Assembly: GCF_027594545.1 (NCBI RefSeq)
Contig: NZ_CP115160.1
Span: forward strand, 2,923,001-2,987,000
Direction: 5' to 3'
DNA length: 64,000 nt
Origin: Algoriphagus sp. TR-M9
GTDB lineage: Bacteria; Bacteroidota; Bacteroidia; Cytophagales; Cyclobacteriaceae
Shown: positions 1 to 64,000 of the stretch, in pieces
How the letters are laid out: each line of letters opens with the position of its first letter
Position numbering within the stretch: the stretch's first letter is position 1
Made by a program: the position numbers and the translations under genes
Notes under the pieces: generated by a model
The model's input: only the letters and a program-made list of their open reading frames with translations
Database searches by the model: none
What the model was told of the DNA's origin: nothing

Positions 1-93
1 TTCGTTTTTAGGATTGTCAGGATGGTTGATTGAAATATTCAAACCTTCCTTACTCACAAAGGAATTGCCTGGATGGTAAGTATTCTTAGGCAT
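1..93 (-). CDS. 5' part of an unidentified protein, cut by the window edge
   Basis: An open frame of 31 codons runs from an ATG at 93 to the window edge without a stop (it begins MPKNTYHPGNS). An in-frame TAA lies a few codons upstream, so the ATG is a plausible start. The fragment is too short to identify. It would lie downstream of, and co-directional with, the formate/nitrite-type channel gene, with about 70 bp between them. It could be a chance open frame. Confidence 0.35.
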   Translation of the reverse strand, partial: MPKNTYHPGNSFVSKEGLNISINHPDNPKNE

Positions 94-162
94 CAGGGTT
101 ACTTGTTAAAAAAACATCACTGAAGTTAATCTGACTAAAATAAAACAGTTTCTAAACTTAAC

Positions 163-1041
163 TCAGTTTTTCGAACTGATATTAAAGACAAATGCCCTAT
201 ACTTTAGCAAGGCCACAAAGATTGCCCCTCCGAAGGCATTGCCCAGTAGCGCTGTGCTTTGGAAGGATAAGTAATCCCATATAGAAATAGCCGGTGAACT
301 CAGCATCCCTGAAAACACCTCCACACTACCTATGATGCTATGGTGCAATCCTGTAAAGGACATCACTGCTGTAATCAAAAATATCATCACTATCCTACTG
401 ATGGTATCTCTGGATGAAGCCAGTAGCCAAGAGAGTAATCCCATTAACCAACCCGCAACTATAGCACTTACAAAAATAATCGGCAAATCGGCGTGTAACA
501 CATGACTGGCGATATCCACGACCACCTCCCTATCGAAGATACCCAAGTGGGGGCCCAGCCATAGCAGAATACCGGCCATTAGATAGCCACCCACTAAATT
601 CCCGGAGATCACAACGCCCCATAGCTTCAGCATACTGCCGATAGTTCGCTTTTTATTTAAAACCGGGAGCGTCAAGAGCGCCGTCTGTTCGGTGAATAGT
701 ATGCTTTGCCCCAGCACCACCAATATAAAACCCAGTGGATAAACCAATGACACGATCCGGATGATGGAGCTTTCGTCATACTTACCTATCAGAAAAAAAT
801 ACACCGAACAAATCATCAGGTAACTGAAGCCAATCTCTAGTCCTGCGGTCAATGAACTGGTAAACAAACTCCGGTAACTCTTGTCATAAGTCTCCAGCGC
901 ATCTGTAATCTGATCCCGCAAAATCTCTCCATGGGTTTTAGCCGAATCCTTACTTTTTGACTTAGACTTACGAAGTTCATTATCGATTTCCCGCTGCTTT
1001 TCAGCTTCTAGCTGCTCTTCAGTCTTTTCTTTTTTCCACAT
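163..1041 (-). CDS. formate/nitrite transporter (FNT) family channel
   Basis: The 292-residue protein has a charged, Lys/Glu-rich cytoplasmic N-terminus (about residues 1-55) followed by six hydrophobic segments (about 60-285). This is the layout of the FNT family (FocA/NirC/YfdC), pentameric inner-membrane channels for formate, nitrite or other small monovalent anions. Family-like features are the FTEQT stretch near residue 117, the GNLVGG turn near 150 and the GNAFGG turn near 270. The long charged N-terminus and the absence of formate- or nitrite-metabolism genes nearby favour the YfdC-like branch, whose substrate is poorly defined. Family assignment is firm; substrate is not. Confidence 0.85.
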   Translation of the reverse strand: MWKKEKTEEQLEAEKQREIDNELRKSKSKSKDSAKTHGEILRDQITDALETYDKSYRSLFTSSLTAGLEIGFSYLMICSVYFFLIGKYDESSIIRIVSLVYPLGFILVVLGQSILFTEQTALLTLPVLNKKRTIGSMLKLWGVVISGNLVGGYLMAGILLWLGPHLGIFDREVVVDIASHVLHADLPIIFVSAIVAGWLMGLLSWLLASSRDTISRIVMIFLITAVMSFTGLHHSIIGSVEVFSGMLSSPAISIWDYLSFQSTALLGNAFGGAIFVALLKYRAFVFNISSKN

Positions 1042-1495
1042 AGTTTGGATGGTGATTGGTTAATTCCCGAAGCGGTAATTTAACCCGGATTTTGCATTAG
1101 ATTTCGTTATGAGGGCAGTATTTGCAATATAATTAAGTAGTTTGGAGTCTTTTAAATAAATCAAAAACCACCTACGCCTTTCTCCCAGCAAAGCGACCAA
1201 AGCAATCTAAGTTTTGGAGGGTTTAAAAGAAGATTTTTTGATCTTACGGATACCGTCCTGCTAAATAAAGGAAAATAGGATACCGCAAAGGTTCAGTCAG
1301 TAATAAAAAAAATCGGATTATCCACAATTTTCCCTGTATCCTAAAGTCTTAGCTCACTCGGGCAAAAGTCAGATAACCGAAGCGGACTAATCCATAGGAT
1401 TAACCTAATTCTATCAGCTTTTATTTTTCCACTTTCGCCAAAGCTGATATGCATGAAACAGGCAAGTAAACCTCAAATACACAGAGGTTAACTTT
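1042..1495. other. 454-bp intergenic region
   Basis: This must hold the promoter of the minus-strand channel gene that starts at 1041. I see no convincing TAnnTTTG element, no strong terminator hairpin after the gene at 1496, and no open frame with family features. Confidence 0.5.
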
Positions 1496-2518
1496 CTAAT
1501 TCACTGTTCTGCAAGCGGATAGTATATTAATCGCAAATCGATTATCATCTTTCAAAATATCGAAAAACTCATTCAAAAAAGCATGCATATTGTCGATTTC
1601 CCGCTCATTAATCAAGGGCTGTAGATCATTCACAGCTTCAAGAAGCTGCTTTTCGTTAGCCAAATATTCCTGACGGATGGCCTGCATCATCGGCTCTTCC
1701 CTGCAATATCCCCGGTACAAGCGTTCCTTCACGGAGGATATCTCGAGCAAATTACTCACCTGCGAATAGGGCGGCATCACCAGCCCTGTCATGTCAAAAT
1801 CATAAGCCAGGGGAATCACTGAATCATCTTTCAGTCTCAGGATTTTCATGTTATGCTGATTTAGAGAAGACCAATCTGTGTTGCCAATCATGAACTGGAA
1901 ATAATCATGTCGAACCGCAGAACTATCCTCCAATAAAGTCCCAATCACCCTGGTATTTTCTAAAATCTCTGCATCAAACCGCTTTGCCACTTCATCATCA
2001 TCTTCGACTAAAAAGCCCAATAGCTGCACTGGCTCGCCTTTTTTATCATCCTCATTCAGAAAATTGATGCGTACCAATCGAGTCCGAAAGTAATGCTGAT
2101 TTACTAATTCATACATTTGATAACAAGCAAACTCCTTTGCTACAAAAGAATCCGCATTGGAGTTTTTGGCACAAGGAAAAACTATTTTCAGCTTTCGGTT
2201 TCCTTGCAAAATCGTTCCCTTTGCCTTCTTCTTTTTGATTTTCATTCGCAGCGGTGGGTAGAAGCAATTCTGCAATCGAAAATTCCCCCTCACCCTGAGT
2301 TCCACTTCCAAGGAATCCATACTACCTGATGAATTTTTGTACGCGAAAAAAGAGTCCATATAGGTGGAATCGTTGGTAAACTTGCGGAGATTCTTCACTG
2401 AAAACCCCATATTCACATCTAAAATCTCCTCATTATCAAAAAGTCTGGCTTCCTGCTTGGCATGTACAGAGAAAGTCAAGAAAATCAACCCACAAACCCA
2501 AAACAATAGCTTTTTCAT
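1496..2518 (-). CDS. exported protein with CotH-kinase-like features, function unknown
   Basis: I place the start at the ATG at 2518, because the protein then opens with a clean signal peptide (MKKLLFWVCGLIFLTFSVHA); an upstream in-frame ATG would add 33 residues before it. The mature part has about 320 residues. A stretch FMIGNTDWS...QHNMKIL, then PLAYDFD about 15 residues on, recalls the N-D and D-x-D layout of CotH-type atypical kinases. The N-terminal part contains a beta-rich segment (VELRVRGNFR, PLRMKIKKKK) also seen before the catalytic part of some CotH-like proteins. This similarity is by eye and weak. The gene stands alone, with 300 bp of non-coding sequence upstream. Confidence 0.6.
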   Translation of the reverse strand: MKKLLFWVCGLIFLTFSVHAKQEARLFDNEEILDVNMGFSVKNLRKFTNDSTYMDSFFAYKNSSGSMDSLEVELRVRGNFRLQNCFYPPLRMKIKKKKAKGTILQGNRKLKIVFPCAKNSNADSFVAKEFACYQMYELVNQHYFRTRLVRINFLNEDDKKGEPVQLLGFLVEDDDEVAKRFDAEILENTRVIGTLLEDSSAVRHDYFQFMIGNTDWSSLNQHNMKILRLKDDSVIPLAYDFDMTGLVMPPYSQVSNLLEISSVKERLYRGYCREEPMMQAIRQEYLANEKQLLEAVNDLQPLINEREIDNMHAFLNEFFDILKDDNRFAINILSACRTVN

Positions 2519-2818
2519 TTCACTAAAATTTATCCTTAAAAAAGAATGAAGCTGACTCCTGAAACATCTCCATCCGAACTTTGTCAATTTAAGGATAATG
2601 CAGTGATCTTTCCCCAATCCTTAAAAATACTGAATAATGAAGTCTCAAGATAACTGAGACTACGGCAAGATTGATATCCCTTTACGGTCTTATGCTGACT
2701 GCATCCAAAGTTCCTACCGGGATCCTAAGCCTGCATTGAAAAAGGCAATAACCTCTCTGTTGCACAAGGTTGAATAGGTACATTTTAACCACTGACCCAT
2801 GCAGCTGATTCCTAATCA

Positions 2819-3214
2819 CTACCTCTCCCTCGCTTCCCAGATCCTCATAAATAGCATATGCGCCATCCTCCTCGCATGTTCTTTGGCATAAGCCGCTACT
2901 TCTCCTTCAAAATACCGGTCAATCGTCCCAAACCAAAGCTCAAGCCAGTTTCCAAAATGCGCTTGCTCAATACTATTATCTACCTCGGCATCCACAGTTC
3001 TATGGACTTTGACCGGATTAAACTTACCCGCTCCCGGCCCGGTTTGCAGCAGGATCATTTCCCAGAAATCACTCAAATGAACCAAATGCGTGTCCCAATC
3101 TTTGACTACTCCATTGAAAATAGGACCAAGCAATTCATTCTTTCTGACTTGATCATAAAATCTCCTCACCAAAAAATCCACTTCTTTTCTAGACCTTATC
3201 TCCACTCTATCCAT
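2819..3214 (-). CDS. group III truncated haemoglobin
   Basis: A 131-residue all-helical protein of the usual group III truncated-globin length. It has the FYDQVRKNELLGPIFN stretch, the DWDTHLVHLSDFWEMILLQTG segment, and a proximal-histidine region around H86 (QAHFGNWLELW). Such globins bind O2, NO or related ligands in the cytoplasm; their physiological role is unsettled and NO or redox chemistry is often proposed. The gene starts 6 bp after the stop codon of the upstream phosphodiesterase-like gene, so the two are probably cotranscribed. Family assignment is strong; role is not known. Confidence 0.88.
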   Translation of the reverse strand: MDRVEIRSRKEVDFLVRRFYDQVRKNELLGPIFNGVVKDWDTHLVHLSDFWEMILLQTGPGAGKFNPVKVHRTVDAEVDNSIEQAHFGNWLELWFGTIDRYFEGEVAAYAKEHARRMAHMLFMRIWEARER

Positions 3215-3220
3215 AGCATT

Positions 3221-4465
3221 TCACTTTAAAATCGGCTCCAAAACTTCCAGTTTCCCATCAATATCCTTAGGAATCGGCAACCCCAGAATTTTACATATTA
3301 AGGGATACACGTGGATATTCTGAAAAGTTTCAATTTCCATTCCCGACTTGAATGCCGGGCCATTGGCATAAAATATCGCATGCATGTCCTTGTAAGCCGG
3401 ACTGTATCCATGTTCCCCAAAAACCTCGGTATCTAAGCGATCTGCATTCTCATTCAGGCGATTCAGCGTAGTCTCCCAAGCCAGGTAATAATCCCGATCT
3501 GGAATAATCAAAATATCCCCAATCCTGCTTTTGTACAGCAGATCCTGATAGTTTTCCTTATGATCTACATCTGTGATATGAATGGGCAGCGTGGACTTTT
3601 CCAATTGCTTGATTACTTTTTGCTTATCACTTGGATTCTCGAGGTATAGATGGGCCAAAGCTCCGTTATTTACCACCCTGGCCGGAATACCCTCAGTCAG
3701 CTCACTCAGGTTCAGGTAATTTCCCAAAGGCACTTCCATCATTCCATGATCGGAAACTATAATCACATTGATGTGCTCATCGTAGCTTTTCAAGCCCTCA
3801 AACAAAGCCCCCAATTCATAATCCAATTGCTTCAACCTAGCACCCAGCTGCTCATCGTTATTGGGCCCGTATCTATGCCCAATATCATCCATATCGGAGA
3901 AATATAGCGTAATCATACTCGGGCGCTTTTCCGCGGGCATTTCCAACCACTTAAACACTTCTGTCACCCGAGTCAGATTGCTCACCCTACCATCATAGGG
4001 ATAATAATAGCTGGGACGCACTCCCTGTACATCAGCCTCCGAACCCACAAAAAAATAACTTGCCGCCACCTGCTTGTTTTGCTCTGCCAGTACCCAAAGC
4101 GGTGTCCCTCCATACCAAGTGCCGTCTTGTACGATCTCGGTTTTGCCTATGCCATAGGTTTCATTCTTCTCCGGATCATAAAAAGAATTGTCCACCAATC
4201 CGTGATGCTCAGGTTTCATCCCAGTGGCGATGGTGTAGTGGTTTGGGAAAGTTTTACTCGGAAAAGAAGGCATCATACTCTCTGCCGCCACACCATTCTC
4301 GATGAACTTCTTCAGGTTTTCCGGTTGAAAACGCTCTACGTAATCGTATCGAAAACCATCGAGGGAAATCAAAATCACTATGGGTTTTTTATTTTTTTCC
4401 TGAGCCAAAGCAGCATTGGAAAATGCTAAAACAGCAAGTAGCAGTAGAGCATAAAATCTTTTCAT
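3221..4465 (-). CDS. ectonucleotide pyrophosphatase/phosphodiesterase (alkaline phosphatase superfamily)
   Basis: The 414-residue protein has a signal peptide ending near AQEKNKK. It shows the NPP-family order of metal and catalytic residues: ISLDGFRYDY (metal Asp at 36), PSKTFPNHYT (likely nucleophile Thr at 72), YFSDMDDIGHRYGP, VSDHGM, and a late GEHGYSP. NPP-type enzymes use two zinc ions to hydrolyse phosphodiester or pyrophosphate bonds of nucleotides or phospholipids, here in the periplasm. Length and order match bacterial NPPs. It is the first gene of a probable two-gene unit with the truncated globin. The exact substrate cannot be told from sequence. Confidence 0.88.
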   Translation of the reverse strand: MKRFYALLLLAVLAFSNAALAQEKNKKPIVILISLDGFRYDYVERFQPENLKKFIENGVAAESMMPSFPSKTFPNHYTIATGMKPEHHGLVDNSFYDPEKNETYGIGKTEIVQDGTWYGGTPLWVLAEQNKQVAASYFFVGSEADVQGVRPSYYYPYDGRVSNLTRVTEVFKWLEMPAEKRPSMITLYFSDMDDIGHRYGPNNDEQLGARLKQLDYELGALFEGLKSYDEHINVIIVSDHGMMEVPLGNYLNLSELTEGIPARVVNNGALAHLYLENPSDKQKVIKQLEKSTLPIHITDVDHKENYQDLLYKSRIGDILIIPDRDYYLAWETTLNRLNENADRLDTEVFGEHGYSPAYKDMHAIFYANGPAFKSGMEIETFQNIHVYPLICKILGLPIPKDIDGKLEVLEPILK

Positions 4466-4677
4466 CTGTTTATTATTCGTCTAGTAAAGGCCATAACCTG
4501 TCTCGTGAAGAAGGATACGGGATGGAAGGTGGCTCCATGGATAATCATCCAGCTGCATGTCGCCTCCGAGGTACTCGATTTCATAGCATAAAATTTCCCC
4601 AAAAATACCTGCTTAAGTTTTGGCAAGCAATCCAACTTCCACTTATAACAGTTTGGTAACCTCCTGCAAATCCTACT

Positions 4678-5526
4678 CTACTGCCCGAAATAGGAATGAT
4701 CCTCCAACCAGTCTTTCAATCGGTCTGGCCAATGCTGAATACTGACGAACTCTGAGCGAAAGCCCATATTGAAGGCATGCTCATCTTTGGAATAAAGATG
4801 CAATTCCACATCTGCTCCTGCTTTGCGATAAGCCAGCATGGTCTCCACTACAGTGTCCGAGCAGCACTCATCTTTATTCGCGGCCACAAGGAATGCCGGC
4901 GGGGCGTCTTTTGCAACGGATTCCGGCGTCCCTAGAGGTCCCGGGTAAACTTGAATCTGAAAATTTGGCTGAGCAGCAAAGCGATCTACCGGATCGCTTG
5001 CATCAGGTTTACCAGGATTGGCATCATAAGCCACCCAATTCACCACCTCTCCTCCTGCCGAGAAGCCCATGATCCCCACTCGATCTGGGTCAACCTTCCA
5101 AGCTTCGGCATTTGCCCGGACCATACGCATGGCACGTATGACATCCTGAGTAGGATGGGACGCATCATACGGGGAGTTTTCTTCGCGAAACAACCTGTAT
5201 TTCAATACCCCCACAGTCAGACCTAGCTCATTGAGAAATTTAGCAGGAGCAACCCCCTCTCCATTGTAACCCAAATTCCTAAAACCTCCACCTGGGCAAA
5301 TCAAAATGAATGCTCCATTCGGGTTTTCTGGCTTGAATAGGGTAATACTGGGATTATGGATATTTCTCACCCACCAATCCTGGGCTAGCTCTGGCTCATC
5401 TTTTCGTTCTTCAAAACCAGGTGCACCGTTTTCCCACAGGTAAATTTTCTCTCCGCTTTGCTGCGCAAAAACAGTACTGCATAGGCATAGAAGCAGCATT
5501 AAAGACAATGGATAAAACTTCATCAT
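4678..5526 (-). CDS. secreted alpha/beta hydrolase, acetyl-xylan-esterase-like
   Basis: A 282-residue protein with a signal peptide (MMKFYPLSLMLLLCLCSTVFA) and an alpha/beta hydrolase core. It has the oxyanion-hole motif CPGGGFRNL, the nucleophile elbow GFSAGG, a late Asp in ANKDE and a His in DEHAFNMG. This order is that of BD-FAE/Axe2-like esterases that deacetylate plant or algal polysaccharides. It resembles the esterase at 23912-24826, suggesting paralogues. The gene stands alone. The start is the first or second of two adjacent ATG codons. Esterase activity is likely; the substrate is inferred from family only. Confidence 0.82.
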   Translation of the reverse strand: MMKFYPLSLMLLLCLCSTVFAQQSGEKIYLWENGAPGFEERKDEPELAQDWWVRNIHNPSITLFKPENPNGAFILICPGGGFRNLGYNGEGVAPAKFLNELGLTVGVLKYRLFREENSPYDASHPTQDVIRAMRMVRANAEAWKVDPDRVGIMGFSAGGEVVNWVAYDANPGKPDASDPVDRFAAQPNFQIQVYPGPLGTPESVAKDAPPAFLVAANKDECCSDTVVETMLAYRKAGADVELHLYSKDEHAFNMGFRSEFVSIQHWPDRLKDWLEDHSYFGQ

Positions 5527-5730
5527 AGGTAGAATGGGTTATGGGCTATTTCACTACAAAATTGACCACTCAAACTACCATTTTTCTTGTAAAAACAACT
5601 TGATTCTCTCCCTTTACTCCACAGTTTCGGGAATATTTTCCCTTCATAGACTTCGCAAAACAGGTCCATTTGCTCCAAAAAGCAGTTGGTACACCTATTG
5701 GAATGAAGAGCTCATCAAACAACTCAAACT

Positions 5731-6408
5731 ATGAAAACGACCAACAAACTTTTAGCAACGGCATTAATTTCTTCCATCACCCTTGGGGGTATTAGTTGCA
5801 AATCTAGTAATGCCGTAAAAGGCGGTGCCATAGGAGGTGCCGCAGGAGGAGTTCTAGGTGGAGTCATTGCCGGAAAAGACAATACCGCCGTAGGTGTATT
5901 GATAGGGTCTGCCATAGGTGGATCTGCGGGTGCAATCATCGGAAATGAAATGGACAAGGCAGCCGAGGAACTTCAGCGCGACCTGGAGGGAGCAGAGGTG
6001 GAGCGTGTAGGAGAAGGAATAAAAATCACCTTTGATTCCGGCCTGATGTTCCCGGTAGATCAAGCCGAACTAAATGCAGCCTCTAGGCAAAACCTGGCGG
6101 AATTATCAGAAACCTTACAGAAATACGAGGAAACCAACATACTCGTAGAAGGGCATACGGACAATACCGGTTCGGAAGATTACAACATGAAATTAGCTGA
6201 AAGAAGAGCCTATTCCGTAGAAGATTTCCTGACTTCCAATGGCATCGCTAAGAAGAGACTGGAAATCACTGCCTATGGTGAAATGCAACCCACTGCTACT
6301 AACCAAACGGAAGCTGGGAGACAGCAAAACCGCCGGGTGGAAGTGGCCATCTACGCCAATAAAAAAATGCAGCGAATGGCTGAACGAGGTGAACTGGGAG
6401 AAGAATAA
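5731..6408 (+). CDS. OmpA-family lipoprotein with glycine-zipper segment
   Basis: A 225-residue protein with a lipoprotein signal (lipobox Cys at about residue 23, GGISCKSS). A glycine-zipper segment follows (repeated GGAIGGAAGG-type runs, residues 30-75), then an OmpA C-like peptidoglycan-binding domain (about 105-215) with the signature VEGHTDNTGS, LAERRAYSVEDFL and GRQQNRRVEVAI. It probably anchors the outer membrane to peptidoglycan. A rho-independent terminator follows directly at 6439. It is similar in architecture to YiaD-type lipoproteins. Confidence 0.9.
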   Translation: MKTTNKLLATALISSITLGGISCKSSNAVKGGAIGGAAGGVLGGVIAGKDNTAVGVLIGSAIGGSAGAIIGNEMDKAAEELQRDLEGAEVERVGEGIKITFDSGLMFPVDQAELNAASRQNLAELSETLQKYEETNILVEGHTDNTGSEDYNMKLAERRAYSVEDFLTSNGIAKKRLEITAYGEMQPTATNQTEAGRQQNRRVEVAIYANKKMQRMAERGELGEE

Positions 6409-6438
6409 ATCTCCACACAAGCCCTTTTTATTGTTCAA

Positions 6439-6467
6439 AAGGCGACCAATACGGTCGTCTTTTTTTA
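6439..6467. terminator. bidirectional rho-independent terminator
   Basis: The stem GGCGACC-AATAC-GGTCGTC is followed by seven T on the + strand and preceded by four A, so it can serve both the + strand lipoprotein gene and the converging minus-strand TPR gene, whose stop codon overlaps the T run. Confidence 0.8.
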
Positions 6468-8825
6468 ATTTTCACTCAATAAATTCTGGTAATACTTCAT
6501 CCGCTCTTCATTACCCACGGCTCTATTGAGCAGCATCAGATTACTCAGCACACCTCTGTTTGACCCATATTGCAAGGCATTCTCATAGGCTGTAATAGCC
6601 TCAGATTCTTTACGCTGCACAATCAGAGATGCCCCTAAGTTCGTGTAAGCAGAGAAAAAATCATCCGGACCGGCAGCGATGGCCTCTTTGAAATACTGCT
6701 CAGCCAGCGGGTAATTTTTGTCTTTATAGAATGCAATAGTTCCCAGGTTGGTCATCACCACCGCGTTACTAGCCTCTATATCATAAGACTGGAGAAATTT
6801 CGCCTTTGCCCCTAGGGTGTCTTTCAGCTCCAGAAGTGACTTACCATACGCTGCAAAGTAGGTCGGGTACTTCTCCGCACTGCCATAGTCTGGATAATTT
6901 GGCTCCACTGATTTATAATTTTCCACGGCCTCAGCATAGTTGTTCTTTTTGAAGGCATCATTCCCTGCCTTCATATCCATCTGAAAGGCCACCTCAGCTA
7001 TATCCACGCCCTCTGCATACTTGGCCGCATTTTCCTTATCCCCTACTTTGGTATATAAATAGGCCAGATATTTCCTCACTTCCTCTTTATCTTCCTGCTC
7101 CAAGGACTTTTCGAATGCAGCTATCCCCTTTTGGTATTGATCAGATTGTATATAGGTCAAACCCAGATTGATATAGGTCGCAGCTAGATTTGGATCATCT
7201 GTTTTTAAGCTTCGCAAATACAATTCTTCAGCTTTGTTATATTTACCTTGGTCGTAAGAGAGGGAAGCATATTTAAACCATCCATAATGTTTATTCGGAT
7301 TTCGTCTTACACTACGTTGCAGCACGTCGTAGGCTCTGGCCGTATCCTTCATCCCGATCAGCACTTCTGCCAGTGTGTTGAGGTACTGGGGAACCAAAGT
7401 GTCTTTTCCCAAAATCCCAAACATACGGTCATATTCCCTGACCGATTCCTCGAAATAATCAAAGGCTGAATCCGGAGCGGTCTTCTCGATGGACTTCCCT
7501 TTTAGCCTAAGTTCTTCTGCATACATCATGTGTGTCCTCCAGCTATTTGGAGCAGTCTGCACACCGGATTTTGCCAGGGTAAGTGAGTCTTTCCAAGCTT
7601 TACTTCTAGCTATGGTTTTCCAGGAAAAAGCCAACAAAACGGGAACCAAAACCAACAGCATGACAGGCCCCACTTTCTCGACCTTCATCCACAAAAGCAG
7701 GCGATACAAGCCATAAACCACTACTAGACAAAAGGCCAAAGAGGGAATAAACTGGAATCGCTCGCCGAGATTGGAACCTATAATCAATGCATCTGTGAGA
7801 TTCGCGAAAATGGAAAAAGTGGCGAAATAAAACAGAATCCCAAAACTGAATAAACTTCTATTTTTAAAACCTTTCACGGCAAAATATATCAGTGACCCGA
7901 AGAGCAGCAAACTCAACCAGACCACAGGGTTTGCAAAGGTTTGGATTTTCAGTTGACTGAAGGAATAATCCCATGACAAGGGATGCGGAAACACCAACAG
8001 CTTTACATATTCCAGATAAATATATAGGTTAGTAGCTAGTCGCTCCCCACCTTCTGCTTGATAGAGAATAGAGTTAATGATAGAGTTATAAGTAGTGGCT
8101 GCATCGTCTAGGACTACGCTTCGAAAAACCATATAGATCACAGCCGGCACCACAAAAGGAACCAGATGCTTCAGAGAATCAATCCATGATCTTCTCAGGA
8201 TAAAGTAGCTCAGCAAAAACACCACGGCGATGAAGGTGATTGTCTCTTCCTTAGAAATCAAGGACATAAAAAACAAAAGCCCAACTCCAATCCCATAAGG
8301 CAAGCGGAGTTTTTCAGCTTTGGTAAACCAAAGTAAAACCGCAGAAAAGCCGAATAAGGAGGCCAATAAAGTATCCCGGCTTTTCACAGAAGCCACTACC
8401 TCTGTATGAATGGGGTGAACGGCATAAAGAACCAATATCAATAAAGCTATATAAGCCGGAAGATGCCTCTTAGCTATAATTTTGTGCAACAAAAAACCTA
8501 AAACCAGCAACACCAAAAAATAGAGCAACACATTGGCTACATGACCATTGGCAGCATCAAACTCACCAAAAACCGCATACTCTACCGCAAAAGTCAGCAG
8601 GGTAAAGGGTCTATAAATACTGGTGTTCACTGGATTGATCTGGATGAAATTCATCGAGCCGTACCGGAATAGTTCCGTCCACTCATCCAGTCCTTTTTGG
8701 GTCACCCTATTGAAGTAAGCATAGATGCCGTCATCGCCGGTGTACCCATAATTATACGTTTGTGCATAAAGTGCTGCACCTAGAAAAGCAATCAAAAAAA
8801 TCCAATAAACAGGTTTTAACTTCAT
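6465..8825 (-). CDS. polytopic membrane protein with C-terminal TPR repeats (TMTC-like)
   Basis: The 786-residue protein has about eleven hydrophobic helices in residues 1-400, then tetratricopeptide repeats from about 410 to the end (for example AATYINLGLTYIQSDQYQKGIAAFEKSL, given here as separate helices of one repeat). Near the N-terminus, YTGDDGIYAYFN followed by YRPFTLLTFA is the acidic loop and helix pattern seen in TMTC/GT-C-fold O-mannosyltransferase-like proteins. A GT-C glycosyltransferase role in the inner membrane with extracytoplasmic TPRs is therefore plausible but unproven. It stands alone and converges on the OmpA lipoprotein gene. Start choice is supported by an immediate signal-anchor helix. 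Confidence 0.78.
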   Translation of the reverse strand: MKLKPVYWIFLIAFLGAALYAQTYNYGYTGDDGIYAYFNRVTQKGLDEWTELFRYGSMNFIQINPVNTSIYRPFTLLTFAVEYAVFGEFDAANGHVANVLLYFLVLLVLGFLLHKIIAKRHLPAYIALLILVLYAVHPIHTEVVASVKSRDTLLASLFGFSAVLLWFTKAEKLRLPYGIGVGLLFFMSLISKEETITFIAVVFLLSYFILRRSWIDSLKHLVPFVVPAVIYMVFRSVVLDDAATTYNSIINSILYQAEGGERLATNLYIYLEYVKLLVFPHPLSWDYSFSQLKIQTFANPVVWLSLLLFGSLIYFAVKGFKNRSLFSFGILFYFATFSIFANLTDALIIGSNLGERFQFIPSLAFCLVVVYGLYRLLLWMKVEKVGPVMLLVLVPVLLAFSWKTIARSKAWKDSLTLAKSGVQTAPNSWRTHMMYAEELRLKGKSIEKTAPDSAFDYFEESVREYDRMFGILGKDTLVPQYLNTLAEVLIGMKDTARAYDVLQRSVRRNPNKHYGWFKYASLSYDQGKYNKAEELYLRSLKTDDPNLAATYINLGLTYIQSDQYQKGIAAFEKSLEQEDKEEVRKYLAYLYTKVGDKENAAKYAEGVDIAEVAFQMDMKAGNDAFKKNNYAEAVENYKSVEPNYPDYGSAEKYPTYFAAYGKSLLELKDTLGAKAKFLQSYDIEASNAVVMTNLGTIAFYKDKNYPLAEQYFKEAIAAGPDDFFSAYTNLGASLIVQRKESEAITAYENALQYGSNRGVLSNLMLLNRAVGNEERMKYYQNLLSEN

Positions 8826-8923
8826 TCTGAAAGGGTGTTGTTTTTTTTGAAAATTAGGGAAAAAATCAAAATGAACACAGTCTTTCGGTAATCGAAGAAA
8901 TCCAATTTAAAATCCAACCGCTT

Positions 8924-9367
8924 TCAACCCATCCCCAATAGAGGCAAATGCTTAACCCGATGATATGTCAAGGCTGCCTTGATACACTGCCTCAGCTCCT
9001 GCGCAGGAATTTCATCCTCCAGAGAAAAAAGGATCGCCCTATTCCCTTCGAAGGAAAATAGTCCCTCGAATGCCAGGCGAAAAGTAGGTACAAGCTTACT
9101 GGTACACTTGAAATACATGGCATAATGATGGGGATTTTTGGCTTTCCAATCCATCCTAAGCGTACTACCTTGCTTGGTCAGGTAACTGGGTTCACCCCAT
9201 TTCAGAGTTTCCTCGATTCGTGCCAAACCTGGGATTTCTCCAGCAGCTTCCAGTACCAAAGCTCTCAAATCATACATTTTAGCCTGGACAAAGACCGGAT
9301 AGGCCTGAAAGACCTCTTTTACCCTAGGGTCGGAAACCACTTCAAAATCAGTATTTACCATCATCAA
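8924..9367 (-). CDS. DUF1801-family protein
   Basis: A 147-residue soluble protein of the DUF1801 (YdhG-like) fold, recognised from [21 protein letters not shown] and HYAMYFKC. The family has no settled function; some members are linked to metal or frataxin-like folds. The ATG overlaps the stop of the upstream GlcG-type gene by 4 bases (ATGA), so the two are translated from one message. Three consecutive ATG-like codons at the start leave the exact first residue uncertain by one or two codons. Confidence 0.82.
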
Positions 9368-9762
9368 ATCGCACTCGCACCGGCATCTGCCACTTCATGA
9401 TCATTTTCTACCGTACTTCCGCTCACACCGATAGCTCCGATGATTTCTCCTTTCTTGTTTTTGATGGGGATTCCTCCTGGAAAAGAAATCAGGCCTCCAT
9501 TGGAATGCTCAATGTTATAGAGCGGCCCTCCAGGCTGAGATAAGCCTCCGATTAGTCCGGTATTCATATCAAAAAACCTGGCTGTTTTGGCTTTCTTGAT
9601 AGCAATATCCAAAGATCCCAGCCAGGCCCCATCCATACGTGCAAAAGCCACCAGATTTGCTCCGGCATCCACCACTGCGATGTTCATTTTGGTATCTAGT
9701 TTTCCAGCCTTTTTCTTGGCATGGACAATTGCTTTTTCTGCTTGTTCCAGTGAAATCGTCAT
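9364..9762 (-). CDS. GlcG/HbpS-family haem-binding-like protein
   Basis: A 132-residue protein of the GlcG/HbpS (haem-degrading, PF03928) family. It has the N-terminal helix with [32 protein letters not shown], the glycine-rich SFPGGIPIK and the C-terminal [21 protein letters not shown], which together span the usual whole-family length. Members bind haem, cobalamin or small molecules, or act as accessory units of dehydratases. No signal peptide is present, so it is cytoplasmic. It is the first gene of a pair with the DUF1801 gene. Confidence 0.85.
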
Positions 9763-10236
9763 TTTTCCGATCAGTTTATATGAAAAGATTTTCCTTTAAG
9801 TTAGAAAAAATTAATGGAGCTAGCATTACCTGTCTGTTGTCAAATACTTATCAAATCCTACTGCATCAATAGAAAAAGAAAGTGATTAATCAAGTACGTG
9901 ATTACAATTACCCAAACACCCCGTAGGAGCAAAAAAGGACCTTGGGTGGCTAGTAATCCATCAAAACTTTTGAAAGTTAAATCTAAATATCCCAACTAAT
10001 GATATATTTTTGACAAACATGAAATCAAGCATGAAGGAAAACGTCACACTCTGGGATGATTATCTACCATGCGAGATTCCATATGACCGCTAAAAATCAA
10101 TTATAATCATATGAAGTCCAGCCTACACAAGGCTACGCAGAAGTAATCAACCACACCATCGCAAGACATTCAGGTTCCCGAGATTCCATATCCTGGCATG
10201 AGTTTTCGGGGAGGCCATTGAAGCACCACGAATTTT
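9763..10236. other. 474-bp intergenic region
   Basis: This separates the divergent GlcG-type and M23 genes. It contains copy A of the 95-bp leader repeat (10019-10113), which ends on an ATG that opens only an 11-codon frame (10111-10146). Copy A lies 123 bp from the next real gene, unlike copies B and C. I see nothing else convincing. Confidence 0.55.
10019..10113 (+). repeat. 95-bp leader hairpin repeat, copy A
   Basis: It shares with 18484-18577 and 58952-59046 a left arm ATGAAATCAAGCATGA, a right arm ATGCGAGATTCCAT that is nearly its reverse complement, then TGACC, an A-rich stretch, AATTATAA and a terminal ATG. The arms would pair as a 14-bp stem around a loop of about 35 bases. The loop is poorly conserved among copies. 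Confidence 0.8.
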
Positions 10237-11361
10237 ATGAAAAAAGAAATGTTTAAAATAGCTATTCTAATACTTGGGTCCCTTTGTAGTGGGTGTAAGG
10301 AAGAGAAAACCCCAACTTCTGGCGACAGTGATATTTTTGTAGCGTTGCCATCCGACCCCGTTTTAGTAGAAAACACAAGTGGTGATTGGCTGGTGTATGA
10401 CCTACATATCATAGCTCCTACGCTACACAAAGTAGATATCCTGGATCAGGACGGTATTCTGCTTTCCTACACCGATTTTATAAATCGAGATGATCAAAAT
10501 ATAGCCAGCATTTGGTTGGAATTTGAGGAAATCCAGACAGGGTCAACGCTCAGACACGAGTTTAATTATGTAGATGCTAATGAAGAGCCAAAGCAGCACA
10601 TCTTTGAGTTGCTACTGCCGACTTCTCTTGAAGCCCCAAAAACCATTGATTTCCCTGTTCCTTCTGGAATTTGGCTTGCAGAAGGCGCTCCCAGCGAATC
10701 TTCCTACCATACCCGGGCTATCTTCCCTTTTCAGGAAATGTATTTTGATCCTGAACAAAAAGGGTATTTGATCGGTAACAATCCGCAACGCTATGCGATT
10801 GATTATGTGAGTCTGGAGAATGGATTGCCCTATAAAAATGACGGAAATAAGCTTACGGACTGGTATTGTTACGGCATGCCTATCCTAGCAGTAGAAGGAG
10901 GCAAAGTATTACTAACTGAAAACGCAGTGCCCGACAATCAAACGCCTGGAAAGTTGGATTATGAAACTACTGTGGACAATGTCACAGGTAATGTGGTGTA
11001 CATTGAGCATGAGGACGGCTCCATTGGCACCTATTGCCACATGATACCTGGTTCGGTAATCGTCAACGTAGGTGATCAGGTAGAAGCCGGTCAGGAGTTA
11101 GGAAAGTTGGGCAATTCCGGAAATTCTTTTGCACCGCACCTACACATGCATGTCATGGCAAACCCTACTGGCAAGCCAATTATCGAGTATTCAGATGGCC
11201 TGTATTTTGAAAGTTTGCCCTATCGCTATGCAGGCTTCGAAAAACTCGGCAGTTTAGTCCCAGGTTATCTAGACCATCCCCCCCTAGCTCCTTTCGTCTC
11301 TACAAAATCTGAAAGTTTTGTAAACAGTTTGCCTGCTGAAAGTGATGTCATTGAATTTTAA
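10237..11361 (+). CDS. M23-family metallopeptidase lipoprotein
   Basis: The 374-residue protein has a lipoprotein signal with lipobox Cys at about 20 (LCSGCKEE). The C-terminal half (about 205-320) is an M23/LytM domain. The first metal-ligand region is around NPQRYAIDYVS, GNVVYIEHEDGSIGTYCHM follows, and the second HxH is in SFAPHLHMHV. M23 enzymes cut peptidoglycan cross-bridges; HxH and the first His/Asp site appear intact in this lipid-anchored form. The N-terminal 200 residues look like an Ig-like beta domain (VYDLHIIAPTLHKVDILDQ). The gene is monocistronic. Confidence 0.85.
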   Translation: MKKEMFKIAILILGSLCSGCKEEKTPTSGDSDIFVALPSDPVLVENTSGDWLVYDLHIIAPTLHKVDILDQDGILLSYTDFINRDDQNIASIWLEFEEIQTGSTLRHEFNYVDANEEPKQHIFELLLPTSLEAPKTIDFPVPSGIWLAEGAPSESSYHTRAIFPFQEMYFDPEQKGYLIGNNPQRYAIDYVSLENGLPYKNDGNKLTDWYCYGMPILAVEGGKVLLTENAVPDNQTPGKLDYETTVDNVTGNVVYIEHEDGSIGTYCHMIPGSVIVNVGDQVEAGQELGKLGNSGNSFAPHLHMHVMANPTGKPIIEYSDGLYFESLPYRYAGFEKLGSLVPGYLDHPPLAPFVSTKSESFVNSLPAESDVIEF

Positions 11362-11395
11362 AATTCCATGATGAAAAGGCCTATTTTGAAGGGAA

Positions 11396-12370
11396 TTATA
11401 GTTCAAACACCTCTCTGATCCTAGCGATTCTAAACCCTTTACTTTCGACCAGCTTAGATTCGGCGCTTTCTGGATCGATTACTGGATTGGTATGATTGAA
11501 GTGTATGAAAATGACCTTGGCCCTTTCTTGGGCACTGAGCTCTTCAAATTTGCGCATACTTTCTAAAATAAAAGGATGCGGAATTTCTGACATATCTCTA
11601 TTGTTCAGCTCTTTGCCGCTAAAAAAAGTAGCATCGATAAAGCCGTAATCTACATTTTTAATTTCAGCTGCTATATCTCGCTCCCACTTTTCCCACTTAT
11701 CAATATCCGGGATAAAAAGAGCAGATTTGTTTGGCCCAAGGATTTTATAACCTACTGTTTCGGAATATTCATCTCTATGGGGCACCTGAAAGGGTATTAC
11801 CCTTAACTCATCGGATAACTGCACGGCCTGAGCATTAGCCAGTGGATGAATGGCTATATTCCCTGCACTATGCAATTGGCTCCAAGGTCCATTTTCTTTC
11901 AAAAATGATTGCATTCCCGGCATCGCAAAAACAGGAACCTGCTGTGCCCCCATTGCTTCCTTTCCCAGAAACATCAGTCCCGCATAGTGCCCTATATGCG
12001 CATGGGTCAGGAAGATGCCATCCGGCATTTCATGTTCACTTTGTATGGCAAAATCCCTCAATTCTTTAGTCTGCGTACTGATATCCGGAGTGGCTTCAAA
12101 CAGGTACTTCTTCTGTGTAGCAGCGTCAAAGAGCCCCAGGGAAACTACCTGCCGATCCTTATCAGGATTTTTGAATAAATCCCGGCAGCATGCTTTAGCA
12201 CAGCCTATATGCGGAGACCCTCCATCCTGAATGGTGCCCAAAACGATTAGAGAGGTGGAAAACACAGCATTTTCTACTAGCTGAGTGTCAGCCAACTCAT
12301 GAATTTGCTTTTCGCCACAGCTCGATAATAGCATGCAGCCCAAGAGCAATAAAGAACAAATCTTGAACAT
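11396..12370 (-). CDS. exported PqqB-like metallo-beta-lactamase-fold hydrolase (lipoprotein)
   Basis: A 324-residue protein with a lipoprotein signal (lipobox LLSSCGEK, Cys at 18) and an MBL-fold domain. It opens like PqqB, with VLGTIQDGGSPHIGCAKACC, and has the metal motif THAHIGHYAG, later PHRDEYSETVGY, and FIHFNHTNP near the C-terminus. PqqB takes part in PQQ synthesis in the cytoplasm, but no other pqq genes are here and this one is exported, so a different hydrolase role is likely. The aspartate of the canonical HxHxDH motif is glycine here (HAHIGH), as is common in PqqB-type proteins. It converges on the M23 gene. Confidence 0.82.
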   Translation of the reverse strand: MFKICSLLLLGCMLLSSCGEKQIHELADTQLVENAVFSTSLIVLGTIQDGGSPHIGCAKACCRDLFKNPDKDRQVVSLGLFDAATQKKYLFEATPDISTQTKELRDFAIQSEHEMPDGIFLTHAHIGHYAGLMFLGKEAMGAQQVPVFAMPGMQSFLKENGPWSQLHSAGNIAIHPLANAQAVQLSDELRVIPFQVPHRDEYSETVGYKILGPNKSALFIPDIDKWEKWERDIAAEIKNVDYGFIDATFFSGKELNNRDMSEIPHPFILESMRKFEELSAQERAKVIFIHFNHTNPVIDPESAESKLVESKGFRIARIREVFEL

Positions 12371-12726
12371 GGATTTGGAGAATGGGATTTCAGGGAATAT
12401 AAGGTATATCCTGCCAAGATAGGCAGTAAATGATAATCAGTCCAAAACGATCCTGCGCCGATTTGAAGGTTAGTCTATTTGACGCACTCAGACCCTAATC
12501 GGTACTTTGCCTTAGTAAATGGAATGCGGGCTAGGTCTAGTTTGCAAGAATCTCACGCATGACCAATTCAGGTAAGCTTGGCCTCCTTGTTCATTTTGGA
12601 TCATCCCGTCAAAAAAAATAAATTAACTGAAAATGAATCAGTTCAACCACTCATTAAGGAAAACATAATTAAATCCTATGCACAAATAAATTGTTTTATT
12701 AAATTTGCACTCCAATTCAAACACAT
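12371..12726. other. 356-bp intergenic region upstream of tRNA-Leu
   Basis: It holds the divergent promoters of the PqqB-like gene and the tRNA. A TAAATTTG element at 12700-12707 fits the Bacteroidota -7 consensus (TAnnTTTG) about 19 bases before the tRNA. A weak relic of a leader-repeat arm may lie near 12548-12564. I see nothing else. Confidence 0.5.
12700..12707 (+). promoter_or_regulatory. putative -7 element of the tRNA-Leu promoter
   Basis: TAAATTTG matches the TAnnTTTG consensus recognised by Bacteroidota primary sigma factor and ends 19 bases before the mature tRNA. No good TTG -33 element is found at the expected distance, so this is moderate evidence only. Confidence 0.4.
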
Positions 12727-12808
12727 GCGGATGTGGCGAAATTGGTAGACGCACTAGACTTAGGATCTAGCGCCGCGAGGCATGGGGGTTCGAGTCCCTC
12801 CATCCGCA
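12727..12808 (+). tRNA. tRNA-Leu (anticodon TAG)
   Basis: A complete 82-base class II tRNA. The acceptor stem GCGGATG pairs with CATCCGC, with discriminator A at 12808. The D arm contains AAATTGGTAGACGC, and the anticodon stem CTAGA/TCTAG encloses loop CTTAGGA with anticodon TAG. A long variable arm and the T arm GGGGGTTCGAGTCCCTC follow. The CCA end is not fully encoded. A rho-independent terminator follows 3 bases later. Confidence 0.95.
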
Positions 12809-12810
12809 CA

Positions 12811-12842
12811 AAGGCTTCTCAGTGATCTGGGGAGCCTTTTTT
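12811..12842 (+). terminator. rho-independent terminator after tRNA-Leu
   Basis: AAGGCTTC and GGAGCCTT form the stem around a 12-base loop, followed by a run of T. Confidence 0.8.
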
Positions 12843-13174
12843 CATTCTCCTGCAATGGGGATACAGTCCGCTTTATTTTTTCCATTTACAGCTCCCTGAC
12901 CCCGGGTTGTTACTTTTTCTTTGTCATATAAAAGTAACCCATCAGCTTGCCTGCTAGACCTGCCCGGGCTCTTACGGATACCCAAAAAATTGGCGAATCA
13001 GAGTTCTTTTGGACCATCTACTGACTTTTAACTAGAGAAGGTGTACAATTACCGGTTTCTATCAAGCTAAAACCTCCTTTTGTTTTTTTGATTGCGGATA
13101 ATCAGATAAATTATTCGCTAATCTTGATTAAAAACTAGTTTCAATAAAATCACCACCCCAAAAAACCTTTGTGT
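12843..13174. other. intergenic region with palindromic GTTACTTTT hairpin
   Basis: Between the tRNA terminator and the esterase start. The clear structure is an inverted repeat at about 12904-12940: GGGTTGTTACTTTT, a 12-base loop, then AAAAGTAACCC. It is a hairpin without a following T run, and this kind of GTTACTTTT palindrome occurs as a dispersed repeat in Bacteroidota genomes. No gene was seen. Confidence 0.55.
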
Positions 13175-14032
13175 ATGAAAGCCATCTGGAAAATATTCTC
13201 CTTGCTCCTTCTCCTTCCGGGATTGAGCTTTGCGCAAGCCAAAGTTGACACCATTAAGGTATTCAGCAATGCCATGAACAAGGAGCTGAAAGCAGCCGTT
13301 ACCACTCCCTCTACTTATGACGGCAGCCAGCGCTTTGCAACCCTTTACCTGTTACATGGAGGCAGTGGCGCATTTAGCGATTGGCATCAAAAAGTCACCG
13401 AACCCGGTCTGGTAAACCGTCTCGCAGAGCAGTATAACCTCATCATTGTCACCCCCGGAGTCGGTCCTTCGAGCTATTATTTTGACAGTCCAACCATGGA
13501 TTCTGTAAAATATGAAACCTACATCATCAAGGAACTTATCCCCCATATAGACCAAAATTACGCTACCCTGGCCAAGCGGGAATCCAGAGCCATCACAGGC
13601 CTATCCATGGGAGGTCACGGGGCCATAATGCTCAGTGCAAAGCACCCGGAACTTTTCGTCGCTGCCGGTAGCATGAGTGGGGTGATGAACATAGATACCA
13701 GAATGTGGAAGGTTCCTGCTGAATTCAGCAAGCTCAGAACCACCCAGCAGAAAGCGATGCTAGGAGAAGACATACAGTACGATGCACCATTTACCACCTA
13801 TACAGCTGTGGGACTGGTGGATCGAATGAAAGAAAACGGCACAGCTCTCATCATAGACGTAGGTGTGGATGATTTTTTGATCGACACCAACAGGCAGATG
13901 CACGATATGCTCCTGGAAAACGGCACCCCACACACCTACATCGAACGCCCAGGAGCTCACACTTGGGAATATTGGACGGATGCACTTCCAGTACATCTTT
14001 TGTTTTTGGACCACTACCTGGCAAGAGAATAA
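13175..14032 (+). CDS. secreted esterase (esterase D / feruloyl-esterase-like)
   Basis: The start is set at the ATG at 13175; an in-frame TTG two codons earlier is less likely. The 285-residue product has a signal peptide (MKAIWKIFSLLLLLPGLSFA) and a PF00756-type alpha/beta hydrolase core: LYLLHGGSGAFSDW (oxyanion hole), nucleophile elbow GLSMGGHGA, Asp in DVGVDDF and His in GAHTWEYW. The family includes S-formylglutathione hydrolase, feruloyl esterases and mycolyl transferases; the signal peptide favours a periplasmic carbohydrate-esterase role. It is monocistronic, with a possible weak terminator hairpin at 14061-14090. Confidence 0.85.
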   Translation: MKAIWKIFSLLLLLPGLSFAQAKVDTIKVFSNAMNKELKAAVTTPSTYDGSQRFATLYLLHGGSGAFSDWHQKVTEPGLVNRLAEQYNLIIVTPGVGPSSYYFDSPTMDSVKYETYIIKELIPHIDQNYATLAKRESRAITGLSMGGHGAIMLSAKHPELFVAAGSMSGVMNIDTRMWKVPAEFSKLRTTQQKAMLGEDIQYDAPFTTYTAVGLVDRMKENGTALIIDVGVDDFLIDTNRQMHDMLLENGTPHTYIERPGAHTWEYWTDALPVHLLFLDHYLARE

Positions 14033-14060
14033 CACTCATGGAATAATCCCACAAAATGAC

Positions 14061-14090
14061 CTCGCCTCATCGTTTGAGGTGATTCCTTTT
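14061..14090 (+). terminator. weak terminator-like hairpin after the esterase gene
   Basis: CGCCTCA-TCGT-TTGAGGTG forms a stem with one wobble pair, followed by the T-rich stretch TTCCTTTT. The stem is short and the T run interrupted. Confidence 0.4.
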
Positions 14091-14264
14091 ATCCCCATCC
14101 CTTGTAGCCTAAGAACCTTACCTTTAAAAATGTATCCTTAGAATTTGACTAACTTCGCCTTTGGAAAACAATTTTCATTTCAGGAATCAGAAATCCATTC
14201 AACCTAAAAACACTTCTAATTCTGAGCGAAAATTTGCTTTTTGCAATGAACTTAATATCCCCAT

Positions 14265-15401
14265 ATGTCTCAATTTGATTCGATCAGGCCATTTTTTGAT
14301 GCTGAAGCTAATGCAGCCATCCGCAAAATCGTAGATGACCCTATGATGGAGGCCATGATGAACTTCACCTTCCCTAATGACACCAAGGAACACTGGAAAG
14401 ACCTCATGGTAAACACCTATTCCCTGCGGGATTTTCAGATCAAGTTCATCTACCCTGGCGTGCAAAAAGTATTGGAAAAGAGCTCCGAAGGCTTGAGCAC
14501 CGGAGGATTTGAACAGCTGGAGCCAAATACTGCTTACCTTTTTATTTCGAACCATCGAGATATCATTCTGGACACATCTCTGTTGAATTCATGTCTGCAT
14601 GAAAACGGACTGGTACTGACCACTTCTGCCATCGGCGACAATCTGATCAAATTACCTTTTCTGCACACCCTCTCCAGGTTGAACCGGAATTTTGCCATCA
14701 AACGGGGATTACAAGGCAGGGCGCTGTTGGAAAGCTCCCTACTTGCCTCATCTTACATCCACAAATCCTTGCTTAAGGAAAACCGCTCCGTATGGACTGC
14801 ACAGCGTGAAGGCCGCACCAAAGATGGCAATGATGCCACACAGCGTGGGGTTTTGAAAATGTTGACTTTGGCCGAAGGTGGATCTAATCCTTTTGATTTC
14901 TTTGAAAAAATAAAAGTGGTTCCCATCTCGATTTCCTATGAGTATGACCCTACAGATGTCTTGAAAATGCCAGAGCTATTAGCAAAATCCAGAGATGAAA
15001 AATATGTCAAAAGCGAAAACGAGGATTTCATGAATTTGCTAAGGGGAATCATGGGAACCAAAAAACACATACATCTTCAGGTAAATGGGGTGCTGGATAA
15101 GGAAGTGAAAGCCATCAATGCTACTGATCAAAATCTATCCGAAAAGCTGGAAAACCTGGCAGCAGTCATTGACCGAAAAATCTGGCAAGGCTATAAACTA
15201 TGGCCAAGTAATTACATCGCACATGACACCTTGAGTGCAAGCAATACCTACTCAGCACATTACACAGAAGAGGAAAAGGCTGCTTTCCTGCAGCGGATGC
15301 AACAGAAAATAGAGTCCAAAAATGAATTTCTGACTCAAAGCTTTCTATCCATGTACGCCAATCCTGTCAACAATTTCGAGAAAAGCAGGGGTTCAGCTTA
15401 A
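14265..15401 (+). CDS. 1-acyl-glycerol-3-phosphate acyltransferase-like protein
   Basis: A 378-residue cytoplasmic or membrane-associated protein of the PlsC-like acyltransferase superfamily. The motif I region is FISNHRDIILDTSLLN at about residues 93-108, and a later AQREGRTKDGND corresponds to the phosphate-binding motif III (EGTR type). Such enzymes transfer acyl groups to lysophospholipid or similar acceptors. In motif I the spacing between His97 and the following Asp103 is five residues rather than the usual four (HxxxxD), unless Asp99 of HRD serves; this variant may mark a subfamily. Its last four bases overlap the stop of the converging histidine kinase gene. Confidence 0.8.
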   Translation: MSQFDSIRPFFDAEANAAIRKIVDDPMMEAMMNFTFPNDTKEHWKDLMVNTYSLRDFQIKFIYPGVQKVLEKSSEGLSTGGFEQLEPNTAYLFISNHRDIILDTSLLNSCLHENGLVLTTSAIGDNLIKLPFLHTLSRLNRNFAIKRGLQGRALLESSLLASSYIHKSLLKENRSVWTAQREGRTKDGNDATQRGVLKMLTLAEGGSNPFDFFEKIKVVPISISYEYDPTDVLKMPELLAKSRDEKYVKSENEDFMNLLRGIMGTKKHIHLQVNGVLDKEVKAINATDQNLSEKLENLAAVIDRKIWQGYKLWPSNYIAHDTLSASNTYSAHYTEEEKAAFLQRMQQKIESKNEFLTQSFLSMYANPVNNFEKSRGSA

Positions 15402-16618
15402 TTCACCGGAAGTTTAATTCGAAAGCGGGAGCCTTCGCCTAGCTTGGAGTCAATACTCAAACACCCGGCTCGCTCTTGCACTAGCTGATTCACTAAGTTA
15501 AGTCCTAGGCCATAGCCAAGCTCACCTTGAGTGCCCTGAAGGGAAGCGGTTCTGCCTTGAAGTATGTCCTGGATTTGCTTTTCAGACATCCCCAGTCCAT
15601 TGTCCTGCACTTCTATACTTAAGACTAGGTCCATATGCTTCCGGATCAGCTCTAGTTTCAACAAAATCTCACCTCCCGATTCGGTAAATTTAATGGAATT
15701 AGAAAGCAGGTTACCTAAAATCTGCAGCACATAGATTTTAGAAAATGGTTCAAACTGATTTTCTTCACTGACCTCCACTTTTAACTTAACCCCCTTCACG
15801 CGTACCTGCGGAGCCATTAGGCTTAAGATACTTTCCCGGAGATCGTTAAGATTTAATTCACCTTCTTTCGGTGAGGGTGTTTGCTGTTTATTGCTATCAG
15901 ACTTCCTCTTCAGTATTTCATCAGAAAGATCCAATAGAGTGCTGCCACTCGCCTTGATCATTTCCACATACTCCAGCATTTCTTCCTTTTCCACCTCATC
16001 TTTATCCTCCAGCATGAGATTGGAAAGCCCAATAATTCCCCCTATAGGACCGCGGATATCATGTGCCAATTTTTTCTGAGAAAGTTCTGTGGATTTGTTT
16101 TGCTCCTTCAGTTTGGTTACCAAATTATTGACCCGCAGCCTATCCACTACTTGCCTCGCAATAAGCCTCAATATATCTTTTACCTCCTCCGAAAGGCTCA
16201 TCAAATTAGAATCCATCACGCAAAGCGCTCCCAGATTGTAACCATCTGGCGAAGTCAATGGCACTCCCATGTAATAGCGCAAATTAGGAGCACCTGCCAC
16301 ATAAAACTTGTCCTTAAACCTCTCATCTTCAGACAAATCCCTCACCTCAAAACTCTCATCAGGACCTCCTTGAATCGTGTATTGACACACAGAATCCTCC
16401 TTGGGCATTTGGGAAACATCTACCCCAAATGAAGATACACTCCACTGAGTAAATGAATCTATAAGGTTGATCAATGAAACTTCAGTACCTGAAACTCTAG
16501 CAGCCAACTCAGTCAAAAAATCCAACCCAAGTTTAGGTTCATAGTAATCCACGCCAAGATTACTAAGCGCCAACAGTCGCTCTAATTCGTATTCATCTTG
16601 GGCAGATATATGATTCAT
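15398..16618 (-). CDS. GAF-domain sensor histidine kinase
   Basis: A 406-residue soluble kinase. An N-terminal GAF domain (about residues 25-165, with CQYTIQGGPDESFEVRDL and GAPNLRYYMGVPL) binds a small ligand or senses redox state. It is followed by a HisKA-like segment with His186 in LAHDIRGPIGGIIG and a HATPase domain with N box NLLSNSIKF, DNGLGM and GYGLGLNLV. There is no membrane segment, so the input is cytoplasmic. No response regulator is adjacent, so its partner is unknown. Confidence 0.9.
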   Translation of the reverse strand: MNHISAQDEYELERLLALSNLGVDYYEPKLGLDFLTELAARVSGTEVSLINLIDSFTQWSVSSFGVDVSQMPKEDSVCQYTIQGGPDESFEVRDLSEDERFKDKFYVAGAPNLRYYMGVPLTSPDGYNLGALCVMDSNLMSLSEEVKDILRLIARQVVDRLRVNNLVTKLKEQNKSTELSQKKLAHDIRGPIGGIIGLSNLMLEDKDEVEKEEMLEYVEMIKASGSTLLDLSDEILKRKSDSNKQQTPSPKEGELNLNDLRESILSLMAPQVRVKGVKLKVEVSEENQFEPFSKIYVLQILGNLLSNSIKFTESGGEILLKLELIRKHMDLVLSIEVQDNGLGMSEKQIQDILQGRTASLQGTQGELGYGLGLNLVNQLVQERAGCLSIDSKLGEGSRFRIKLPVN

Positions 16619-16677
16619 TTTATTACTTTTAAATCCCTAGCTCCCAAAAGTGTCCAATTCAATCTTTTATCCCAAAA

Positions 16678-17313
16678 ATGAACCACTCTTTTTTCACTCG
16701 AATCCAATCACCTCTACAATTAATTCCATTAGCTTTTCGATTTAAAGGGCTCAGCCTGTTGATTTTTCTGTTACTCCTCCGGACAACAGTTTCCGCTCAG
16801 TCGGAAATGCAAGCCGTGGGACAAATCACGACCCCTTATGGAGAAATTTTGATCGCGCTGGATGATCGAACTCCAAACCATAAAGAAAGCTTCATAGAAC
16901 TAGCAAATGCTGGCTATTGGGATTCCTTGACCTTTAATCGTGTCATTCCAAACTTTGTAGCCCAAGCGGGTTGCCCAGATACCGAAGAAGGATTTAACGA
17001 TCCGGAATATCTGTTGGAACCAGAATTTGTCCCAGAACTGAAACACGTATATGGTGCTGTGGGAGCTGGGCGGGATGATAATCCCGGAAAATTGTCGGCG
17101 AGATGCCAATTTTACATTGTACAGAATCCAAGCGGCCTACATAGACTGGATGGAGATTATACGGTCTTTGGTCAGGTCATTCAAGGCATGAGCGTGATCG
17201 AGCAGATCGTAAGAGTAAAGCGAGATGGGGCCGATGAACCATTAAAACCAATAACTTTGAATGTAGAGATCATTCAACTTCCAAAAGAAGAAATCTCCAG
17301 AATGTCTAATTAA
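16678..17313 (+). CDS. exported cyclophilin-type peptidyl-prolyl isomerase
   Basis: A 211-residue protein with an N-terminal signal or anchor segment (about residues 20-41, ending TVSAQ) and a cyclophilin domain: GEILIALDDRTPNHKESFI, YWDSLTFNRVIPNFVAQAG with the catalytic-type Arg in FNRV, SARCQFYIVQ and GDYTVFGQVIQGM. It should catalyse proline isomerisation in protein folding in the periplasm. It is 27 bp upstream of the oxidoreductase at 17341 and may share a message. The initiating Met could also be internal, but the hydrophobic segment is complete as called. Confidence 0.88.
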   Translation: MNHSFFTRIQSPLQLIPLAFRFKGLSLLIFLLLLRTTVSAQSEMQAVGQITTPYGEILIALDDRTPNHKESFIELANAGYWDSLTFNRVIPNFVAQAGCPDTEEGFNDPEYLLEPEFVPELKHVYGAVGAGRDDNPGKLSARCQFYIVQNPSGLHRLDGDYTVFGQVIQGMSVIEQIVRVKRDGADEPLKPITLNVEIIQLPKEEISRMSN

Positions 17314-17340
17314 TGGACTAAAAATCAGATTACTCCCAAA

Positions 17341-18423
17341 ATGTCCAATCTTAAACAACCCATCAAAATCCTTGTAGTCGGCTGCGGAAACATGGGAATC
17401 TCGCACGCCACAGCCTACCACAATTTTCCAGAATTTGAAATCTGTGGTCTAGTCTCCCGCGGCGATTCCAAAAGCAAACTAAACGAGCAACTTCAGGCAA
17501 ATTATCCACTTTTTAAAGATTTCGACCAGGCTCTATCCCAAACCAAACCTGAGGCAGTTTGTATCTCAACCTATCCGGATACGCATGAGAATTTTGCTTT
17601 GAAAGCATTGGAAGCAGACTGCCATGTGTTCATAGAAAAACCACTGGCAGATTCTATCGCAGGATGCGAGCGAATCATCTCCAAAGCTAAAGAGGTGCAA
17701 AAAAAAGTTATCGTAGGTTATATTCTCAGGCATCACCCCTCCTGGATAAGGTTTATCGAAGAAGCTGAAAAGCTAGGCAAACCCCTCGTGATGCGCATGA
17801 ACCTGAACCAGCAAAGCCAAGGCTACATGTGGGATGTGCATCGCAATTTGATGAAAAGCCTAAGCCCGATTGTGGATTGCGGAGTGCACTACATTGATGT
17901 GATGTGCCAGATGACTCGATCCAAACCAGTCTCGGTTTCGGCAATCGGAGCCAGACTCACGGAAGACATTTCAGAAGATAACTACAACTACGGCCAACTT
18001 CAGATTCGCTTTGCAGACGGTTCTGTAGGTTGGTACGAGGCCGGCTGGGGACCAATGGTGAGCGAGACAGCGTTTTTCGTGAAGGATGTCTTTGGTCCAA
18101 AAGGTGCAGTTTCCATCACAGCCAAAGATGCTGGAGCAAGTGGTCAATCTGACCATGTGGATTCCCACACTAAAACCGAATCTATTCGCGTGCATCATGC
18201 TGAAATTGATTCTGAAAATAAGTTTACACAGCCAGATAAATGGATAGATCTTGCCGACGAGCCAAATCATCAGGAGCTTTGCAATCGGGAGCAGCTGTAT
18301 TTTCTAAAAGCAATTCAAGAAGACATCGACTTAGCCGATCACTTAGAAGATGCGCTGAATAGCCTGAAAATCGCTTTCGCCTGTGACGAATCTGTGAAAA
18401 CCGGCGAAACAGTAAAATTATAA
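17341..18423 (+). CDS. Gfo/Idh/MocA-family NAD(P)-dependent sugar oxidoreductase
   Basis: A 360-residue protein with an N-terminal Rossmann fold (ILVVGCGNMGISHATAYHNF), the family hallmark EKPLADSIAGCERI at about 99-112, and a C-terminal alpha/beta domain with DCGVHYIDVMCQM. Such enzymes oxidise sugars or polyols with NAD(P). Its position just ahead of the fucose genes suggests a role in the same carbohydrate route, for example on L-fucose-related or other deoxysugars, but an internal hairpin repeat separates it from the next gene and its substrate is unknown. Confidence 0.85.
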   Translation: MSNLKQPIKILVVGCGNMGISHATAYHNFPEFEICGLVSRGDSKSKLNEQLQANYPLFKDFDQALSQTKPEAVCISTYPDTHENFALKALEADCHVFIEKPLADSIAGCERIISKAKEVQKKVIVGYILRHHPSWIRFIEEAEKLGKPLVMRMNLNQQSQGYMWDVHRNLMKSLSPIVDCGVHYIDVMCQMTRSKPVSVSAIGARLTEDISEDNYNYGQLQIRFADGSVGWYEAGWGPMVSETAFFVKDVFGPKGAVSITAKDAGASGQSDHVDSHTKTESIRVHHAEIDSENKFTQPDKWIDLADEPNHQELCNREQLYFLKAIQEDIDLADHLEDALNSLKIAFACDESVKTGETVKL

Positions 18424-18483
18424 TCTATGGAAATTAGTTTGGGGATTTAGGTCAAACACCCTAATTTCCATTTTGCTTTAGAT

Positions 18484-18577
18484 ATGAAATCAAGCATGAC
18501 CATAAGCGACACACAGAGGGATGATTATAATTCATGCGAAGATTCCATGTGACCTTAAAAAAAATTATAAACACATG
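18484..18577 (+). repeat. leader hairpin repeat, copy B, ending on an SDR start codon
   Basis: Left arm ATGAAATCAAGCATGA, right arm ATGCGAAGATTCCAT (one extra base), then TGACC, an A run, AATTATAAACAC and ATG. That last ATG is the start codon of the dehydrogenase at 18575. The repeat thus forms the whole 5' leader of the fucose gene group. It shows strong base-level similarity to copies at 10019 and 58952. Confidence 0.8.
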
Positions 18578-19333
18578 AAATATAAAACAGTACTTATTAC
18601 AGGAGGGGCATCCGGAATAGGACTCGCTATGGTTCAGCTTTTTGCTGCCAAAGAAACCAAAGTTTACTTCATCGATATCAATCCCGAAATCGGAGAAAAA
18701 GTAGCTCAGGAAGAGCGGGACAAAGGTTTCGATGTGACCTTTCTTTGCGGAAGCGTGGCTGACCCTGCCGAAACCGAAAAGTTAATTAACTCCATTCCCG
18801 GAAAAATAGACATTCTGATCAATAATGCCGGTGTTTCCCATATCGGAAAGGTGGAAAACACCAGCCCGGAAGATTTTGACCGGGTATTCCAAGTGAATGT
18901 GAAAGGCATGTTCAACTGCACCAAGTCGGCACTTCCCAAACTGAAAGAAAATGGAGGCGGATCCATTTTGAACATGGCTTCTGTCGCGGCTACTATCGGC
19001 ATTCCTGACCGTTTTGCATACAGCATGACCAAGGGAGCGACCCTTTCCATGACTCTGAGCATTGCGCGGGATTACGTGGCTTATGGCATTCGCTGCAATT
19101 GTCTTTCCCCAGGGAGGGTGCATACCCCGTTTGTGGATGGCTTTTTGGCAAAAAACTATCCGGGACAGGAGAAGGAGATGTTTGAAAAACTTGCCGCTAC
19201 TCAGCCGATTGGAAGAATGGCTACCCCAGCAGAAATCGCAGAACTTGCCTATTTTGTGAGTTCGGACGCAGGTAGCTTTATCACAGGAACGAATATTCCG
19301 ATCGACGGAGGTTTCTTGGGACTGAAAATGTGA
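18575..19333 (+). CDS. SDR-family dehydrogenase, probable 2-keto-3-deoxy-L-fuconate dehydrogenase
   Basis: The start is set at the ATG at 18575, where the Rossmann motif TGGASGIG begins 8 residues in; a longer frame from 18521 would run through the repeat. The 252-residue classical SDR has NNAG, a Ser-Tyr-xxx-Lys active site (catalytic Tyr and Lys in YSMTKGA) and a C-terminal DGGFLG. In the non-phosphorylating L-fucose pathway an SDR oxidises 2-keto-3-deoxy-L-fuconate to the 2,4-diketo acid, the substrate of the hydrolase encoded next. Function is inferred from operon context; SDR family is certain. Confidence 0.85.
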   Translation: MKYKTVLITGGASGIGLAMVQLFAAKETKVYFIDINPEIGEKVAQEERDKGFDVTFLCGSVADPAETEKLINSIPGKIDILINNAGVSHIGKVENTSPEDFDRVFQVNVKGMFNCTKSALPKLKENGGGSILNMASVAATIGIPDRFAYSMTKGATLSMTLSIARDYVAYGIRCNCLSPGRVHTPFVDGFLAKNYPGQEKEMFEKLAATQPIGRMATPAEIAELAYFVSSDAGSFITGTNIPIDGGFLGLKM

Positions 19334-19483
19334 GTGGATTTACGAATTAAGAAATACGATTTACGAGTTCAATGCATTGATTGAGCTTAATTATAAATTT
19401 TGACTTCTAACATCTTGACTCTTATATCTTTTGTCTTGAATCTAAAATCTTAATACTCGATACTAACTACTTAATACTTAAAA

Positions 19484-20344
19484 ATGAAACTTATACGATT
19501 CGGCGAAGCCGGAAAAGAAAAACCAGGAATTCAAAGCGCAACGGGCAAATACTTGGATTGCTCAGGCTTCAAGGAAGACTGGAATGAAGAATTTTTCACC
19601 AATAACGGACTAGCCAGACTTCAGGAATGGTTGCATGCCAACGAGGAGAACCTACACGAAATCCCTGCAGATTCTAGAATCGGATCTCCTATCGCCAGAC
19701 CTTCCAAAATCATCTGCATCGGACTGAACTACCGCAAGCATGCCATAGAATCCGGAATGCCGGTGCCTGAGGTACCTATCATTTTCATGAAAGCAACTTC
19801 TTCGCTATGCGGGCCATTTGACAATATTTTGATTCCAAAGAACTCAGTAAAAACGGACTGGGAAGTAGAACTGGCAGTAGTAATCGGCAAGCGCGCGAAA
19901 TATGTAAGCAAAGAAAATGCGATGGAATATGTTGCTGGATATTGCGTCCACAATGATGTATCCGAGCGTGATTTTCAGTTGCACCATGGTGGCCAGTGGG
20001 TGAAGGGCAAAAGTGCCGACAACTTCGCTCCTCTTGGGCCAGTATTGGTTACCAAGACAGAAATCCAGGATCCGCACAACTTAAGACTTTGGCTGAAACT
20101 GAATGGTAAAATGCTTCAGGACAGCAATACTTCTGATCTGGTTTTTGACATCCCAGAATTGATCGAGCACCTGAGCCAATACATGACTTTGCTGCCAGGT
20201 GATGTGATTTCTACGGGTACTCCAGCGGGAGTTGGGCTGGGACTCACTCCTCCTACTTACCTCAAAGAAGGCGATGTGATCGAGCTTGGCATCGAAGGAT
20301 TAGGCGAAGCAAAGCAAACAGCAATCAACGATCCTGAAGCATGA
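19484..20344 (+). CDS. FAH-family hydrolase, probable 2,4-diketo-3-deoxy-L-fuconate hydrolase
   Basis: The 286-residue protein belongs to the fumarylacetoacetate hydrolase family: KIICIGLNYRKHA, the metal-site region KTDWEVELAVVIGK, HNDVSERDFQ, GDVISTGTPAGVG. In fucose catabolism this enzyme splits 2,4-diketo-3-deoxy-L-fuconate into pyruvate and L-lactate. Annotation pipelines often label such proteins ureidoglycolate lyase; the flanking lactonase, dehydrogenases and FucP favour the fucose role. It overlaps the next gene by 4 bases (ATGA), showing translational coupling. Confidence 0.85.
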   Translation: MKLIRFGEAGKEKPGIQSATGKYLDCSGFKEDWNEEFFTNNGLARLQEWLHANEENLHEIPADSRIGSPIARPSKIICIGLNYRKHAIESGMPVPEVPIIFMKATSSLCGPFDNILIPKNSVKTDWEVELAVVIGKRAKYVSKENAMEYVAGYCVHNDVSERDFQLHHGGQWVKGKSADNFAPLGPVLVTKTEIQDPHNLRLWLKLNGKMLQDSNTSDLVFDIPELIEHLSQYMTLLPGDVISTGTPAGVGLGLTPPTYLKEGDVIELGIEGLGEAKQTAINDPEA

Positions 20345-21165
20345 GACTGGATTCCCACCAGCACTTTTGGAAATACAATCCTGAAAAGCACTCCTGGATC
20401 ACCGATGACATGAAGGTGATCCAGCGTGATTTTCTTCCTGATGATCTTTTGCCAATTTTGAAAGAGCATCAGATTGACGGTTGCGTGGCTGTGCAGGCTG
20501 ATGAGAGCATTCGGGAAACCGCTTTCCTGTGTGATCTGGCGCAAGAACACGAGCAGATCAAAGCCGTAGTAGGCTGGGCAGACCTTGGCTCTGATGAGTT
20601 AGACAAGGATTTGGATCAATTTGCTTCGCAAAAAAAACTCAAAGGTTACCGCGAGATTTTGCAGGCAAAGCCTGTGGATTATATGCTGCGCAAGGAATTT
20701 ATCCGAGGCATTGAGAAACTTGGGAAGCGTGGTTATACCTACGATATTCTGATTTTCCACAATCAGTTGGAAGCTGCTTTACAATTTGTGAAAAAAGCTC
20801 CTGAACAACCATTCGTTATCGACCACATTGCCAAGCCAAATATCAAACTGGGCATTTGGCGAGAGTGGAAAAAGGAAATGGCTTTGCTGGCAGAGCGGGA
20901 CTATATTTTCTGCAAAGTATCCGGCATGATCACCGAGGCTGATTGGAAAAACTGGACTCCAAGCGATTTGGAAGTGTATCTGGAGGTTGCCCTAGAGCTT
21001 TTTGGCCCTAAGCGCCTAATGTTTGGAAGCGACTGGCCTGTTTGTAAAGTTGCTGGAGAATACGAACAAGTATTGGAAATCATCGAGCGATTTACAGATA
21101 GACTTTCCAAAACAGAGAAAGAAGCAATGATGGGAAATACTGCGGCAGAGTTTTATGGGATTTGA
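20341..21165 (+). CDS. amidohydrolase-family L-fuconolactonase
   Basis: A 274-residue COG3618-type amidohydrolase. The N-terminal metal motif is RLDSHQHFWKYNPEKHSWI, and DGCVAVQADES follows. FVIDHIAKPNI carries a conserved His, and the late FGSDWPVCK supplies the metal Asp. L-fuconolactonase hydrolyses L-fucono-lactone to L-fuconate, the second step after L-fucose dehydrogenase. L-rhamnonolactonase is a close alternative, but FucP downstream argues for fucose. It is translationally coupled to the hydrolase gene upstream. Confidence 0.85.
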   Translation: MRLDSHQHFWKYNPEKHSWITDDMKVIQRDFLPDDLLPILKEHQIDGCVAVQADESIRETAFLCDLAQEHEQIKAVVGWADLGSDELDKDLDQFASQKKLKGYREILQAKPVDYMLRKEFIRGIEKLGKRGYTYDILIFHNQLEAALQFVKKAPEQPFVIDHIAKPNIKLGIWREWKKEMALLAERDYIFCKVSGMITEADWKNWTPSDLEVYLEVALELFGPKRLMFGSDWPVCKVAGEYEQVLEIIERFTDRLSKTEKEAMMGNTAAEFYGI

Positions 21166-21274
21166 AAAGTCGACAGACAACAGTCAACCGACCACAGCAA
21201 TCGAAGAATAAATATAAATTTTAAATCACCCACTGTGGACAGTTGTCAGTGGACCGTGGACAATAAAAACAACA

Positions 21275-22039
21275 ATGAACCTAAACCTAACCAATAAAGT
21301 CATTCTGATTTCCGGAGGAGCCAAAGGCATCGGCGGGGCAATTTCCAGAGGATTGATAGCCGAGGGAGGCATTCCCGTGATGATTGATCCTTCGGAAAAA
21401 GAAGGAGCCGAAATCCTCGCTTTGGGCGAAGCCTATCAGATCCCTATCCGACTTTTCGAAGCTATTGATTCTGAAAAAGTAGTCCAACTCACCCTGGAGA
21501 AATACGGGAGAATTGATGGGTTAGTGAATAACGCAGGAGCAAATGACAGCGTAGGGTTGGAAAAAGGTAGCCCGGATGCTTTTGAAAAATCGGTAGCCAA
21601 AAACCTGAATCACTACTACCATTTGGCACATTTTGCCCTGCCTCATTTGAAAAAAGCCAAAGGAAGCATAGTGAATATCAGCAGCAAAACTGCCGTTACC
21701 GGACAGGGAGGAACTTCAGGCTACACCGCAGCCAAAGGCGCTCAGCTCTCACTCACCAGAGAATGGGCTGTAGAGTTGCTCCCTTACGAAATCACCGTGA
21801 ATGCAGTCATTCCAGCGGAAGTATATACCCCACTCTACGAAAACTGGATCAATACTTTTGATGATCCAAAAGCCAAACTAGAATCCATTACCGCAAAAAT
21901 CCCCCTGGGAAAACGGATGACTACCCCGGAAGAAATCGCTTCGATGACCATTTTCCTACTTTCAGCCCAAGCCAGACATATCACCGGACAGCACCTGTTC
22001 GTGGATGGCGGATATACCCATCTTGACCGATCTTTATAA
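21275..22039 (+). CDS. SDR-family dehydrogenase, probable L-fucose dehydrogenase
   Basis: A 254-residue classical SDR with cofactor motif SGGAKGIGGAI, NNAG (VNNAGANDSVG), catalytic Ser in VNISSKTAV and Tyr-xxx-Lys in YTAAKGAQ, and a C-terminal FVDGGYTHLD. It is one of two SDRs in the operon. Bacterial L-fucose dehydrogenases of this family open the pathway by oxidising L-fucose to the lactone, so this or the SDR at 18575 must fill that step. The assignment between the two is by similarity impression and position and could be swapped. Confidence 0.8.
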   Translation: MNLNLTNKVILISGGAKGIGGAISRGLIAEGGIPVMIDPSEKEGAEILALGEAYQIPIRLFEAIDSEKVVQLTLEKYGRIDGLVNNAGANDSVGLEKGSPDAFEKSVAKNLNHYYHLAHFALPHLKKAKGSIVNISSKTAVTGQGGTSGYTAAKGAQLSLTREWAVELLPYEITVNAVIPAEVYTPLYENWINTFDDPKAKLESITAKIPLGKRMTTPEEIASMTIFLLSAQARHITGQHLFVDGGYTHLDRSL

Positions 22040-22047
22040 AAACAACC

Positions 22048-23373
22048 ATGACCCAAAAACCTGCATTAGTCCCAAAAAACCTCCTACTCCCATTTATTCT
22101 CATCACCTCGCTTTTTGCGCTGTGGGGTTTCGCAAATGACATCACCAATCCCATGGTGGCGGCGTTCAAGAGAGTGCTCGAACTCAATAACACGCAGGCT
22201 TCCTGGGTACAAATGGCTTTTTACGGAGGCTATTTTACCATGGCTTTGCCAGCAGCCTTTTTTATCAAAAAGTATTCTTACAAAACTGGAATTCTACTTG
22301 GTTTGGGACTTTATGGTTTCGGAGCTTTGCTGTTTTATCCAGCTGCAGCTTGGGAGAGTTACGGCTTTTTCCTGGCTTCATTGTACATCCTGACCTTTGG
22401 TTTGGCGTTCTTAGAAACCACCGCCAATCCCTACATTCTATCTATGGGACCTGAAGCTACAGCTACACAGCGATTAAACTTGGCGCAAGCATTTAACCCC
22501 ATGGGAGCCTTGGCTGGTTTGTTCGTTGCCAAGCAATTTATATTGAATGCACTTCAATCGAATGCAACCGATTCGGATGGGAATATTATCTTCTCCTCAC
22601 TGGATGAATCTGCAAAAGCTGTGATCCGTACCGCAGATCTGATGGTGATTAGAAATCCATACGTGATGCTAGGCTTAGTGGTCATTGCGATCCTGGTAAT
22701 CATCGCACTGGTGAAAATGCCGGAAAACAAGGAAACCGGGAAGGTGGAGTTTAAGGCCACGATGAGCCGGCTGTTGAAAAACAGAAATTTCGTAGAAGGT
22801 ACGCTAGCGCAAATGTTCTATGTGGGCGCTCAAATCATGGTTTGGACCTACATCTACCAGTATGCGGAAGTGCTGGGCATCTCCAACGCTGACGCTGTGA
22901 ATTATGGGTACGCTGCATTGGTGATATTCTTAATCGGACGCTGGGTTTGTACCTTTTTGCTTCGCTACATTTCACCGACTAAGTTGCTGAGTATTTTCTC
23001 TGGATTGGCTATTTTGTTCACTGCTGGAGCTATTTTCCTTCCGGGAATGGCTGGTTTGTATTCCCTGGTGGCGATCTCCTTTGCTATGTCCCTGATGTTC
23101 CCAACCATTTACGGGATAGCTTTGGATGGATTGGGCGAGGACTCCAAGTTTGCAGCTGCATATCTTGTGATGGCGATTGTAGGCGGGGCCATTATGCCAA
23201 CGCTGCAAGGAATGATCATGGATATCGGTGGGGCTGCCTATGACGACACCTTGATTTTGGGAGTTCCTGAGGTAAACTTCTCCTTTATACTTCCGCTTGC
23301 ATGTTTTGTGATGGTGTTGTTGTTTAGTTTGAGAGTTAAGAAAGTGGCAAAGTTGGAAGGTTTTAGTAATTGA
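22048..23373 (+). CDS. fucP: L-fucose:H+ symporter
   Basis: A 441-residue MFS permease with 12 predicted helices and FucP-type motifs: FALWGFANDITNPMVAAFKR near the N-terminus, FYGGYFTMALPAAFFIKK, LETTANPYILSMGP and LNLAQAFNPMGA. The length equals E. coli FucP (438). It imports L-fucose across the inner membrane with a proton. It starts 8 bp after the L-fucose dehydrogenase gene, clearly within the operon. Related GluP/NagP permeases share these motifs, but the context makes L-fucose the best substrate. Confidence 0.9.
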   Translation: MTQKPALVPKNLLLPFILITSLFALWGFANDITNPMVAAFKRVLELNNTQASWVQMAFYGGYFTMALPAAFFIKKYSYKTGILLGLGLYGFGALLFYPAAAWESYGFFLASLYILTFGLAFLETTANPYILSMGPEATATQRLNLAQAFNPMGALAGLFVAKQFILNALQSNATDSDGNIIFSSLDESAKAVIRTADLMVIRNPYVMLGLVVIAILVIIALVKMPENKETGKVEFKATMSRLLKNRNFVEGTLAQMFYVGAQIMVWTYIYQYAEVLGISNADAVNYGYAALVIFLIGRWVCTFLLRYISPTKLLSIFSGLAILFTAGAIFLPGMAGLYSLVAISFAMSLMFPTIYGIALDGLGEDSKFAAAYLVMAIVGGAIMPTLQGMIMDIGGAAYDDTLILGVPEVNFSFILPLACFVMVLLFSLRVKKVAKLEGFSN

Positions 23374-23437
23374 AAAATTGGAAGATTGTAAGATTATTCA
23401 ATCGGTAAACAAGGCATTTGTTGCGCAAGTCTTCAAA

Positions 23438-23519
23438 CCTGTCTGCAGTCAGGCAGGCTTGTGCAAACTTAATTGCAGTCTATAGACTGCATTATCATAA
23501 GTCCAAGTCATGAGACTTG
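23438..23519. repeat. three consecutive palindromic hairpins
   Basis: CCTGTCTGCAGTCAGGCAGG (23438-23457), TGCAGTCTATAGACTGCA, an 18-base perfect palindrome (23474-23491), and CAAGTCATGAGACTTG (23504-23519) follow one another between fucP and the mutarotase gene. None is followed by a T run, so they are not simple terminators; they could modulate message stability between the two genes or be inserted palindromic repeats. Confidence 0.6.
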
Positions 23520-23559
23520 AACTAGTAAAGATTTTGAACTAATTGACAGAAATAGAAAC

Positions 23560-23901
23560 ATGAAAACCCAAACCTTTGTATTGATTTGCGACCTGAAAGA
23601 CAGCGAGGAAGCTAAGATAGGCTATGATGCCTGTCACAAAGCCGTGGCGCCTGAGATCATTGAAAGCATTCGTGATGCAGGTGTTCTGCAAATGACTATT
23701 TATCGCTGGGAAAACAGGCTAACCATGCTGATGGTGACAGATGAAGAATTCACTTTCGAGAAAAAGGCTAAAATGGACCTCGCCAATCCAGCTGTGCAGA
23801 AGTGGGAGAAATTTCTGTCCAACTATCAAACCAATTTACCCGGAACACCAGAAAACTGGAGGTGGGCTCCTATGACCAAAGTTTTTGATTTTCACGCCTA
23901 A
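23560..23901 (+). CDS. RhaM-like sugar mutarotase (probable L-fucose mutarotase)
   Basis: A 113-residue ferredoxin-like-fold protein of the L-rhamnose mutarotase family (PF05336): DACHKAVAPEIIESIRDAG, then MTIYRWENRLTMLMV and a C-terminal WRWAPMTKVFDF. Mutarotases interconvert alpha and beta anomers so that the dehydrogenase receives its preferred form. Since the operon carries FucP and fucose-route enzymes, L-fucose is the likely substrate. It lies 186 bp after fucP, behind three hairpins, so it may be expressed at a different level. Confidence 0.85.
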   Translation: MKTQTFVLICDLKDSEEAKIGYDACHKAVAPEIIESIRDAGVLQMTIYRWENRLTMLMVTDEEFTFEKKAKMDLANPAVQKWEKFLSNYQTNLPGTPENWRWAPMTKVFDFHA

Positions 23902-23911
23902 AACATAACCT

Positions 23912-24826
23912 ATGAAAAAGCCACTTTTAATTCTTAGCCTCCTCATGTGCAGCATATTTGCCAATGCTCAAGAACTCATTCTCCCCCTGTGGGAAGGAAC
24001 GCCTCCCCTTCAGAATGACCTAGGGTTGCAGGAGAAAGCTGTAGAAGAGGGAATTATCCGGATAGAAAATGTACAGATTCCGCAGATCGAAGTTTTTCTA
24101 CCCAGCAAACAAATGCGTACGGGTCAGGCTGTGGTGATTTTCCCTGGAGGTGGATATCATATTTTGGCTTATGACTGGGAAGGTCGGGACTTCGCCAAGT
24201 GGCTGAATACACAAGGAATCGTTGGGATAGTTGTAAAATATAGGCTGCCGGATTCTAAATCTCTCACTGATGCCAAGGAAGTTCCTTTGCTGGATGCTCA
24301 GCGCGCAGTTCGACTTGCTAGGCATCATGCCGAGGACTGGCTTATCGATCCTGCGAAGATCGGGGTAATGGGGTTTTCTGCGGGGGGGCATCTGGCCTCT
24401 ACCGTCAGTACCCAGTATGACCATGAAGTGGACAGAGCAGAAGATGCTATAGATGCACTTTCAGCTAGACCTGATTTTTCTATTTTAGTTTATCCGGTGA
24501 TTTCGTTCAGGGATGCAAGCGCGCATTCAGGTTCCAGAAAAAACTTGATCGGGGAAAATGCGAGCCAAGAACTAATCGATCGCTTCTCAGGTGAACTGAA
24601 CGTAACCGCTGAAACACCTCCCACATTCTTGGTTCATGCGCAGGACGACGGTGGAGTTCCTATAGAAAACAGTTTCCTTTATTACGATGCTTTGAACGCG
24701 CACAAAGTCCCTGCATCTCTACACATCTATCCCAAAGGTGGCCATGGCTTTGGTTTTGGGCTGGGAAAAGGCCCAGTCGCAGGTTGGAGAGATGTGTTGT
24801 TGGACTGGATGGAGGATTTGGAATAG
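23912..24826 (+). CDS. secreted alpha/beta hydrolase, carbohydrate acetylesterase-like
   Basis: A 304-residue protein with a signal peptide (MKKPLLILSLLMCSIFANAQ) and an esterase core: FPGGGYHILAYDWEG (oxyanion hole), nucleophile elbow GFSAGGHLA, Asp in HAQDDGGVP and His in PKGGHGFGFG. It is a paralogue of the esterase at 4678-5526. Placed 10 bp after the mutarotase gene at the end of the fucose operon, it may remove acetyl groups from fucose-rich polysaccharides or oligosaccharides (such as fucoidan) in the periplasm; that substrate is inferred. Confidence 0.85.
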   Translation: MKKPLLILSLLMCSIFANAQELILPLWEGTPPLQNDLGLQEKAVEEGIIRIENVQIPQIEVFLPSKQMRTGQAVVIFPGGGYHILAYDWEGRDFAKWLNTQGIVGIVVKYRLPDSKSLTDAKEVPLLDAQRAVRLARHHAEDWLIDPAKIGVMGFSAGGHLASTVSTQYDHEVDRAEDAIDALSARPDFSILVYPVISFRDASAHSGSRKNLIGENASQELIDRFSGELNVTAETPPTFLVHAQDDGGVPIENSFLYYDALNAHKVPASLHIYPKGGHGFGFGLGKGPVAGWRDVLLDWMEDLE

Positions 24827-24829
24827 TTC

Positions 24830-25055
24830 CGTCATTGCGAGGGAGGCACGACCGAAGCAATCTCGATATTTTATGACGGGATTGCTTCCCCGACTCATCG
24901 GGGCAGGCTGTGCCTCGCAATGAACGAAATGTGCACCACGTCATGGCGAGGGAGGCACGACCGAAGCAATCTCTTGCTATTCGTCATTGCGAGGGAGGCA
25001 CGACCGAAGCAATCTCGACATTTTATAATGGGATTGCTTCGTGCCTCGCAATGAC
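24830..25055. repeat. large palindromic repeats, left cluster (three units)
   Basis: Units start with CGTCATTGCGAGG-GAGGCACGACCGAAGCAATCTC (left arm) and end with GGGATTGCTTC-GTGCCTCGCAATGAC (right arm), near-complementary. A full unit lies at 24830-24923 (carrying a 21-bp insertion at 24889-24909), a lone left arm at 24939-24974, and a full uninterrupted unit at 24982-25055. They fill the gap between the esterase gene and the GIY-YIG gene, all in the same orientation. Apparent open frames across them are not genes. Confidence 0.88.
24889..24909 (+). repeat. 21-bp palindromic mini-insertion (CCCGACTCATCGGGG-CAGGCT type)
   Basis: This 21-bp segment interrupts the right arm of the large repeat between GCTTC and GTGCCTCGC. 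The uninterrupted sequence is present at 25036-25048. Identical or near-identical insertions occur at the same position at 25555-25575, 25624-25644 and 25693-25713. Confidence 0.8.
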
Positions 25056-25127
25056 GGTAAATACGAGCTTAAACCACACCCATAGAAGTGACTTTAAAAA
25101 CAGTAGATCTCCTAGAAAAAGTCTTAA

Positions 25128-25427
25128 TCACCATTCCTTAATCTCATCCCATAAATCTTCCCATTCAGGATTCAAGGAATTGATTAAACCCTCTTTGGCT
25201 TTCCTACTACCACCTTTAATCTGCTTTTCTCTCAAAATTGCCTCTTCAATCGAATGAAAAGATTCAAAAAAAACTAATTTGGTCAAGTTATATTTAGCTG
25301 TAAAGGTATTGGGATTGAGTTTATTTCTATGTTCATACACTCTTCTAAGAAGATCATTTGTCACACCAGTGTAAAGTACTGTATGTCGTAGGTTGGTCAT
25401 AATGTAAACAGCTCCTCCTTTTTGCAT
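25128..25427 (-). CDS. GIY-YIG nuclease-family protein
   Basis: A 99-residue single-domain GIY-YIG protein of the UPF0213/YhbQ-like group. The motif pair appears as VYIMTN and YTGVT at about residues 7-22, with Arg (LLRRVYEHR) and the metal-binding Glu (EEAILREKQIKG) further on. The fold cleaves DNA in homing endonucleases and repair enzymes; small stand-alone members are of unknown role. The gene is bracketed on both sides, within about 75 and 26 bp, by large palindromic repeats and is on the opposite strand to its neighbours. The ATG at 25427 places the VYI motif directly after a short lead. Confidence 0.88.
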   Translation of the reverse strand: MQKGGAVYIMTNLRHTVLYTGVTNDLLRRVYEHRNKLNPNTFTAKYNLTKLVFFESFHSIEEAILREKQIKGGSRKAKEGLINSLNPEWEDLWDEIKEW

Positions 25428-25452
25428 GTATTAAATTAATCAATTTTCTTAA

Positions 25453-25730
25453 CGTCATTGCGATGGAGGCACGACCGAAGCAATCTCTTGCTATTCGTCA
25501 TTGCGAGGGAGGCACGACCGAAGCAATCTCGATATTTTATGACGGGATTGCTTCCCCGACTCATCGGGGCGGGCTGTGCCTCGCAATGACGGTAAATACG
25601 AGCTATATTGTCGGGATTGCTTCCCCGACTCATCGGGGCAGGCTGTGCCTCGCAATGACGGTAAATACGAGCTATATTGTCGGGATTGCTTCCCCGACTC
25701 ATCGGGGCGGGCTGGGCCTCGCAATGACGA
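25453..25730. repeat. large palindromic repeats, right cluster
   Basis: A lone left arm at 25453-25488, a full unit at 25496-25591, then two further right-arm copies in tandem with a 69-bp period (about 25591-25730), each preceded by the spacer GGTAAATACGAGCTATATTG. Three 21-bp mini-insertions sit at identical positions in the right arms. Apparent open frames here (for example across 25436-25789) are repeat translations, not genes. Confidence 0.88.
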
Positions 25731-25760
25731 AAACTATTATCAATCTTTCAATTAACATAA

Positions 25761-26450
25761 ATGATCAAAGTAATAGCATTCGACGCTGACGATACCCTTT
25801 GGGTGAATGAACCCTTTTTTCGGGAAGCTGAGGAAGAATTTGCCAGCTTGATGGAGGCATTTATGCCCAGGCATAGCAGCATCAAAGAACTCTACCGAAC
25901 CGAAATTGAGAACCTAAACCTTTACGGGTATGGCATCAAAGGCTTTATGCTTTCCATGATTCAGACGGCTATGAGGATTTCTGACCATAAAATCCCGGTA
26001 AAACTGATTGAACGGATCTTGGAAATCGGTAATGAGATGCTGTTAAAACCAGTAGAGATTCTACTGGGAGTAGAAGAAGTTCTTGCTGATCTAAATCAAG
26101 ATTTCCGCCTGGTAATGGCTACCAAGGGGGATTTAGTAGATCAAGAACGAAAACTGAAGAAGTCGGGACTGGATCATTATTTCCACCATATTGAGATTAT
26201 GAGCGAGAAGAAAGAAGCAGATTTCGCGAAACTGATCCGTCACCTCGATGTAGCTCCAAATGAATTTCTGATGATGGGAAACAGCCTGAAATCAGACGTA
26301 TTGCCAGTATTAGCACTTGGCGGGCATGCTATTCATATTCCTTTTCACATCACCTGGGAGCACGAAAGAAGCGAACACGAAGTAAAACATGAGAACTTCT
26401 ACCAAGCAGAGCACATTGCTCAGGTGGTGGATATGATAAAGGGGATGTAA
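25761..26450 (+). CDS. HAD-superfamily hydrolase
   Basis: A 229-residue haloacid dehalogenase-like phosphatase. Motif I is AFDADDTLW at the N-terminus (nucleophile Asp at 7), motif II is the Thr in MATKGD, the conserved Lys is in EKKEADFAKL, and the late acidic motif is in MMGNSLKSDVLPVLALGG. It is cytoplasmic, with a cap domain between residues 15 and 95. It resembles the YjjG/phosphoglycolate-phosphatase-like subgroup; the substrate is unknown. It is monocistronic, immediately after the repeat cluster. Confidence 0.85.
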   Translation: MIKVIAFDADDTLWVNEPFFREAEEEFASLMEAFMPRHSSIKELYRTEIENLNLYGYGIKGFMLSMIQTAMRISDHKIPVKLIERILEIGNEMLLKPVEILLGVEEVLADLNQDFRLVMATKGDLVDQERKLKKSGLDHYFHHIEIMSEKKEADFAKLIRHLDVAPNEFLMMGNSLKSDVLPVLALGGHAIHIPFHITWEHERSEHEVKHENFYQAEHIAQVVDMIKGM

Positions 26451-26629
26451 GAAGTTTGATGTCCGATGCTTGATGTATCTTTTGTTCTTCAACTGCAATT
26501 GTAAGAAAAACTTTATGAACCCAAGCTTCAATTTGTATGCATTTTGTAAAGAGGCAAACTGCAAGTGCATAATATACTACGAGTAGTGATCACTGCTCTT
26601 TTCAGCTTTCTCCTTTAAGACTTCAGCCT

Positions 26630-28375
26630 TTATATCCTCGACTGATAAGTATATAACTGATAATACCTTCCTTCCAGCGCAATCAATTCCTCATGCCTGC
26701 CTCGCTCCACGATATGGCCTTTTTCCACCACCAATATCTGATCTGCCTGACGAATGGTACTCAATCTATGGGCGATCACAAAAGTCGTTCTGCCCTTCAT
26801 CAGCTCCTTCAAACTGGCCTGAATCAAGGTCTCTGATTCCGTATCCAAATTAGAAGTCGCCTCATCCAAAATCAAAATCCTAGGATCCGCCAAAATTGCT
26901 CTGGCAATCGCAATACGCTGCCTTTGTCCTCCTGATAGCTTCACTCCTCTCTCTCCGATCAAAGTATCCAGCCCATCTTCAAATCGATCCGTGAACTCCT
27001 GCACATGGGCTGCCACTACGGCATTTTGCAAATCCTCGGCACTGGCATTGGGTCTGGGGAAAAGTATATTCTCTTTTATCGTCCCTTCAAATAAGAAATC
27101 ATCCTGAAGAACTACACCCAATCTAGAGCGAAATGATTCTAAAGTAACCGTTTGCAGATCATTTCCATCTAAGGTGATTTTACCAGAATCAGGGTTTAAA
27201 AAAGTAGCTGCGAGTCCCGCTATGGTTGTTTTCCCTGAACCAGATGTTCCTACCAAAGCAGTTACCGAACCTGCCGGAGCATGGAAACTCACCCCTTTGA
27301 TTACATCCTTATTTTCCTCATAGGCAAAGGATACATCCTCAAATTTTATATCGCCTCTAAATTCCTTTAAAGCTAAATTTCGTGTGCGATCATCCGCCTC
27401 CAAGGGCGTATTCATAATTTCCTCTGTACGATCCAAACCTGCAAAAGCTTCGGTGAGCTGAGACCCAATGTTGGACATCTGTACGATCGGCGCAATCATA
27501 AAACCCAAGTAAAGCGTGAACGCAAGGAAATCACCAAAGGTCATATCGCCTTGCATGATCATGTAGCCGCCCATTCCCATGATACCGGCAGAAGCCAAAC
27601 CCAAAAGCAAGGCTCCTGCAGAGGTCACAAAGCTGGTAGCTGTCAAACTCGCTTTCACATTCTGAAACAACTCATCTACACCTTTAGCAAACGTATTGAT
27701 CTCCTGCTGTTCGGCATTGAAGCCTTTGATCACTCGGATTCCTCCCAGCGTTTCGGTCAGTCTTCCAGTTACCTGCGCATTGATTTTACCGCGTTCGCGG
27801 AAAATGGGACGAATGCGCCCAAAAGCCTTTAAGGAAACCAAGCCAAAGATCACTACCGGAAGCAGCACATAAAGTGTCATCATCGGACTGATACTGATCA
27901 ACAAAAAAAGTGAAATTACTGCCGTGAGGATCCCTCCTATCATTTGCGCGAAACCTGTTCCTACCAAATTCCGAACACCTTCCACATCGGTCATGATTCT
28001 GGAAACCAGCTCACCGGTTTTCGCATTGTCAAAGAATCGAATCGGAAGCTTGATGATATGCGCCTGCACCTGAGATCTGAGTTTGGAAATCAGGTTCTGG
28101 GCTTCCACACTTAGAATTTGCGTCAGCGCATAGGAAGTGGTGGACTGCACCACGATGGCGAGCACTACCCCTCCGATCAGCCACTTGAGCATGGTGAGAT
28201 CATTGGAAGGAATTACCTCATCGATGAGGATTTTACTGGCTCCGGGCAGTACCAAACTGGCCAGACGGGAGATGATAATTAAAAAGAGACCTAAAAACAA
28301 GTGCTTACGGCGGGGCCAGATAATCGTCTTGAAGACCTGCCCCATGGTCACTTTGCGTTCCGCTGTTCTTGCCAT
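26630..28375 (-). CDS. ABC exporter, fused permease-ATPase (MsbA/BmrA type)
   Basis: I choose the ATG at 28375 (MARTAERK), giving about 581 residues, the usual half-transporter length. An upstream ATG at 28498 would add 41 residues that do not look like family sequence. Six helices occupy about residues 25-330, followed by an ABC domain with Walker A GTSGSGKTT, signature LSGGQRQR, Walker B ILILDEATS and H-loop His in FVIAHRLST. Homodimers export lipids or drugs. The divergent promoter region shared with the recombinase gene holds a 17-bp palindrome at 28514. Substrate unknown. Confidence 0.88.
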   Translation of the reverse strand: MARTAERKVTMGQVFKTIIWPRRKHLFLGLFLIIISRLASLVLPGASKILIDEVIPSNDLTMLKWLIGGVVLAIVVQSTTSYALTQILSVEAQNLISKLRSQVQAHIIKLPIRFFDNAKTGELVSRIMTDVEGVRNLVGTGFAQMIGGILTAVISLFLLISISPMMTLYVLLPVVIFGLVSLKAFGRIRPIFRERGKINAQVTGRLTETLGGIRVIKGFNAEQQEINTFAKGVDELFQNVKASLTATSFVTSAGALLLGLASAGIMGMGGYMIMQGDMTFGDFLAFTLYLGFMIAPIVQMSNIGSQLTEAFAGLDRTEEIMNTPLEADDRTRNLALKEFRGDIKFEDVSFAYEENKDVIKGVSFHAPAGSVTALVGTSGSGKTTIAGLAATFLNPDSGKITLDGNDLQTVTLESFRSRLGVVLQDDFLFEGTIKENILFPRPNASAEDLQNAVVAAHVQEFTDRFEDGLDTLIGERGVKLSGGQRQRIAIARAILADPRILILDEATSNLDTESETLIQASLKELMKGRTTFVIAHRLSTIRQADQILVVEKGHIVERGRHEELIALEGRYYQLYTYQSRI

Positions 28376-28513
28376 GAAATAGTGTGTTTGATCAGGAAAA
28401 CCCAATTTGAACAATTCGGGTTCATAATCAGAACAAGAAAAAACGAGTTGCTTATTTTGATGTGAAACTGTAGTAAAACCCTCTTTCATAAGCTTCAATA
28501 ATTCTGAAACTAC

Positions 28514-28530
28514 TTTAGGTATTACCTAAA
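28514..28530. promoter_or_regulatory. 17-bp perfect palindrome, operator-like
   Basis: TTTAGGTA-T-TACCTAAA lies between the divergent ABC exporter and recombinase genes, 33 bp before the recombinase ATG. Its shape resembles DtxR/MntR-family operators (TTTAGGTnnACCTAAA). Which gene it controls, and by what regulator, is inference. Confidence 0.5.
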
Positions 28531-28562
28531 TATTCTTTTATATTACAGCCTATTTTTTCACC

Positions 28563-29669
28563 ATGAAAACAATTACTGTCACATCTGCCATTTGGAAAAA
28601 GAAAGGAGTGGTTTTACTCCAGTTTGGCTATGATCGAGCGCTAATAGAGCTAGTCAAAACCCTGTCCAAGGCAAAATGGAGTTCAGAAAAGAAAGCTTGG
28701 TTCATTCCTTACTCAGAAGACATTTTAGATCAACTTCTAACTCACTTCAAAGGGAAGGTCTGGCTAGATTATTCAGATTTTGACCAAATCAAACAGGAAC
28801 AAATACCTGCCACACTACCCGAACTAGCTAGCGATCTAGCGCAAGAAATCGGAAAGTTTGTAGCATGGATGCAAAACAAACGCTATGCAGAATCGACCAT
28901 AAAGACCTATAGCCAGAGCTTGAGCCTGTTCTTTCGATTTACAAATAATAAAAAGCCTGTAGAAATTATCACGGAAGATTTGGAGAACTTCCATCAAAAT
29001 TATATTCTTAGGAGAAAATACTCAGTTAGCTTTCAGTCCCAAGTCATCAATGCAGTGAAGTTGTATTTTTCTAACAAGCAAAAACGCAAGCTGGAACCTG
29101 AAGGGATCGAACGGCCGAAAAAGCCAAAACAGCTTCCCCATGTACTCAGCAAAGAAGAGGTGAAAGACATACTCTTAGCACACAAAAATATAAAGCACAG
29201 AACAATGCTCAGCCTCATCTATGCATGTGGATTAAGACGAAGTGAGTTGATAAACCTCAGGCTTGAAGATGTGGAATCGAAAAGGGGGCTGCTGCGGGTG
29301 AATGATGGAAAAGGAGCCAAAGACCGGATAGTTCCGATTAGTAAGAAAGTCATAGACATGCTCCGGGAATACTATAAATTAGAAATGCCCCTCACCTATT
29401 TGTTTGAAGGTGCAAAGGCAGGACATACATATTCCCCTAAGAGCTTGGAGAATGTACTTAATCAGGCTGTAAAAAAAGTTGGGATGAAGAAGAAACCCAC
29501 CCTACATTGGCTACGGCACTCCTATGCTACCCATTTACTAGAAAGTGGTACAGACCTGCGATATATTCAAGAATTACTAGGTCACAAGAGCAGTAAGACC
29601 ACAGAGATCTATACGCATGTTTCCACCAAGTCATTAGGACAAATCAAATCCCCTTTCGATGATTTATAG
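28563..29669 (+). CDS. tyrosine recombinase of an integron-like cassette array
   Basis: The 368-residue protein has an atypical N-terminal extension (about 1-80), a core-binding SAM-like domain (about 92-180) and a catalytic domain (about 190-355). Catalytic residues are present: Arg225 in CGLRRSEL, Lys250 in GKGAKDR, His315-xx-Arg318 in HWLRH, His341 in LGHKSS and nucleophile Tyr350 in EIYTHV. The C-terminus KSPFDDL recalls the SPLD-type end of integron integrases, but the insertion between patches II and III that defines IntI is absent; the spacing there is Xer-like. The gene lies upstream of, and co-directional with, six cassettes bounded by attC-like sites, starting 90 bp after its stop. 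Confidence 0.92.
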   Translation: MKTITVTSAIWKKKGVVLLQFGYDRALIELVKTLSKAKWSSEKKAWFIPYSEDILDQLLTHFKGKVWLDYSDFDQIKQEQIPATLPELASDLAQEIGKFVAWMQNKRYAESTIKTYSQSLSLFFRFTNNKKPVEIITEDLENFHQNYILRRKYSVSFQSQVINAVKLYFSNKQKRKLEPEGIERPKKPKQLPHVLSKEEVKDILLAHKNIKHRTMLSLIYACGLRRSELINLRLEDVESKRGLLRVNDGKGAKDRIVPISKKVIDMLREYYKLEMPLTYLFEGAKAGHTYSPKSLENVLNQAVKKVGMKKKPTLHWLRHSYATHLLESGTDLRYIQELLGHKSSKTTEIYTHVSTKSLGQIKSPFDDL

Positions 29670-29768
29670 AAAAATAAACGCCATAAACTATGGTAATTTG
29701 TGGCGCATAGCCACCCAAAATCAGTAGATAAACGCCACAAAATGGCGCAAATAAATAAGTTATAGGCA
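29670..29768 (+). other. attI-like segment between recombinase and first cassette
   Basis: It contains two direct repeats, ATAAACGCCATAAA (29674-29687) and ATAAACGCCACAAA (29728-29741), each followed by an inverted TGGCG element, and ends in GTTATAGGCA (29759-29768). The GTT core here is the left junction of cassette 1. The layout (recombinase-binding direct repeats, then a GTT crossover) is what an attI site should look like, though no similarity to known attI sequences is claimed. Confidence 0.6.
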
Positions 29769-29783
29769 ATTATTCAACAAACT

Positions 29784-30326
29784 ATGAGTGTAAAAAAAAG
29801 TGTTTTAGAAACTAAAACAGATAGAGAATTAGAAGAATATATTAAAGAAGGAAATAGGTTTGTTCCAGAAGCAAATATATTAGCATATGAAATTCTAAAA
29901 TCAAGAGGTAGAGAATTTACAGAATTAGAAACACAAAGAATAATGTTTTTGGTATCTGAAAAAAACAAAGTAAAAGAAATTATTATACATCCAAATCACA
30001 AAAAAGCAGCAAATGTAATTTATTTGTCAGCAGGATTAGGTTTTATTAATGTAATTCTTAGTCCTGAAACACTCAACAATAGTTTTGGAATTATTATTGC
30101 AATTTTCACGTTAGGAATAATTATTGGGATTGGTTATTTAGTGAGTAAAGGTAATGATTGGATAAAATATGTTTTATTAGTTTTAATGATATTTGGTTTA
30201 ATTGGTATACCATTTATAATTATGAACATTGTAAATAATCCAATTGTGGGAATTGTTAATATTATTCAAACAGCGTTACAGATTTATGCAATCGTTTTAC
30301 TTTTTAAAGTACCAAAAACAAATTAA
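29784..30326 (+). CDS. cassette 1: four-helix membrane protein, unknown function
   Basis: A 180-residue protein with a hydrophilic N-terminal part of about 65 residues, rich in charged residues and containing LEEYIKEGNRFVPEANILAYEILKSRG, given as one amphipathic region. Four hydrophobic helices follow at about 74-94, 100-122, 125-148 and 150-172, and no signal peptide precedes them. I do not recognise the family. The gene is very AT-rich compared with genes before 28 kb, as expected of a foreign cassette. It occupies the first cassette, the position nearest the recombinase. Confidence 0.75.
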   Translation: MSVKKSVLETKTDRELEEYIKEGNRFVPEANILAYEILKSRGREFTELETQRIMFLVSEKNKVKEIIIHPNHKKAANVIYLSAGLGFINVILSPETLNNSFGIIIAIFTLGIIIGIGYLVSKGNDWIKYVLLVLMIFGLIGIPFIIMNIVNNPIVGIVNIIQTALQIYAIVLLFKVPKTN

Positions 30327-30333
30327 TAATAAC

Positions 30334-30533
30334 TGCCTATAACAAGGGTTTGGCGCAATGGCGGGTTAAGGCTAAAAATTGAAGTTTCGGCTTTCTATTT
30401 CGCAAAAAGCCAATTATATTGACTTTTTTCTTAAATTTATTCAATTAATTGGCTTTTGCTTACCGTGTCGCTAAATTGAAACTTTTCGCTTCAATTTCCG
30501 CCACTGACGCCAAGCCCCGAAACGTTAGGCACA
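30334..30533 (+). other. attC-like site 1 (about 200 bp, giant hairpin)
   Basis: It starts with TGCCTATAAC (30334-30343), the exact reverse complement of GTTATAGGCA at the start of cassette 1, and ends with GTTAGGCACA (30524-30533), the start of cassette 2. Between them GGGTTTGGCGCAATGGCGG pairs with CCGCCACTGACGCCAAGCCC, then AAATTGAAG with CTTCAATTT, then AAAAGCCAATTA with TAATTGGCTTTT, giving one long imperfect hairpin. The crossover is expected between G30524 and T30525. Confidence 0.85.
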
Positions 30534-30540
30534 ATAAAAG

Positions 30541-31989
30541 ATGATACATAAGATAGTACATATAAAGAACCTAGGACGCTACAAGCAATTCGTTTCATCA
30601 AATGAAAACTGGGATGGTGTTCTAAGCAAAGTCAATGCAATTTATGCGGATAACGGTTCTGGTAAAACAACATTTACACAATTAATTAAATCCCTCAAAG
30701 GAGATTTCCAGCGTATCGTAAAAAGAAGGTCATTTGGTGTCAATGAAAAGATAGATGTACTGCTAATTGATGATAATCACAAGCAATTAAAATTCACAGG
30801 TAGTAAGTGGAACAAGACCATTAATGACATTGAAGTTTTTGATACTTATTACATCGATTCAAATGTCTACTTGATAACTCTAGGGAATTTAGATAAAAGA
30901 GGAACCTTTTTTGAAATTGTAGTCGGTGATAAAGGAGCTAAAATTGCTGATGAAATTATACGATTAAGGGGATTAAGAAAGAAAAAGAGCCAGCAAAGAC
31001 GCAATTATAAATACGCCATAAAAAAAACAGAAGACGAACAGAAGATTAAGGATTTAAACAGCAAAATTGAAAAATCCCAAAATGACTCTGCTGAAATAAC
31101 AAAAGAACTAAAGAAACTAGATAATAGTCTAGTAACGGTTGCTGAAAAATTTGGACGCACCTACCTTGATAAGATTAATGAATACTTAAAACTGTTTAAC
31201 CCTAATATTCAATTGACCAAACTGAATAAAAAAGGCAGTCGGTTTGTTTACTACATAAAAATTAAAGAATTCGATGTTAGATCTGACTCGGAATCCATTT
31301 CTTTAAGACATACTTTAAGCGAAGGAGATAAAAGCTCTCTTGCCCTTGCATTTTTTCTTGCCCGACTTAAAATTCAAGAAAATTTAGACAAGAAAACAAT
31401 AATCTTTGATGACCCTATTTCTAGCTTCGACAGTTCCAGGAGAAGTGTTACAATTAATCAACTTGTTTCATTGTCTAAACGATGCAAACAATTTATTCTA
31501 CTGAGTCACGACATCAATTTTGTTAAGGATTTTATTTCACGCTCTGAAAATTGTAAAAGCCTAAAAATTGTTTACAAGAATTCAACAAGTGCCATAATTC
31601 CTCACAATATTGAATTAGAAACAATGACAGGTATTTATAAGGACTTAACGGTCATGCACAATTTCTTGGAAAAGGGTGAAACATCAGAATTTGATAAAAG
31701 GGAAGTTGTAAGATGTATTAGACCTAGTGTTGAAGGGATGTTTAGACTAAAGTACTTTACGATTTTTAAATCAGATGACTGGCTTGGAGATATGTTAAAA
31801 TCAATTCGGGAATCAGAACAAAATGAACCGCTGAATAAACTTCAACCAATTTTAGATGATTTATCTGATATTAATGATTATTCAAAGTCTTACCATCACT
31901 CCAACCCAAACTACCTAGAAATTCCACTAAATAGTGAGGAACTTAGAAACTATGTTAATCGGACAATCGATTTAATTCAAAAAATATAA
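30541..31989 (+). CDS. cassette 2: AAA_13-type ATPase, candidate anti-phage protein
   Basis: The 482-residue ATPase has Walker A ADNGSGKTT at 36-44, a charged coiled-coil segment (about 145-200), an ABC-like signature LSEGDKSSLALAFFLARL, Walker B KTIIFDDPISSFD and a switch His in LLSHDINF. This is the SMC/Rad50-like ABC ATPase pattern of the AAA_13 group (RloC/PrrC-related). The C-terminal part (about 380-482) has CIRPSVEGMFRLKY and later SKSYHHSNPN, an Arg/His-bearing region like the effector ends of RloC-type proteins, which could be a nuclease, though this is weak. Compact size (482) suggests ATPase plus short effector. It is the only gene of its cassette. Confidence 0.8.
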   Translation: MIHKIVHIKNLGRYKQFVSSNENWDGVLSKVNAIYADNGSGKTTFTQLIKSLKGDFQRIVKRRSFGVNEKIDVLLIDDNHKQLKFTGSKWNKTINDIEVFDTYYIDSNVYLITLGNLDKRGTFFEIVVGDKGAKIADEIIRLRGLRKKKSQQRRNYKYAIKKTEDEQKIKDLNSKIEKSQNDSAEITKELKKLDNSLVTVAEKFGRTYLDKINEYLKLFNPNIQLTKLNKKGSRFVYYIKIKEFDVRSDSESISLRHTLSEGDKSSLALAFFLARLKIQENLDKKTIIFDDPISSFDSSRRSVTINQLVSLSKRCKQFILLSHDINFVKDFISRSENCKSLKIVYKNSTSAIIPHNIELETMTGIYKDLTVMHNFLEKGETSEFDKREVVRCIRPSVEGMFRLKYFTIFKSDDWLGDMLKSIRESEQNEPLNKLQPILDDLSDINDYSKSYHHSNPNYLEIPLNSEELRNYVNRTIDLIQKI

Positions 31990-31990
31990 C

Positions 31991-32127
31991 TGTGCCTAAC
32001 ATCGACTATAGCAAATGCGGGCTGACTGCTTAAAAATGAAGATATTACAACTAAATAACTTTACGGTAAGCTGACAAGAAAGCGGTTTCAAAAACCCGCA
32101 CTTGCCATAGCCAGGGCCGTTAGCTAC
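31991..32127 (+). other. attC-like site 2
   Basis: TGTGCCTAAC (31991-32000) is the exact reverse complement of GTTAGGCACA that opens cassette 2. The site ends at GTTAGCTAC (32119-32127), which opens cassette 3. The arms CTATAGCAAATGCGGG and CCCGCACTTGCCATAG pair at 14 of 16 positions. Crossover is expected after G32119. Confidence 0.85.
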
Positions 32128-32147
32128 AACCTAAAAAACGAAAAGGA

Positions 32148-33830
32148 ATGAACGTAAATTATCCAGACATACTTCAAGAGATTGAGTTTTACAACATTGA
32201 AGGTAGAACCGAAAGTGCCGCTTTCTTGATGTGGTACTTGGAAAAGTATTTTCGCCTCGACCAACAATTAGCAATTGACTCAGTTTGTGATAATAACGGT
32301 GATAAAGGGGTTGACGGAATCTACCTTAATGAAGGATTAGGTACAATAGATATTTTTCAGACCAAAATTGCCCAAAGTGATAAGAAAACTATTGGGGACA
32401 CTACACTAAAAGAATTTATAGGAACCCTAGACCAATTCGCAACAAAAGAAAAACTAGAAAATTTAATAAAAACGGCAGGAAAAGCACAAGTCGCCTCCTT
32501 AGTTAAAAGACTTGACCTGCCAGAAAAGTTGGACGCTTATAAAATCCGTGGAGTATTCGTTACAAATGTTGATTTATCAGCTGACGGTCAAGCTCTTTTA
32601 AATGAAATTGACAATGTTGAGTTTTTTGGTAAGACAATTTTGGAAGAACAATATATAAGTGACAAAAAAGAAATAAACCTACTAGCAGAAGCAAAATTTG
32701 ATGTTTCTGAAAATGAAACCACAAAATATTTCGCTGATTCAGATACTGTTACTTACATAGCACCTATAAAAGCGAAGGAATTAGTCCAATTAGATGGAAT
32801 AAATGACCAATCAATTTTCGATTACAATGTAAGGGGTGCATTAGGTAATACGAAGATTAACAAAGGTATCGTAAGAAGCATTAAAGACCCTTCACTACAT
32901 AAACAATTTCCATTATTCCATAATGGGATAACAATTGTGGCAGAAGACGTTGAGAAAGATGACGAATCCTTAACGATTAAAAAGTTCTACGTTGTAAATG
33001 GCTGTCAAAGTCTTACTTCTCTGTATCGTAATCAGTCTCACCTAACCGATGACTTAAAGGTTCTAACCAAAGTCATTAAGGTGCCAATAAATTCTTCTTT
33101 ATCATCAAAGATTACCGAGTATTCTAACAGCCAAAACGGAGTAAAACCAAGAGACTTTAAATCATACAATCAAATTCAAATAAGATCACAAAATGAAATA
33201 GCTGATAAGTTTGGGGAAGAATATTATTATGAAATAAAACGTGGTGACAAAACCCCTGATGGCCTAAAAGTAATATCAAATGAATTTATGGGAGTCTTTC
33301 TTATGTCCTTTGATTTGGAAGAACCGTGGAACACTCATAGAAAATACCAGGTCTTTGAAGATGCATATAATAAACTGTTTGCAAGACCTGAAGTCACAGC
33401 TTATCGGATAATTTTCATTCAAGTTCTAGATGAAGTCCTCACAGAAAAAATAAATGATATTGAGAATCAACTTATAGCTAGGTATGCTTTAACCAAATAT
33501 GCTTTGATGTATATAACTAAAGGCATATTGATGAATGATACAGTTGGTAATTCATTAATTCAATCGCCTAATGACTTTGTGAAGAACTCAGAAAGTAGAG
33601 AAAATTTAAGGCAAGCATTAAGGGTAATAATTGATGATATTATAATTGACCTAAATGCAGAAGTTGGTGATTTAGACGAAGACTTTGATTACAAATCAAG
33701 CTTACGAAATGACGACTGGGTCAAAAAACTAAATCGAAATATTGTAACGAACTACTTAAAACAAATTAAGCGAAATAGAATCCCAAGCTTTCAAGAAGAA
33801 TGGGAAAAGGCAGTAGCTAACAATGGCTAA
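32148..33830 (+). CDS. cassette 3: AIPR-family abortive-infection protein
   Basis: A 560-residue protein of the AIPR family (abortive infection phage resistance, PF10592). The central signature is FPLFHNGITIVAED followed after a short gap by FYVVNGCQSLTSLY (about residues 260-310), and an N-terminal restriction-endonuclease-like part contains DNNGDKGVDGIYL and IDIFQTKIAQ, reminiscent of a Mrr-like D-(E/Q)xK site. AIPR proteins give phage resistance in some systems, often as stand-alone or restriction-linked proteins. The first base-pairing box of its attC lies inside the last codons of this gene. Confidence in family is high. Confidence 0.88.
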   Translation: MNVNYPDILQEIEFYNIEGRTESAAFLMWYLEKYFRLDQQLAIDSVCDNNGDKGVDGIYLNEGLGTIDIFQTKIAQSDKKTIGDTTLKEFIGTLDQFATKEKLENLIKTAGKAQVASLVKRLDLPEKLDAYKIRGVFVTNVDLSADGQALLNEIDNVEFFGKTILEEQYISDKKEINLLAEAKFDVSENETTKYFADSDTVTYIAPIKAKELVQLDGINDQSIFDYNVRGALGNTKINKGIVRSIKDPSLHKQFPLFHNGITIVAEDVEKDDESLTIKKFYVVNGCQSLTSLYRNQSHLTDDLKVLTKVIKVPINSSLSSKITEYSNSQNGVKPRDFKSYNQIQIRSQNEIADKFGEEYYYEIKRGDKTPDGLKVISNEFMGVFLMSFDLEEPWNTHRKYQVFEDAYNKLFARPEVTAYRIIFIQVLDEVLTEKINDIENQLIARYALTKYALMYITKGILMNDTVGNSLIQSPNDFVKNSESRENLRQALRVIIDDIIIDLNAEVGDLDEDFDYKSSLRNDDWVKKLNRNIVTNYLKQIKRNRIPSFQEEWEKAVANNG

Positions 33831-33886
33831 AAAATCATAACTGCCCTGCGGGACAGCAACGCTTTTTAGCCGGAACGTTGGGTTTA
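33813..33886 (+). other. attC-like site 3, overlapping the end of the AIPR gene
   Basis: GTAGCTAAC (33813-33821) is the exact reverse complement of GTTAGCTAC that opens cassette 3; it lies within the AIPR coding end (stop at 33828-33830). GGCTAAAAA and TTTTTAGCC form the stem. The site ends with GTTGGGTTTA (33877-33886). At about 74 bp it is close to classical attC length. Confidence 0.85.
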
Positions 33887-33898
33887 ATTTAAGAACAT

Positions 33899-34591
33899 AT
33901 GGAAAAGACAAATTTATTCGATTCACCAATTAAGATATTAGGAGGCTCCATATTGCTAGTTGAAGGTATTCTAGCCATCGTGTTGGCAAAGGGAAATTTA
34001 GATGCTAGTCACAAATCATGGATTATCATAGGGATGCTGGTAGCTTTGTTTTTGACAATTGTTAGTGCTGTTTTGATGCATTGGATTGACAATAGGCAAT
34101 CACTTCCTTCAGTCACTAAAGACACTGAATACAAAACTTATGAGTATGATGTTTTTATTGCATTTCCTATTGCAGCTATAAAAAGCAAAGTAGAAAGGGC
34201 TGAGATTAACGAATTTGCTAATAATCTAGAAACAGAACTTAAAAAGATAGGCTATAAAAGAATCTTCAATGCCTCTTTACATTTTTCTAATAATCATGAG
34301 CACCAACCACCTAAAGTCGCAGCTAAAACTGATTTAGAAGCAATTGAAAAAAGTAGAAATTTTCTTTTAATATACCCTGTTAAGACTCCAACGAGTGCAC
34401 TAATTGAGTTGGGATTCGCAATGGGAGGTCAAAAAAATATAATTATGTGTTCAGTTGACATTCATACTTTACCTTTTTTGGCTAGAGGATTTAGTGAAGC
34501 TTTTCGCAATGTCAACTATTTAGAATATTCCGATAATGAGCATTTAATAAATATGCTTGTTGAGAATAATGAAGAATACTTTAAAAAGTAA
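33899..34591 (+). CDS. cassette 4: membrane-anchored TIR/nucleoside-deoxyribosyltransferase-like protein
   Basis: The 230-residue protein has two N-terminal helices (about 12-30 and 41-61) and a C-terminal Rossmann-like domain from about 80: EYDVFIAFPIAA, a loop with EAIEKSRNFLLIYP, then TPTSALIELGFAMG with Glu170 where nucleoside 2-deoxyribosyltransferases and TIR-type NADases carry their catalytic Glu. Two membrane segments plus such a domain is a plan seen in bacterial NADase-type immune effectors. The hit is by motif only and the family is not certain; an NAD- or nucleotide-cleaving role is inferred. Confidence 0.7.
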   Translation: MEKTNLFDSPIKILGGSILLVEGILAIVLAKGNLDASHKSWIIIGMLVALFLTIVSAVLMHWIDNRQSLPSVTKDTEYKTYEYDVFIAFPIAAIKSKVERAEINEFANNLETELKKIGYKRIFNASLHFSNNHEHQPPKVAAKTDLEAIEKSRNFLLIYPVKTPTSALIELGFAMGGQKNIIMCSVDIHTLPFLARGFSEAFRNVNYLEYSDNEHLINMLVENNEEYFKK

Positions 34592-34593
34592 AC

Positions 34594-34651
34594 TAAACCC
34601 AACAAAACCTAAACTGCATTAAAACGCAGCTTAGCCACAACGTTGTAGTGC
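34594..34651 (+). other. attC-like site 4 (58 bp)
   Basis: TAAACCCAAC (34594-34603) is the exact reverse complement of GTTGGGTTTA opening cassette 4. CTAAACTGC and GCAGCTTAG form the stem around an 8-base loop. The site ends in GTTGTAGTGC (34642-34651), which opens cassette 5. It is the shortest and most classical of the six. Confidence 0.88.
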
Positions 34652-34686
34652 ATTTTGACCAACGAGCTATTTAAATTTGGAATAAA

Positions 34687-35748
34687 ATGAAATTAGTATC
34701 TAGCAAAAGAATATTGATACATTTATTATTTACGCTTCAGATTACTGTATTACAAGCCCAAACAAATAGTGAGGAATATAAAAGTGAAGTAATAACTATT
34801 GACGGGTTACAAACACAATACCTTGATTTCGGAGGTGAAGGTTTAAGTGTAATATTAATCCACTCTGAAGGCTGGGATGCTTTTACATATAAAGATTTTG
34901 GACCACTCTTAACTAAAAACAATAGGGTTTTGGCCATTACTAGGCCAGGATATGGAAATTCCGATATAAAAGCATATGATGTTAAAAGTCAAGGTGACCA
35001 TCTCATCAAATTTGTAGATGCACTTAAAATAGAGCGAGCTGTTTTTATTGGTAATTCTTCTGTTTCAGCAGAGTTAACATATTTGGCTGAAAACTTTCCA
35101 CAAAGAGTTGCAGGAATTGTTTACTTAAATGGATTAGCAGTACCGTGGTTAGAGGAACATTATAAAGACCCGTTTAAGAGTTTTGAAATGTTTTTAAGGG
35201 CAAGTCCCAGCTCCAATCCCCAAACTAATTTTATTGATGTTAGCGAAGCTAGAAGAACTTATCGACCTAGCCATTATAAATCCAATTCAGTAAAAATTAA
35301 TGTTCCAGCTTTAGCTATTGTAAATAAATATGGCCTGCAAGGATCAGAAAAAGGACATGGTGCATTAGTATTTGTAGGTTCTCCTTTTATGGAAGAAGTC
35401 CGAAACGAGATTCCGCCTTCACCAACGAAAGAATTCTTAAATAAAATAGCTGATGACCCTGTATTTAGAAGTGAATTAATCAACAATATTCAGGATTCTG
35501 TTGCGAGAATCTATTTTCAAAAACTAGCCAATGATACGGTAATGCAAAGAAAGGTGTATGAATACCATACCCAATCTACATACCCCGCAATGCTTGAAGC
35601 TCAAGAAAAACTTAAAAATGCATTTGGTAAAAATTTACGCCTTGTAAGGATTGATGTCGATCAAATTGTGGGATATGAATATAGAGATGCTCCAGAGCTA
35701 GTTATTGAGCCTATTAAGAAATTCCTAAAACAAATAAATTCGGAATAA
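34687..35748 (+). CDS. cassette 5: exported alpha/beta-hydrolase-fold protein with altered catalytic motifs
   Basis: The 353-residue protein has a signal peptide (ending TVLQAQTNS) and an alpha/beta hydrolase fold: VILIHSEGWDAFTYKDFGPLL, VLAITRPGYGNSD, then VFIGNSSVSAELTYLAE where the elbow reads GNSSV rather than GxSxG, and late VGYEYRDAPELVIEPIKKFL. I see no His at the usual place near the C-terminus (the region reads VDQIVGYEYRDAPEL), so the triad may be incomplete. It may be a degenerate or non-hydrolytic relative. It is the sole gene of its cassette. Confidence 0.78.
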   Translation: MKLVSSKRILIHLLFTLQITVLQAQTNSEEYKSEVITIDGLQTQYLDFGGEGLSVILIHSEGWDAFTYKDFGPLLTKNNRVLAITRPGYGNSDIKAYDVKSQGDHLIKFVDALKIERAVFIGNSSVSAELTYLAENFPQRVAGIVYLNGLAVPWLEEHYKDPFKSFEMFLRASPSSNPQTNFIDVSEARRTYRPSHYKSNSVKINVPALAIVNKYGLQGSEKGHGALVFVGSPFMEEVRNEIPPSPTKEFLNKIADDPVFRSELINNIQDSVARIYFQKLANDTVMQRKVYEYHTQSTYPAMLEAQEKLKNAFGKNLRLVRIDVDQIVGYEYRDAPELVIEPIKKFLKQINSE

Positions 35749-35755
35749 TAAAAAC

Positions 35756-35891
35756 GCACTACAACACAGCATATAGCTTATGGTGGGTGAACGGCTGCCA
35801 GCAAGGTTTTCGCTCCGTAGCCAACTTTGATTTCGGGGGACAGGAAAGTGCTTCGTAAACGCCACAAGCCATATGCAAACCGTTGCCACCA
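35756..35891 (+). other. attC-like site 5
   Basis: GCACTACAAC (35756-35765) is the exact reverse complement of GTTGTAGTGC opening cassette 5. GCATATAGCTTATGG pairs with CCACAAGCCATATGC (13 of 15). The site ends in GTTGCCACCA (35882-35891), which opens cassette 6. Length about 136 bp. Confidence 0.85.
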
Positions 35892-35924
35892 ATGCAAAAA
35901 AGACAGACAAACAGAATTTTAAAT

Positions 35925-36719
35925 ATGAAGAGAACACTACTCCTTTTCCTGACCTTGACAATTTTATCAGGATGTGAATTCATTAGTAACACATTTGACT
36001 ACAAAGACAAGACAGAAGAATTTGTCGAAGCTCTTCTACAAGAGAACTATGACAGATGTGTGGAACTATTCGCCATGGGACACGAAATGGCGAGAAACAC
36101 CAACCCCGACAGTTTGAAAGCAGGATTAGGGAACTTCAGAAATCTCGTTGTTGACAATTTTGGTTCAGAATTAGATTACTCTTTGATGAAGTCCGAAAAG
36201 ACTTGGTCGACCATTGAAGAGAATAATACTCCTCCAAACACAACAGTAGTTTTAGTGCAATTTTCAAATGAAACCCACTTTGGAGTATTTAAGGTTTTAT
36301 TTGACGACCAGACAAAGAAAATCCTGAACATAAATACTCTTGACGTTAAGGAGCAAATACCGAACATGACCCTATTTTGGCTTTTTGGACTAATCGTTAT
36401 CTGCGTTCCTATTTTCAATATTTACGTCATCCGACTCATTAAGAAAAGTGACCTAAAGAAAAAGTGGTTGAAATATATCGCACTTGTGTTTTTTAACGTC
36501 CCTGCGATAACATACAGTGCGGTCGGTGGATTTTCTTTCAGCCTTTTAAGTTTCCAAATTCTCTTAGGAATGAGCTTCAACTATATGGGTTATTTAAACT
36601 CAGCTTGGACTTTAGGAATTCCTCTCGGTGGACTTTATTGGTTATGGAAAATTAAGACAAGAAAACCAAACGAAGACGTTGAACAAGTAGAACTAGACAA
36701 AACTGAAGAAGAAAAATAA
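35925..36719 (+). CDS. cassette 6: lipoprotein with C-terminal membrane helices, unknown function
   Basis: The start is set at the ATG at 35925, which opens a clean lipoprotein signal (MKRTLLLFLTLTILSGCEF, lipobox Cys at 17); an ATG at 35892 would add 11 residues. The 264-residue protein has an NTF2/DUF3887-like extracytoplasmic segment (about 20-145, EEFVEALLQENYDRCVELF as the opening helix) and then three or four hydrophobic helices (about 150-250) with a charged tail rich in Glu. I do not recognise a function. It is the last clear cassette gene. Confidence 0.72.
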   Translation: MKRTLLLFLTLTILSGCEFISNTFDYKDKTEEFVEALLQENYDRCVELFAMGHEMARNTNPDSLKAGLGNFRNLVVDNFGSELDYSLMKSEKTWSTIEENNTPPNTTVVLVQFSNETHFGVFKVLFDDQTKKILNINTLDVKEQIPNMTLFWLFGLIVICVPIFNIYVIRLIKKSDLKKKWLKYIALVFFNVPAITYSAVGGFSFSLLSFQILLGMSFNYMGYLNSAWTLGIPLGGLYWLWKIKTRKPNEDVEQVELDKTEEEK

Positions 36720-36728
36720 AAAAGCACA

Positions 36729-36792
36729 TGGTGGCAACACCTAGGTTTTCGTCGCGTGCGTAGCACGAACGATGAAACCGCTGTTGCACTGC
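36729..36792 (+). other. attC-like site 6, last of the array
   Basis: TGGTGGCAAC (36729-36738) is the exact reverse complement of GTTGCCACCA opening cassette 6. GGTTTTCGTCG pairs with CGATGAAACC with one bulge, over an inner hairpin CGTGC-GTA-GCACG. The site ends with GTTGCACTGC (36783-36792). No partner of that last start (GCAGTGCAAC) is found downstream, so no seventh intact cassette is present. Confidence 0.82.
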
Positions 36793-36819
36793 CTGTCCCG
36801 ATAGCGCAGTGTATCGGGA
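36791..36819 (-). repeat. palindromic mini-element after the last attC
   Basis: GCCTGTCCCGATAGC and GTATCGGGA make an imperfect hairpin of the same type as the TCCCGATnnATCGGGA-CAGGCT elements at 39071, in reverse orientation. It abuts the last GTT of the array and may have disrupted what followed. Confidence 0.6.
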
Positions 36820-37023
36820 GAACCGGAGAGGTTCTTATGGGGATTGAGTCAGGGTTTTAGGGTTTTTTGCAATTTCGAATAATTCAAAAATTCTGTTCGA
36901 AATTGTTTAGCAGGTTCAAAAAGTCATTCGGTTATAGATTTTTCATCGCTCCCAGATCCGTTTGGAAAGGTTTTTTTTATGATTAGGACATAGGTTTCCC
37001 CGCCCGACAAAAATCAGGAATTA

Positions 37024-37270
37024 AAATTGGGTTGCGACTTTGGGAAAGACGGCTTTCGGAGGTCCTCTTTTGGGCAGACGCTGAATACTCACCATGCTTT
37101 CCTTCTGGCAGCAAGGGCAGTACCTCGGATTGTAGATTTCCAATACTCTGGGTTCAGGTTCCATAATTGGAATTCCGAGTTCCCGGTGGATCAGCGAGAT
37201 CGTGACCTGCTTGGCAGAGCTTCCCAAAATACCGAAGTGCCTGATGCGGACCAATCCTTTGGGCAGTATC
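37024..37270 (-). pseudogene. C-terminal remnant of an IS91-family transposase
   Basis: On the minus strand ILPKGLVRIRHFGILGSS, then NPRYCPCCQKESM and LPKRGPPK, matches the end region of IS91/IS1294-type (Y2 rolling-circle) transposases, including the HIGH-like RIRHFG block and the C-terminal Cys cluster. The N-terminal two-thirds, including the Y2 catalytic region, are missing. The upstream limit of homology coincides with a mini-palindrome at 37269-37290, which also supplies the apparent first residues of the frame. The remnant is non-functional. Confidence 0.75.
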
Positions 37271-37290
37271 CCGATTCTCGAGACAGGCAT
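37269..37290 (+). repeat. palindromic mini-element at the edge of the IS91 remnant
   Basis: TCCCGATTCTCGAGACAGGC is a degenerate member of the 21-bp mini-element family (compare TCCCGATTCACGGGATAGGC at 39040). It marks where transposase similarity stops. Confidence 0.5.
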
Positions 37291-37496
37291 TGCGGCTTGC
37301 TAACAGACTTCACCAACACGCCTGTAAGGAATACCGAATACTCCGGCACAGGCATTCCACCTTCTGGAATTATTTGGTATTTCGATACCAGGTGCCCATG
37401 CTAGGCACACACAATTGGAAGGGTATATGAGGGATTAAAAAGACTGATTTTACTAAACGTTCCAACCATTTGCACTAAAAACACATCTTTTATTTG

Positions 37497-38474
37497 ATGA
37501 AGAAACTTTCCCTAACCCTTATACTTATAGGCTTCCTTTTCGCTTCTACCAAGAGCAAGGCCCAAGAAAACTACCTGAACTACCATTCAAAAGTGATTGA
37601 ATACGAAAAGTTAATTGTTGAAGGGAAATACACTACTGCAATTAACCTACTTGATTCTCTATTCAAACAATTTGATTTCTTGTTTCTAAGAGATGTCAAA
37701 GTTGCTGCTGAACTCAGTGCATTTGAGAAAGATTATAAATCAGGATTAAAGTTTGCTAGGCTGGGGATTAAGGCTGGTTGGACACTAAAAAGCATCAACA
37801 AAAATGGCAACCTGAGGTCATTAAGGAAACAACCGGAATGGACTAAATTAATGTCAACATATGACTCCCTTCACAAAATCTACTTATCAAGACTTAATAT
37901 TCAGCTAAAAGAGCAAGTCCACGAAATGTTTAAAAAAGACCAGAAAAAAGCATTTGGGGCATTACTTAGAATTGGACAAAAGGCTAAAAGGAGATATTCT
38001 GAAATAAAATTTGCCCCCCATAGCGAACATCAGTTAGAGGAACTAGGGAAAATTTTAGATGAATTTGGTTACCCTGGTGAACGGTTAATTGGGAATAACT
38101 TATGGGGCTCTGTGATTTTAAGTCATCATAATTCAATATCAGTGAATTATAATTCGAAAGACACTTTATATGATCATTTAAAGCCAAGATTATTGAATGC
38201 ATTGGAGCAAGGAGAAATATCACCCTATGAATTAGCTCAAATAGAGGACTGGCGAATTGCTGCTTTGAACGAACATGAATTAACATCATATGGATTTCTT
38301 GGAGCCATTCCAGACAATATAGTTCTTGAAACTATAAATAAGAATAGAGCTAATATTGGGCTAAGGAGCATTGAGCTTAGGAATGAATTAATAGATGTTG
38401 AAAATGAAACAGGAATGAACCTACATCTACCTAAAGGATGGCAGAACGGGAAAATAAAAATTCAAGAAAAATAA
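37497..38474 (+). CDS. exported protein of unknown function (DUF6624-like C-terminal part)
   Basis: The start is set at the ATG at 37497 (a TTG one codon earlier is less likely). The 325-residue protein has a signal peptide (MKKLSLTLILIGFLFASTKSKAQ), then a helical, possibly TPR-like N-terminal half with EKLIVEGKYTTAINLLDSL, and a C-terminal part with GNNLWGSVILSHHN, RLLNALEQGEISPYELAQIEDW, as seen in the DUF6624 group. The function is unknown. Translation is AT-rich like the cassette genes, but no attC-like site flanks it. The next gene starts 8 bp later, so the two form an operon. Confidence 0.75.
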   Translation: MKKLSLTLILIGFLFASTKSKAQENYLNYHSKVIEYEKLIVEGKYTTAINLLDSLFKQFDFLFLRDVKVAAELSAFEKDYKSGLKFARLGIKAGWTLKSINKNGNLRSLRKQPEWTKLMSTYDSLHKIYLSRLNIQLKEQVHEMFKKDQKKAFGALLRIGQKAKRRYSEIKFAPHSEHQLEELGKILDEFGYPGERLIGNNLWGSVILSHHNSISVNYNSKDTLYDHLKPRLLNALEQGEISPYELAQIEDWRIAALNEHELTSYGFLGAIPDNIVLETINKNRANIGLRSIELRNELIDVENETGMNLHLPKGWQNGKIKIQEK

Positions 38475-38481
38475 ACACGAT

Positions 38482-38973
38482 ATGAAATATTCTCTTTGCA
38501 TAATACTTTTTTTGACTGCTTCAATTAATTCTTTAGCTCAAGAAAAACCTGACGTTCCTCTTAAATCTATTGACGGAATTATCAATGAACTACTTGATCA
38601 AATAACCATAGAAAAGGGTGAGAAAATGGATACTACGGCAATTAGGAATCTATTCCATCCATCAGCCATATTTACAGTTGCTGATTCTACAAATGCTGAA
38701 ACTTTATCACTTGATGATTTCCTCACCCTCCTGAAAGATCCTTACTATGAAGAAGGATATCTTGAAAAAGAAATCCATAAAGTTGTGGATGAATACAATG
38801 GCATTGCTCAGGTATTCGAGACTTTTTATGGTAAGGACTCTGAGGGAGTTGAAGAAAAAGGAATAAACAGCTATCAATTGACGTATTATGGTGGCCGATG
38901 GTGGATAGTTAGCCTCTTATGGACTTTAGAATCTAAAAATGTCAGAATACCTGCAAAATATGGTGGAGAATAA
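38482..38973 (+). CDS. exported NTF2-like (SnoaL/DUF4440-type) protein
   Basis: A 163-residue protein with a signal peptide (MKYSLCIILFLTASINSLAQ) and one NTF2-like cone-fold domain: LRN-type helix DTTAIRNLFHPSAIFTVAD, then VVDEYNGIAQVFETFYG and INSYQLTYYGGRWWIVSLLW at the C-terminus, the usual SnoaL/DUF4440 pattern. Family members bind small ligands or act as hydrolases or isomerases; I cannot assign a function. It is 8 bp after the preceding gene. Confidence 0.78.
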   Translation: MKYSLCIILFLTASINSLAQEKPDVPLKSIDGIINELLDQITIEKGEKMDTTAIRNLFHPSAIFTVADSTNAETLSLDDFLTLLKDPYYEEGYLEKEIHKVVDEYNGIAQVFETFYGKDSEGVEEKGINSYQLTYYGGRWWIVSLLWTLESKNVRIPAKYGGE

Positions 38974-38984
38974 AAAGTTGCCAG

Positions 38985-39070
38985 TCGAGTAGCCCGACCT
39001 GAGCTAATTGGCTCAGGTTGAGGCTCTCACACCACCGTATCCCGATTCACGGGATAGGCAGTACGGGTCT
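38985..39070 (-). pseudogene. possible group II intron 3' region remnant with mini-palindrome insertion
   Basis: Read on the minus strand, GACCCGTA-(insert)-TACGGTGGTGTGAGAGCC, then a hairpin CCTGAGC/GCTCAGG, recalls the sequence that follows the reverse transcriptase gene in many bacterial group II introns (GTACGTACGGTGGTGTGAGAGG type). No reverse transcriptase gene is present. Mini-elements at 39040-39060 and 39071-39092 have inserted in or next to it. Confidence 0.35.
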
Positions 39071-39092
39071 TCCCGATGCATCGGGACAGGCT
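39040..39092 (+). repeat. two palindromic mini-elements in tandem
   Basis: TCCCGATTCACGGGATAGGC at 39040-39059 and TCCCGATGCATCGGGACAGG at 39071-39090. The first splits the sequence CCGTA/GTACGGG, which is contiguous in the group II-like sequence it interrupts. They belong to the same family as the insertions in the GIY-YIG-flanking repeats (CCCGACTCATCGGGG-CAGGCT). Confidence 0.65.
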
Positions 39093-39165
39093 GTAGTGCC
39101 CTAAAATCCCTACTAATCCAAGCACTAAACTGCTGTTCGTCACCTAGAAAAGACCTCCTGAATCA

Positions 39166-40287
39166 ATGATATACCTAATCGGAATAGTCATCACTTCCTT
39201 CCTGTTAATCATTTTGTTGACGAAAAAAGGAAAAAGCCTTGCTGACAAAATACTTTTCTCTTGGCTTTGTGTGATTTTGGTCCAATTGATTTTATTTTCC
39301 ATTATTTCCTCAAACCACTATTTAGAATTCCCATACCTTTTGGGACTTGAAATACCATTCCCTCTCTTGCATGGGCCTTTTCTTTTCCTCTACACCTCAG
39401 TACTCACCACGGGGCACTTTGGCAAGCCAAAAATATATCTCCATTTTCTACCCTATTTCCTAGCACTTATAGCTACCATTCCATTTATAAGCCTCAGCCT
39501 GGAAGAGAAAATCCTTGTTTACCAAAATGAAGGCGAAGGTTTTGAGACCGTATCTACCCTTATTTTTGTTGGTATTATCCTATCTGGCATTACCTACACT
39601 ATTTTATCACTGCGAGCTTTAGCCATTCATAAAAAGCGGATTAAAGACAATTTTTCTTCCTTAGAAAAAATAAACCTACAATGGCTTTTTAGATTAGTCA
39701 TCGGATTAGCCTGCATCTGGGTACTGGCTTTCTTTGCTGATGATGAAATTATTTTTTCCACAGTAGTACTGTTCGTGGTTTTTATTGGTTTTTACGGCAT
39801 TAAGCAAGTAGGAATTTTTACTAACCCACAAGCGTTTGAGTTTTCTTCCACAATTGGATCCAATAAGTCTGCTGAGCTACCCCATGCCCAGCCCGAAAAT
39901 TCCAAGTATGAAAAGTCCACATTAACAGACAGGCAACTCAGAACTATCCATGCTGAATTGGTGCATGTGATGAAGCAAAAGAAATTATTCCTCACACCCG
40001 AGCTGACATTGACAATGCTTGCCGAAGAACTTGAAACACATCCCAACACCCTTTCTCAAGTTATCAATTCGATCGAGCAAAAAAACTTTTTCGATTATGT
40101 CAATTCATTGAGAATTGAAGAATTCAAGGAACGTATAGCCATTCCCGACAATCAAAAATTTACACTTTTATCTCTTGCTTATGCCTGTGGGTTTAACTCG
40201 AAAACATCTTTCAATAGAAATTTCAAAAACCTGACAGGTAAATCCCCATCCGAGTATCTGAAAGAAAACAAGGCAATGCTCGAATAA
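39166..40287 (+). CDS. AraC-family transcriptional regulator with N-terminal membrane domain
   Basis: The 373-residue protein has six or seven hydrophobic helices in residues 1-215 and a C-terminal AraC/XylS HTH domain (about 260-370) with LTMLAEELETHPNTLSQVIN and the hallmark LLSLAYACGFNSKTSFNRNFKNLTGKSPSEY. Membrane-embedded AraC regulators are common in Bacteroidota, probably sensing extracytoplasmic signals. It lies 121 bp upstream of the hydrolase at 40409, its probable target, although no operator was identified. Confidence 0.88.
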   Translation: MIYLIGIVITSFLLIILLTKKGKSLADKILFSWLCVILVQLILFSIISSNHYLEFPYLLGLEIPFPLLHGPFLFLYTSVLTTGHFGKPKIYLHFLPYFLALIATIPFISLSLEEKILVYQNEGEGFETVSTLIFVGIILSGITYTILSLRALAIHKKRIKDNFSSLEKINLQWLFRLVIGLACIWVLAFFADDEIIFSTVVLFVVFIGFYGIKQVGIFTNPQAFEFSSTIGSNKSAELPHAQPENSKYEKSTLTDRQLRTIHAELVHVMKQKKLFLTPELTLTMLAEELETHPNTLSQVINSIEQKNFFDYVNSLRIEEFKERIAIPDNQKFTLLSLAYACGFNSKTSFNRNFKNLTGKSPSEYLKENKAMLE

Positions 40288-40408
40288 GGGGTTGATTATT
40301 AAGATAATATTGGCCAAATAAATAAAGAAACAGGTTCCACTTTTCATTTTGGGGCGATTCACAAACAGCGAAAGCTGACTTTTACATCGTTTTAAAAACT
40401 TGAAAAGT

Positions 40409-41395
40409 ATGAACTTAAAGACTCTGACAGTCATAGGGTTGGCTTGCACCCTGCTCATTTCCTGCGAAATGGATCTTGACATGAATGAGCCGGGAAACTT
40501 AGTTCCAAAAACCGTGACAGAAGACCCCAGTTTGCCGTCCCTATCCCTGAATGGTACAAGCCTTCATGCCCAGACCTACGGAAATCCTGCTAATGCCATG
40601 GTCATTTTCCTGCATGGTGGCCCCGGTGCAGATTACCGAAACGGACTAAACGTACGGCAGCTCGCAGATGATGGTTATTACGTTGTCTTCTACGACCAGC
40701 GTGGTACTGGCTTGTCCCAGCGCCACGATAAAAACACCTACTCCATCCAACTCTACTTAGATGACCTCACTGCTGTGATCGAACACTACAGGACTTCTAC
40801 CAATCAAAAAGTTTTCCTTTTCGGTCACTCATGGGGAGCTATGCTTGCCGCAGCTTACATCAATGCCTATCCTGACAGGATTGATGGGGCTATATTCGCT
40901 GAGGCGGGTGGGTTCAACAAACAACTATTGGACGAGTATGGGGAAGCAAGCCGGAAACTGAACCTCTTTTCGGAAATCACAAATGATGTCCTGTATTACG
41001 ATCAGTTCCTAACCGGGCGTGAAAATGAACATGAAATACTGGATTACAAGTTGGCCATAGCATCAAGTTTCTCTTATGCAGAAGGCAATGACGAGGGGAT
41101 TGAAGGGGCCTCCCCTTTTTGGAGAAATGGAGCAGGCGTATTGCAGGCCTTTATGGATATTTCAGAAAATGAAGGGTTTTACTTTACCACCAACCTCAAT
41201 CAATATCAGACCAAGGTCCTCTTTCTGTATGGTGAAAACAACAAATCCTATGGGTTGAGCTTTGCGCAAAAAGAAGCGTCATTTTTTCCCAGTTCAGAAA
41301 TTGTGCAAATAGCCGACACCGGGCATGAAATGATTTATTTCAAATGGGATTCGGTTCACCCTGCCGTTCTTGGCTATTTAAATTCACTAAACTAA
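40409..41395 (+). CDS. alpha/beta hydrolase lipoprotein (proline-iminopeptidase-like)
   Basis: The start is set at the ATG at 40409 (a TTG at 40400 is less likely). The 328-residue protein has a lipoprotein signal (lipobox CTLLISCEM) and an alpha/beta hydrolase fold: FLHGGPGADYRN, FYDQRGTGLSQRH, nucleophile elbow GHSWGAMLA and His near the C-terminus in DTGHEMIY. HGGPG and DQRGxGxS are the pattern of proline iminopeptidases and related S33 enzymes. The catalytic triad looks complete. It sits 5 bp before the next gene, likely one unit. Confidence 0.85.
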   Translation: MNLKTLTVIGLACTLLISCEMDLDMNEPGNLVPKTVTEDPSLPSLSLNGTSLHAQTYGNPANAMVIFLHGGPGADYRNGLNVRQLADDGYYVVFYDQRGTGLSQRHDKNTYSIQLYLDDLTAVIEHYRTSTNQKVFLFGHSWGAMLAAAYINAYPDRIDGAIFAEAGGFNKQLLDEYGEASRKLNLFSEITNDVLYYDQFLTGRENEHEILDYKLAIASSFSYAEGNDEGIEGASPFWRNGAGVLQAFMDISENEGFYFTTNLNQYQTKVLFLYGENNKSYGLSFAQKEASFFPSSEIVQIADTGHEMIYFKWDSVHPAVLGYLNSLN

Positions 41396-41400
41396 AGACC

Positions 41401-42075
41401 ATGAAGAAAATTAAACCTTTGCTCTTTATAGCCATGTTCTTCTGCTTTTGTCAACAAGGCATGCCACAAACGGTGAATTGGAATGCGCTGGAAGATTCAA
41501 AACATATCATCACTGCCGGTATTGGCTGGGATTTCAGTGTTTCTTTTAGTTTGGGCTACGCTTACCAACTCAAAACAAATACGCCTATTCTGCTGACTAG
41601 CAATTTCTCCATTCCATCAGGTGAAAAGCTCTTGGATGACTTTAAAACTAAAATTGGAGGACAGGTTGTATTTTGGAACAGATCACATCTAAAGGGAAGT
41701 ATTACTTTAAATGGAATCTACCGGAGATTTGAAAATCCTTTAGTCCAATTGAAGAATTTTGGAAGTGAACTAAAAGGTGTATTGGGTTTTTACAAACCCA
41801 AATGGTTTGTGGCTGCTGAAGTTGGTTTTGATAAAGCCATTGTAAGTGATTTCACCCATTCCGACACCTTCAAAGGCACCATCTTTACAACCGTAAAAGA
41901 TGGTTGGTATAAACCTTCCTCCGGGGGAAATTTCATGTATGGCCTTCAAACTGGCTACTCCTCCAAACAATCAGATCTCACACTCAATATTGGCATGGTG
42001 ATGACTCAGGATTTCAAAACCACGCCTTTGGTACCTTATTATCTGATGTTCGGATATAACCTCAGGTTACACTGA
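41401..42075 (+). CDS. exported protein, probable outer-membrane beta-barrel-like
   Basis: The start is set at the ATG at 41401, which opens a signal peptide (MKKIKPLLFIAMFFCFCQQGMPQ). The 224-residue protein consists of alternating hydrophobic/polar strands (for example FSVSFSLGYAYQLKTN, GQVVFWNRSHLKGSITLNG) and ends with an aromatic-rich PYYLMFGYNLRLH, as expected of an outer-membrane beta-barrel whose last strand ends near the C-terminus. No family is recognised. It follows the hydrolase gene by 5 bp. Confidence 0.7.
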   Translation: MKKIKPLLFIAMFFCFCQQGMPQTVNWNALEDSKHIITAGIGWDFSVSFSLGYAYQLKTNTPILLTSNFSIPSGEKLLDDFKTKIGGQVVFWNRSHLKGSITLNGIYRRFENPLVQLKNFGSELKGVLGFYKPKWFVAAEVGFDKAIVSDFTHSDTFKGTIFTTVKDGWYKPSSGGNFMYGLQTGYSSKQSDLTLNIGMVMTQDFKTTPLVPYYLMFGYNLRLH

Positions 42076-42255
42076 TTCCAATCGATATTAAAGAGGTTAA
42101 AAACCTAAAACAACGAATGCATAAGCTGGTAATAACAAGAGATTTGAAAGTAAACTCAAACCATATTTACCTATAAAACAAGTATCTTGAAACCTGAACA
42201 ACCAACTCCGTGATCACCTACTGCATTTATACTTATCGTGGTACATAGAAAATTG

Positions 42256-43086
42256 ATGAGAGAAATTTACATCACCATATCCTTCATTTTTATTAGCATT
42301 CTGAATTGTTTTGGTCAAAAACAAAAAGATGAGCCCGTTACATACTTAGATGATTTGTCCATTGGATGGGTAAAAGATTCGGACACATTACTATTCAGGG
42401 CTACAAGCAAGGTTTTAGTTCCTATAGAAATCTACTTTACTTCAGAGGAAAATAAGCAAGAGTTAAATTCATTTCTGCTTAAGCCCAAAGACAGCCTTGC
42501 GCTCTTAACCTATTTTGGCGAACTGCCCGACTCTATATTTACCGCTCGTTTTGCTGATAGCGTGCGTGTGGGCTATTTTATAGGGCATAAATCTCTTATA
42601 GCACCAGATTTAGATTATTTATACCGATTGCCATTTAAATCGAACAAGAAATATGAAGTAAGCCAAAGTTTTAATGATAAGTTTTCCCATAACAGTTCCA
42701 GGTCCCGATATGCGATAGATTTTCAACTAGATGTAGGAGAACCTGTTTTTGCAGCAAGGGAAGGTACTGTTGTAAAGGTAATTGACTGGTTTTCAAAACA
42801 AGGTGGGGAAGAATTGATAGATGCTGCCAATAAAATTGTCATTATGCACTCAGATGGGACATTAGCTTCCTATGTTCATTTAGATTTTAAGGGCAGTTTG
42901 GTAAAAGAAGGCGAATGGGTAGAAAGGGGGCAAAAAATTGGAATCTCAGGTCTGACAGGATTTACACGTGGGCCTCATTTGCATTTTGTGGTGCGAAAGG
43001 AAAGAGATATTTCCATACCTGTAGTTTTTAAAGGATATGAGGGCAAGATGCTGAAAAAAGGTAAAAGATATCAAGTGGTTGAATAA
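42256..43086 (+). CDS. M23-family metallopeptidase (exported)
   Basis: I choose the ATG at 42256, which opens a signal peptide (MREIYITISFIFISILNCFG); a GTG at 42238 would add 6 residues. The 276-residue protein has a C-terminal M23/LytM domain (about 145-260) with FAAREGTVVKV, SRYAIDFQLDVGEPVF (first metal site region His-Asp equivalent), GTLASYVHLDFKGS and the HxH in GPHLHFVV. A predicted beta-sandwich precedes it. It acts on peptidoglycan in the periplasm. It is distinct from the M23 lipoprotein at 10237. Confidence 0.85.
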   Translation: MREIYITISFIFISILNCFGQKQKDEPVTYLDDLSIGWVKDSDTLLFRATSKVLVPIEIYFTSEENKQELNSFLLKPKDSLALLTYFGELPDSIFTARFADSVRVGYFIGHKSLIAPDLDYLYRLPFKSNKKYEVSQSFNDKFSHNSSRSRYAIDFQLDVGEPVFAAREGTVVKVIDWFSKQGGEELIDAANKIVIMHSDGTLASYVHLDFKGSLVKEGEWVERGQKIGISGLTGFTRGPHLHFVVRKERDISIPVVFKGYEGKMLKKGKRYQVVE

Positions 43087-43283
43087 ACCCAGTTCAACAT
43101 CAGGAATTAGTCAGGTACGAATAACAGCATTTCCCATACCTTCCTTTCCGCGAAATGCCCCTCCCATTCAATTTGAGTTACACCGTAAGGATCCACAGAT
43201 TATCCGTATTAGCCCATTCCTATTACAACAAATAGTCGTCTTTGAGGTTAATTATAAACCTGACCTACTAAACTCCTCCACTG

Positions 43284-44072
43284 ATGAAATCCATTATAAA
43301 TATTCCCGGCATTTTAGTTTTACTGCTCCTCGTCAGTTTATCTTCATGTACTGATGATGACAACACTCCAAATGGCGGTGATGGCGAGCCCTTAGACAAT
43401 TCGGAAATTGTATTTCTTCTGCTCGATGAAGAGAGTATAGACAATGGGAACGAACCAAACAATTTTTCAGAAACAGACGTCAATGATCAAATCGCCAGAA
43501 TTGGGCAGCGACAAACCTTGAAATACTTTCAAGATAACGCAGGTAAAACTATAGGTCTGTATTCCGGTCAAGTAGGGGATGAAGGCTGGTTTGCGCCTAC
43601 TTCTATACTAAGTAGTTGGATAAACGCAGGCCCAACCGCTAATGGCCTCCAAAATTACCTCACCCCGGGTCCAGGGTTGGGTGCGTCAGGAGATGTTCCG
43701 GAAGTTTTGCTAGACGAAATCCCCAATGTGATTCCTTTAAGAGCCATGGGCTTATCAATGCTAGTGGGACAGACAGTTTATGCTGTGGTTTATGATAGCG
43801 ATATCTCGATTAATTACGATCCAATCGAAGGGAATTTGCAAGGAGCAAACCTTGGAATTGTGGCGTTTGATGTGCTCAGCGTCTCTGCCCGTACAGACGG
43901 GTCTAGCTCTGACCTTCCAAGGGTCTCTATTCGTATTCGAAATACCGAAGAGATAGGTGTAAGTTCTCTAAATCTCTTTTCAAATGCCACTATTCCGGAA
44001 TCCTCCTCTGAGCCTATGGATATTACGCCAGCATCTGATACTCCGGAAATCACGCTTGTTCCTGCGCCTTAA
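43284..44072 (+). CDS. lipoprotein of unknown function
   Basis: A 262-residue protein with a lipoprotein signal (MKSIINIPGILVLLLLVSLSSC, Cys at 22) followed by an Asp/Asn-rich linker (TDDDNTPNGGDGEPLDN). The remaining 230 residues read as a globular or beta-rich domain with DEGWFAPTSILSSWINAGP and TVYAVVYDSDISINYDP and no recognised family. It is probably anchored to the outer membrane, facing the periplasm or surface. It converges on the metal-efflux genes. Confidence 0.7.
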   Translation: MKSIINIPGILVLLLLVSLSSCTDDDNTPNGGDGEPLDNSEIVFLLLDEESIDNGNEPNNFSETDVNDQIARIGQRQTLKYFQDNAGKTIGLYSGQVGDEGWFAPTSILSSWINAGPTANGLQNYLTPGPGLGASGDVPEVLLDEIPNVIPLRAMGLSMLVGQTVYAVVYDSDISINYDPIEGNLQGANLGIVAFDVLSVSARTDGSSSDLPRVSIRIRNTEEIGVSSLNLFSNATIPESSSEPMDITPASDTPEITLVPAP

Positions 44073-44147
44073 CTCCCCAAAATTGCCTATACTTCCCTAC
44101 TTAACCTATGCCACAGACGACTTTGTTTTACTGAAATGGACTTCTGC

Positions 44148-45305
44148 TTAAGGCAAGAGATTAAAGCCTCCTTTAGTCAGCACTACAGTGCTTGCTGAGA
44201 TTGCATCATTTGGCATGATTTCCACTCCCTCATTATTGGTTTTCCCGGTCTGCACCGCTACTTTTTCCAATTGGAAGCCGGCATCACTTTGCTCCCGGCG
44301 CACCAATACATAACCTGTACCTTCGGAATTAATAATCGCAGTAGATGGAAGCACCCAAGCTTGCTGTGGGTCTGTCTGAAACACCGCTTCTATAAACATG
44401 CCCGGCACTAGCATTTCTTCCTCCTTTTCCTCAGGTAAATGTGCATGAATATTAATCTGCCGCTCGGCGTTAATGGACTGGCCCACCATAAAAACCTCTG
44501 CGACTAGCTTTTTGCCCGGTAGATCCGGAATGCTAACCTGTACCTTTTGACCTTTATGGATCTGCGTGGCATTCTTTTCAAAAACCACCAGTTCAATATG
44601 CAAATGCTCCTTACTGATGAGGGTCATGGCCTTGCCGCCAGCAGGTAAAAATGAACCCTGTACCAAATGTATAGCTTCTACAAATCCAGAAATAGGGGCT
44701 AGCACCGGTACTTTGGAGCGGATGTTTTCTGCTTTCAGTTCGCTGGCATTGATATGGATCAGAGACAATTGCTTGCGAAGGCTTTCTGCTTTGGCTTTGG
44801 TGGATTGGTAATCCGCCTCAGCCTTGAGGTAGTTTTTTTGTGAAGAGATCTTTTCGGCAAAAAGGGTTTGCTGACGCTCAAATTCCTCCCGGAGGTAATT
44901 CAACTGGCTATTTGCTTCCAAAAATTCCTGTTGCAGGGTGACGAAATCCGGATTCTCCAGGTAGAAAAGCACCTGACCTTTGCTCACAGATTCTCCCTCC
45001 AGCAACTTCAAGCCAGAGACATACCCTCCAAAAAATGCTGAAATTTCCTGAATCCCTTCCACCGGAACTTTCACGGTTCCCTGAGCCGGTATTCCTGCTG
45101 AAAACTCCTGCATCTCAGGATTTCCCCATTGCATTTTCATGGTTTCAAATTGCTGGGTAGAGACGTTGATATAGGCACCATCGCTGGTACCTGCCTGCAC
45201 TTCCACTCCCTGAGCGTCTTCAGACTCCTTAGTAGAACATTGGAAAAAACCAGCTCCCAAGATTAAGGCCAGGAAAAGGATCGATACTATGCGTAGATTC
45301 TTCAT
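44148..45305 (-). CDS. RND efflux periplasmic adaptor (CzcB/CusB-like)
   Basis: A 385-residue membrane-fusion protein with a lipoprotein-like signal (GAGFFQCSTKE). It has the expected order: first biotinyl-lipoyl half (YVSGLKLLEGESVSKGQVLFYLENPDF), a helical hairpin (about 125-190, QQEFLEANSQLNYLREEFERQ, coiled coil), second lipoyl half (VPVLAPISGFVEAIHL) and beta-barrel/membrane-proximal parts. It bridges the RND pump to the outer-membrane channel, here fused to the pump. The ATG overlaps the RND stop by one base (TGATG), so translation is coupled. Confidence 0.88.
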   Translation of the reverse strand: MKNLRIVSILFLALILGAGFFQCSTKESEDAQGVEVQAGTSDGAYINVSTQQFETMKMQWGNPEMQEFSAGIPAQGTVKVPVEGIQEISAFFGGYVSGLKLLEGESVSKGQVLFYLENPDFVTLQQEFLEANSQLNYLREEFERQQTLFAEKISSQKNYLKAEADYQSTKAKAESLRKQLSLIHINASELKAENIRSKVPVLAPISGFVEAIHLVQGSFLPAGGKAMTLISKEHLHIELVVFEKNATQIHKGQKVQVSIPDLPGKKLVAEVFMVGQSINAERQINIHAHLPEEKEEEMLVPGMFIEAVFQTDPQQAWVLPSTAIINSEGTGYVLVRREQSDAGFQLEKVAVQTGKTNNEGVEIMPNDAISASTVVLTKGGFNLLP

Positions 45306-48300
45306 CAGTTGAGAAGGTAATTGATGTTTAAAATGGTTTGTTGGTAAGCATGCTTGCTTTCCAGGTATTGTAAGGTGATGGAAATGGAATTTTCCAAAAG
45401 CTGTACGTATTGCAGAAAGTCAATCTCGCCTTCTTGATAGGATCGCTGTGCCTGGGCGAGCAATTGTCGGGAAAGTTCTTTGCCTTCCTTTTCGTAGTAC
45501 TCAATCACCCGCAAATCCTGATCTAACTGTCGTTGAAGCTTTTGGGCGCTCAATTCCAGCTGGTATTCGTACTGCTCAGCTTCCAGGGCGAGTTTTTCCT
45601 GTTGGTACTTGCTGCTTTTCACCTGGGCCTTTTGGGCACCAAAAAACAAGGGCACTGCCAGTCCGGCCTGAAAGCCCGGGTACACCTTGGCATTGGGTCC
45701 TGGGTTGGTTCCCCGGAATACGTCTATATTGATATCCGGAAGGTATTTTCGTTTTTCTGCCTGGGTATGAAATTCAGCCTGAGCTACTGCACTTTCATAA
45801 TAGCTCACTCCCGGATGATCAGACCAGTCATCGCGCAGCTTCAAGCTCAAGTTCAGTTCCTCATCAGATAGCCTAAGCTCTCCCTCCCAATTGAGCAGCA
45901 ATTTCAGTTCATCTGTAGCCATCAGGTGCTTTTCTCTGGCTTCATTTTTCCGCAGGGCAATTTCCTGCCGCTTTCCATCGGCTGTCAGTTTCTCCAGGTA
46001 ATTGCTTTCTCCGGTTTCGAATTTGCGGGACGCAGCTCTGGAAAACTCCCCGTACAAGGAATCCAAATAAGTATAGCGCTCCATTAAGTCTTCCCAGTAA
46101 AGCACAGCGATAAAAGCCTTACTGATCTCTCCTTTCAGCCGCAGCTGCTGGAGTTCTACCTGCTTCGACTGCATTTCCACTTTGGCAGTTAAGGCATTTT
46201 TTTGAGCTCCGTAAACGGTAGGAAATTCAAAACTTTGGCTCAGCCCCCACTTTCTATTGTAAATCCCATTCTCAGCGAGGTCATTTTTATCCTCTGCATA
46301 GTAAATGGAAGTTTTCTCCAAATCCCACCCCTGCCCCACTTGCGCATGGGCAATGTCTATGGATTTATGGGCAGCTTGCAAGCCCAGGTTGCGTTCCATC
46401 CCCAGCTCTAGAGCATGCTCCAGACTAAGGGTAGTATCCTGTGCTTGGGCAGTAAAACTCACCACAAAAAACAGCAGCACTACACTTGAAAGCTTGGTCG
46501 CCCCGGGAAGTTTCCCGGATTTGCTTTTAAATGTGACGTACAAAACCGGCAGAACCACCAGGGTCAAAATGGTGGCGGTAATCAATCCTCCTACCACCAC
46601 CGTAGCCAACGGACGCTGTACCTCAGCTCCCGCAGAAGTAGAGATGGCCATTGGCAAAAAGCCCAAAGCAGCCGCCGATGCAGTCAATAAAACCGGGCGA
46701 AGCCGTTCCTTTGCCCCGGTAATCACCAGGTCTTTCAGATTATCAAAACTAGATTCCATAGACTTGAAATGTTCTATCAGTACAATTCCATTGAGTACCG
46801 CAATACCAAATAGGGCGATAAAACCTACACCCGCAGATATACTGAAAGGCATATCCCGCATCCAGAGCAAGAGTACGCCACCGATGGCGGATAAGGGGAT
46901 CGCAGAGTAAATCATGAGTGCTTCTCTGCTGGAAGAAAAGGCAAAATACAAAAGCACAAATATGAGGAAGAGCGCAATGGGCACCGCAATCAGCAGTCGG
47001 TTTCTGGCTTTTTGCAGGTTTTCAAACTGCCCTCCGTAATCCACCCGGTACCCTTCGGGAATATCCACTTGGTTGGAAATAATGCCTTGGATATCGTCCA
47101 CTACAGACTGCAGGTCCCGGTTTCTCACATTCACTCCAATCACCACCCGGCGCTGGGTATCATCACGGGAAATCTTAGCTGGGCCTTTGGTATAGGATAT
47201 CGCCGCCAGTTCTGACAAAGGCACAGACCCTCCGCTGGGAAGCTGTATGGAAGCTTGTTCCAGATGCCGGATATCCTTACGAAAGGGCTCGGCAAAACGT
47301 ACCACCAGATCAAACTGCTTTTCACCTTCGAAAACCTTCCCTGCACTCATCCCTGCAAACCCCATGGTCACCACTTGGTTTAGATCAGAGATATTCAATC
47401 CAAATTTGGCAATCTTTGCTCTATTGTATTCGATTTTCATTTGAGGCAAGCCGTCCACTTTTTCCAAAATAATGTCCGCTGCTCCATCTACATTTTGTAT
47501 GGCAGCCTCGATCTCTTCTGCTGTCTGCAAAAGCACATCCAGATCCTCTCCAAATACCTTGATGGCCAGATCCGCACGCACTCCTGTGATCAGCTCGTTG
47601 AAGCGCATTTCTATAGGCTGGGTAAATTCATACTCCATGCCCGGGATCACCTCCAGCGCCTCCTTAAATTTCTCCGCCAGCTCATCCTTAGTCTCCACGG
47701 TAGTCCACTCTGATTTGGGTTTGAGTGTCACGATCACGTCGCTTTCCTCCATGGACATGGGGTCTGTGGGAATCTCAGCCGCACCGATTCGGGTCACTAC
47801 CTGGTTGACCTCAGGAAACTTCTGGAGAATTTTCTCAATCTCGGTAATGGTCTCTACGGTATTGGTGAGCGTAGTTCCTGTTTTCAGGAATGGCTGAATC
47901 ACAAAATCTCCCTCATCCAGAGTAGGGACAAATTCAGAACCCATATTGCGAAAAATCAATACCGTGCCTACCAGCATGGCAAAGGCCCCAATCAACACCA
48001 CTTTAGCATGGTCCAGCGCCCAGGTAATGGTAGGTTCATAGACTTTGTTCAGCCCATTGATGATACGGGTGGAGATATTTCTAGGTCCGGGAGGAGTGGT
48101 TTTCAAAAACATCGATGAAACCACAGGCACATAGGTCAAGCCTAGGATCATAGCCCCGATCAGTGCAAAAGAAAACACTTCGGCCATAGGCCTGAACATC
48201 TTTCCTTCTACGCCGGTAAGGGAAAGTATAGGTATAAAAACAAGGATGATAATGATCTGTCCAAAAATGGCCGAATGCATCATTTTAGATGCTCCGGAAA

Positions 48301-49627
48301 TAGAAATCTGGTCTTTCACTTTCCTCTTCTCCGATCCGGATAAGCCCTGAAGTCTATGATCAGACTTGACAAACTGAAAGGCAATATACTCTACAATAAT
48401 CACCGCTCCGTCTATGATAATACCAAAATCAATGGCTCCCAAACTCATCAAATTGGCATCCACACCAAAAATATACATGAGGGATAAGGCAAAGAGTAAG
48501 CTAAGCGGAATCACTGAAGCCACTACCAACCCAGAGCGTAGATTCCCCAGCAAAATCACCACCACGAAAACCACGATCAAACAACCCAAAATGAGATTTT
48601 CTGCAATGGTAAATGTAGTCTTGCCTATTAATTCGGACCTATCCAGAAACCCATTGATTACTATCCCTTCAGGAAGTGTGCTCTTGATACTTTCCAGTCT
48701 TTCATTGACCCGGTCTATGGTTCCTTTGGAATCTGCCCCCTTCAGCATCATCACCTGTCCCAGTACCTTTTCCCCTTCTCCATTGGCTGTAATGGCCCCG
48801 AATCTATTGGCATGCCCAAAGCCCACTTCTGCGACATCACGAATATAAACCGGAGAACCGTTTCTGCTTTCCACTATTATATTTCCAATATCCTCTAGTG
48901 AGGACACCAGTCCCTCACCACGGATAAAAAAACTCTCATTGGTCTTTTCTATATAGCCTCCACCGGCGATAGAGTTGTTTTGCGCCAGTGCCTCATACAC
49001 TTCCACCAGGTCTAGCTGCATGGCTTTGAGACGCTCCGGATTGATGGCTACCTCATACTGCTTAAGGTAACCTCCCCAGGTATTCACCTCTACCACACCT
49101 TCTATCCCGGATAATTGTCGGCGCACGATCCAATCCTGAATAGTACGGAGCTCCGTGATATCATATTCCTGCTCATAGCCTGGTTCCACGTCGATCACAT
49201 ACTGAAAAATCTCGCCCAACCCGGTACTGATCGGCCCCATTTCAGGCGACCCAAACCCCTCTGGTATGCTCTCCTCGGCCACTTTGATCCGCTCTGCTAT
49301 CAGCTGCCGAGGCAAGTAGGTGCCCATTTTGTCCTCAAAAACAATGGTAACTACTGATAGCCCAAATTTAGAAACAGAGCGAATTTCCAGTACGCCTGGC
49401 AAATTTGCCATTTCCAGTTCTACAGGGTAGGTCAGATATTTCTCCACATCTTCGGTAGCGAGATTTCTGGAGGTGGTGATGACCTGCACCTGATTCGTGG
49501 TGATATCCGGTACTGCGCCTATGGGAAGATTACTGAGCGCAAAGACTCCAAAACCTATCCAGGCAGCGACAAAAATGAATACAATGAGCTTGTTGGCAAG
49601 GCTCCATTGAATGATACGATCTAACAT
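45305..49627 (-). CDS. heavy-metal RND pump fused to a TolC-like outer-membrane factor
   Basis: A 1440-residue protein. Residues 1 to about 1030 are an HME-RND permease (CzcA/CusA family) with 12 helices, two large periplasmic domains and the TM4 motif DFGIIIDGAVIIVE; this resembles the CzcA-type motif (DFG...DGA...E) rather than the CusA form, suggesting divalent-metal export (Zn, Co, Cd or Ni). From about 1065 a second signal-like segment (VVLLFFVVSFTAQAQD) leads into a TolC/CzcC-like helical domain of about 370 residues. The fusion joins inner-membrane pump and outer-membrane channel parts in one gene. Upstream lies a two-component system, downstream the adaptor. Confidence 0.88.
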   Translation of the reverse strand: MLDRIIQWSLANKLIVFIFVAAWIGFGVFALSNLPIGAVPDITTNQVQVITTSRNLATEDVEKYLTYPVELEMANLPGVLEIRSVSKFGLSVVTIVFEDKMGTYLPRQLIAERIKVAEESIPEGFGSPEMGPISTGLGEIFQYVIDVEPGYEQEYDITELRTIQDWIVRRQLSGIEGVVEVNTWGGYLKQYEVAINPERLKAMQLDLVEVYEALAQNNSIAGGGYIEKTNESFFIRGEGLVSSLEDIGNIIVESRNGSPVYIRDVAEVGFGHANRFGAITANGEGEKVLGQVMMLKGADSKGTIDRVNERLESIKSTLPEGIVINGFLDRSELIGKTTFTIAENLILGCLIVVFVVVILLGNLRSGLVVASVIPLSLLFALSLMYIFGVDANLMSLGAIDFGIIIDGAVIIVEYIAFQFVKSDHRLQGLSGSEKRKVKDQISISGASKMMHSAIFGQIIIILVFIPILSLTGVEGKMFRPMAEVFSFALIGAMILGLTYVPVVSSMFLKTTPPGPRNISTRIINGLNKVYEPTITWALDHAKVVLIGAFAMLVGTVLIFRNMGSEFVPTLDEGDFVIQPFLKTGTTLTNTVETITEIEKILQKFPEVNQVVTRIGAAEIPTDPMSMEESDVIVTLKPKSEWTTVETKDELAEKFKEALEVIPGMEYEFTQPIEMRFNELITGVRADLAIKVFGEDLDVLLQTAEEIEAAIQNVDGAADIILEKVDGLPQMKIEYNRAKIAKFGLNISDLNQVVTMGFAGMSAGKVFEGEKQFDLVVRFAEPFRKDIRHLEQASIQLPSGGSVPLSELAAISYTKGPAKISRDDTQRRVVIGVNVRNRDLQSVVDDIQGIISNQVDIPEGYRVDYGGQFENLQKARNRLLIAVPIALFLIFVLLYFAFSSSREALMIYSAIPLSAIGGVLLLWMRDMPFSISAGVGFIALFGIAVLNGIVLIEHFKSMESSFDNLKDLVITGAKERLRPVLLTASAAALGFLPMAISTSAGAEVQRPLATVVVGGLITATILTLVVLPVLYVTFKSKSGKLPGATKLSSVVLLFFVVSFTAQAQDTTLSLEHALELGMERNLGLQAAHKSIDIAHAQVGQGWDLEKTSIYYAEDKNDLAENGIYNRKWGLSQSFEFPTVYGAQKNALTAKVEMQSKQVELQQLRLKGEISKAFIAVLYWEDLMERYTYLDSLYGEFSRAASRKFETGESNYLEKLTADGKRQEIALRKNEAREKHLMATDELKLLLNWEGELRLSDEELNLSLKLRDDWSDHPGVSYYESAVAQAEFHTQAEKRKYLPDINIDVFRGTNPGPNAKVYPGFQAGLAVPLFFGAQKAQVKSSKYQQEKLALEAEQYEYQLELSAQKLQRQLDQDLRVIEYYEKEGKELSRQLLAQAQRSYQEGEIDFLQYVQLLENSISITLQYLESKHAYQQTILNINYLLN

Positions 49628-49701
49628 GCGAGCGGCTAAATTTGAATTACAAAATTGCCCCTCGCCAGCTATAAAGCCTTAAAATCTTCCTTAAGATTAC
49701 C

Positions 49702-51081
49702 TTAAATTTTCTTTTCAAAAATCAATCGGAAAACACTCCCCTTCCCTGTTTCACTTTCTACTTCCACCTGAATATGTGATTCGTTGGCGAGTTTCCTGAC
49801 AATAGCCAGTCCCAATCCAGTTCCGGACACCCCTGGGTTTGCGGCCACATCCCTATAAAAAGGGTCAAAGATCTTTTCTAAAGCCTCATCGGAAATTCCG
49901 CTCCCCTGATCTTCTACCTGTACAAAAGGAAGAGCATCATGAATCCCTAATTTCAAATTGATGGGAGAATCTCCAGCTGAGTATTTCAGGGCATTCTGCA
50001 AAAGGTTATTGAAGATCATCTGCAAAGAGCCTTCATTGACCCTTACAAAAAGTGGTTTGCTCAAATTAGTCTGCAAGCTCACCTCTCGCCCACTCTCTCC
50101 TTTGTGTCGCGCTACTATATCCCTAGTAAAGGAGAGGAGTTCCACCTCGTCAATAGATGCTCGTCCGTTATTACCGACCCGTGCGAGGGAAAGCAACTGA
50201 TCGATCATAGCTGACATTCTATCTATGCTACCCAACGTCATCCGGATTTTTTCTTCATACTCTTGTCCGGTTCTGGGCTTTCGGATGAGCACCTCCAAAG
50301 TACCTTTCATGACCGCCAGCGGGGTTCTAAGTTCATGTGAGGCATCTGAGGTAAATTGCTTTTCACGGATCAAAGCCTGCTCCAACCTGGCCAAAAGGCC
50401 ATTGATGGACCTGGTCAGCTGCGCAATTTCATCGTCGGGTTCCACCTCAGGTACGCGCTCATTGAGGTTACTTTGGGAGATCTGGTTGGTCTTAGCTATG
50501 ATGTTTTTGATGGGCTGAATGCTTTTCCCAGCCAGAAAGCGCATGGAAAGAAACAAGGAAATCAATATCCCCGGATACAAAATCAACAGTATATTCCTCA
50601 GATTGGTCAACAGATCCCGGGCATCTTCAAAGGACTTGGCTACCAGCATATAGCCTTCATCTCGGCCCTCATGCTTCAAGGGAATCTGCATCTGTCTCAC
50701 CTCCCGACTTCCAGTTTTCAAAGTCCAGGCCTCATCTTGGTGCGCACGATCGGGGTAAAAGCTCAGGTGGTTTTCTCCCAGATTCGGGGAGCGGTCCATG
50801 GATAAGCCTTGTGTGTCTACTATTTCTATGAAAATCGGATTGAGCTGGATCTGACTATGCTCCTGCTCCTGCCATTCATCTTTGTGGGCAAATTTGATCT
50901 CCCCTTCCACCAAAAAAATCTGGCCCAGATGCTTATCCGTCTCCAGTTTTAGTTCACGATCTATACTCTGCACCACGGTATAGTCCACCACTACGTAGAT
51001 GATGGCAAACACCAGTAAGACCAACAGTGCGGTTACTAATGTAAGCCTTCGGGCGATGCGCTCTTGATAGGATACACTCAT
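49702..51081 (-). CDS. sensor histidine kinase of the metal-efflux locus
   Basis: A 459-residue membrane kinase: TM1 (about 12-33), a periplasmic sensor of about 125 residues, TM2 (about 164-181), HAMP (about 184-240), HisKA with His249 in SDASHELRTPLAVM, and a HATPase domain with NNLLQNALKYS, VEDQGSGIS and GTGLGLAIVRKL. It is CusS-like. It overlaps the response regulator by 4 bases (ATGA) and precedes the RND gene by 74 bp, so it most likely senses periplasmic metal and controls the pump. Confidence 0.88.
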   Translation of the reverse strand: MSVSYQERIARRLTLVTALLVLLVFAIIYVVVDYTVVQSIDRELKLETDKHLGQIFLVEGEIKFAHKDEWQEQEHSQIQLNPIFIEIVDTQGLSMDRSPNLGENHLSFYPDRAHQDEAWTLKTGSREVRQMQIPLKHEGRDEGYMLVAKSFEDARDLLTNLRNILLILYPGILISLFLSMRFLAGKSIQPIKNIIAKTNQISQSNLNERVPEVEPDDEIAQLTRSINGLLARLEQALIREKQFTSDASHELRTPLAVMKGTLEVLIRKPRTGQEYEEKIRMTLGSIDRMSAMIDQLLSLARVGNNGRASIDEVELLSFTRDIVARHKGESGREVSLQTNLSKPLFVRVNEGSLQMIFNNLLQNALKYSAGDSPINLKLGIHDALPFVQVEDQGSGISDEALEKIFDPFYRDVAANPGVSGTGLGLAIVRKLANESHIQVEVESETGKGSVFRLIFEKKI

Positions 51082-51746
51082 TGTTCTTTGGCTATATAAC
51101 CCACTCCCCGCACAGTATGAATCAGATTATCCTCTTGATGAAAACCCAGCTTTTTGCGCAGCGAATTGATAAAAACATCGATCACTCCGGTGTTATATTC
51201 AAAATGAATATCCCAAACTTGCTCGATAATGCTGGTGCGCCGGCATACTTCACCTTTGTTTTTCATCAGAAATTCCAAAAGAGCGAATTCCTTCTGCGTG
51301 AGAACCACCTCTTCATTGCCTTTGTAAACCTGATGTTTTGCCGGATATAAACGGACAGATCCTAGCGCATGCACTTCCGGTTCTATTTGCTTTTGGCGCA
51401 GCTGCACCCGTATCCGTTCCAGTAATTCTTCAAAGTGAAAGGGCTTTTTGATGTAATCGTTGGCGCCGGACTGCAATCCTGCTATGGTTTCGTCCACTGT
51501 ATCTTTGGCCGTAAGAAAAATAACTGGGGTCCGCTTATTTTTTTCCCTAAATGCCGAGCAAAGTTCCAGTCCGCTCATCCCCGGCAGCAACCAATCCAAA
51601 AGAAGCAGGTCAAAATCGCCCTCCTGAGCCAAATCCAAGCCGGAAGGGCCTGTTTCGGCCACAGTCACCTCGTAAGATTCCTCTTCCAAACCTTGCTTGA
51701 GAAAACCCGAAATCCCAGGCTCATCCTCTACGACTAGAATTCGCAT
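51078..51746 (-). CDS. OmpR-family response regulator of the metal-efflux locus
   Basis: A 222-residue two-domain regulator. The receiver domain has MRILVVEDEPG, phosphoacceptor Asp51 (LLLDWLLPGMSG), FLTAKD and Lys in YIKKPFHFEELLERI. The C-terminal winged helix is of OmpR/PhoB type (VLTQKEFALLEFLMKN, VWDIHFEYNTGVIDVFINSLRKKLG, VRGVGYI). It pairs with the overlapping kinase gene and is the first gene of the efflux operon. No operator was identified. Confidence 0.92.
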   Translation of the reverse strand: MRILVVEDEPGISGFLKQGLEEESYEVTVAETGPSGLDLAQEGDFDLLLLDWLLPGMSGLELCSAFREKNKRTPVIFLTAKDTVDETIAGLQSGANDYIKKPFHFEELLERIRVQLRQKQIEPEVHALGSVRLYPAKHQVYKGNEEVVLTQKEFALLEFLMKNKGEVCRRTSIIEQVWDIHFEYNTGVIDVFINSLRKKLGFHQEDNLIHTVRGVGYIAKEQ

Positions 51747-51857
51747 AGCTACTTTTTCTTTTGCTACGCAAAAGTTACTAATTCAATGCAAAGCACCTGA
51801 TTAAAAGGCTTAAGATTTCCTTAATGTTTTGATTTTCCCGGCATATAATCTGCGACA

Positions 51858-53108
51858 CTAAGCCATTTCTGCGACACGTGGCTGGTTTTGCTTTTTCTTA
51901 GCGGGCTTCTTTTTACGTTTGTTCCACCAGATCAAGGTACCGGTGATAGGTAAACTGGTCGCTACTAAACAAGCGATAAACCACAGTAATTTGCTGAATT
52001 GGCTAAAAATATCACCCACATGAAGTGACTTGATGGATCTACCGATCTGCTGGCGGACAGACATATCCGAAAACAGCTTCGCTTCAGTCACTGACATATC
52101 AGATGCAGAAAGTGTCAACTGATCCGCTCCTGCTCTAGCGAAAAACCCTGTACGATACTTACTCACCTGCACTGGGTCTCCTGATTTGGAAGGCAAGGAA
52201 ACCCTGATATTCCCCTCATAGGGCAGTTCCTTATTGGTACTTGCAAAAACATCTTCCAGTGAAAAAGCAGCTAGTTCCCCGGCTGGTTCCTCTTGGGCTG
52301 GTTCCGGCTTTTGACGTTCTCCCTTGGCTGAAGCTTCACCTCTTTGGGTAGGAGCCTGATAGGTATCAAACATTTTTTGATACCCCTCTCTGTACCAAGT
52401 AAAAGACCAAAATGGCCCGGTAGCTCCCATGATAAAGAGGAAAATCAAGGAATAAAAAGCAAGGGTATTATGCAGGTCATGATTGACACGCTTCCAGTTT
52501 CCTGACCATTTAATCTTCAGTCCCTGCTTGTAGTTTTTGACTTTATTTGGAAACCAAATCACTATTCCGGTGATCACACCCAGTAGAAACAAAAGTGTAG
52601 CGATGCCATTGATCAACCTGCCCAGGTCCCTATTGCCCATACTTTCCAGAATGGGGGTCTCCACTCTATCTAAAAGCAACCATCTGTGCAGACTGAACAT
52701 GTAGCCCATAAACTCCGCTGTAGCAGTTTTGTCCGAACTGTTGGAGACAATCTCCGCCGTATAGGGGTTCACATAATAGGTAGTTCCTCTGCCTTTTTCT
52801 CCTTCTTCTTTTAAGGTAAACTGTACCGTACGGTCAGCTTCTTCATTCCACATCAACCCCACTACATCCGCTCCGGTTTGGCTCTCCAGTTCAGCTTTTA
52901 ACCGATCAGCAGAAAGCCGCTCTCCCTGCTCCTCCACAAAATACCGCTCAGAATCCATGAATTCCCGGATTTCTGTATTGTACACATAAATGGTCCCGCT
53001 AAAGCACACAGCTATTACCACCAGGCCGGAAATGAGCCCGGCATACAAGTGTATCTGATCAAAAATATTTCTGATGGTCTTCCAAGTGTTTGATTTGGTT
53101 GGCTTCAT
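51858..53108 (-). CDS. PepSY-associated transmembrane protein
   Basis: A 416-residue protein of the PepSY_TM (DUF2271/PiuB-like) family: a signal anchor near residue 20 (LYAGLISGLVVIAVCFSGTIYVY), a PepSY-like periplasmic region (about 45-165), then helices with HRWLLLDRV and the conserved HDLHNTLAFYSLIFLFIMGATGPFWSF, and a final helix followed by the Lys-rich tail RKKKPAKKKQ. Members often sit with TonB-dependent siderophore receptors and respond to iron, possibly as reductases in iron release. A metalloregulator-like palindrome lies 65 bp upstream, but no receptor is adjacent. Confidence 0.85.
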   Translation of the reverse strand: MKPTKSNTWKTIRNIFDQIHLYAGLISGLVVIAVCFSGTIYVYNTEIREFMDSERYFVEEQGERLSADRLKAELESQTGADVVGLMWNEEADRTVQFTLKEEGEKGRGTTYYVNPYTAEIVSNSSDKTATAEFMGYMFSLHRWLLLDRVETPILESMGNRDLGRLINGIATLLFLLGVITGIVIWFPNKVKNYKQGLKIKWSGNWKRVNHDLHNTLAFYSLIFLFIMGATGPFWSFTWYREGYQKMFDTYQAPTQRGEASAKGERQKPEPAQEEPAGELAAFSLEDVFASTNKELPYEGNIRVSLPSKSGDPVQVSKYRTGFFARAGADQLTLSASDMSVTEAKLFSDMSVRQQIGRSIKSLHVGDIFSQFSKLLWFIACLVATSLPITGTLIWWNKRKKKPAKKKQNQPRVAEMA

Positions 53109-53573
53109 AGCGTGTTCAGGTTGAGGCTATTTGATGAAAAGATGAGGCAAAAATAATGAAGTTTTTTATTATTTAGATTTAATCTAATAAAAACTTAGCG
53201 CGAATATTTTCTTTCCTTCCAGCGAATGAATAGTTCGTAATGCATCAGGTCTGGTTGTACGAACCTGTGTGTGAAATTCTGGGAAATTCTATTGAACTAT
53301 GGTCTCCGAAAGAATAAAACCCGGTAGCTATGGCAAGGTCAATACGCTTGTAAAAACTTTAGCCTGATCCCAAAAGCTACCCGGACCAGGCCAAACACCC
53401 TAAAATCGACAACCACCCTATTTTTTACTTTTTGTCACTTTTTTAAACATTTTATATTCTTTTTAAACCCTGATTTTAATAGATTCACAGAAAATAAGAT
53501 AAATCAAGTTAATTTTTTAACCTGATTTGATCACCAAAGCAAACCACTCAACCTACCAATTAAGCCTACTTCT
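53109..53573. other. 465-bp divergent intergenic region
   Basis: It separates the PepSY gene (minus) and the ECF sigma gene (plus). It holds the palindrome at 53173-53187 and an imperfect long-range inverted repeat CCCGGTAGCT ... AGCTACCCGG (about 53320-53382), which could fold as a hairpin. No gene was seen. Confidence 0.5.
53173..53187. promoter_or_regulatory. palindromic operator-like site upstream of the PepSY gene
   Basis: TTAGATT-T-AATCTAA is a perfect 15-base inverted repeat in an A/T-rich stretch 65 bp upstream of the PepSY gene start. Its shape is compatible with iron-responsive regulator sites (Fur or DtxR type) placed ahead of such genes. The identity of the regulator is inference. 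Confidence 0.5.
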
Positions 53574-54161
53574 ATGTCAGAGCACATTAAAAAAGAGCAG
53601 GAATTGATCTCAAAAATCCAAAAGGGTGATGAATCAGCTTTTGTGGAAGTATACCACCTTTACTGGAAAAGGCTTTTCAATTTCGGATACAAGAAGCTCG
53701 CAAAAAAAGAAATTGTAGAAGGGATAGTGCAGGAGGTATTTATTGATTTCTGGACCAAACGCCAAACATTGGACATTCATTCCTCCCTGACTTCCTACCT
53801 ATTCACAGCTGTCAATTACAAAATAATCAACCAGTACAAATCTCAGGTAGTGAGGGAGAATTTTGCCCAGAAAGAGCGCAAAAAGGGGGAACAAAACGAC
53901 TCCTCTACCGACGACAAGGTATTATTTGACGACTTGAAAGCCAATCTCAAAAGAGTCATTAATAGACTTCCCGCTCAGCGAAGACAAGTCTATCAACTCA
54001 GGCATAACCAAGGCTTAAGCAACATTGAAATTGCTCAAACCTTACAAATCTCAGTAAGTACGGTAGAAAAACACATGATTAAGGCAATGAAGGACATCCG
54101 AACAGGACTAAGAGAGTTTACCTTTTCCATATCCATCATGGCTTTGCTCAGCAGTATCTGA
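53574..54161 (+). CDS. ECF-type RNA polymerase sigma factor
   Basis: A 195-residue sigma-70 family protein with region 2 (EVYHLYWKRLFNFGYKKL, then EIVEGIVQEVFIDFWTKR) and region 4 (RLPAQRRQVYQLRHNQGLSNIEIAQTLQISVSTVEKHM). This Bacteroidota FecI-like subgroup pairs with FecR proteins and SusC-type receptors. It starts a block sigma-FecR-SusC-SusD, probably activating that locus when the receptor signals substrate or ligand binding. Confidence 0.92.
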   Translation: MSEHIKKEQELISKIQKGDESAFVEVYHLYWKRLFNFGYKKLAKKEIVEGIVQEVFIDFWTKRQTLDIHSSLTSYLFTAVNYKIINQYKSQVVRENFAQKERKKGEQNDSSTDDKVLFDDLKANLKRVINRLPAQRRQVYQLRHNQGLSNIEIAQTLQISVSTVEKHMIKAMKDIRTGLREFTFSISIMALLSSI

Positions 54162-54338
54162 ACCAGACTCAAAAACCAAAACACCTAGATTCGATTTATT
54201 GCAAATTTTCTACACACAGGGTTAAATAATTATTGTTTTTAATACAAAAAACGTAAAATGTTTATTTTTTGGTTTTTTTTGATAGACGAATAGCGGATTT
54301 TTTATTCTAAACTGACTAATAGGGTATAAAGCTAAATA

Positions 54339-55250
54339 ATGGAAACAGGAAATTCAGGACATATTGAAAATACTGTAAACCTAGAGAGGTTTGATGAGGG
54401 GAACGAAGATGACTTTGTAGGACAAATGCCGGAAGAATCCCAACAAGCGCTAAAAGATAGAATGCTTACAGGAATCAGCTCCCGCATCCGTGAAATAGAA
54501 AAAAGGAAAAGCAAAAGACGGACTTATTTTAGAATTGCCGCATCAGTTGCATTGATCCTTGCCTTTGCTAGCTCATTCTGGATCCTAGCCAAACCTGATG
54601 AGGTAAGTTTTCAAACTGCCTCTAATGAAACTATGGAAGTAAATCTTCCGGATGGGTCAAAAGTGATCCTAAACTCCAACTCCAAGCTTAGCTATGCTAA
54701 AAGTGAAATCTGGGGATTTGACCGGAAAGTGACCTTAGCGGGAGAGGGGTACTTTGAGATTGCAAAAGATAAGAAGGAGAAGCGCTTTACCATCAATGAG
54801 GGTACCCTCATGGAAGTAGAGGTATTGGGGACAGAATTCAATTTCAAAAACCAGCACCCTGTCCATAAAGTGACCTTAATAGAAGGAAGCGTGGCTTTAG
54901 GCTATCAAGGAAAGTCCGGTTCTGCCAAGCACAGCATGGTACCGGGAGAAATGGTGAGGCTGGATCCTGGCAAACATGAATTGCATTCGAAAATAATCAC
55001 CAACCCTGAAAGGTTGCTGGCCTGGAAAGACAGAAAATTGAAACTAAAGAATGAAAGTCTGGAAGAGGTGCTTGCGATAGTGAAGGAAGTGTATGACCTG
55101 AGACTTGAGAGTGAAAGCCTAGACCAAAAAGACCAACTGGTGTCAGGCAGTATACCCCTGACTGATAGTGCTGACGAAGTCATTGAAAACATTGCCATAC
55201 TCTTCAATACGAAGCTGGATGTAGAAGAAAATTTAATACGAGTATTATAA
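54339..55250 (+). CDS. FecR-family anti-sigma factor
   Basis: The 303-residue protein has a cytoplasmic N-terminal part (1-60, sigma-binding), one transmembrane helix (about 64-83, YFRIAASVALILAFASSFWILA), a periplasmic FecR domain (about 105-200, NLPDGSKVILNSNSKLSY, GEGYFEIAKDKKEKRF) and a C-terminal DUF4974 domain with SLEEVLAIVKEVYDL. It would hold the adjacent sigma factor until the STN-containing SusC receptor signals. The start codon lies 177 bp after the sigma gene. Confidence 0.9.
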   Translation: METGNSGHIENTVNLERFDEGNEDDFVGQMPEESQQALKDRMLTGISSRIREIEKRKSKRRTYFRIAASVALILAFASSFWILAKPDEVSFQTASNETMEVNLPDGSKVILNSNSKLSYAKSEIWGFDRKVTLAGEGYFEIAKDKKEKRFTINEGTLMEVEVLGTEFNFKNQHPVHKVTLIEGSVALGYQGKSGSAKHSMVPGEMVRLDPGKHELHSKIITNPERLLAWKDRKLKLKNESLEEVLAIVKEVYDLRLESESLDQKDQLVSGSIPLTDSADEVIENIAILFNTKLDVEENLIRVL

Positions 55251-55458
55251 ATAACCGCCTGATGTTCGGCCGGACAGCAGGCAAAAAACCAACTATTAGT
55301 AACCAATAAAAATTGTTCGAGCAAAATGCTACCGATACGCGGGAGCTAAAATTACAAGGAAATAATCCTCAGGACATACCCCCTGAAGATGAAAGAATGA
55401 CGCGCAGTAGCCCCAAAATAATCGCGAATAAACATTCTAACCACTAACCTATTAATCT

Positions 55459-58400
55459 ATGCTCATCAAATTTACCCGTTTACTGTTGGTTGCCGGGGTA
55501 TCCGGTGTGCTGGTGCTACCACCATCAGCCCAAGGCCAAACATTCGCCAAACTCGATAAAGACCCTCCAACTGCCACAGCGCAGGTAGGCCCTAAAAAGC
55601 TGGAATCAGCCATCAAAGAGCTGGAGGACCTCTACGCCATTTCTATCGCTTACCCTGCTCCCCTAGCAGAGCTGGAAGCGAAAATACCAGCAGCCATCAA
55701 CACCAAGCTGTCTGCTGAAGAAAACCTAGCCAGAATCCTAAAGGGCAGTCAGATCAATTACAAAAAAGGTGCTGGCAACTTTTATATGCTAGAAAAATCA
55801 AACGCCACAAGCCTTGCTCCTAGCACCACAGCTAGAGTAAAACCTAAAATCGAAGCTGTTGAGCGGACGATTGAAGGACTGGTCTTGGACGATACGGATA
55901 CTCCCATCCCTGGAGCCAGTGTATTGATCAAAGGGACCATGATAGGCGTAGTCACCGATGTGGATGGCAAATTCACCCTGACTATCCCAGATGAAAACTC
56001 AGAGGCGGTGTTGGCTGTTTCATTTATTGGCTTCACCACCCAGGAAATCCCCATTGGCACCACCTCGAATTTCACCATCAAGCTAGCTTCATCAGACCTA
56101 GCCCTGAACGAAGTAGTGGTGACTGCATTTGGATTGGAGCGGGACAAGAAAGCGTTGGGTTATGCCACCCAGAGTGTAGATGGAAAATCCTTAACAGAAG
56201 CTCGCCCCACAAACGTGGCAAACAGCCTCTCAGGCCGAGTAGCGGGTGTACAGGTCACCGGTAATTCCATGCCAGGAAGTGGGGCCCAGATCGTCATAAG
56301 AGGATCCTCCTCAGTAGCCGGTAACAACCAACCCCTGGTCGTAGTGGATGGAGTTCCCTTAGAGCAAACTTCCAGCCGTCAATACGGCAATGGACTTTCT
56401 GAAATCAGCCCAGACAACATCAAGGAAATGAACATCCTGAAGGGAGCCACAGCTGCTGCTCTTTACGGGTCCAGAGCTGCCAATGGCGTCATCATGATCA
56501 CTACTAAAAATGGGTCTGACACCAAGGGACTGGGCATAGAATTCAACAGCAACATGACTTTTGACAACCCGCTGGTGAAACCTGATTTTCAAAACACCTA
56601 TGGAGGCGGTGCAGGCTATCGCACCTGGTATGTGGATGGTAGAAATGGATTTGACGCGGATGGAATCCGGGGGACTGCGGGCGTAGACGAAAGCTGGGGA
56701 GCACCTATGGATGGCAGAATGGTGCCCTTATGGTATTCTGCTCCGGAGCGAGTTGCCTTATTACCCCAGCCAAATAACTGGGAGGAATTCTGGGAAACCG
56801 GTCAGAGCATCTCAAACTCAGTGGCACTTTCCGGAGGAAATGAGCAAGGAAGCTTTCGTGTAGCAATAGGGAGATTAGACCAGACCAGCATCATGGCTGA
56901 CAATGACTACTTCCGAAACAATTTCAAACTCAACACCTCATATAAGTTCATCCCTGAACTTCAGATGAGTGTAAATGCCGAATACATCAAATCTGGCTCT
57001 GACAACAGAGGCTTTACAGGCAGTCAGGATTTCATCTGGGCACATAGACACACCGAATACGATAAACTAAAAAACTGGGAAGACTATTACGAAATCCAAA
57101 GGCTCACCTTCCGGGATGGTGATGATTATCCTTATGCCAACTGGCAACACGAGTACTTCTCCAATCCTTTCTACAACCAGAAATACCTTCCAAACTCCAA
57201 TGAGAAGGACAGACTGGTAGGTAGTGTAGCCTTATCCTATGACCTGGGCGAAAACTTCAATATCATGGCCAGAACAGGGACAGATTACTGGACTGACACC
57301 CGCATTAACATCAACAGAGCAGAAAGCACGAAAAACAACGTCAAGAGATTTGGCGCCTATTCTGAAAATGTGTACTCCAGCCAGGAAACCAATAGTGACA
57401 TCATCATCACTTTTGACAAGGACATCACACCAAGGCTATCATTGAAAGTACAGGGAGGGGCTATTAACCGGGTAAATAATTACAAAAGCACCTCAGTAAG
57501 TGTAGGAGAACTGACCATAGATGGGTTGTATAACCTTGGCAACTACGCCAGTCCGGTCACACCATCCAGCACCATTAGAGAACAAGTAGTCAATAGTGTT
57601 TTTGGCTCAGCACAATTTGGATTTAATAACTACCTGTTCCTGGATGTGACCGGAAGAAACGACTGGTCCAGTACTTTACCCACTTCGGACAATTCATTCT
57701 TTTACCCTTCCGCAGCACTGAGTGCCGTTTTAACAGATATTTTCGATGTGCAGTCAGGCTGGTTGTCTTTTGCAAAAGTAAGAGCAAGTTTGGCGCAAGT
57801 AGGAAATGATGCAGACCCCTATTTGTTGAATCAGGTTTACTCTTCAGAGGGACTTTGGGCGGGCACTACTCCTACCTATTCCGAGTCCAATGAAATTGCA
57901 AACCGAAACCTGAAGCCAGAAATCACCACCGGAAAAGAGGTAGGCGTAGATCTTAGATTCTTCGAAGGAAGAGTAGGCGTAGACTTCACTTATTACCACC
58001 AGTCTACTGTAAATCAAATCCTTGCAGTATCAATCTCCACAGCATCCGGCTACAGCAGCCAAATCCTGAATGCCGGAGAAATAACCAACCAAGGAGTAGA
58101 ATTGACGATAAATGCCACTCCATTCAATACCGCTTCAGGATTTAGTTGGTATACCGCCCTGAATTTCTCCAGAAACAGAAACCAGGTAGTAGAACTGGCT
58201 GAGGGCCTTGAAAACTACATTTTAGGCTCACAAAACTCACTGACTTCAGAAGCCAGAGTAGGGCAGCCATACGGTTCGCTTTACGGCAGAAGATACCTGC
58301 GTAGCCCAGAGGGCGAGTTGATTTATAATAATGGACTACCAGTCCTGGAAGAAGGGACATTCATAGTCGGTAACATTCAGCCGGATTGGCTTGGAGGCTG

Positions 58401-58920
58401 GACTAACTCCTTTGCCTACAAAGGCATAGAGCTCAACACGCTGATCGATGTGAAAATGGGCGGGGATATTTTCGACGTGGGAACTGGACTGGCCAGAAAA
58501 ACAGGTCAGTATATAGAAACCGAAGCCGGTCGAGAGGAAGGCGTAATAGGAAATGGAGTCATGAACATAGGTACTGCAGAAGATCCAGTGTATGTCCCAA
58601 ATGATGTGATAGCCAACGCAACCACCTTTTGGAACTCGCAAAACCCGAGAACCTATCATGAATCAGGGATTTTTGATGGCACCTATGTCAAGCTTCGCGA
58701 ACTATCTCTAGGCTATGTATTCCCAAAAAACTTCCTAGGAAACAGCTTCATCCAGTCCATGAAATTGTCATTTGTAGGCCGAAACCTAGCTATCCTATAC
58801 AAGAACCACCCTCACATGGATCCTGAAGTGGATATGAAAGGCGGCAATGCCCAAGGCTTTGCCTATGGCCAGATGCCAACTACCAGAAGTTTAGGATTCA
58901 ACTTAAACGTGACTTTTTAA
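55459..58920 (+). CDS. SusC/RagA TonB-dependent outer-membrane receptor with STN signalling domain
   Basis: A 1153-residue protein with a signal peptide (ending PSAQG), an STN domain (about 50-110, signal transfer to FecR), a carboxypeptidase-regulatory-like domain (about 135-215, GLVLDDTDTPIPGASVLIKG), a plug (PTNVANSLSGRVAGVQV, GSSSVAGNNQPLVVVDG, GATAAALYGSRAANGVI, the SusC signature) and a 22-strand barrel ending in a C-terminal Phe (LNLNVTF). It imports a TonB-energised substrate with its SusD partner. The STN domain fits the upstream sigma/FecR pair. The substrate is unknown; no glycoside hydrolase lies nearby. Confidence 0.93.
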   Translation: MLIKFTRLLLVAGVSGVLVLPPSAQGQTFAKLDKDPPTATAQVGPKKLESAIKELEDLYAISIAYPAPLAELEAKIPAAINTKLSAEENLARILKGSQINYKKGAGNFYMLEKSNATSLAPSTTARVKPKIEAVERTIEGLVLDDTDTPIPGASVLIKGTMIGVVTDVDGKFTLTIPDENSEAVLAVSFIGFTTQEIPIGTTSNFTIKLASSDLALNEVVVTAFGLERDKKALGYATQSVDGKSLTEARPTNVANSLSGRVAGVQVTGNSMPGSGAQIVIRGSSSVAGNNQPLVVVDGVPLEQTSSRQYGNGLSEISPDNIKEMNILKGATAAALYGSRAANGVIMITTKNGSDTKGLGIEFNSNMTFDNPLVKPDFQNTYGGGAGYRTWYVDGRNGFDADGIRGTAGVDESWGAPMDGRMVPLWYSAPERVALLPQPNNWEEFWETGQSISNSVALSGGNEQGSFRVAIGRLDQTSIMADNDYFRNNFKLNTSYKFIPELQMSVNAEYIKSGSDNRGFTGSQDFIWAHRHTEYDKLKNWEDYYEIQRLTFRDGDDYPYANWQHEYFSNPFYNQKYLPNSNEKDRLVGSVALSYDLGENFNIMARTGTDYWTDTRININRAESTKNNVKRFGAYSENVYSSQETNSDIIITFDKDITPRLSLKVQGGAINRVNNYKSTSVSVGELTIDGLYNLGNYASPVTPSSTIREQVVNSVFGSAQFGFNNYLFLDVTGRNDWSSTLPTSDNSFFYPSAALSAVLTDIFDVQSGWLSFAKVRASLAQVGNDADPYLLNQVYSSEGLWAGTTPTYSESNEIANRNLKPEITTGKEVGVDLRFFEGRVGVDFTYYHQSTVNQILAVSISTASGYSSQILNAGEITNQGVELTINATPFNTASGFSWYTALNFSRNRNQVVELAEGLENYILGSQNSLTSEARVGQPYGSLYGRRYLRSPEGELIYNNGLPVLEEGTFIVGNIQPDWLGGWTNSFAYKGIELNTLIDVKMGGDIFDVGTGLARKTGQYIETEAGREEGVIGNGVMNIGTAEDPVYVPNDVIANATTFWNSQNPRTYHESGIFDGTYVKLRELSLGYVFPKNFLGNSFIQSMKLSFVGRNLAILYKNHPHMDPEVDMKGGNAQGFAYGQMPTTRSLGFNLNVTF

Positions 58921-58951
58921 TCCAACCATCTACCTGTAAAGAACTAATCAC

Positions 58952-59046
58952 ATGAAATCGAGCATGACTAAAAAGCGACATTCTGCCATACTAGCGCGCA
59001 ATGCGAGATTTCATCTGACCTTTTAAAAACAAATTATAAACAGATG
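58952..59046 (+). repeat. leader hairpin repeat, copy C, ending on the SusD start codon
   Basis: Left arm ATGAAATCGAGCATGA, right arm ATGCGAGATTTCAT, then TGACC, TTTTAAAAAC, AAATTATAAACAG and ATG, which is the start codon of the SusD gene at 59044. It sits between susC and susD. The loop differs from copies A and B. Confidence 0.8.
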
Positions 59047-60504
59047 AAAAGAATATATCAATATACGACCGCTATTCTCCTTCTGACTTTTGGTACGATG
59101 ACTTCCTGTACCAAAGATTTTGAAGAGATCAATACTGACCCAAACAACCCCGTATCCATCTCACCTTCTCTGCTTTTGCCAAACGCAATTCAAACGGTAG
59201 TAGACCGATATTGGGGTCATAGCACTCGCTATCAGCGATTGAACATAGATGCGGCAATGTGCTGGATACAGCACTTGTCAAGAAACATCTACATCAATGC
59301 TGAGGGAGACAGCTACGAAATCCCACTGACCATTTCATCTGGGACCTGGAACAGTATTTACAACGAATCCCTGATCAATTTTGAACGGGTAAAAACGCTC
59401 TCGGCACCGGGATCTTCTTTTGAAAACGCCAATTATCAAGGCATTGCCATGACCATGCAGTCTTTTGCCTTTGCTTATCTGACAGATGTTTTTGGCCCCA
59501 TCCCCTACACTGAAGCGCTACAAGGTACAGGCGAAGAACCTATCAACTCTCCTAAATATGACTCGCAGGAGGAAATCTATGCCGGAATCCTCAATGAACT
59601 GATGGAAGCAAATGACTTGCTGTCTACGGATGGACCTACCGTGGAAGGTGACATTCTCTTCAACGGAGACATCATGAAATGGAAGCGCTTTGCCAATTCT
59701 CTGACTCTTCGAATTGCCAATAGACAAGCCAGCCAAAAGCCGGCCGAATCCCGAGCTATAATGGCTCAGATTCTAGGTGACCCGAGCAAGTATCCCGTTT
59801 TCGAAAATGTAGAACAGGCAGCAGAACTACATCACTTTGATGTGATAGGCAGTAGAAACAAAATGTTTGATGTTTTCTCTACCCGGTCTGACTGGAACAT
59901 CAGCAGTACCTTGATAGACAAATTACTGGAGCTGGATGATGAGCGGATTACCGTGTATGCCCAGCCTTTGGAAGACGGTTCCTATGCAGGCCTGCCTAAT
60001 GGACTCACTGATGCTGCAGCAGGAACTTATAACGCTTCCAGAATCGGATTGAAATACCTAGACCCTACCGCTCCGAGCGTACTAATGACCTATGCGGAAC
60101 TGGAGTTTATCAAAGCGGAAGCTGCGCTAGATGGAGACATCGAAGGTGATGCTGCTGAATATCTGGAGAGCGCCATCAAAGCCTCATTTAGACAGCAAGG
60201 TTTGATCATGCCGGATGACTATATGAGCAGAATAGGCGGAGTGACTAAAGAAAGCATCATGACGCAAAAATGGATAGCCCTATTCGGACAAGGGGTAGAA
60301 GCCTGGAACGAATACCGTAGAACTGGCTATCCGGTGATGCCACCCCCAAATCCTAATGCAGTTTTCTCAAATGAAGGGGTTTTACCTACCAGAATTGAAT
60401 ACCCAAGTTCTGAATACTCTCTGAACAAGACGAACCTAGACGAAGGCATCAGCAAACTGGGCGGGTCAGACAATATGAGAACACCTCTATGGTGGGTAGA
60501 ATAA
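59044..60504 (+). CDS. SusD/RagB-family outer-membrane lipoprotein
   Basis: A 486-residue SusD-like protein: lipoprotein signal (lipobox Cys at about 22, GTMTSCTKDF), then EEINTDPNNPVSISPSLLLPNAI, and TPR-type helices through FAYLTDVFGPIPYTEAL and LMEANDLLSTDG. It belongs to the SusD-like_2 group, whose members bind varied nutrients including peptides and glycans. It forms the lid of the SusCD complex with the product of the upstream gene. Its leader is a 95-bp hairpin repeat (copy C), an oddity in this otherwise ordinary pair. Confidence 0.92.
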   Translation: MKRIYQYTTAILLLTFGTMTSCTKDFEEINTDPNNPVSISPSLLLPNAIQTVVDRYWGHSTRYQRLNIDAAMCWIQHLSRNIYINAEGDSYEIPLTISSGTWNSIYNESLINFERVKTLSAPGSSFENANYQGIAMTMQSFAFAYLTDVFGPIPYTEALQGTGEEPINSPKYDSQEEIYAGILNELMEANDLLSTDGPTVEGDILFNGDIMKWKRFANSLTLRIANRQASQKPAESRAIMAQILGDPSKYPVFENVEQAAELHHFDVIGSRNKMFDVFSTRSDWNISSTLIDKLLELDDERITVYAQPLEDGSYAGLPNGLTDAAAGTYNASRIGLKYLDPTAPSVLMTYAELEFIKAEAALDGDIEGDAAEYLESAIKASFRQQGLIMPDDYMSRIGGVTKESIMTQKWIALFGQGVEAWNEYRRTGYPVMPPPNPNAVFSNEGVLPTRIEYPSSEYSLNKTNLDEGISKLGGSDNMRTPLWWVE

Positions 60505-60538
60505 TCCAATCAATCTCCAAAACTCAACAGACATTCCT

Positions 60539-60982
60539 ATGAAAAACTCTATTAATAGATTATTGGCAATTGGAGCAGTAGTCTCCATGATATTCACTCA
60601 GTCCTGCGTGGAAACTGAGGAATTGGTCACTCCCAATGTGGCCGCCCCGGTTCTGATTTTATTTGAAGGCAATTCCTTCTCACCGGAATCTCCGGTAACT
60701 GTGGCTTCCAAGTTTTTGGAACTGGACAAAACAAACATTCTGGACCACACCCAGGGGATAGATTCCATCCCGGTATCTAATCTCGATATAGCGGTATTTA
60801 TCAACAATACCACTGCGGTTGCCAGTCTGCTCACGGATGCAGCCGGTGCTGCCGAACTGGTGGTTTCCTGGTCCGAGCTAGGGCTATCTGAACCTACCTC
60901 AGGAAGCCAGGTACGACTGGAGTTTGTGGGCGAATACAAGGACATCCCTTTTCGGAAATACCACACCGTCAGAGTAAACTAA
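60539..60982 (+). CDS. lipoprotein downstream of SusD, unknown function
   Basis: A 147-residue protein with a lipoprotein signal (MIFTQSCVETEE, Cys at 23) and about 120 residues of beta-rich sequence (FEGNSFSPESPVTVASKFLELD, LDIAVFINNTTAVASLL) that look like one Ig-like fold, possibly a surface glycan- or ligand-binding accessory as often follows SusD. It starts 34 bp after the SusD stop. I do not recognise a family. Confidence 0.75.
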   Translation: MKNSINRLLAIGAVVSMIFTQSCVETEELVTPNVAAPVLILFEGNSFSPESPVTVASKFLELDKTNILDHTQGIDSIPVSNLDIAVFINNTTAVASLLTDAAGAAELVVSWSELGLSEPTSGSQVRLEFVGEYKDIPFRKYHTVRVN

Positions 60983-61030
60983 GCGCATTTATACATTAAA
61001 ACTATTTGACTCTAACCTAAACACAAGATC

Positions 61031-62200
61031 ATGAATCACACATTTAACAGAAGAACTTGGATCAAATCCAGCCTGATGGCCATGGGCTCAATGGCTTTGG
61101 CACCTGCATTTGCTTCCGCAAAAAATAAATCAATGGCTGTCTATCAGCCAGAATCCATCCTGAATGAGCATATCCCGGCATTTAATTTTGATGAGGCTAG
61201 ACTGGTAGCCAAATTAAACGCTAACGAAAATCCTTACGGCCCCTCACCCAAAGTCATCAAGGCAATCTCCGACTCAATTTCCTTAGGCAACAGATACGGT
61301 CATGGAGAAGCAAGAGAGCTGCTGACCATGATCGCAGAAAAAGAAGGCGTAAGCCCTGATCACATCATGCTCTCTCCTGGTTCTTCGGATATTTTGGAGA
61401 AAGTGGCATTTGTCCAGTTTATGAATGGAGGAAACGTAGTCTCTGCAGATCCATCCTACATGTCACTGATGAACACCGCACAAAAACTGGGGGCTACCTG
61501 GAAACCCACCTTACTGACAAAGGACTTTCAGCACGATCTGGATGCTATGGAAGCTGCTGTAGATTCCGAGACTAATCTGGTCTATATCTGTAATCCAAAC
61601 AACCCAACCGGATCGATCACTGATGCTACCAAACTTCGTGCATTCTGTTCCAAAGTCTCCGAGAAAACCCCGGTTTTTATTGACGAAGCCTATTTGGAAT
61701 TTCTGGACAATCCTGAGAAAAGTTCAATGGTAGGCCTAGTAGCGGAAGGCAAGGATGTCATCATAGCCAGAACATTCTCTAAAATCCACGGAATGGCCGG
61801 CCTGAGAATCGGCTATATGGTGGCCCAGCCTGAACGGATCGAAAGCATCACTTCCAAAGTACGAAGTACCATGGGGCTATGCGTGACTTCTCTCAATGGA
61901 GCTATTGCCAGCTTAAAAGAAGAATCCTTTCTGAGCAGCTGTCGCGATATGAACACCGCTTGCAGAGAATATACCAAAGGAGAAATCGCAGCCATGGGAT
62001 ACGATATCATCCCATCCCATACCAGCTTTATGATCTTCCCATTGAGAATGGAGGGACAGCCATTTATGAAGGGAATGTATGATAGCGGAGTAGGCATACG
62101 GGTATTCAATATCGACAACAAACCTTGGTGCCGGGTAAGTATGGGCACCAAAGAGGAGATGGAAATCTTCGTCGATGCCTTCAAGAAAGTAACAGCATAG
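61031..62200 (+). CDS. Tat-exported fold-type I aminotransferase (HisC-like)
   Basis: The 389-residue protein opens with a twin-arginine signal (NRRTWIKSSLMAMGSMALAPAFASA). The mature part is a PLP-dependent aminotransferase like histidinol-phosphate aminotransferase: LNANENPYGPSPKV, YICNPNNPTGS, DEAYLEF and Schiff-base Lys in RTFSKIHGMAGLRIGY, so catalytic residues are intact. It lacks the rest of a his operon. Export of a PLP enzyme, possibly folded with cofactor, next to SusCD and a permease points to periplasmic processing of an amino compound. The role is inferred; family and signal are clear. Confidence 0.88.
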   Translation: MNHTFNRRTWIKSSLMAMGSMALAPAFASAKNKSMAVYQPESILNEHIPAFNFDEARLVAKLNANENPYGPSPKVIKAISDSISLGNRYGHGEARELLTMIAEKEGVSPDHIMLSPGSSDILEKVAFVQFMNGGNVVSADPSYMSLMNTAQKLGATWKPTLLTKDFQHDLDAMEAAVDSETNLVYICNPNNPTGSITDATKLRAFCSKVSEKTPVFIDEAYLEFLDNPEKSSMVGLVAEGKDVIIARTFSKIHGMAGLRIGYMVAQPERIESITSKVRSTMGLCVTSLNGAIASLKEESFLSSCRDMNTACREYTKGEIAAMGYDIIPSHTSFMIFPLRMEGQPFMKGMYDSGVGIRVFNIDNKPWCRVSMGTKEEMEIFVDAFKKVTA

Positions 62201-62213
62201 AACTAATTACAAT

Positions 62214-63353
62214 ATGAGTATTGCACTTCAAAAAACCTTATCGCTGATTCTTCTAATAGTTATTGGACTATTTCTTCAAAAAAAACTCCAAAGTGAAGAT
62301 CAGAAAAAGGGTTTAAAAACAATCATACTCAACATCGCACTGCCAGCCATGATTTTCGTCGCTTTGCTGAAGATCGAAATCAATCCGGATTTAATGATAC
62401 TACCGGTTTTGGCTTTGATTTTCAACATAGTGATGATTCTGGTCACGCGTTATGCACTACCGCTTTTTGGAGTGAAGGGAGATACCCCAGCCATGCGTAC
62501 GCTGATGCTGCTTCTCCCCTCTTTGGCTCCTGGGCTCACCTGCTTCCCCTTTATAGTGGAATATCTCGGTGATGACGTGCTGGCCTGGGCAGCGCTTTCT
62601 GATATTGGAAATAAGATTTTTGTGCTCATTCTAGCTTATATGCTGGCTATGTCCTGGTATTACAAGAATCAAAGCCTGAAATCCAAATCCAATACTCAGA
62701 AAATCAAACAGCTGCTTCTGGCCATGGTCAGCGAACCCATCAACATGGTGATCCTAGTAGCTATTGGCTTGCTCAGTTTGGGTATCAACATGGATAATTT
62801 ACCGGGTTTTCTCAGTGCCTCGGTACTGATGATGAAGGACATGATGACTCCCTTGGTCTTGATTTTCATAGGAATCGCAGTCATATTCAAGTGGGATCAG
62901 CTAAGGATGATTGCTTCTTTGCTCACTTTCAGAGCAGGGATCACTTTTCTGATTTCCGGATTGTTTATCTGGCTGGTTCCCATGCCTTCAGAGGCGGCTA
63001 TCCTACTCGCAGTGGTTTTTCCACAGAGTGCAGTCAGCTTCTGGCCGTTTGCACACATGTCGGCAGTACGCAAGCTGGAGCATGAAAACGAAGACCAGAA
63101 AAGCAATCCCACATTCGATCTGGAACTTGGGGTCAATGTGCTGGCAGTATCCATGCCATTCAGCACCCTGCTCATTTTAGGGGTATTCACCTCTGGATCC
63201 TATTTCTTAAATCCCGTTCACGTAATTTCCATAGGCAGTATTATGATCGGAGCAGCCGTATTGCCAAAGGCAATCGCATTGGTGAAAAGCGCAGATTTCA
63301 GCTGGGAAAACCTGAGAGGAAAAGAACTTAAAGACAGTTCGGTAGAACAATAG
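62214..63353 (+). CDS. AEC-family (auxin efflux carrier-like) permease
   Basis: The 379-residue membrane protein has ten hydrophobic helices arranged in two halves and a pattern of the AEC transporters: ILNIALPAMIFVALLKIEI with a broken helix, and a second such repeat. Members move small organic or amino acids and some act as Na+ or H+ symporters. It starts 13 bp after the aminotransferase gene, is probably cotranscribed, and ends before a strong terminator at 63392. Its substrate is likely linked to the aminotransferase product. Confidence 0.7.
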   Translation: MSIALQKTLSLILLIVIGLFLQKKLQSEDQKKGLKTIILNIALPAMIFVALLKIEINPDLMILPVLALIFNIVMILVTRYALPLFGVKGDTPAMRTLMLLLPSLAPGLTCFPFIVEYLGDDVLAWAALSDIGNKIFVLILAYMLAMSWYYKNQSLKSKSNTQKIKQLLLAMVSEPINMVILVAIGLLSLGINMDNLPGFLSASVLMMKDMMTPLVLIFIGIAVIFKWDQLRMIASLLTFRAGITFLISGLFIWLVPMPSEAAILLAVVFPQSAVSFWPFAHMSAVRKLEHENEDQKSNPTFDLELGVNVLAVSMPFSTLLILGVFTSGSYFLNPVHVISIGSIMIGAAVLPKAIALVKSADFSWENLRGKELKDSSVEQ

Positions 63354-63391
63354 CTAAGGGTTAGTTATACAATAGGTTTAACTTTGGAAAT

Positions 63392-63416
63392 GCCCGGGTA
63401 TTGCCCGGGTTTTTTT
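63392..63416 (+). terminator. rho-independent terminator of the SusCD-aminotransferase operon
   Basis: GCCCGGG-TATT-GCCCGGG stem-loop followed by TTTTTTT, directly after the AEC-type permease gene. Confidence 0.82.
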
Positions 63417-63487
63417 GCTTTTTGAAAAAAGAAGAGGTTTGCAGATCTTCCATATTTACCCTTAAATTGTCCTTTAAAAACCCCAAT

Positions 63488-64000
63488 ATGCCTAAAATCT
63501 ACGCTTTACTTATTACCCTTTGCCTGGTTTCACTTGTATTTTCCTGTCAGCAAAACTCGGAAAAACCACTTCCTGAGCTCTCTCCAGAGTTTGAAGCAGT
63601 GCTGGATGCACATGGTGAGTGGGAAAAATGGTATCGGGCCAAAGCAGAAAGCTATGCCATGATCCATGAGGGAGTTATGACGGAGGAAGATGCATTTATC
63701 AACCTGGACAGCCGTAAAATCAGGTTATCAAACACAGAGTTTGAAATGGGATTTGATGGTGAGCAAACTTGGATCAGCCCAAACAGGGAAGCCTATAAAG
63801 GAAGATCACTGCGCTTCTACCACAATCTGTATTTCTATTTTTTTAATATCCCCTACATCTTTACAGATCCAGGGGTGACTGTTTCAAAATCCGACCCAAA
63901 AACAATCAATGGCAAGGAATACCCCACCTTCAGCGTGAGTTTTGATAAGGAAAAAGGAGCTAGTCCGGATGATCAATACTTCCTATTGATCAACCCTGAG
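63488..64000 (+). CDS. lipoprotein (DUF6503-like), cut by the window end
   Basis: An open frame from the ATG at 63488 to the window end (171 codons, no stop). The product begins with a lipoprotein signal (MPKIYALLITLCLVSLVFSC, Cys at 20). The visible 150 residues contain VLDAHGEWEKWYRAKAESY and FDGEQTWISPNR, the pattern of the DUF6503 group, whose role is unknown. It follows the terminator at 63392, so it has its own promoter. Confidence 0.75.
   Translation, partial: MPKIYALLITLCLVSLVFSCQQNSEKPLPELSPEFEAVLDAHGEWEKWYRAKAESYAMIHEGVMTEEDAFINLDSRKIRLSNTEFEMGFDGEQTWISPNREAYKGRSLRFYHNLYFYFFNIPYIFTDPGVTVSKSDPKTINGKEYPTFSVSFDKEKGASPDDQYFLLINPE

Follow-up and report, generated by a model that had tools for sequence, protein, structure and literature searches.

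Organisation of the cassette array

The window (64,000 nucleotides of Algoriphagus sp. TR-M9, contig NZ_CP115160.1, positions 2,923,001–2,987,000) contains an array of six single-gene cassettes on the + strand. Directly upstream and on the same strand lies the gene of an Xer-like tyrosine recombinase of 368 aa (28563–29669), which is followed by an attI-like site (29670–29759, + strand). This site contains inverted repeats, ends in ...AAATAAATAAG|TT and is kept up to the GTT in the related locus L038. Both the integrase gene and the attI-like site precede the array, and neither was part of the sequence-only reading that had proposed the six cassettes.

Cassette 1 (29760–30524) encodes a protein of 180 aa without family match (CDS 29784–30326) and is bounded by the boxes GTTATAGGCA and TGCCTATAAC. 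Cassette 2 (30525–32119) encodes an AAA_13-type ATPase resembling PDC-S06 (CDS 30541–31989; Pfam AAA_13, 7.4e-25; PADLOC PDC-S06, 2.5e-40), while the protein of cassette 3 (32120–33877) is AIPR/AbiU-like (CDS 32148–33830; Pfam AIPR, 1.4e-32; PADLOC AbiU, 1.9e-34). A protein of 230 aa without family match is encoded in cassette 4 (33878–34642; CDS 33899–34591) and an alpha/beta hydrolase in cassette 5 (34643–35882; CDS 34687–35748; Pfam Abhydrolase_1, 1.6e-07). The last cassette (35883–36783) codes for 264 aa without family match (CDS 35925–36719) between the boxes GTTGCCACCA and TGGTGGCAAC. All six start and end boxes were found where the sequence-only reading had placed them, with 10, 10, 9, 10, 10 and 10 exact complementary bases. 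The complementarity expected if the R' box derives from the cassette itself was thus observed in six of six cassettes. A blind chain search combined with an L-stem check returned exactly the same cassettes with a score of 90, and in a class 1 control the same detector recovered the cassettes of dfrA5 and aac(6')-IIa.

The hairpins described behind the cassettes were also confirmed, all on the + strand: five internal attC-like sites at 30334–30533, 31991–32128, 33812–33886, 34594–34651 and 35756–35891, and a terminal hairpin at 36729–36792 in a region common to L038. Including the boxes, they measure 200, 138, 75, 58, 136 and about 64 bp, respectively. With filters on, the covariance-model check suggested with the first description (model R1) missed one of the five internal sites, the third; without filters it detected every one of them, breaking the 200-bp first site into two pieces. 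The training set of R1 included the sites at 31991 (92.3 bits) and 35756 (74.3 bits); the first, fourth and third site, which are outside it, scored 59.2, 33.1 and 28.1 bits, the last of these with filters off only. The terminal hairpin gave no R1 match on the + strand, and no Rfam family matched the hairpins of the window.

Array exchange in a close relative

The sequence-only reading had named fixed cassette boundaries in relatives as a finding that would count against it. One close relative (genome G042, locus L038) was compared, and its array turned out to be swapped between the same two junctions. The integrase gene and attI region are 95.8% identical to those of the window through the GTT at 29759–29761, immediately after which a different cassette begins in L038. 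The arrays between the junctions are wholly different, and similarity (blastn, 81.7%) is regained at 36735, within the end box of cassette 6. In this one pair of close relatives, exchange of the array between that GTT and the final end box thus rules out fixed boundaries, and where the cassettes differ, so do their boxes. The L038 junction also locates an attI site adjacent to the integrase gene and shows that the cassettes are joined at G|TT.

Distribution across Bacteroidota

In 84 loci, R1 yielded 109 matches, all of which are on the strand of the integrase and 107 of which are downstream of it. Of the 45 loci in which 2 kb or more follow a related recombinase, 16 had no R1 match (nine from other phyla, seven from Bacteroidota). 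At 1e-6, the attC type was found in 146 of 296 Bacteroidota genomes; in 13 genomes of other phyla no match was obtained at this threshold and one weak match at 0.004. With integrase presence defined as a match at 1e-50, relatives of the window integrase occur in 91 of the 296 genomes, which is below the expectation for a housekeeping Xer protein. The attC type was present in 80 of the 91 genomes with the integrase (absent in 11) vs 66 of the 205 without it (Fisher p 4.9e-20, relatedness of the genomes ignored). No such tie was observed for canonical IntI (34 of 85 genomes with IntI vs 112 of 211 without). Across the phylum, the attC type therefore tracks the Xer-like array integrase and not IntI. 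The pairing of attC sites with an integrase of this kind recurs across Bacteroidota and likely moves genes between bacteria there.

It is improbable, though the least improbable of the alternatives, that the cassettes are truly mobile but moved by another recombinase, either a canonical IntI or the host XerCD acting in trans, with the adjacent integrase as a bystander. Such a scenario would accommodate the solitary cassettes and the second array of the own genome, which have no close relative of the integrase as a neighbour, the array being far away from one, as well as the attC matches in 14 of 31 genomes of the window's class that lack the integrase at 1e-50. Either diverged integrases were missed in these genomes, or cassettes persist alone. 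However, the own genome has no match to the IntI profile at 1e-40, and only one of 73 genomes of the class exceeds the profile cut-off. The position of 107 of the 109 attC matches downstream of an integrase on the same strand also argues against a bystander, as do the arrays of the two relatives, which differ beginning at the site that adjoins the integrase gene.

Affiliation of the integrase

The integrase belongs to the tyrosine recombinase family (PF00589, 3.5e-39). It reaches 220.7 bits with the NCBIfam profile NF040815 (XerA, cut-off 220), a profile whose name alone says nothing on function. In the tree, 11 IntI sequences form one clade (support 100/100) that does not include the window integrase, and the retained array integrases are located across a branch with 97/94 support; the rows had been picked by likeness to the window integrase, and eight rows of a first tree were removed. 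The IntI-specific insertion of about 41 residues (I2) is absent: the window integrase has 17 residues where IntI4 has 59. The spacing of the catalytic motifs is 107 residues in 11 of 11 IntI and 65–70 residues in 21 of 30 array integrases, namely those in which the pattern found both motifs. Judged by its sequence, the window integrase is not an IntI, since it lacks the IntI insertion and falls outside the IntI clade; the I2 helix is predicted to be missing from its structure.

That the locus is an ordinary integron, whose canonical IntI is merely scored too low by profile searches, is very unlikely. Its anatomy and box rule are the same as in the class 1 control, and the best Foldseek match of the full integrase model is IntI4 (2a3v). 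The integron integrase profile TIGR02249 does match with 201.8 bits, but this value is below the curated cut-off of 265, and the match is split in two at the IntI insertion. The residue count at the insertion, the motif spacing and the tree stand against this explanation as well.

The integrase has an extra N-terminal domain (residues 1 to about 78). The first Foldseek match of this domain is the HARP domain of SMARCAL1 (4o66), with an E value of only 0.057. The best member of the integrase family matches Pfam HARP at 8.3e-06, while the domain of the window integrase scores 13.9 against a cut-off of 25. Divergent relatives of the integrase at four loci (L198–L201) do not have the N-terminal domain.

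Box rule and fold of the attC sites

Co-variation of the boxes with cassette identity, the second point on which the sequence-only reading had been made to depend, was found in other arrays: the boxes of the same cassette match in at least 9 of 10 bases in 85 of 112 cases. A match of this quality links the two ends of one hairpin in 7 of 158 cases and random pairs in 91 of 5000. In 21 of the 112 adjacent site pairs, fewer than 8 of 10 bases match. Together with the array exchange in L038, this pairing by cassette supports the integron-like interpretation.

In the L stem, 87.2% of the cells are paired, whereas shuffles reach 52.9% and slid stems no more than 42.4%. The covariation score of the L stem is 0.717 vs 0.171 and was reached in 0 of 500 shuffles; double changes occur in 12 of 13 stem pairs, which is no excess over shuffles (mean 11.4). 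Computed folding found the bottom strand to be more stable in 44 of 50 sites (50 retained of 58), and the sites have R and L boxes that fold on this strand in the computed structures. A conserved extrahelical base was not found, the single-sided columns holding nothing in 28 of 31 sites. An A.C mismatch at columns 26 and 114 is present in 22 of 31 sites, and the predicted bottom-strand stems contain some asymmetric loop in 18 of 31 sites and none in 13.

Hairpins 3' of genes are generally common, but the view that those of the window represent repeated terminators or REP-like elements that separate unrelated genes, with coincidental box matches, can practically be dismissed. When the window was shuffled 40 times (order-2 Markov), no shuffle scored above 27 (two cassettes) vs 90 for the window itself, and both the box pairing per cassette elsewhere and the array replacement at the boxes contradict it.

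Proposed mechanism and comparison to known systems

We conclude, with a probability of roughly 85%, that the locus is a chromosomal platform for integron-like gene capture, where an Xer-like recombinase without I2 likely inserts and excises circular cassettes by attC x attI recombination at G|TT. The system is integron-like and has a second, I2-less integrase lineage, for which we infer recombination activity. The Xer-like integrase would be the catalyst, the folded bottom strand of attC its probable substrate and free circular cassettes the presumed intermediates, with the cassette genes probably expressed from upstream. For strand choice, we predict a partial role of the A.C mismatch that is conserved on the top strand and appears as a T.G wobble on the bottom strand; this wobble, instead of a conserved extrahelical base, would be part of the cue.

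Features shared with canonical integrons are the single-gene cassettes, the attI site adjoining the integrase gene, the G|TT junction, the complementarity of R'' and R' within a cassette, the L-stem hairpin and the more stable bottom strand. In contrast to them, the window integrase lacks the IntI insertion and is located outside the IntI clade, the L stem has no conserved one-sided base and the integrase is oriented as its cassettes. The box complement comprises 9–10 bases in the window and 8 in the class 1 control. In the cited text on inverted-integrase integrons of Spirochaetota (PMC9668308), the integrase is also encoded on the cassette strand, but these integrons use IntI. Integration of the CTX phage by XerCD, as presented in the cited part of PMC4792948, likewise employs a recombinase without I2 on a folded single strand (putatively so in the window), whereas the phage has neither an integrase of its own nor cassette arrays.

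The actual surprise, which goes beyond the sequence-only reading, is that the integrase adjoining the array does not have the IntI-specific domain. The cited passages (PMC9668308, PMC2426708) present this domain as indispensable for recombination in integrons, and it served published surveys as the criterion for picking integrases. The cited section of PMC4792948 raises the question of how selection could act on I2 when attC did not yet exist, or vice versa, and expects intermediates to settle such questions. The origin of I2 and attC becomes testable with a system at hand whose cassettes carry attC hairpins and whose integrase lacks I2. We lean slightly towards a wider reading, namely a second integron system throughout Bacteroidota, whose integrase lineage never had I2 and whose attC sites lack a conserved extrahelical base, as a living I2/attC intermediate and as the source of tet(X) for Acinetobacter and beyond.

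Proposed link to tet(X) genes

In the part cited here, the report on tet(X14) (PMC7473080) describes xerD next to tet(X14), with no integron nearby, and calls for a test of whether XerD mobilises tet(X) genes, a question on which the present system bears. We predict that the I2-less integrase system was the first mobilisation route of the tet(X) tigecycline-resistance genes. The xerD-tet(X3)-res-ISCR2 modules on Acinetobacter plasmids (PMC7530245) resemble the window in their 'XerD' and in the attI-like site and start box at tet(X3); unlike that of the window arrays, their spread is credited to ISCR2 in the cited text. Behind tet(X3), neither a matching end box nor a good attC site was found. 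The gene itself begins with the box GTTATGTGCC, which follows an attI-like site, and its 'XerD' groups on the side of the array integrases in the tree. The tet(X2) gene of Empedobacter is located inside a perfect cassette of the window type.

Organisation of the cassette array

The sequence data strongly support the conclusion that the array in the window works like an integron. From the sequence alone, six cassettes had been proposed at positions 29670–36792, and all six were confirmed at the positions claimed by box comparison and by a blind search. Each end box is the exact reverse complement of its start box (GTT plus 6–7 bases), over 10 bases in five pairs and over 9 in the third. The blind search looks for consecutive box pairs linked by hairpins whose arms complement each other; it yielded exactly these six cassettes with a score of 90. 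The highest score among 40 order-2 Markov shuffles of the window was 27, for a chain of two members. As a positive control, the detector was run with a reduced box length of 7 on a class 1 integron, where it recovered the cassettes of dfrA5 and aac(6')-IIa, whose boxes are complementary over 8 bases.

Two further parts of the unit had been overlooked in the sequence-only reading. The integrase gene (28563–29669), located immediately 5' of the array on the cassette strand, encodes a tyrosine recombinase of 368 aa. Its stop codon is separated from the first cassette by some 90 bp of attI-like sequence that contains inverted repeats and ends in AAATAAATAAG|TT. The G + C content of the array (0.31–0.39) is below that of most of the window. 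The products of cassettes 2 and 3 resemble the defence-type models PDC-S06 (2.5e-40) and AbiU (1.9e-34) in PADLOC, and cassette 5 codes for an alpha/beta hydrolase (Pfam); cassettes 1, 4 and 6 had no match in Pfam, NCBIfam or PADLOC.

The genome consists of one contig of 4.8 Mb. Its genus is taken to be Algoriphagus, since a genome listed under the same genus (G053) has 13,894 bases identical to Algoriphagus ornithinivorans (L045, L058) and the closest named relatives at the protein level are from Algoriphagus. About 165 kb from the window array it carries a second array of three cassettes on the minus strand (G000:C1:3124500-3129300), and no gene closely related to the integrase adjoins it. 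Single attC sites are also present elsewhere, one of which belongs to a complete solitary cassette (L141, 2469–3088).

Differing arrays at shared junctions and the box rule

Fixed cassette boundaries in relatives would have spoken against a mobile array, and the comparison with the relative G042 came out in favour of mobility, albeit for one genome pair. The integrase of G042 is 98.6% identical to that in the window. Window positions 26631–29761 match positions 930–4060 of the G042 locus L038 at 95.75% (blastn), and the alignment stops where the first cassette begins, on its GTT. Similarity returns at window position 36735 (L038 6892; 81.7%, blastn), inside the last end box. Between both junctions, the window holds six cassettes and L038 two different ones. 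Downstream of the last cassette (36793–37404), pieces common to L038 are found at 74–82%; they may represent either cassettes in decay or a different element.

Sites in other loci were identified with R1, a covariance model of this attC type built from 31 sites. The box-rule set comprised 158 R1 sites, namely 107 of the 109 from an 84-locus set and 51 from a further R1 search; two sites cut by contig ends were excluded and one of the 158 is an R1 training site. Among 112 neighbouring pairs, the two ends of one cassette (end box of one site and start box of the next) agreed in at least 9 of 10 bases 85 times and in at least 8 of 10 bases 91 times. At the 9-base level, the controls gave 7/158 for the two ends of one hairpin, 2/80 for next-but-one boxes and 91/5000 for random pairs. 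Boxes thus co-vary with the cassette in other arrays as well, as the sequence-only reading demanded. A match within the cassette and not within the hairpin is the trace expected of circular cassettes inserted at G|TT. A locus from another family of the order (L052, G105:C1:299001-319000) contains chains of 11 and of 5 cassettes within 20 kb, in which identical boxes and attC sites recur, GTTAGGCACA several times.

Structure of the attC hairpin

In the 13 pairs of the L stem, standard pairs amount to 87.2%. Shuffles gave 52.9% and slid versions of the structure no more than 42.4%; the comparison with slid versions favours the actual structure, which had been obtained from this very alignment. 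The covariation score of this stem is 0.717 (0.171 in shuffles). Double changes were observed in 12 of 13 pairs, which carries no weight because shuffles equal this count.

The bottom strand has the more stable computed fold in 44 of 50 sites, and in 27 of 31 when the arms alone are folded. An A.C mismatch (22/31 at columns 26/114, 9/31 at columns 20/120) offers one visible explanation, as it becomes a T.G wobble on the bottom strand. No conserved one-sided base was found in the 31-site alignment, in which columns 25/116 are empty in 28 of 31 sites; single-site fold predictions show an asymmetric loop of some kind in 18 of 31. For IntI integrons, the IntI-specific domain I2 and extrahelical bases are described as coevolved (PMC4792948); here the integrase lacks I2 and no extrahelical base is conserved in its attC.

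Phylogenetic placement of the integrase

Judged from its sequence, the array falls outside the canonical IntI-type family, because the defining domain was tested for and is absent. The integrase scores 220.7 bits with NF040815 (cut-off 220) and 201.8 bits with the integron integrase model TIGR02249, below the cut-off of 265 and in two stretches (both NCBIfam). Residues 101–273 and 291–366 align to residues 11–183 and 243–318 of IntI4 (2a3v), leaving 17 residues in the integrase at a place where IntI4 has 59. The distance between the motifs GKGxKDR and HxxRH is 107 in 11 of 11 IntI, 65–70 in array integrases (both motifs recognised by the search pattern in 21 of 30) and 65–73 in other recombinases (13 of 16).

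In an unrooted tree of 57 rows, picked by likeness to the integrase of the window, the 11 IntI form one clade (100/100). A branch with 97/94 support separates them from 32 array-linked integrases, four integrases of a divergent layout and a 'XerD' associated with tet(X3). Eight rows, two of them array-linked, had been taken out following a first tree, on which five changes of the array label were required. The array-linked recombinase of L132 (Prolixibacteraceae) formed a long branch adjoining IntI in the first tree. Related recombinases occur on two contigs labelled Candidatus Undinarchaeales archaeon (L115, L122), labels that could be binning errors; that of L122 adjoins IntI in the second tree.

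Two layouts were observed. In the co-directional one, the integrase has an N-terminal domain and the cassettes lie on the same strand. In the divergent one, the cassettes lie on the opposite strand and run away from the integrase, which has 282–319 aa (open frames), lacks both the N-terminal domain and the IntI insertion and shows a motif spacing of 65 in the three of four cases measurable; one such locus (L199) features 11 cassettes in a row. In L202 (G123:C2:1941001-1952500), a plus-strand array adjoins a partial minus-strand integrase, possibly a divergent or decayed unit.

We conclude that the array is an integron variant with a novel integrase lineage. Among the matches listed from the open-licence PMC literature, no paper described attC arrays whose integrase is devoid of the IntI domain, and none described such integrons for Algoriphagus or for the class to which it belongs. 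Integron surveys select integrases by the IntI domain (PMC2426708, PMC9668308). A tyrosine-recombinase survey calls the insertion 'not fully conserved' in an integron-like subgroup (PMC8138268), which may include proteins like this integrase.

Distribution in Bacteroidota

A set of 84 loci, made up of the top 80 with named records from a genome scan and four plasmids, was searched with R1 at a threshold of 0.01. Matches occurred in 36 of these loci, 109 in total, all on the integrase strand and 107 downstream of the integrase; 29 of the 45 loci with at least 2 kb downstream had matches. Genera represented include Rufibacter, Arundinibacter, Winogradskyella, Seonamhaeicola, Lutibacter, Algibacter and Flavobacterium. 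Matches, again all on the integrase strand, were present in 18 of 20 longer loci from relatives; in the other two, the contig ends shortly after the integrase. Two Chryseobacterium plasmid loci (L034, L035) code for integrases about 57–60% identical to that of the window over the aligned part, with plus-strand genes behind; L034 has no R1 match and L035 has five.

In 296 genomes of the phylum (completeness at least 90%), R1 matched at 1e-6 in 146 genomes and 84 of 139 genera, the integrase (E 1e-50) was found in 91 and canonical IntI above its cut-off in 85. This attC type co-occurs with the integrase (80 of 91 genomes with it, 66 of 205 without; p 4.9e-20), but not with IntI (34 of 85 IntI-bearing genomes, 112 of the 211 others; p 0.054). 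Because the genomes are related to one another, these p values should not be read at face value, and the training set of R1 was confined to this attC type. Of the 73 genomes listed as belonging to the class of the window organism or as closer to it, 54 carry the attC, 42 the integrase and one IntI. Thirteen genomes of other phyla gave no R1 match at 1e-6 and one at 0.004.

Association with tet(X) genes

The spread of tet(X) has been tied to ISCR2 (PMC7530245), and the role of the adjoining xerD is left open in PMC7473080. From the following loci we infer that tet(X) may first have been mobilised by this integron type. The tet(X3) gene (L037, L169) begins with the box GTTATGTGCC, preceded by attI-like sequence belonging to a 'XerD' that clusters with the integrases described here; an attC of its own was not recognisable. 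In Acinetobacter indicus (L167, NZ_CP094261.1, 1871–4167), an attC-like site (69.9 bits) comes after the macrolide hydrolase gene estT and precedes tet(X5), which begins at 2983 with the same start box as tet(X2), about 110 bases beyond that site; a search for its end box found none. On the Empedobacter brevis plasmid NZ_CP043636.1 (L168), tet(X2) is enclosed by the boxes GTTATGTGCC and GGCACATAAC (10/10), with R1 sites before (61.4 bits) and after it (74.4 bits). It is one of three consecutive cassettes of this attC type (1959–5063); the neighbouring ones carry catB on the opposite strand (boxes 10/10, preceding R1 site weak at 20 bits) and a hypothetical gene whose boxes match over 9 bases.
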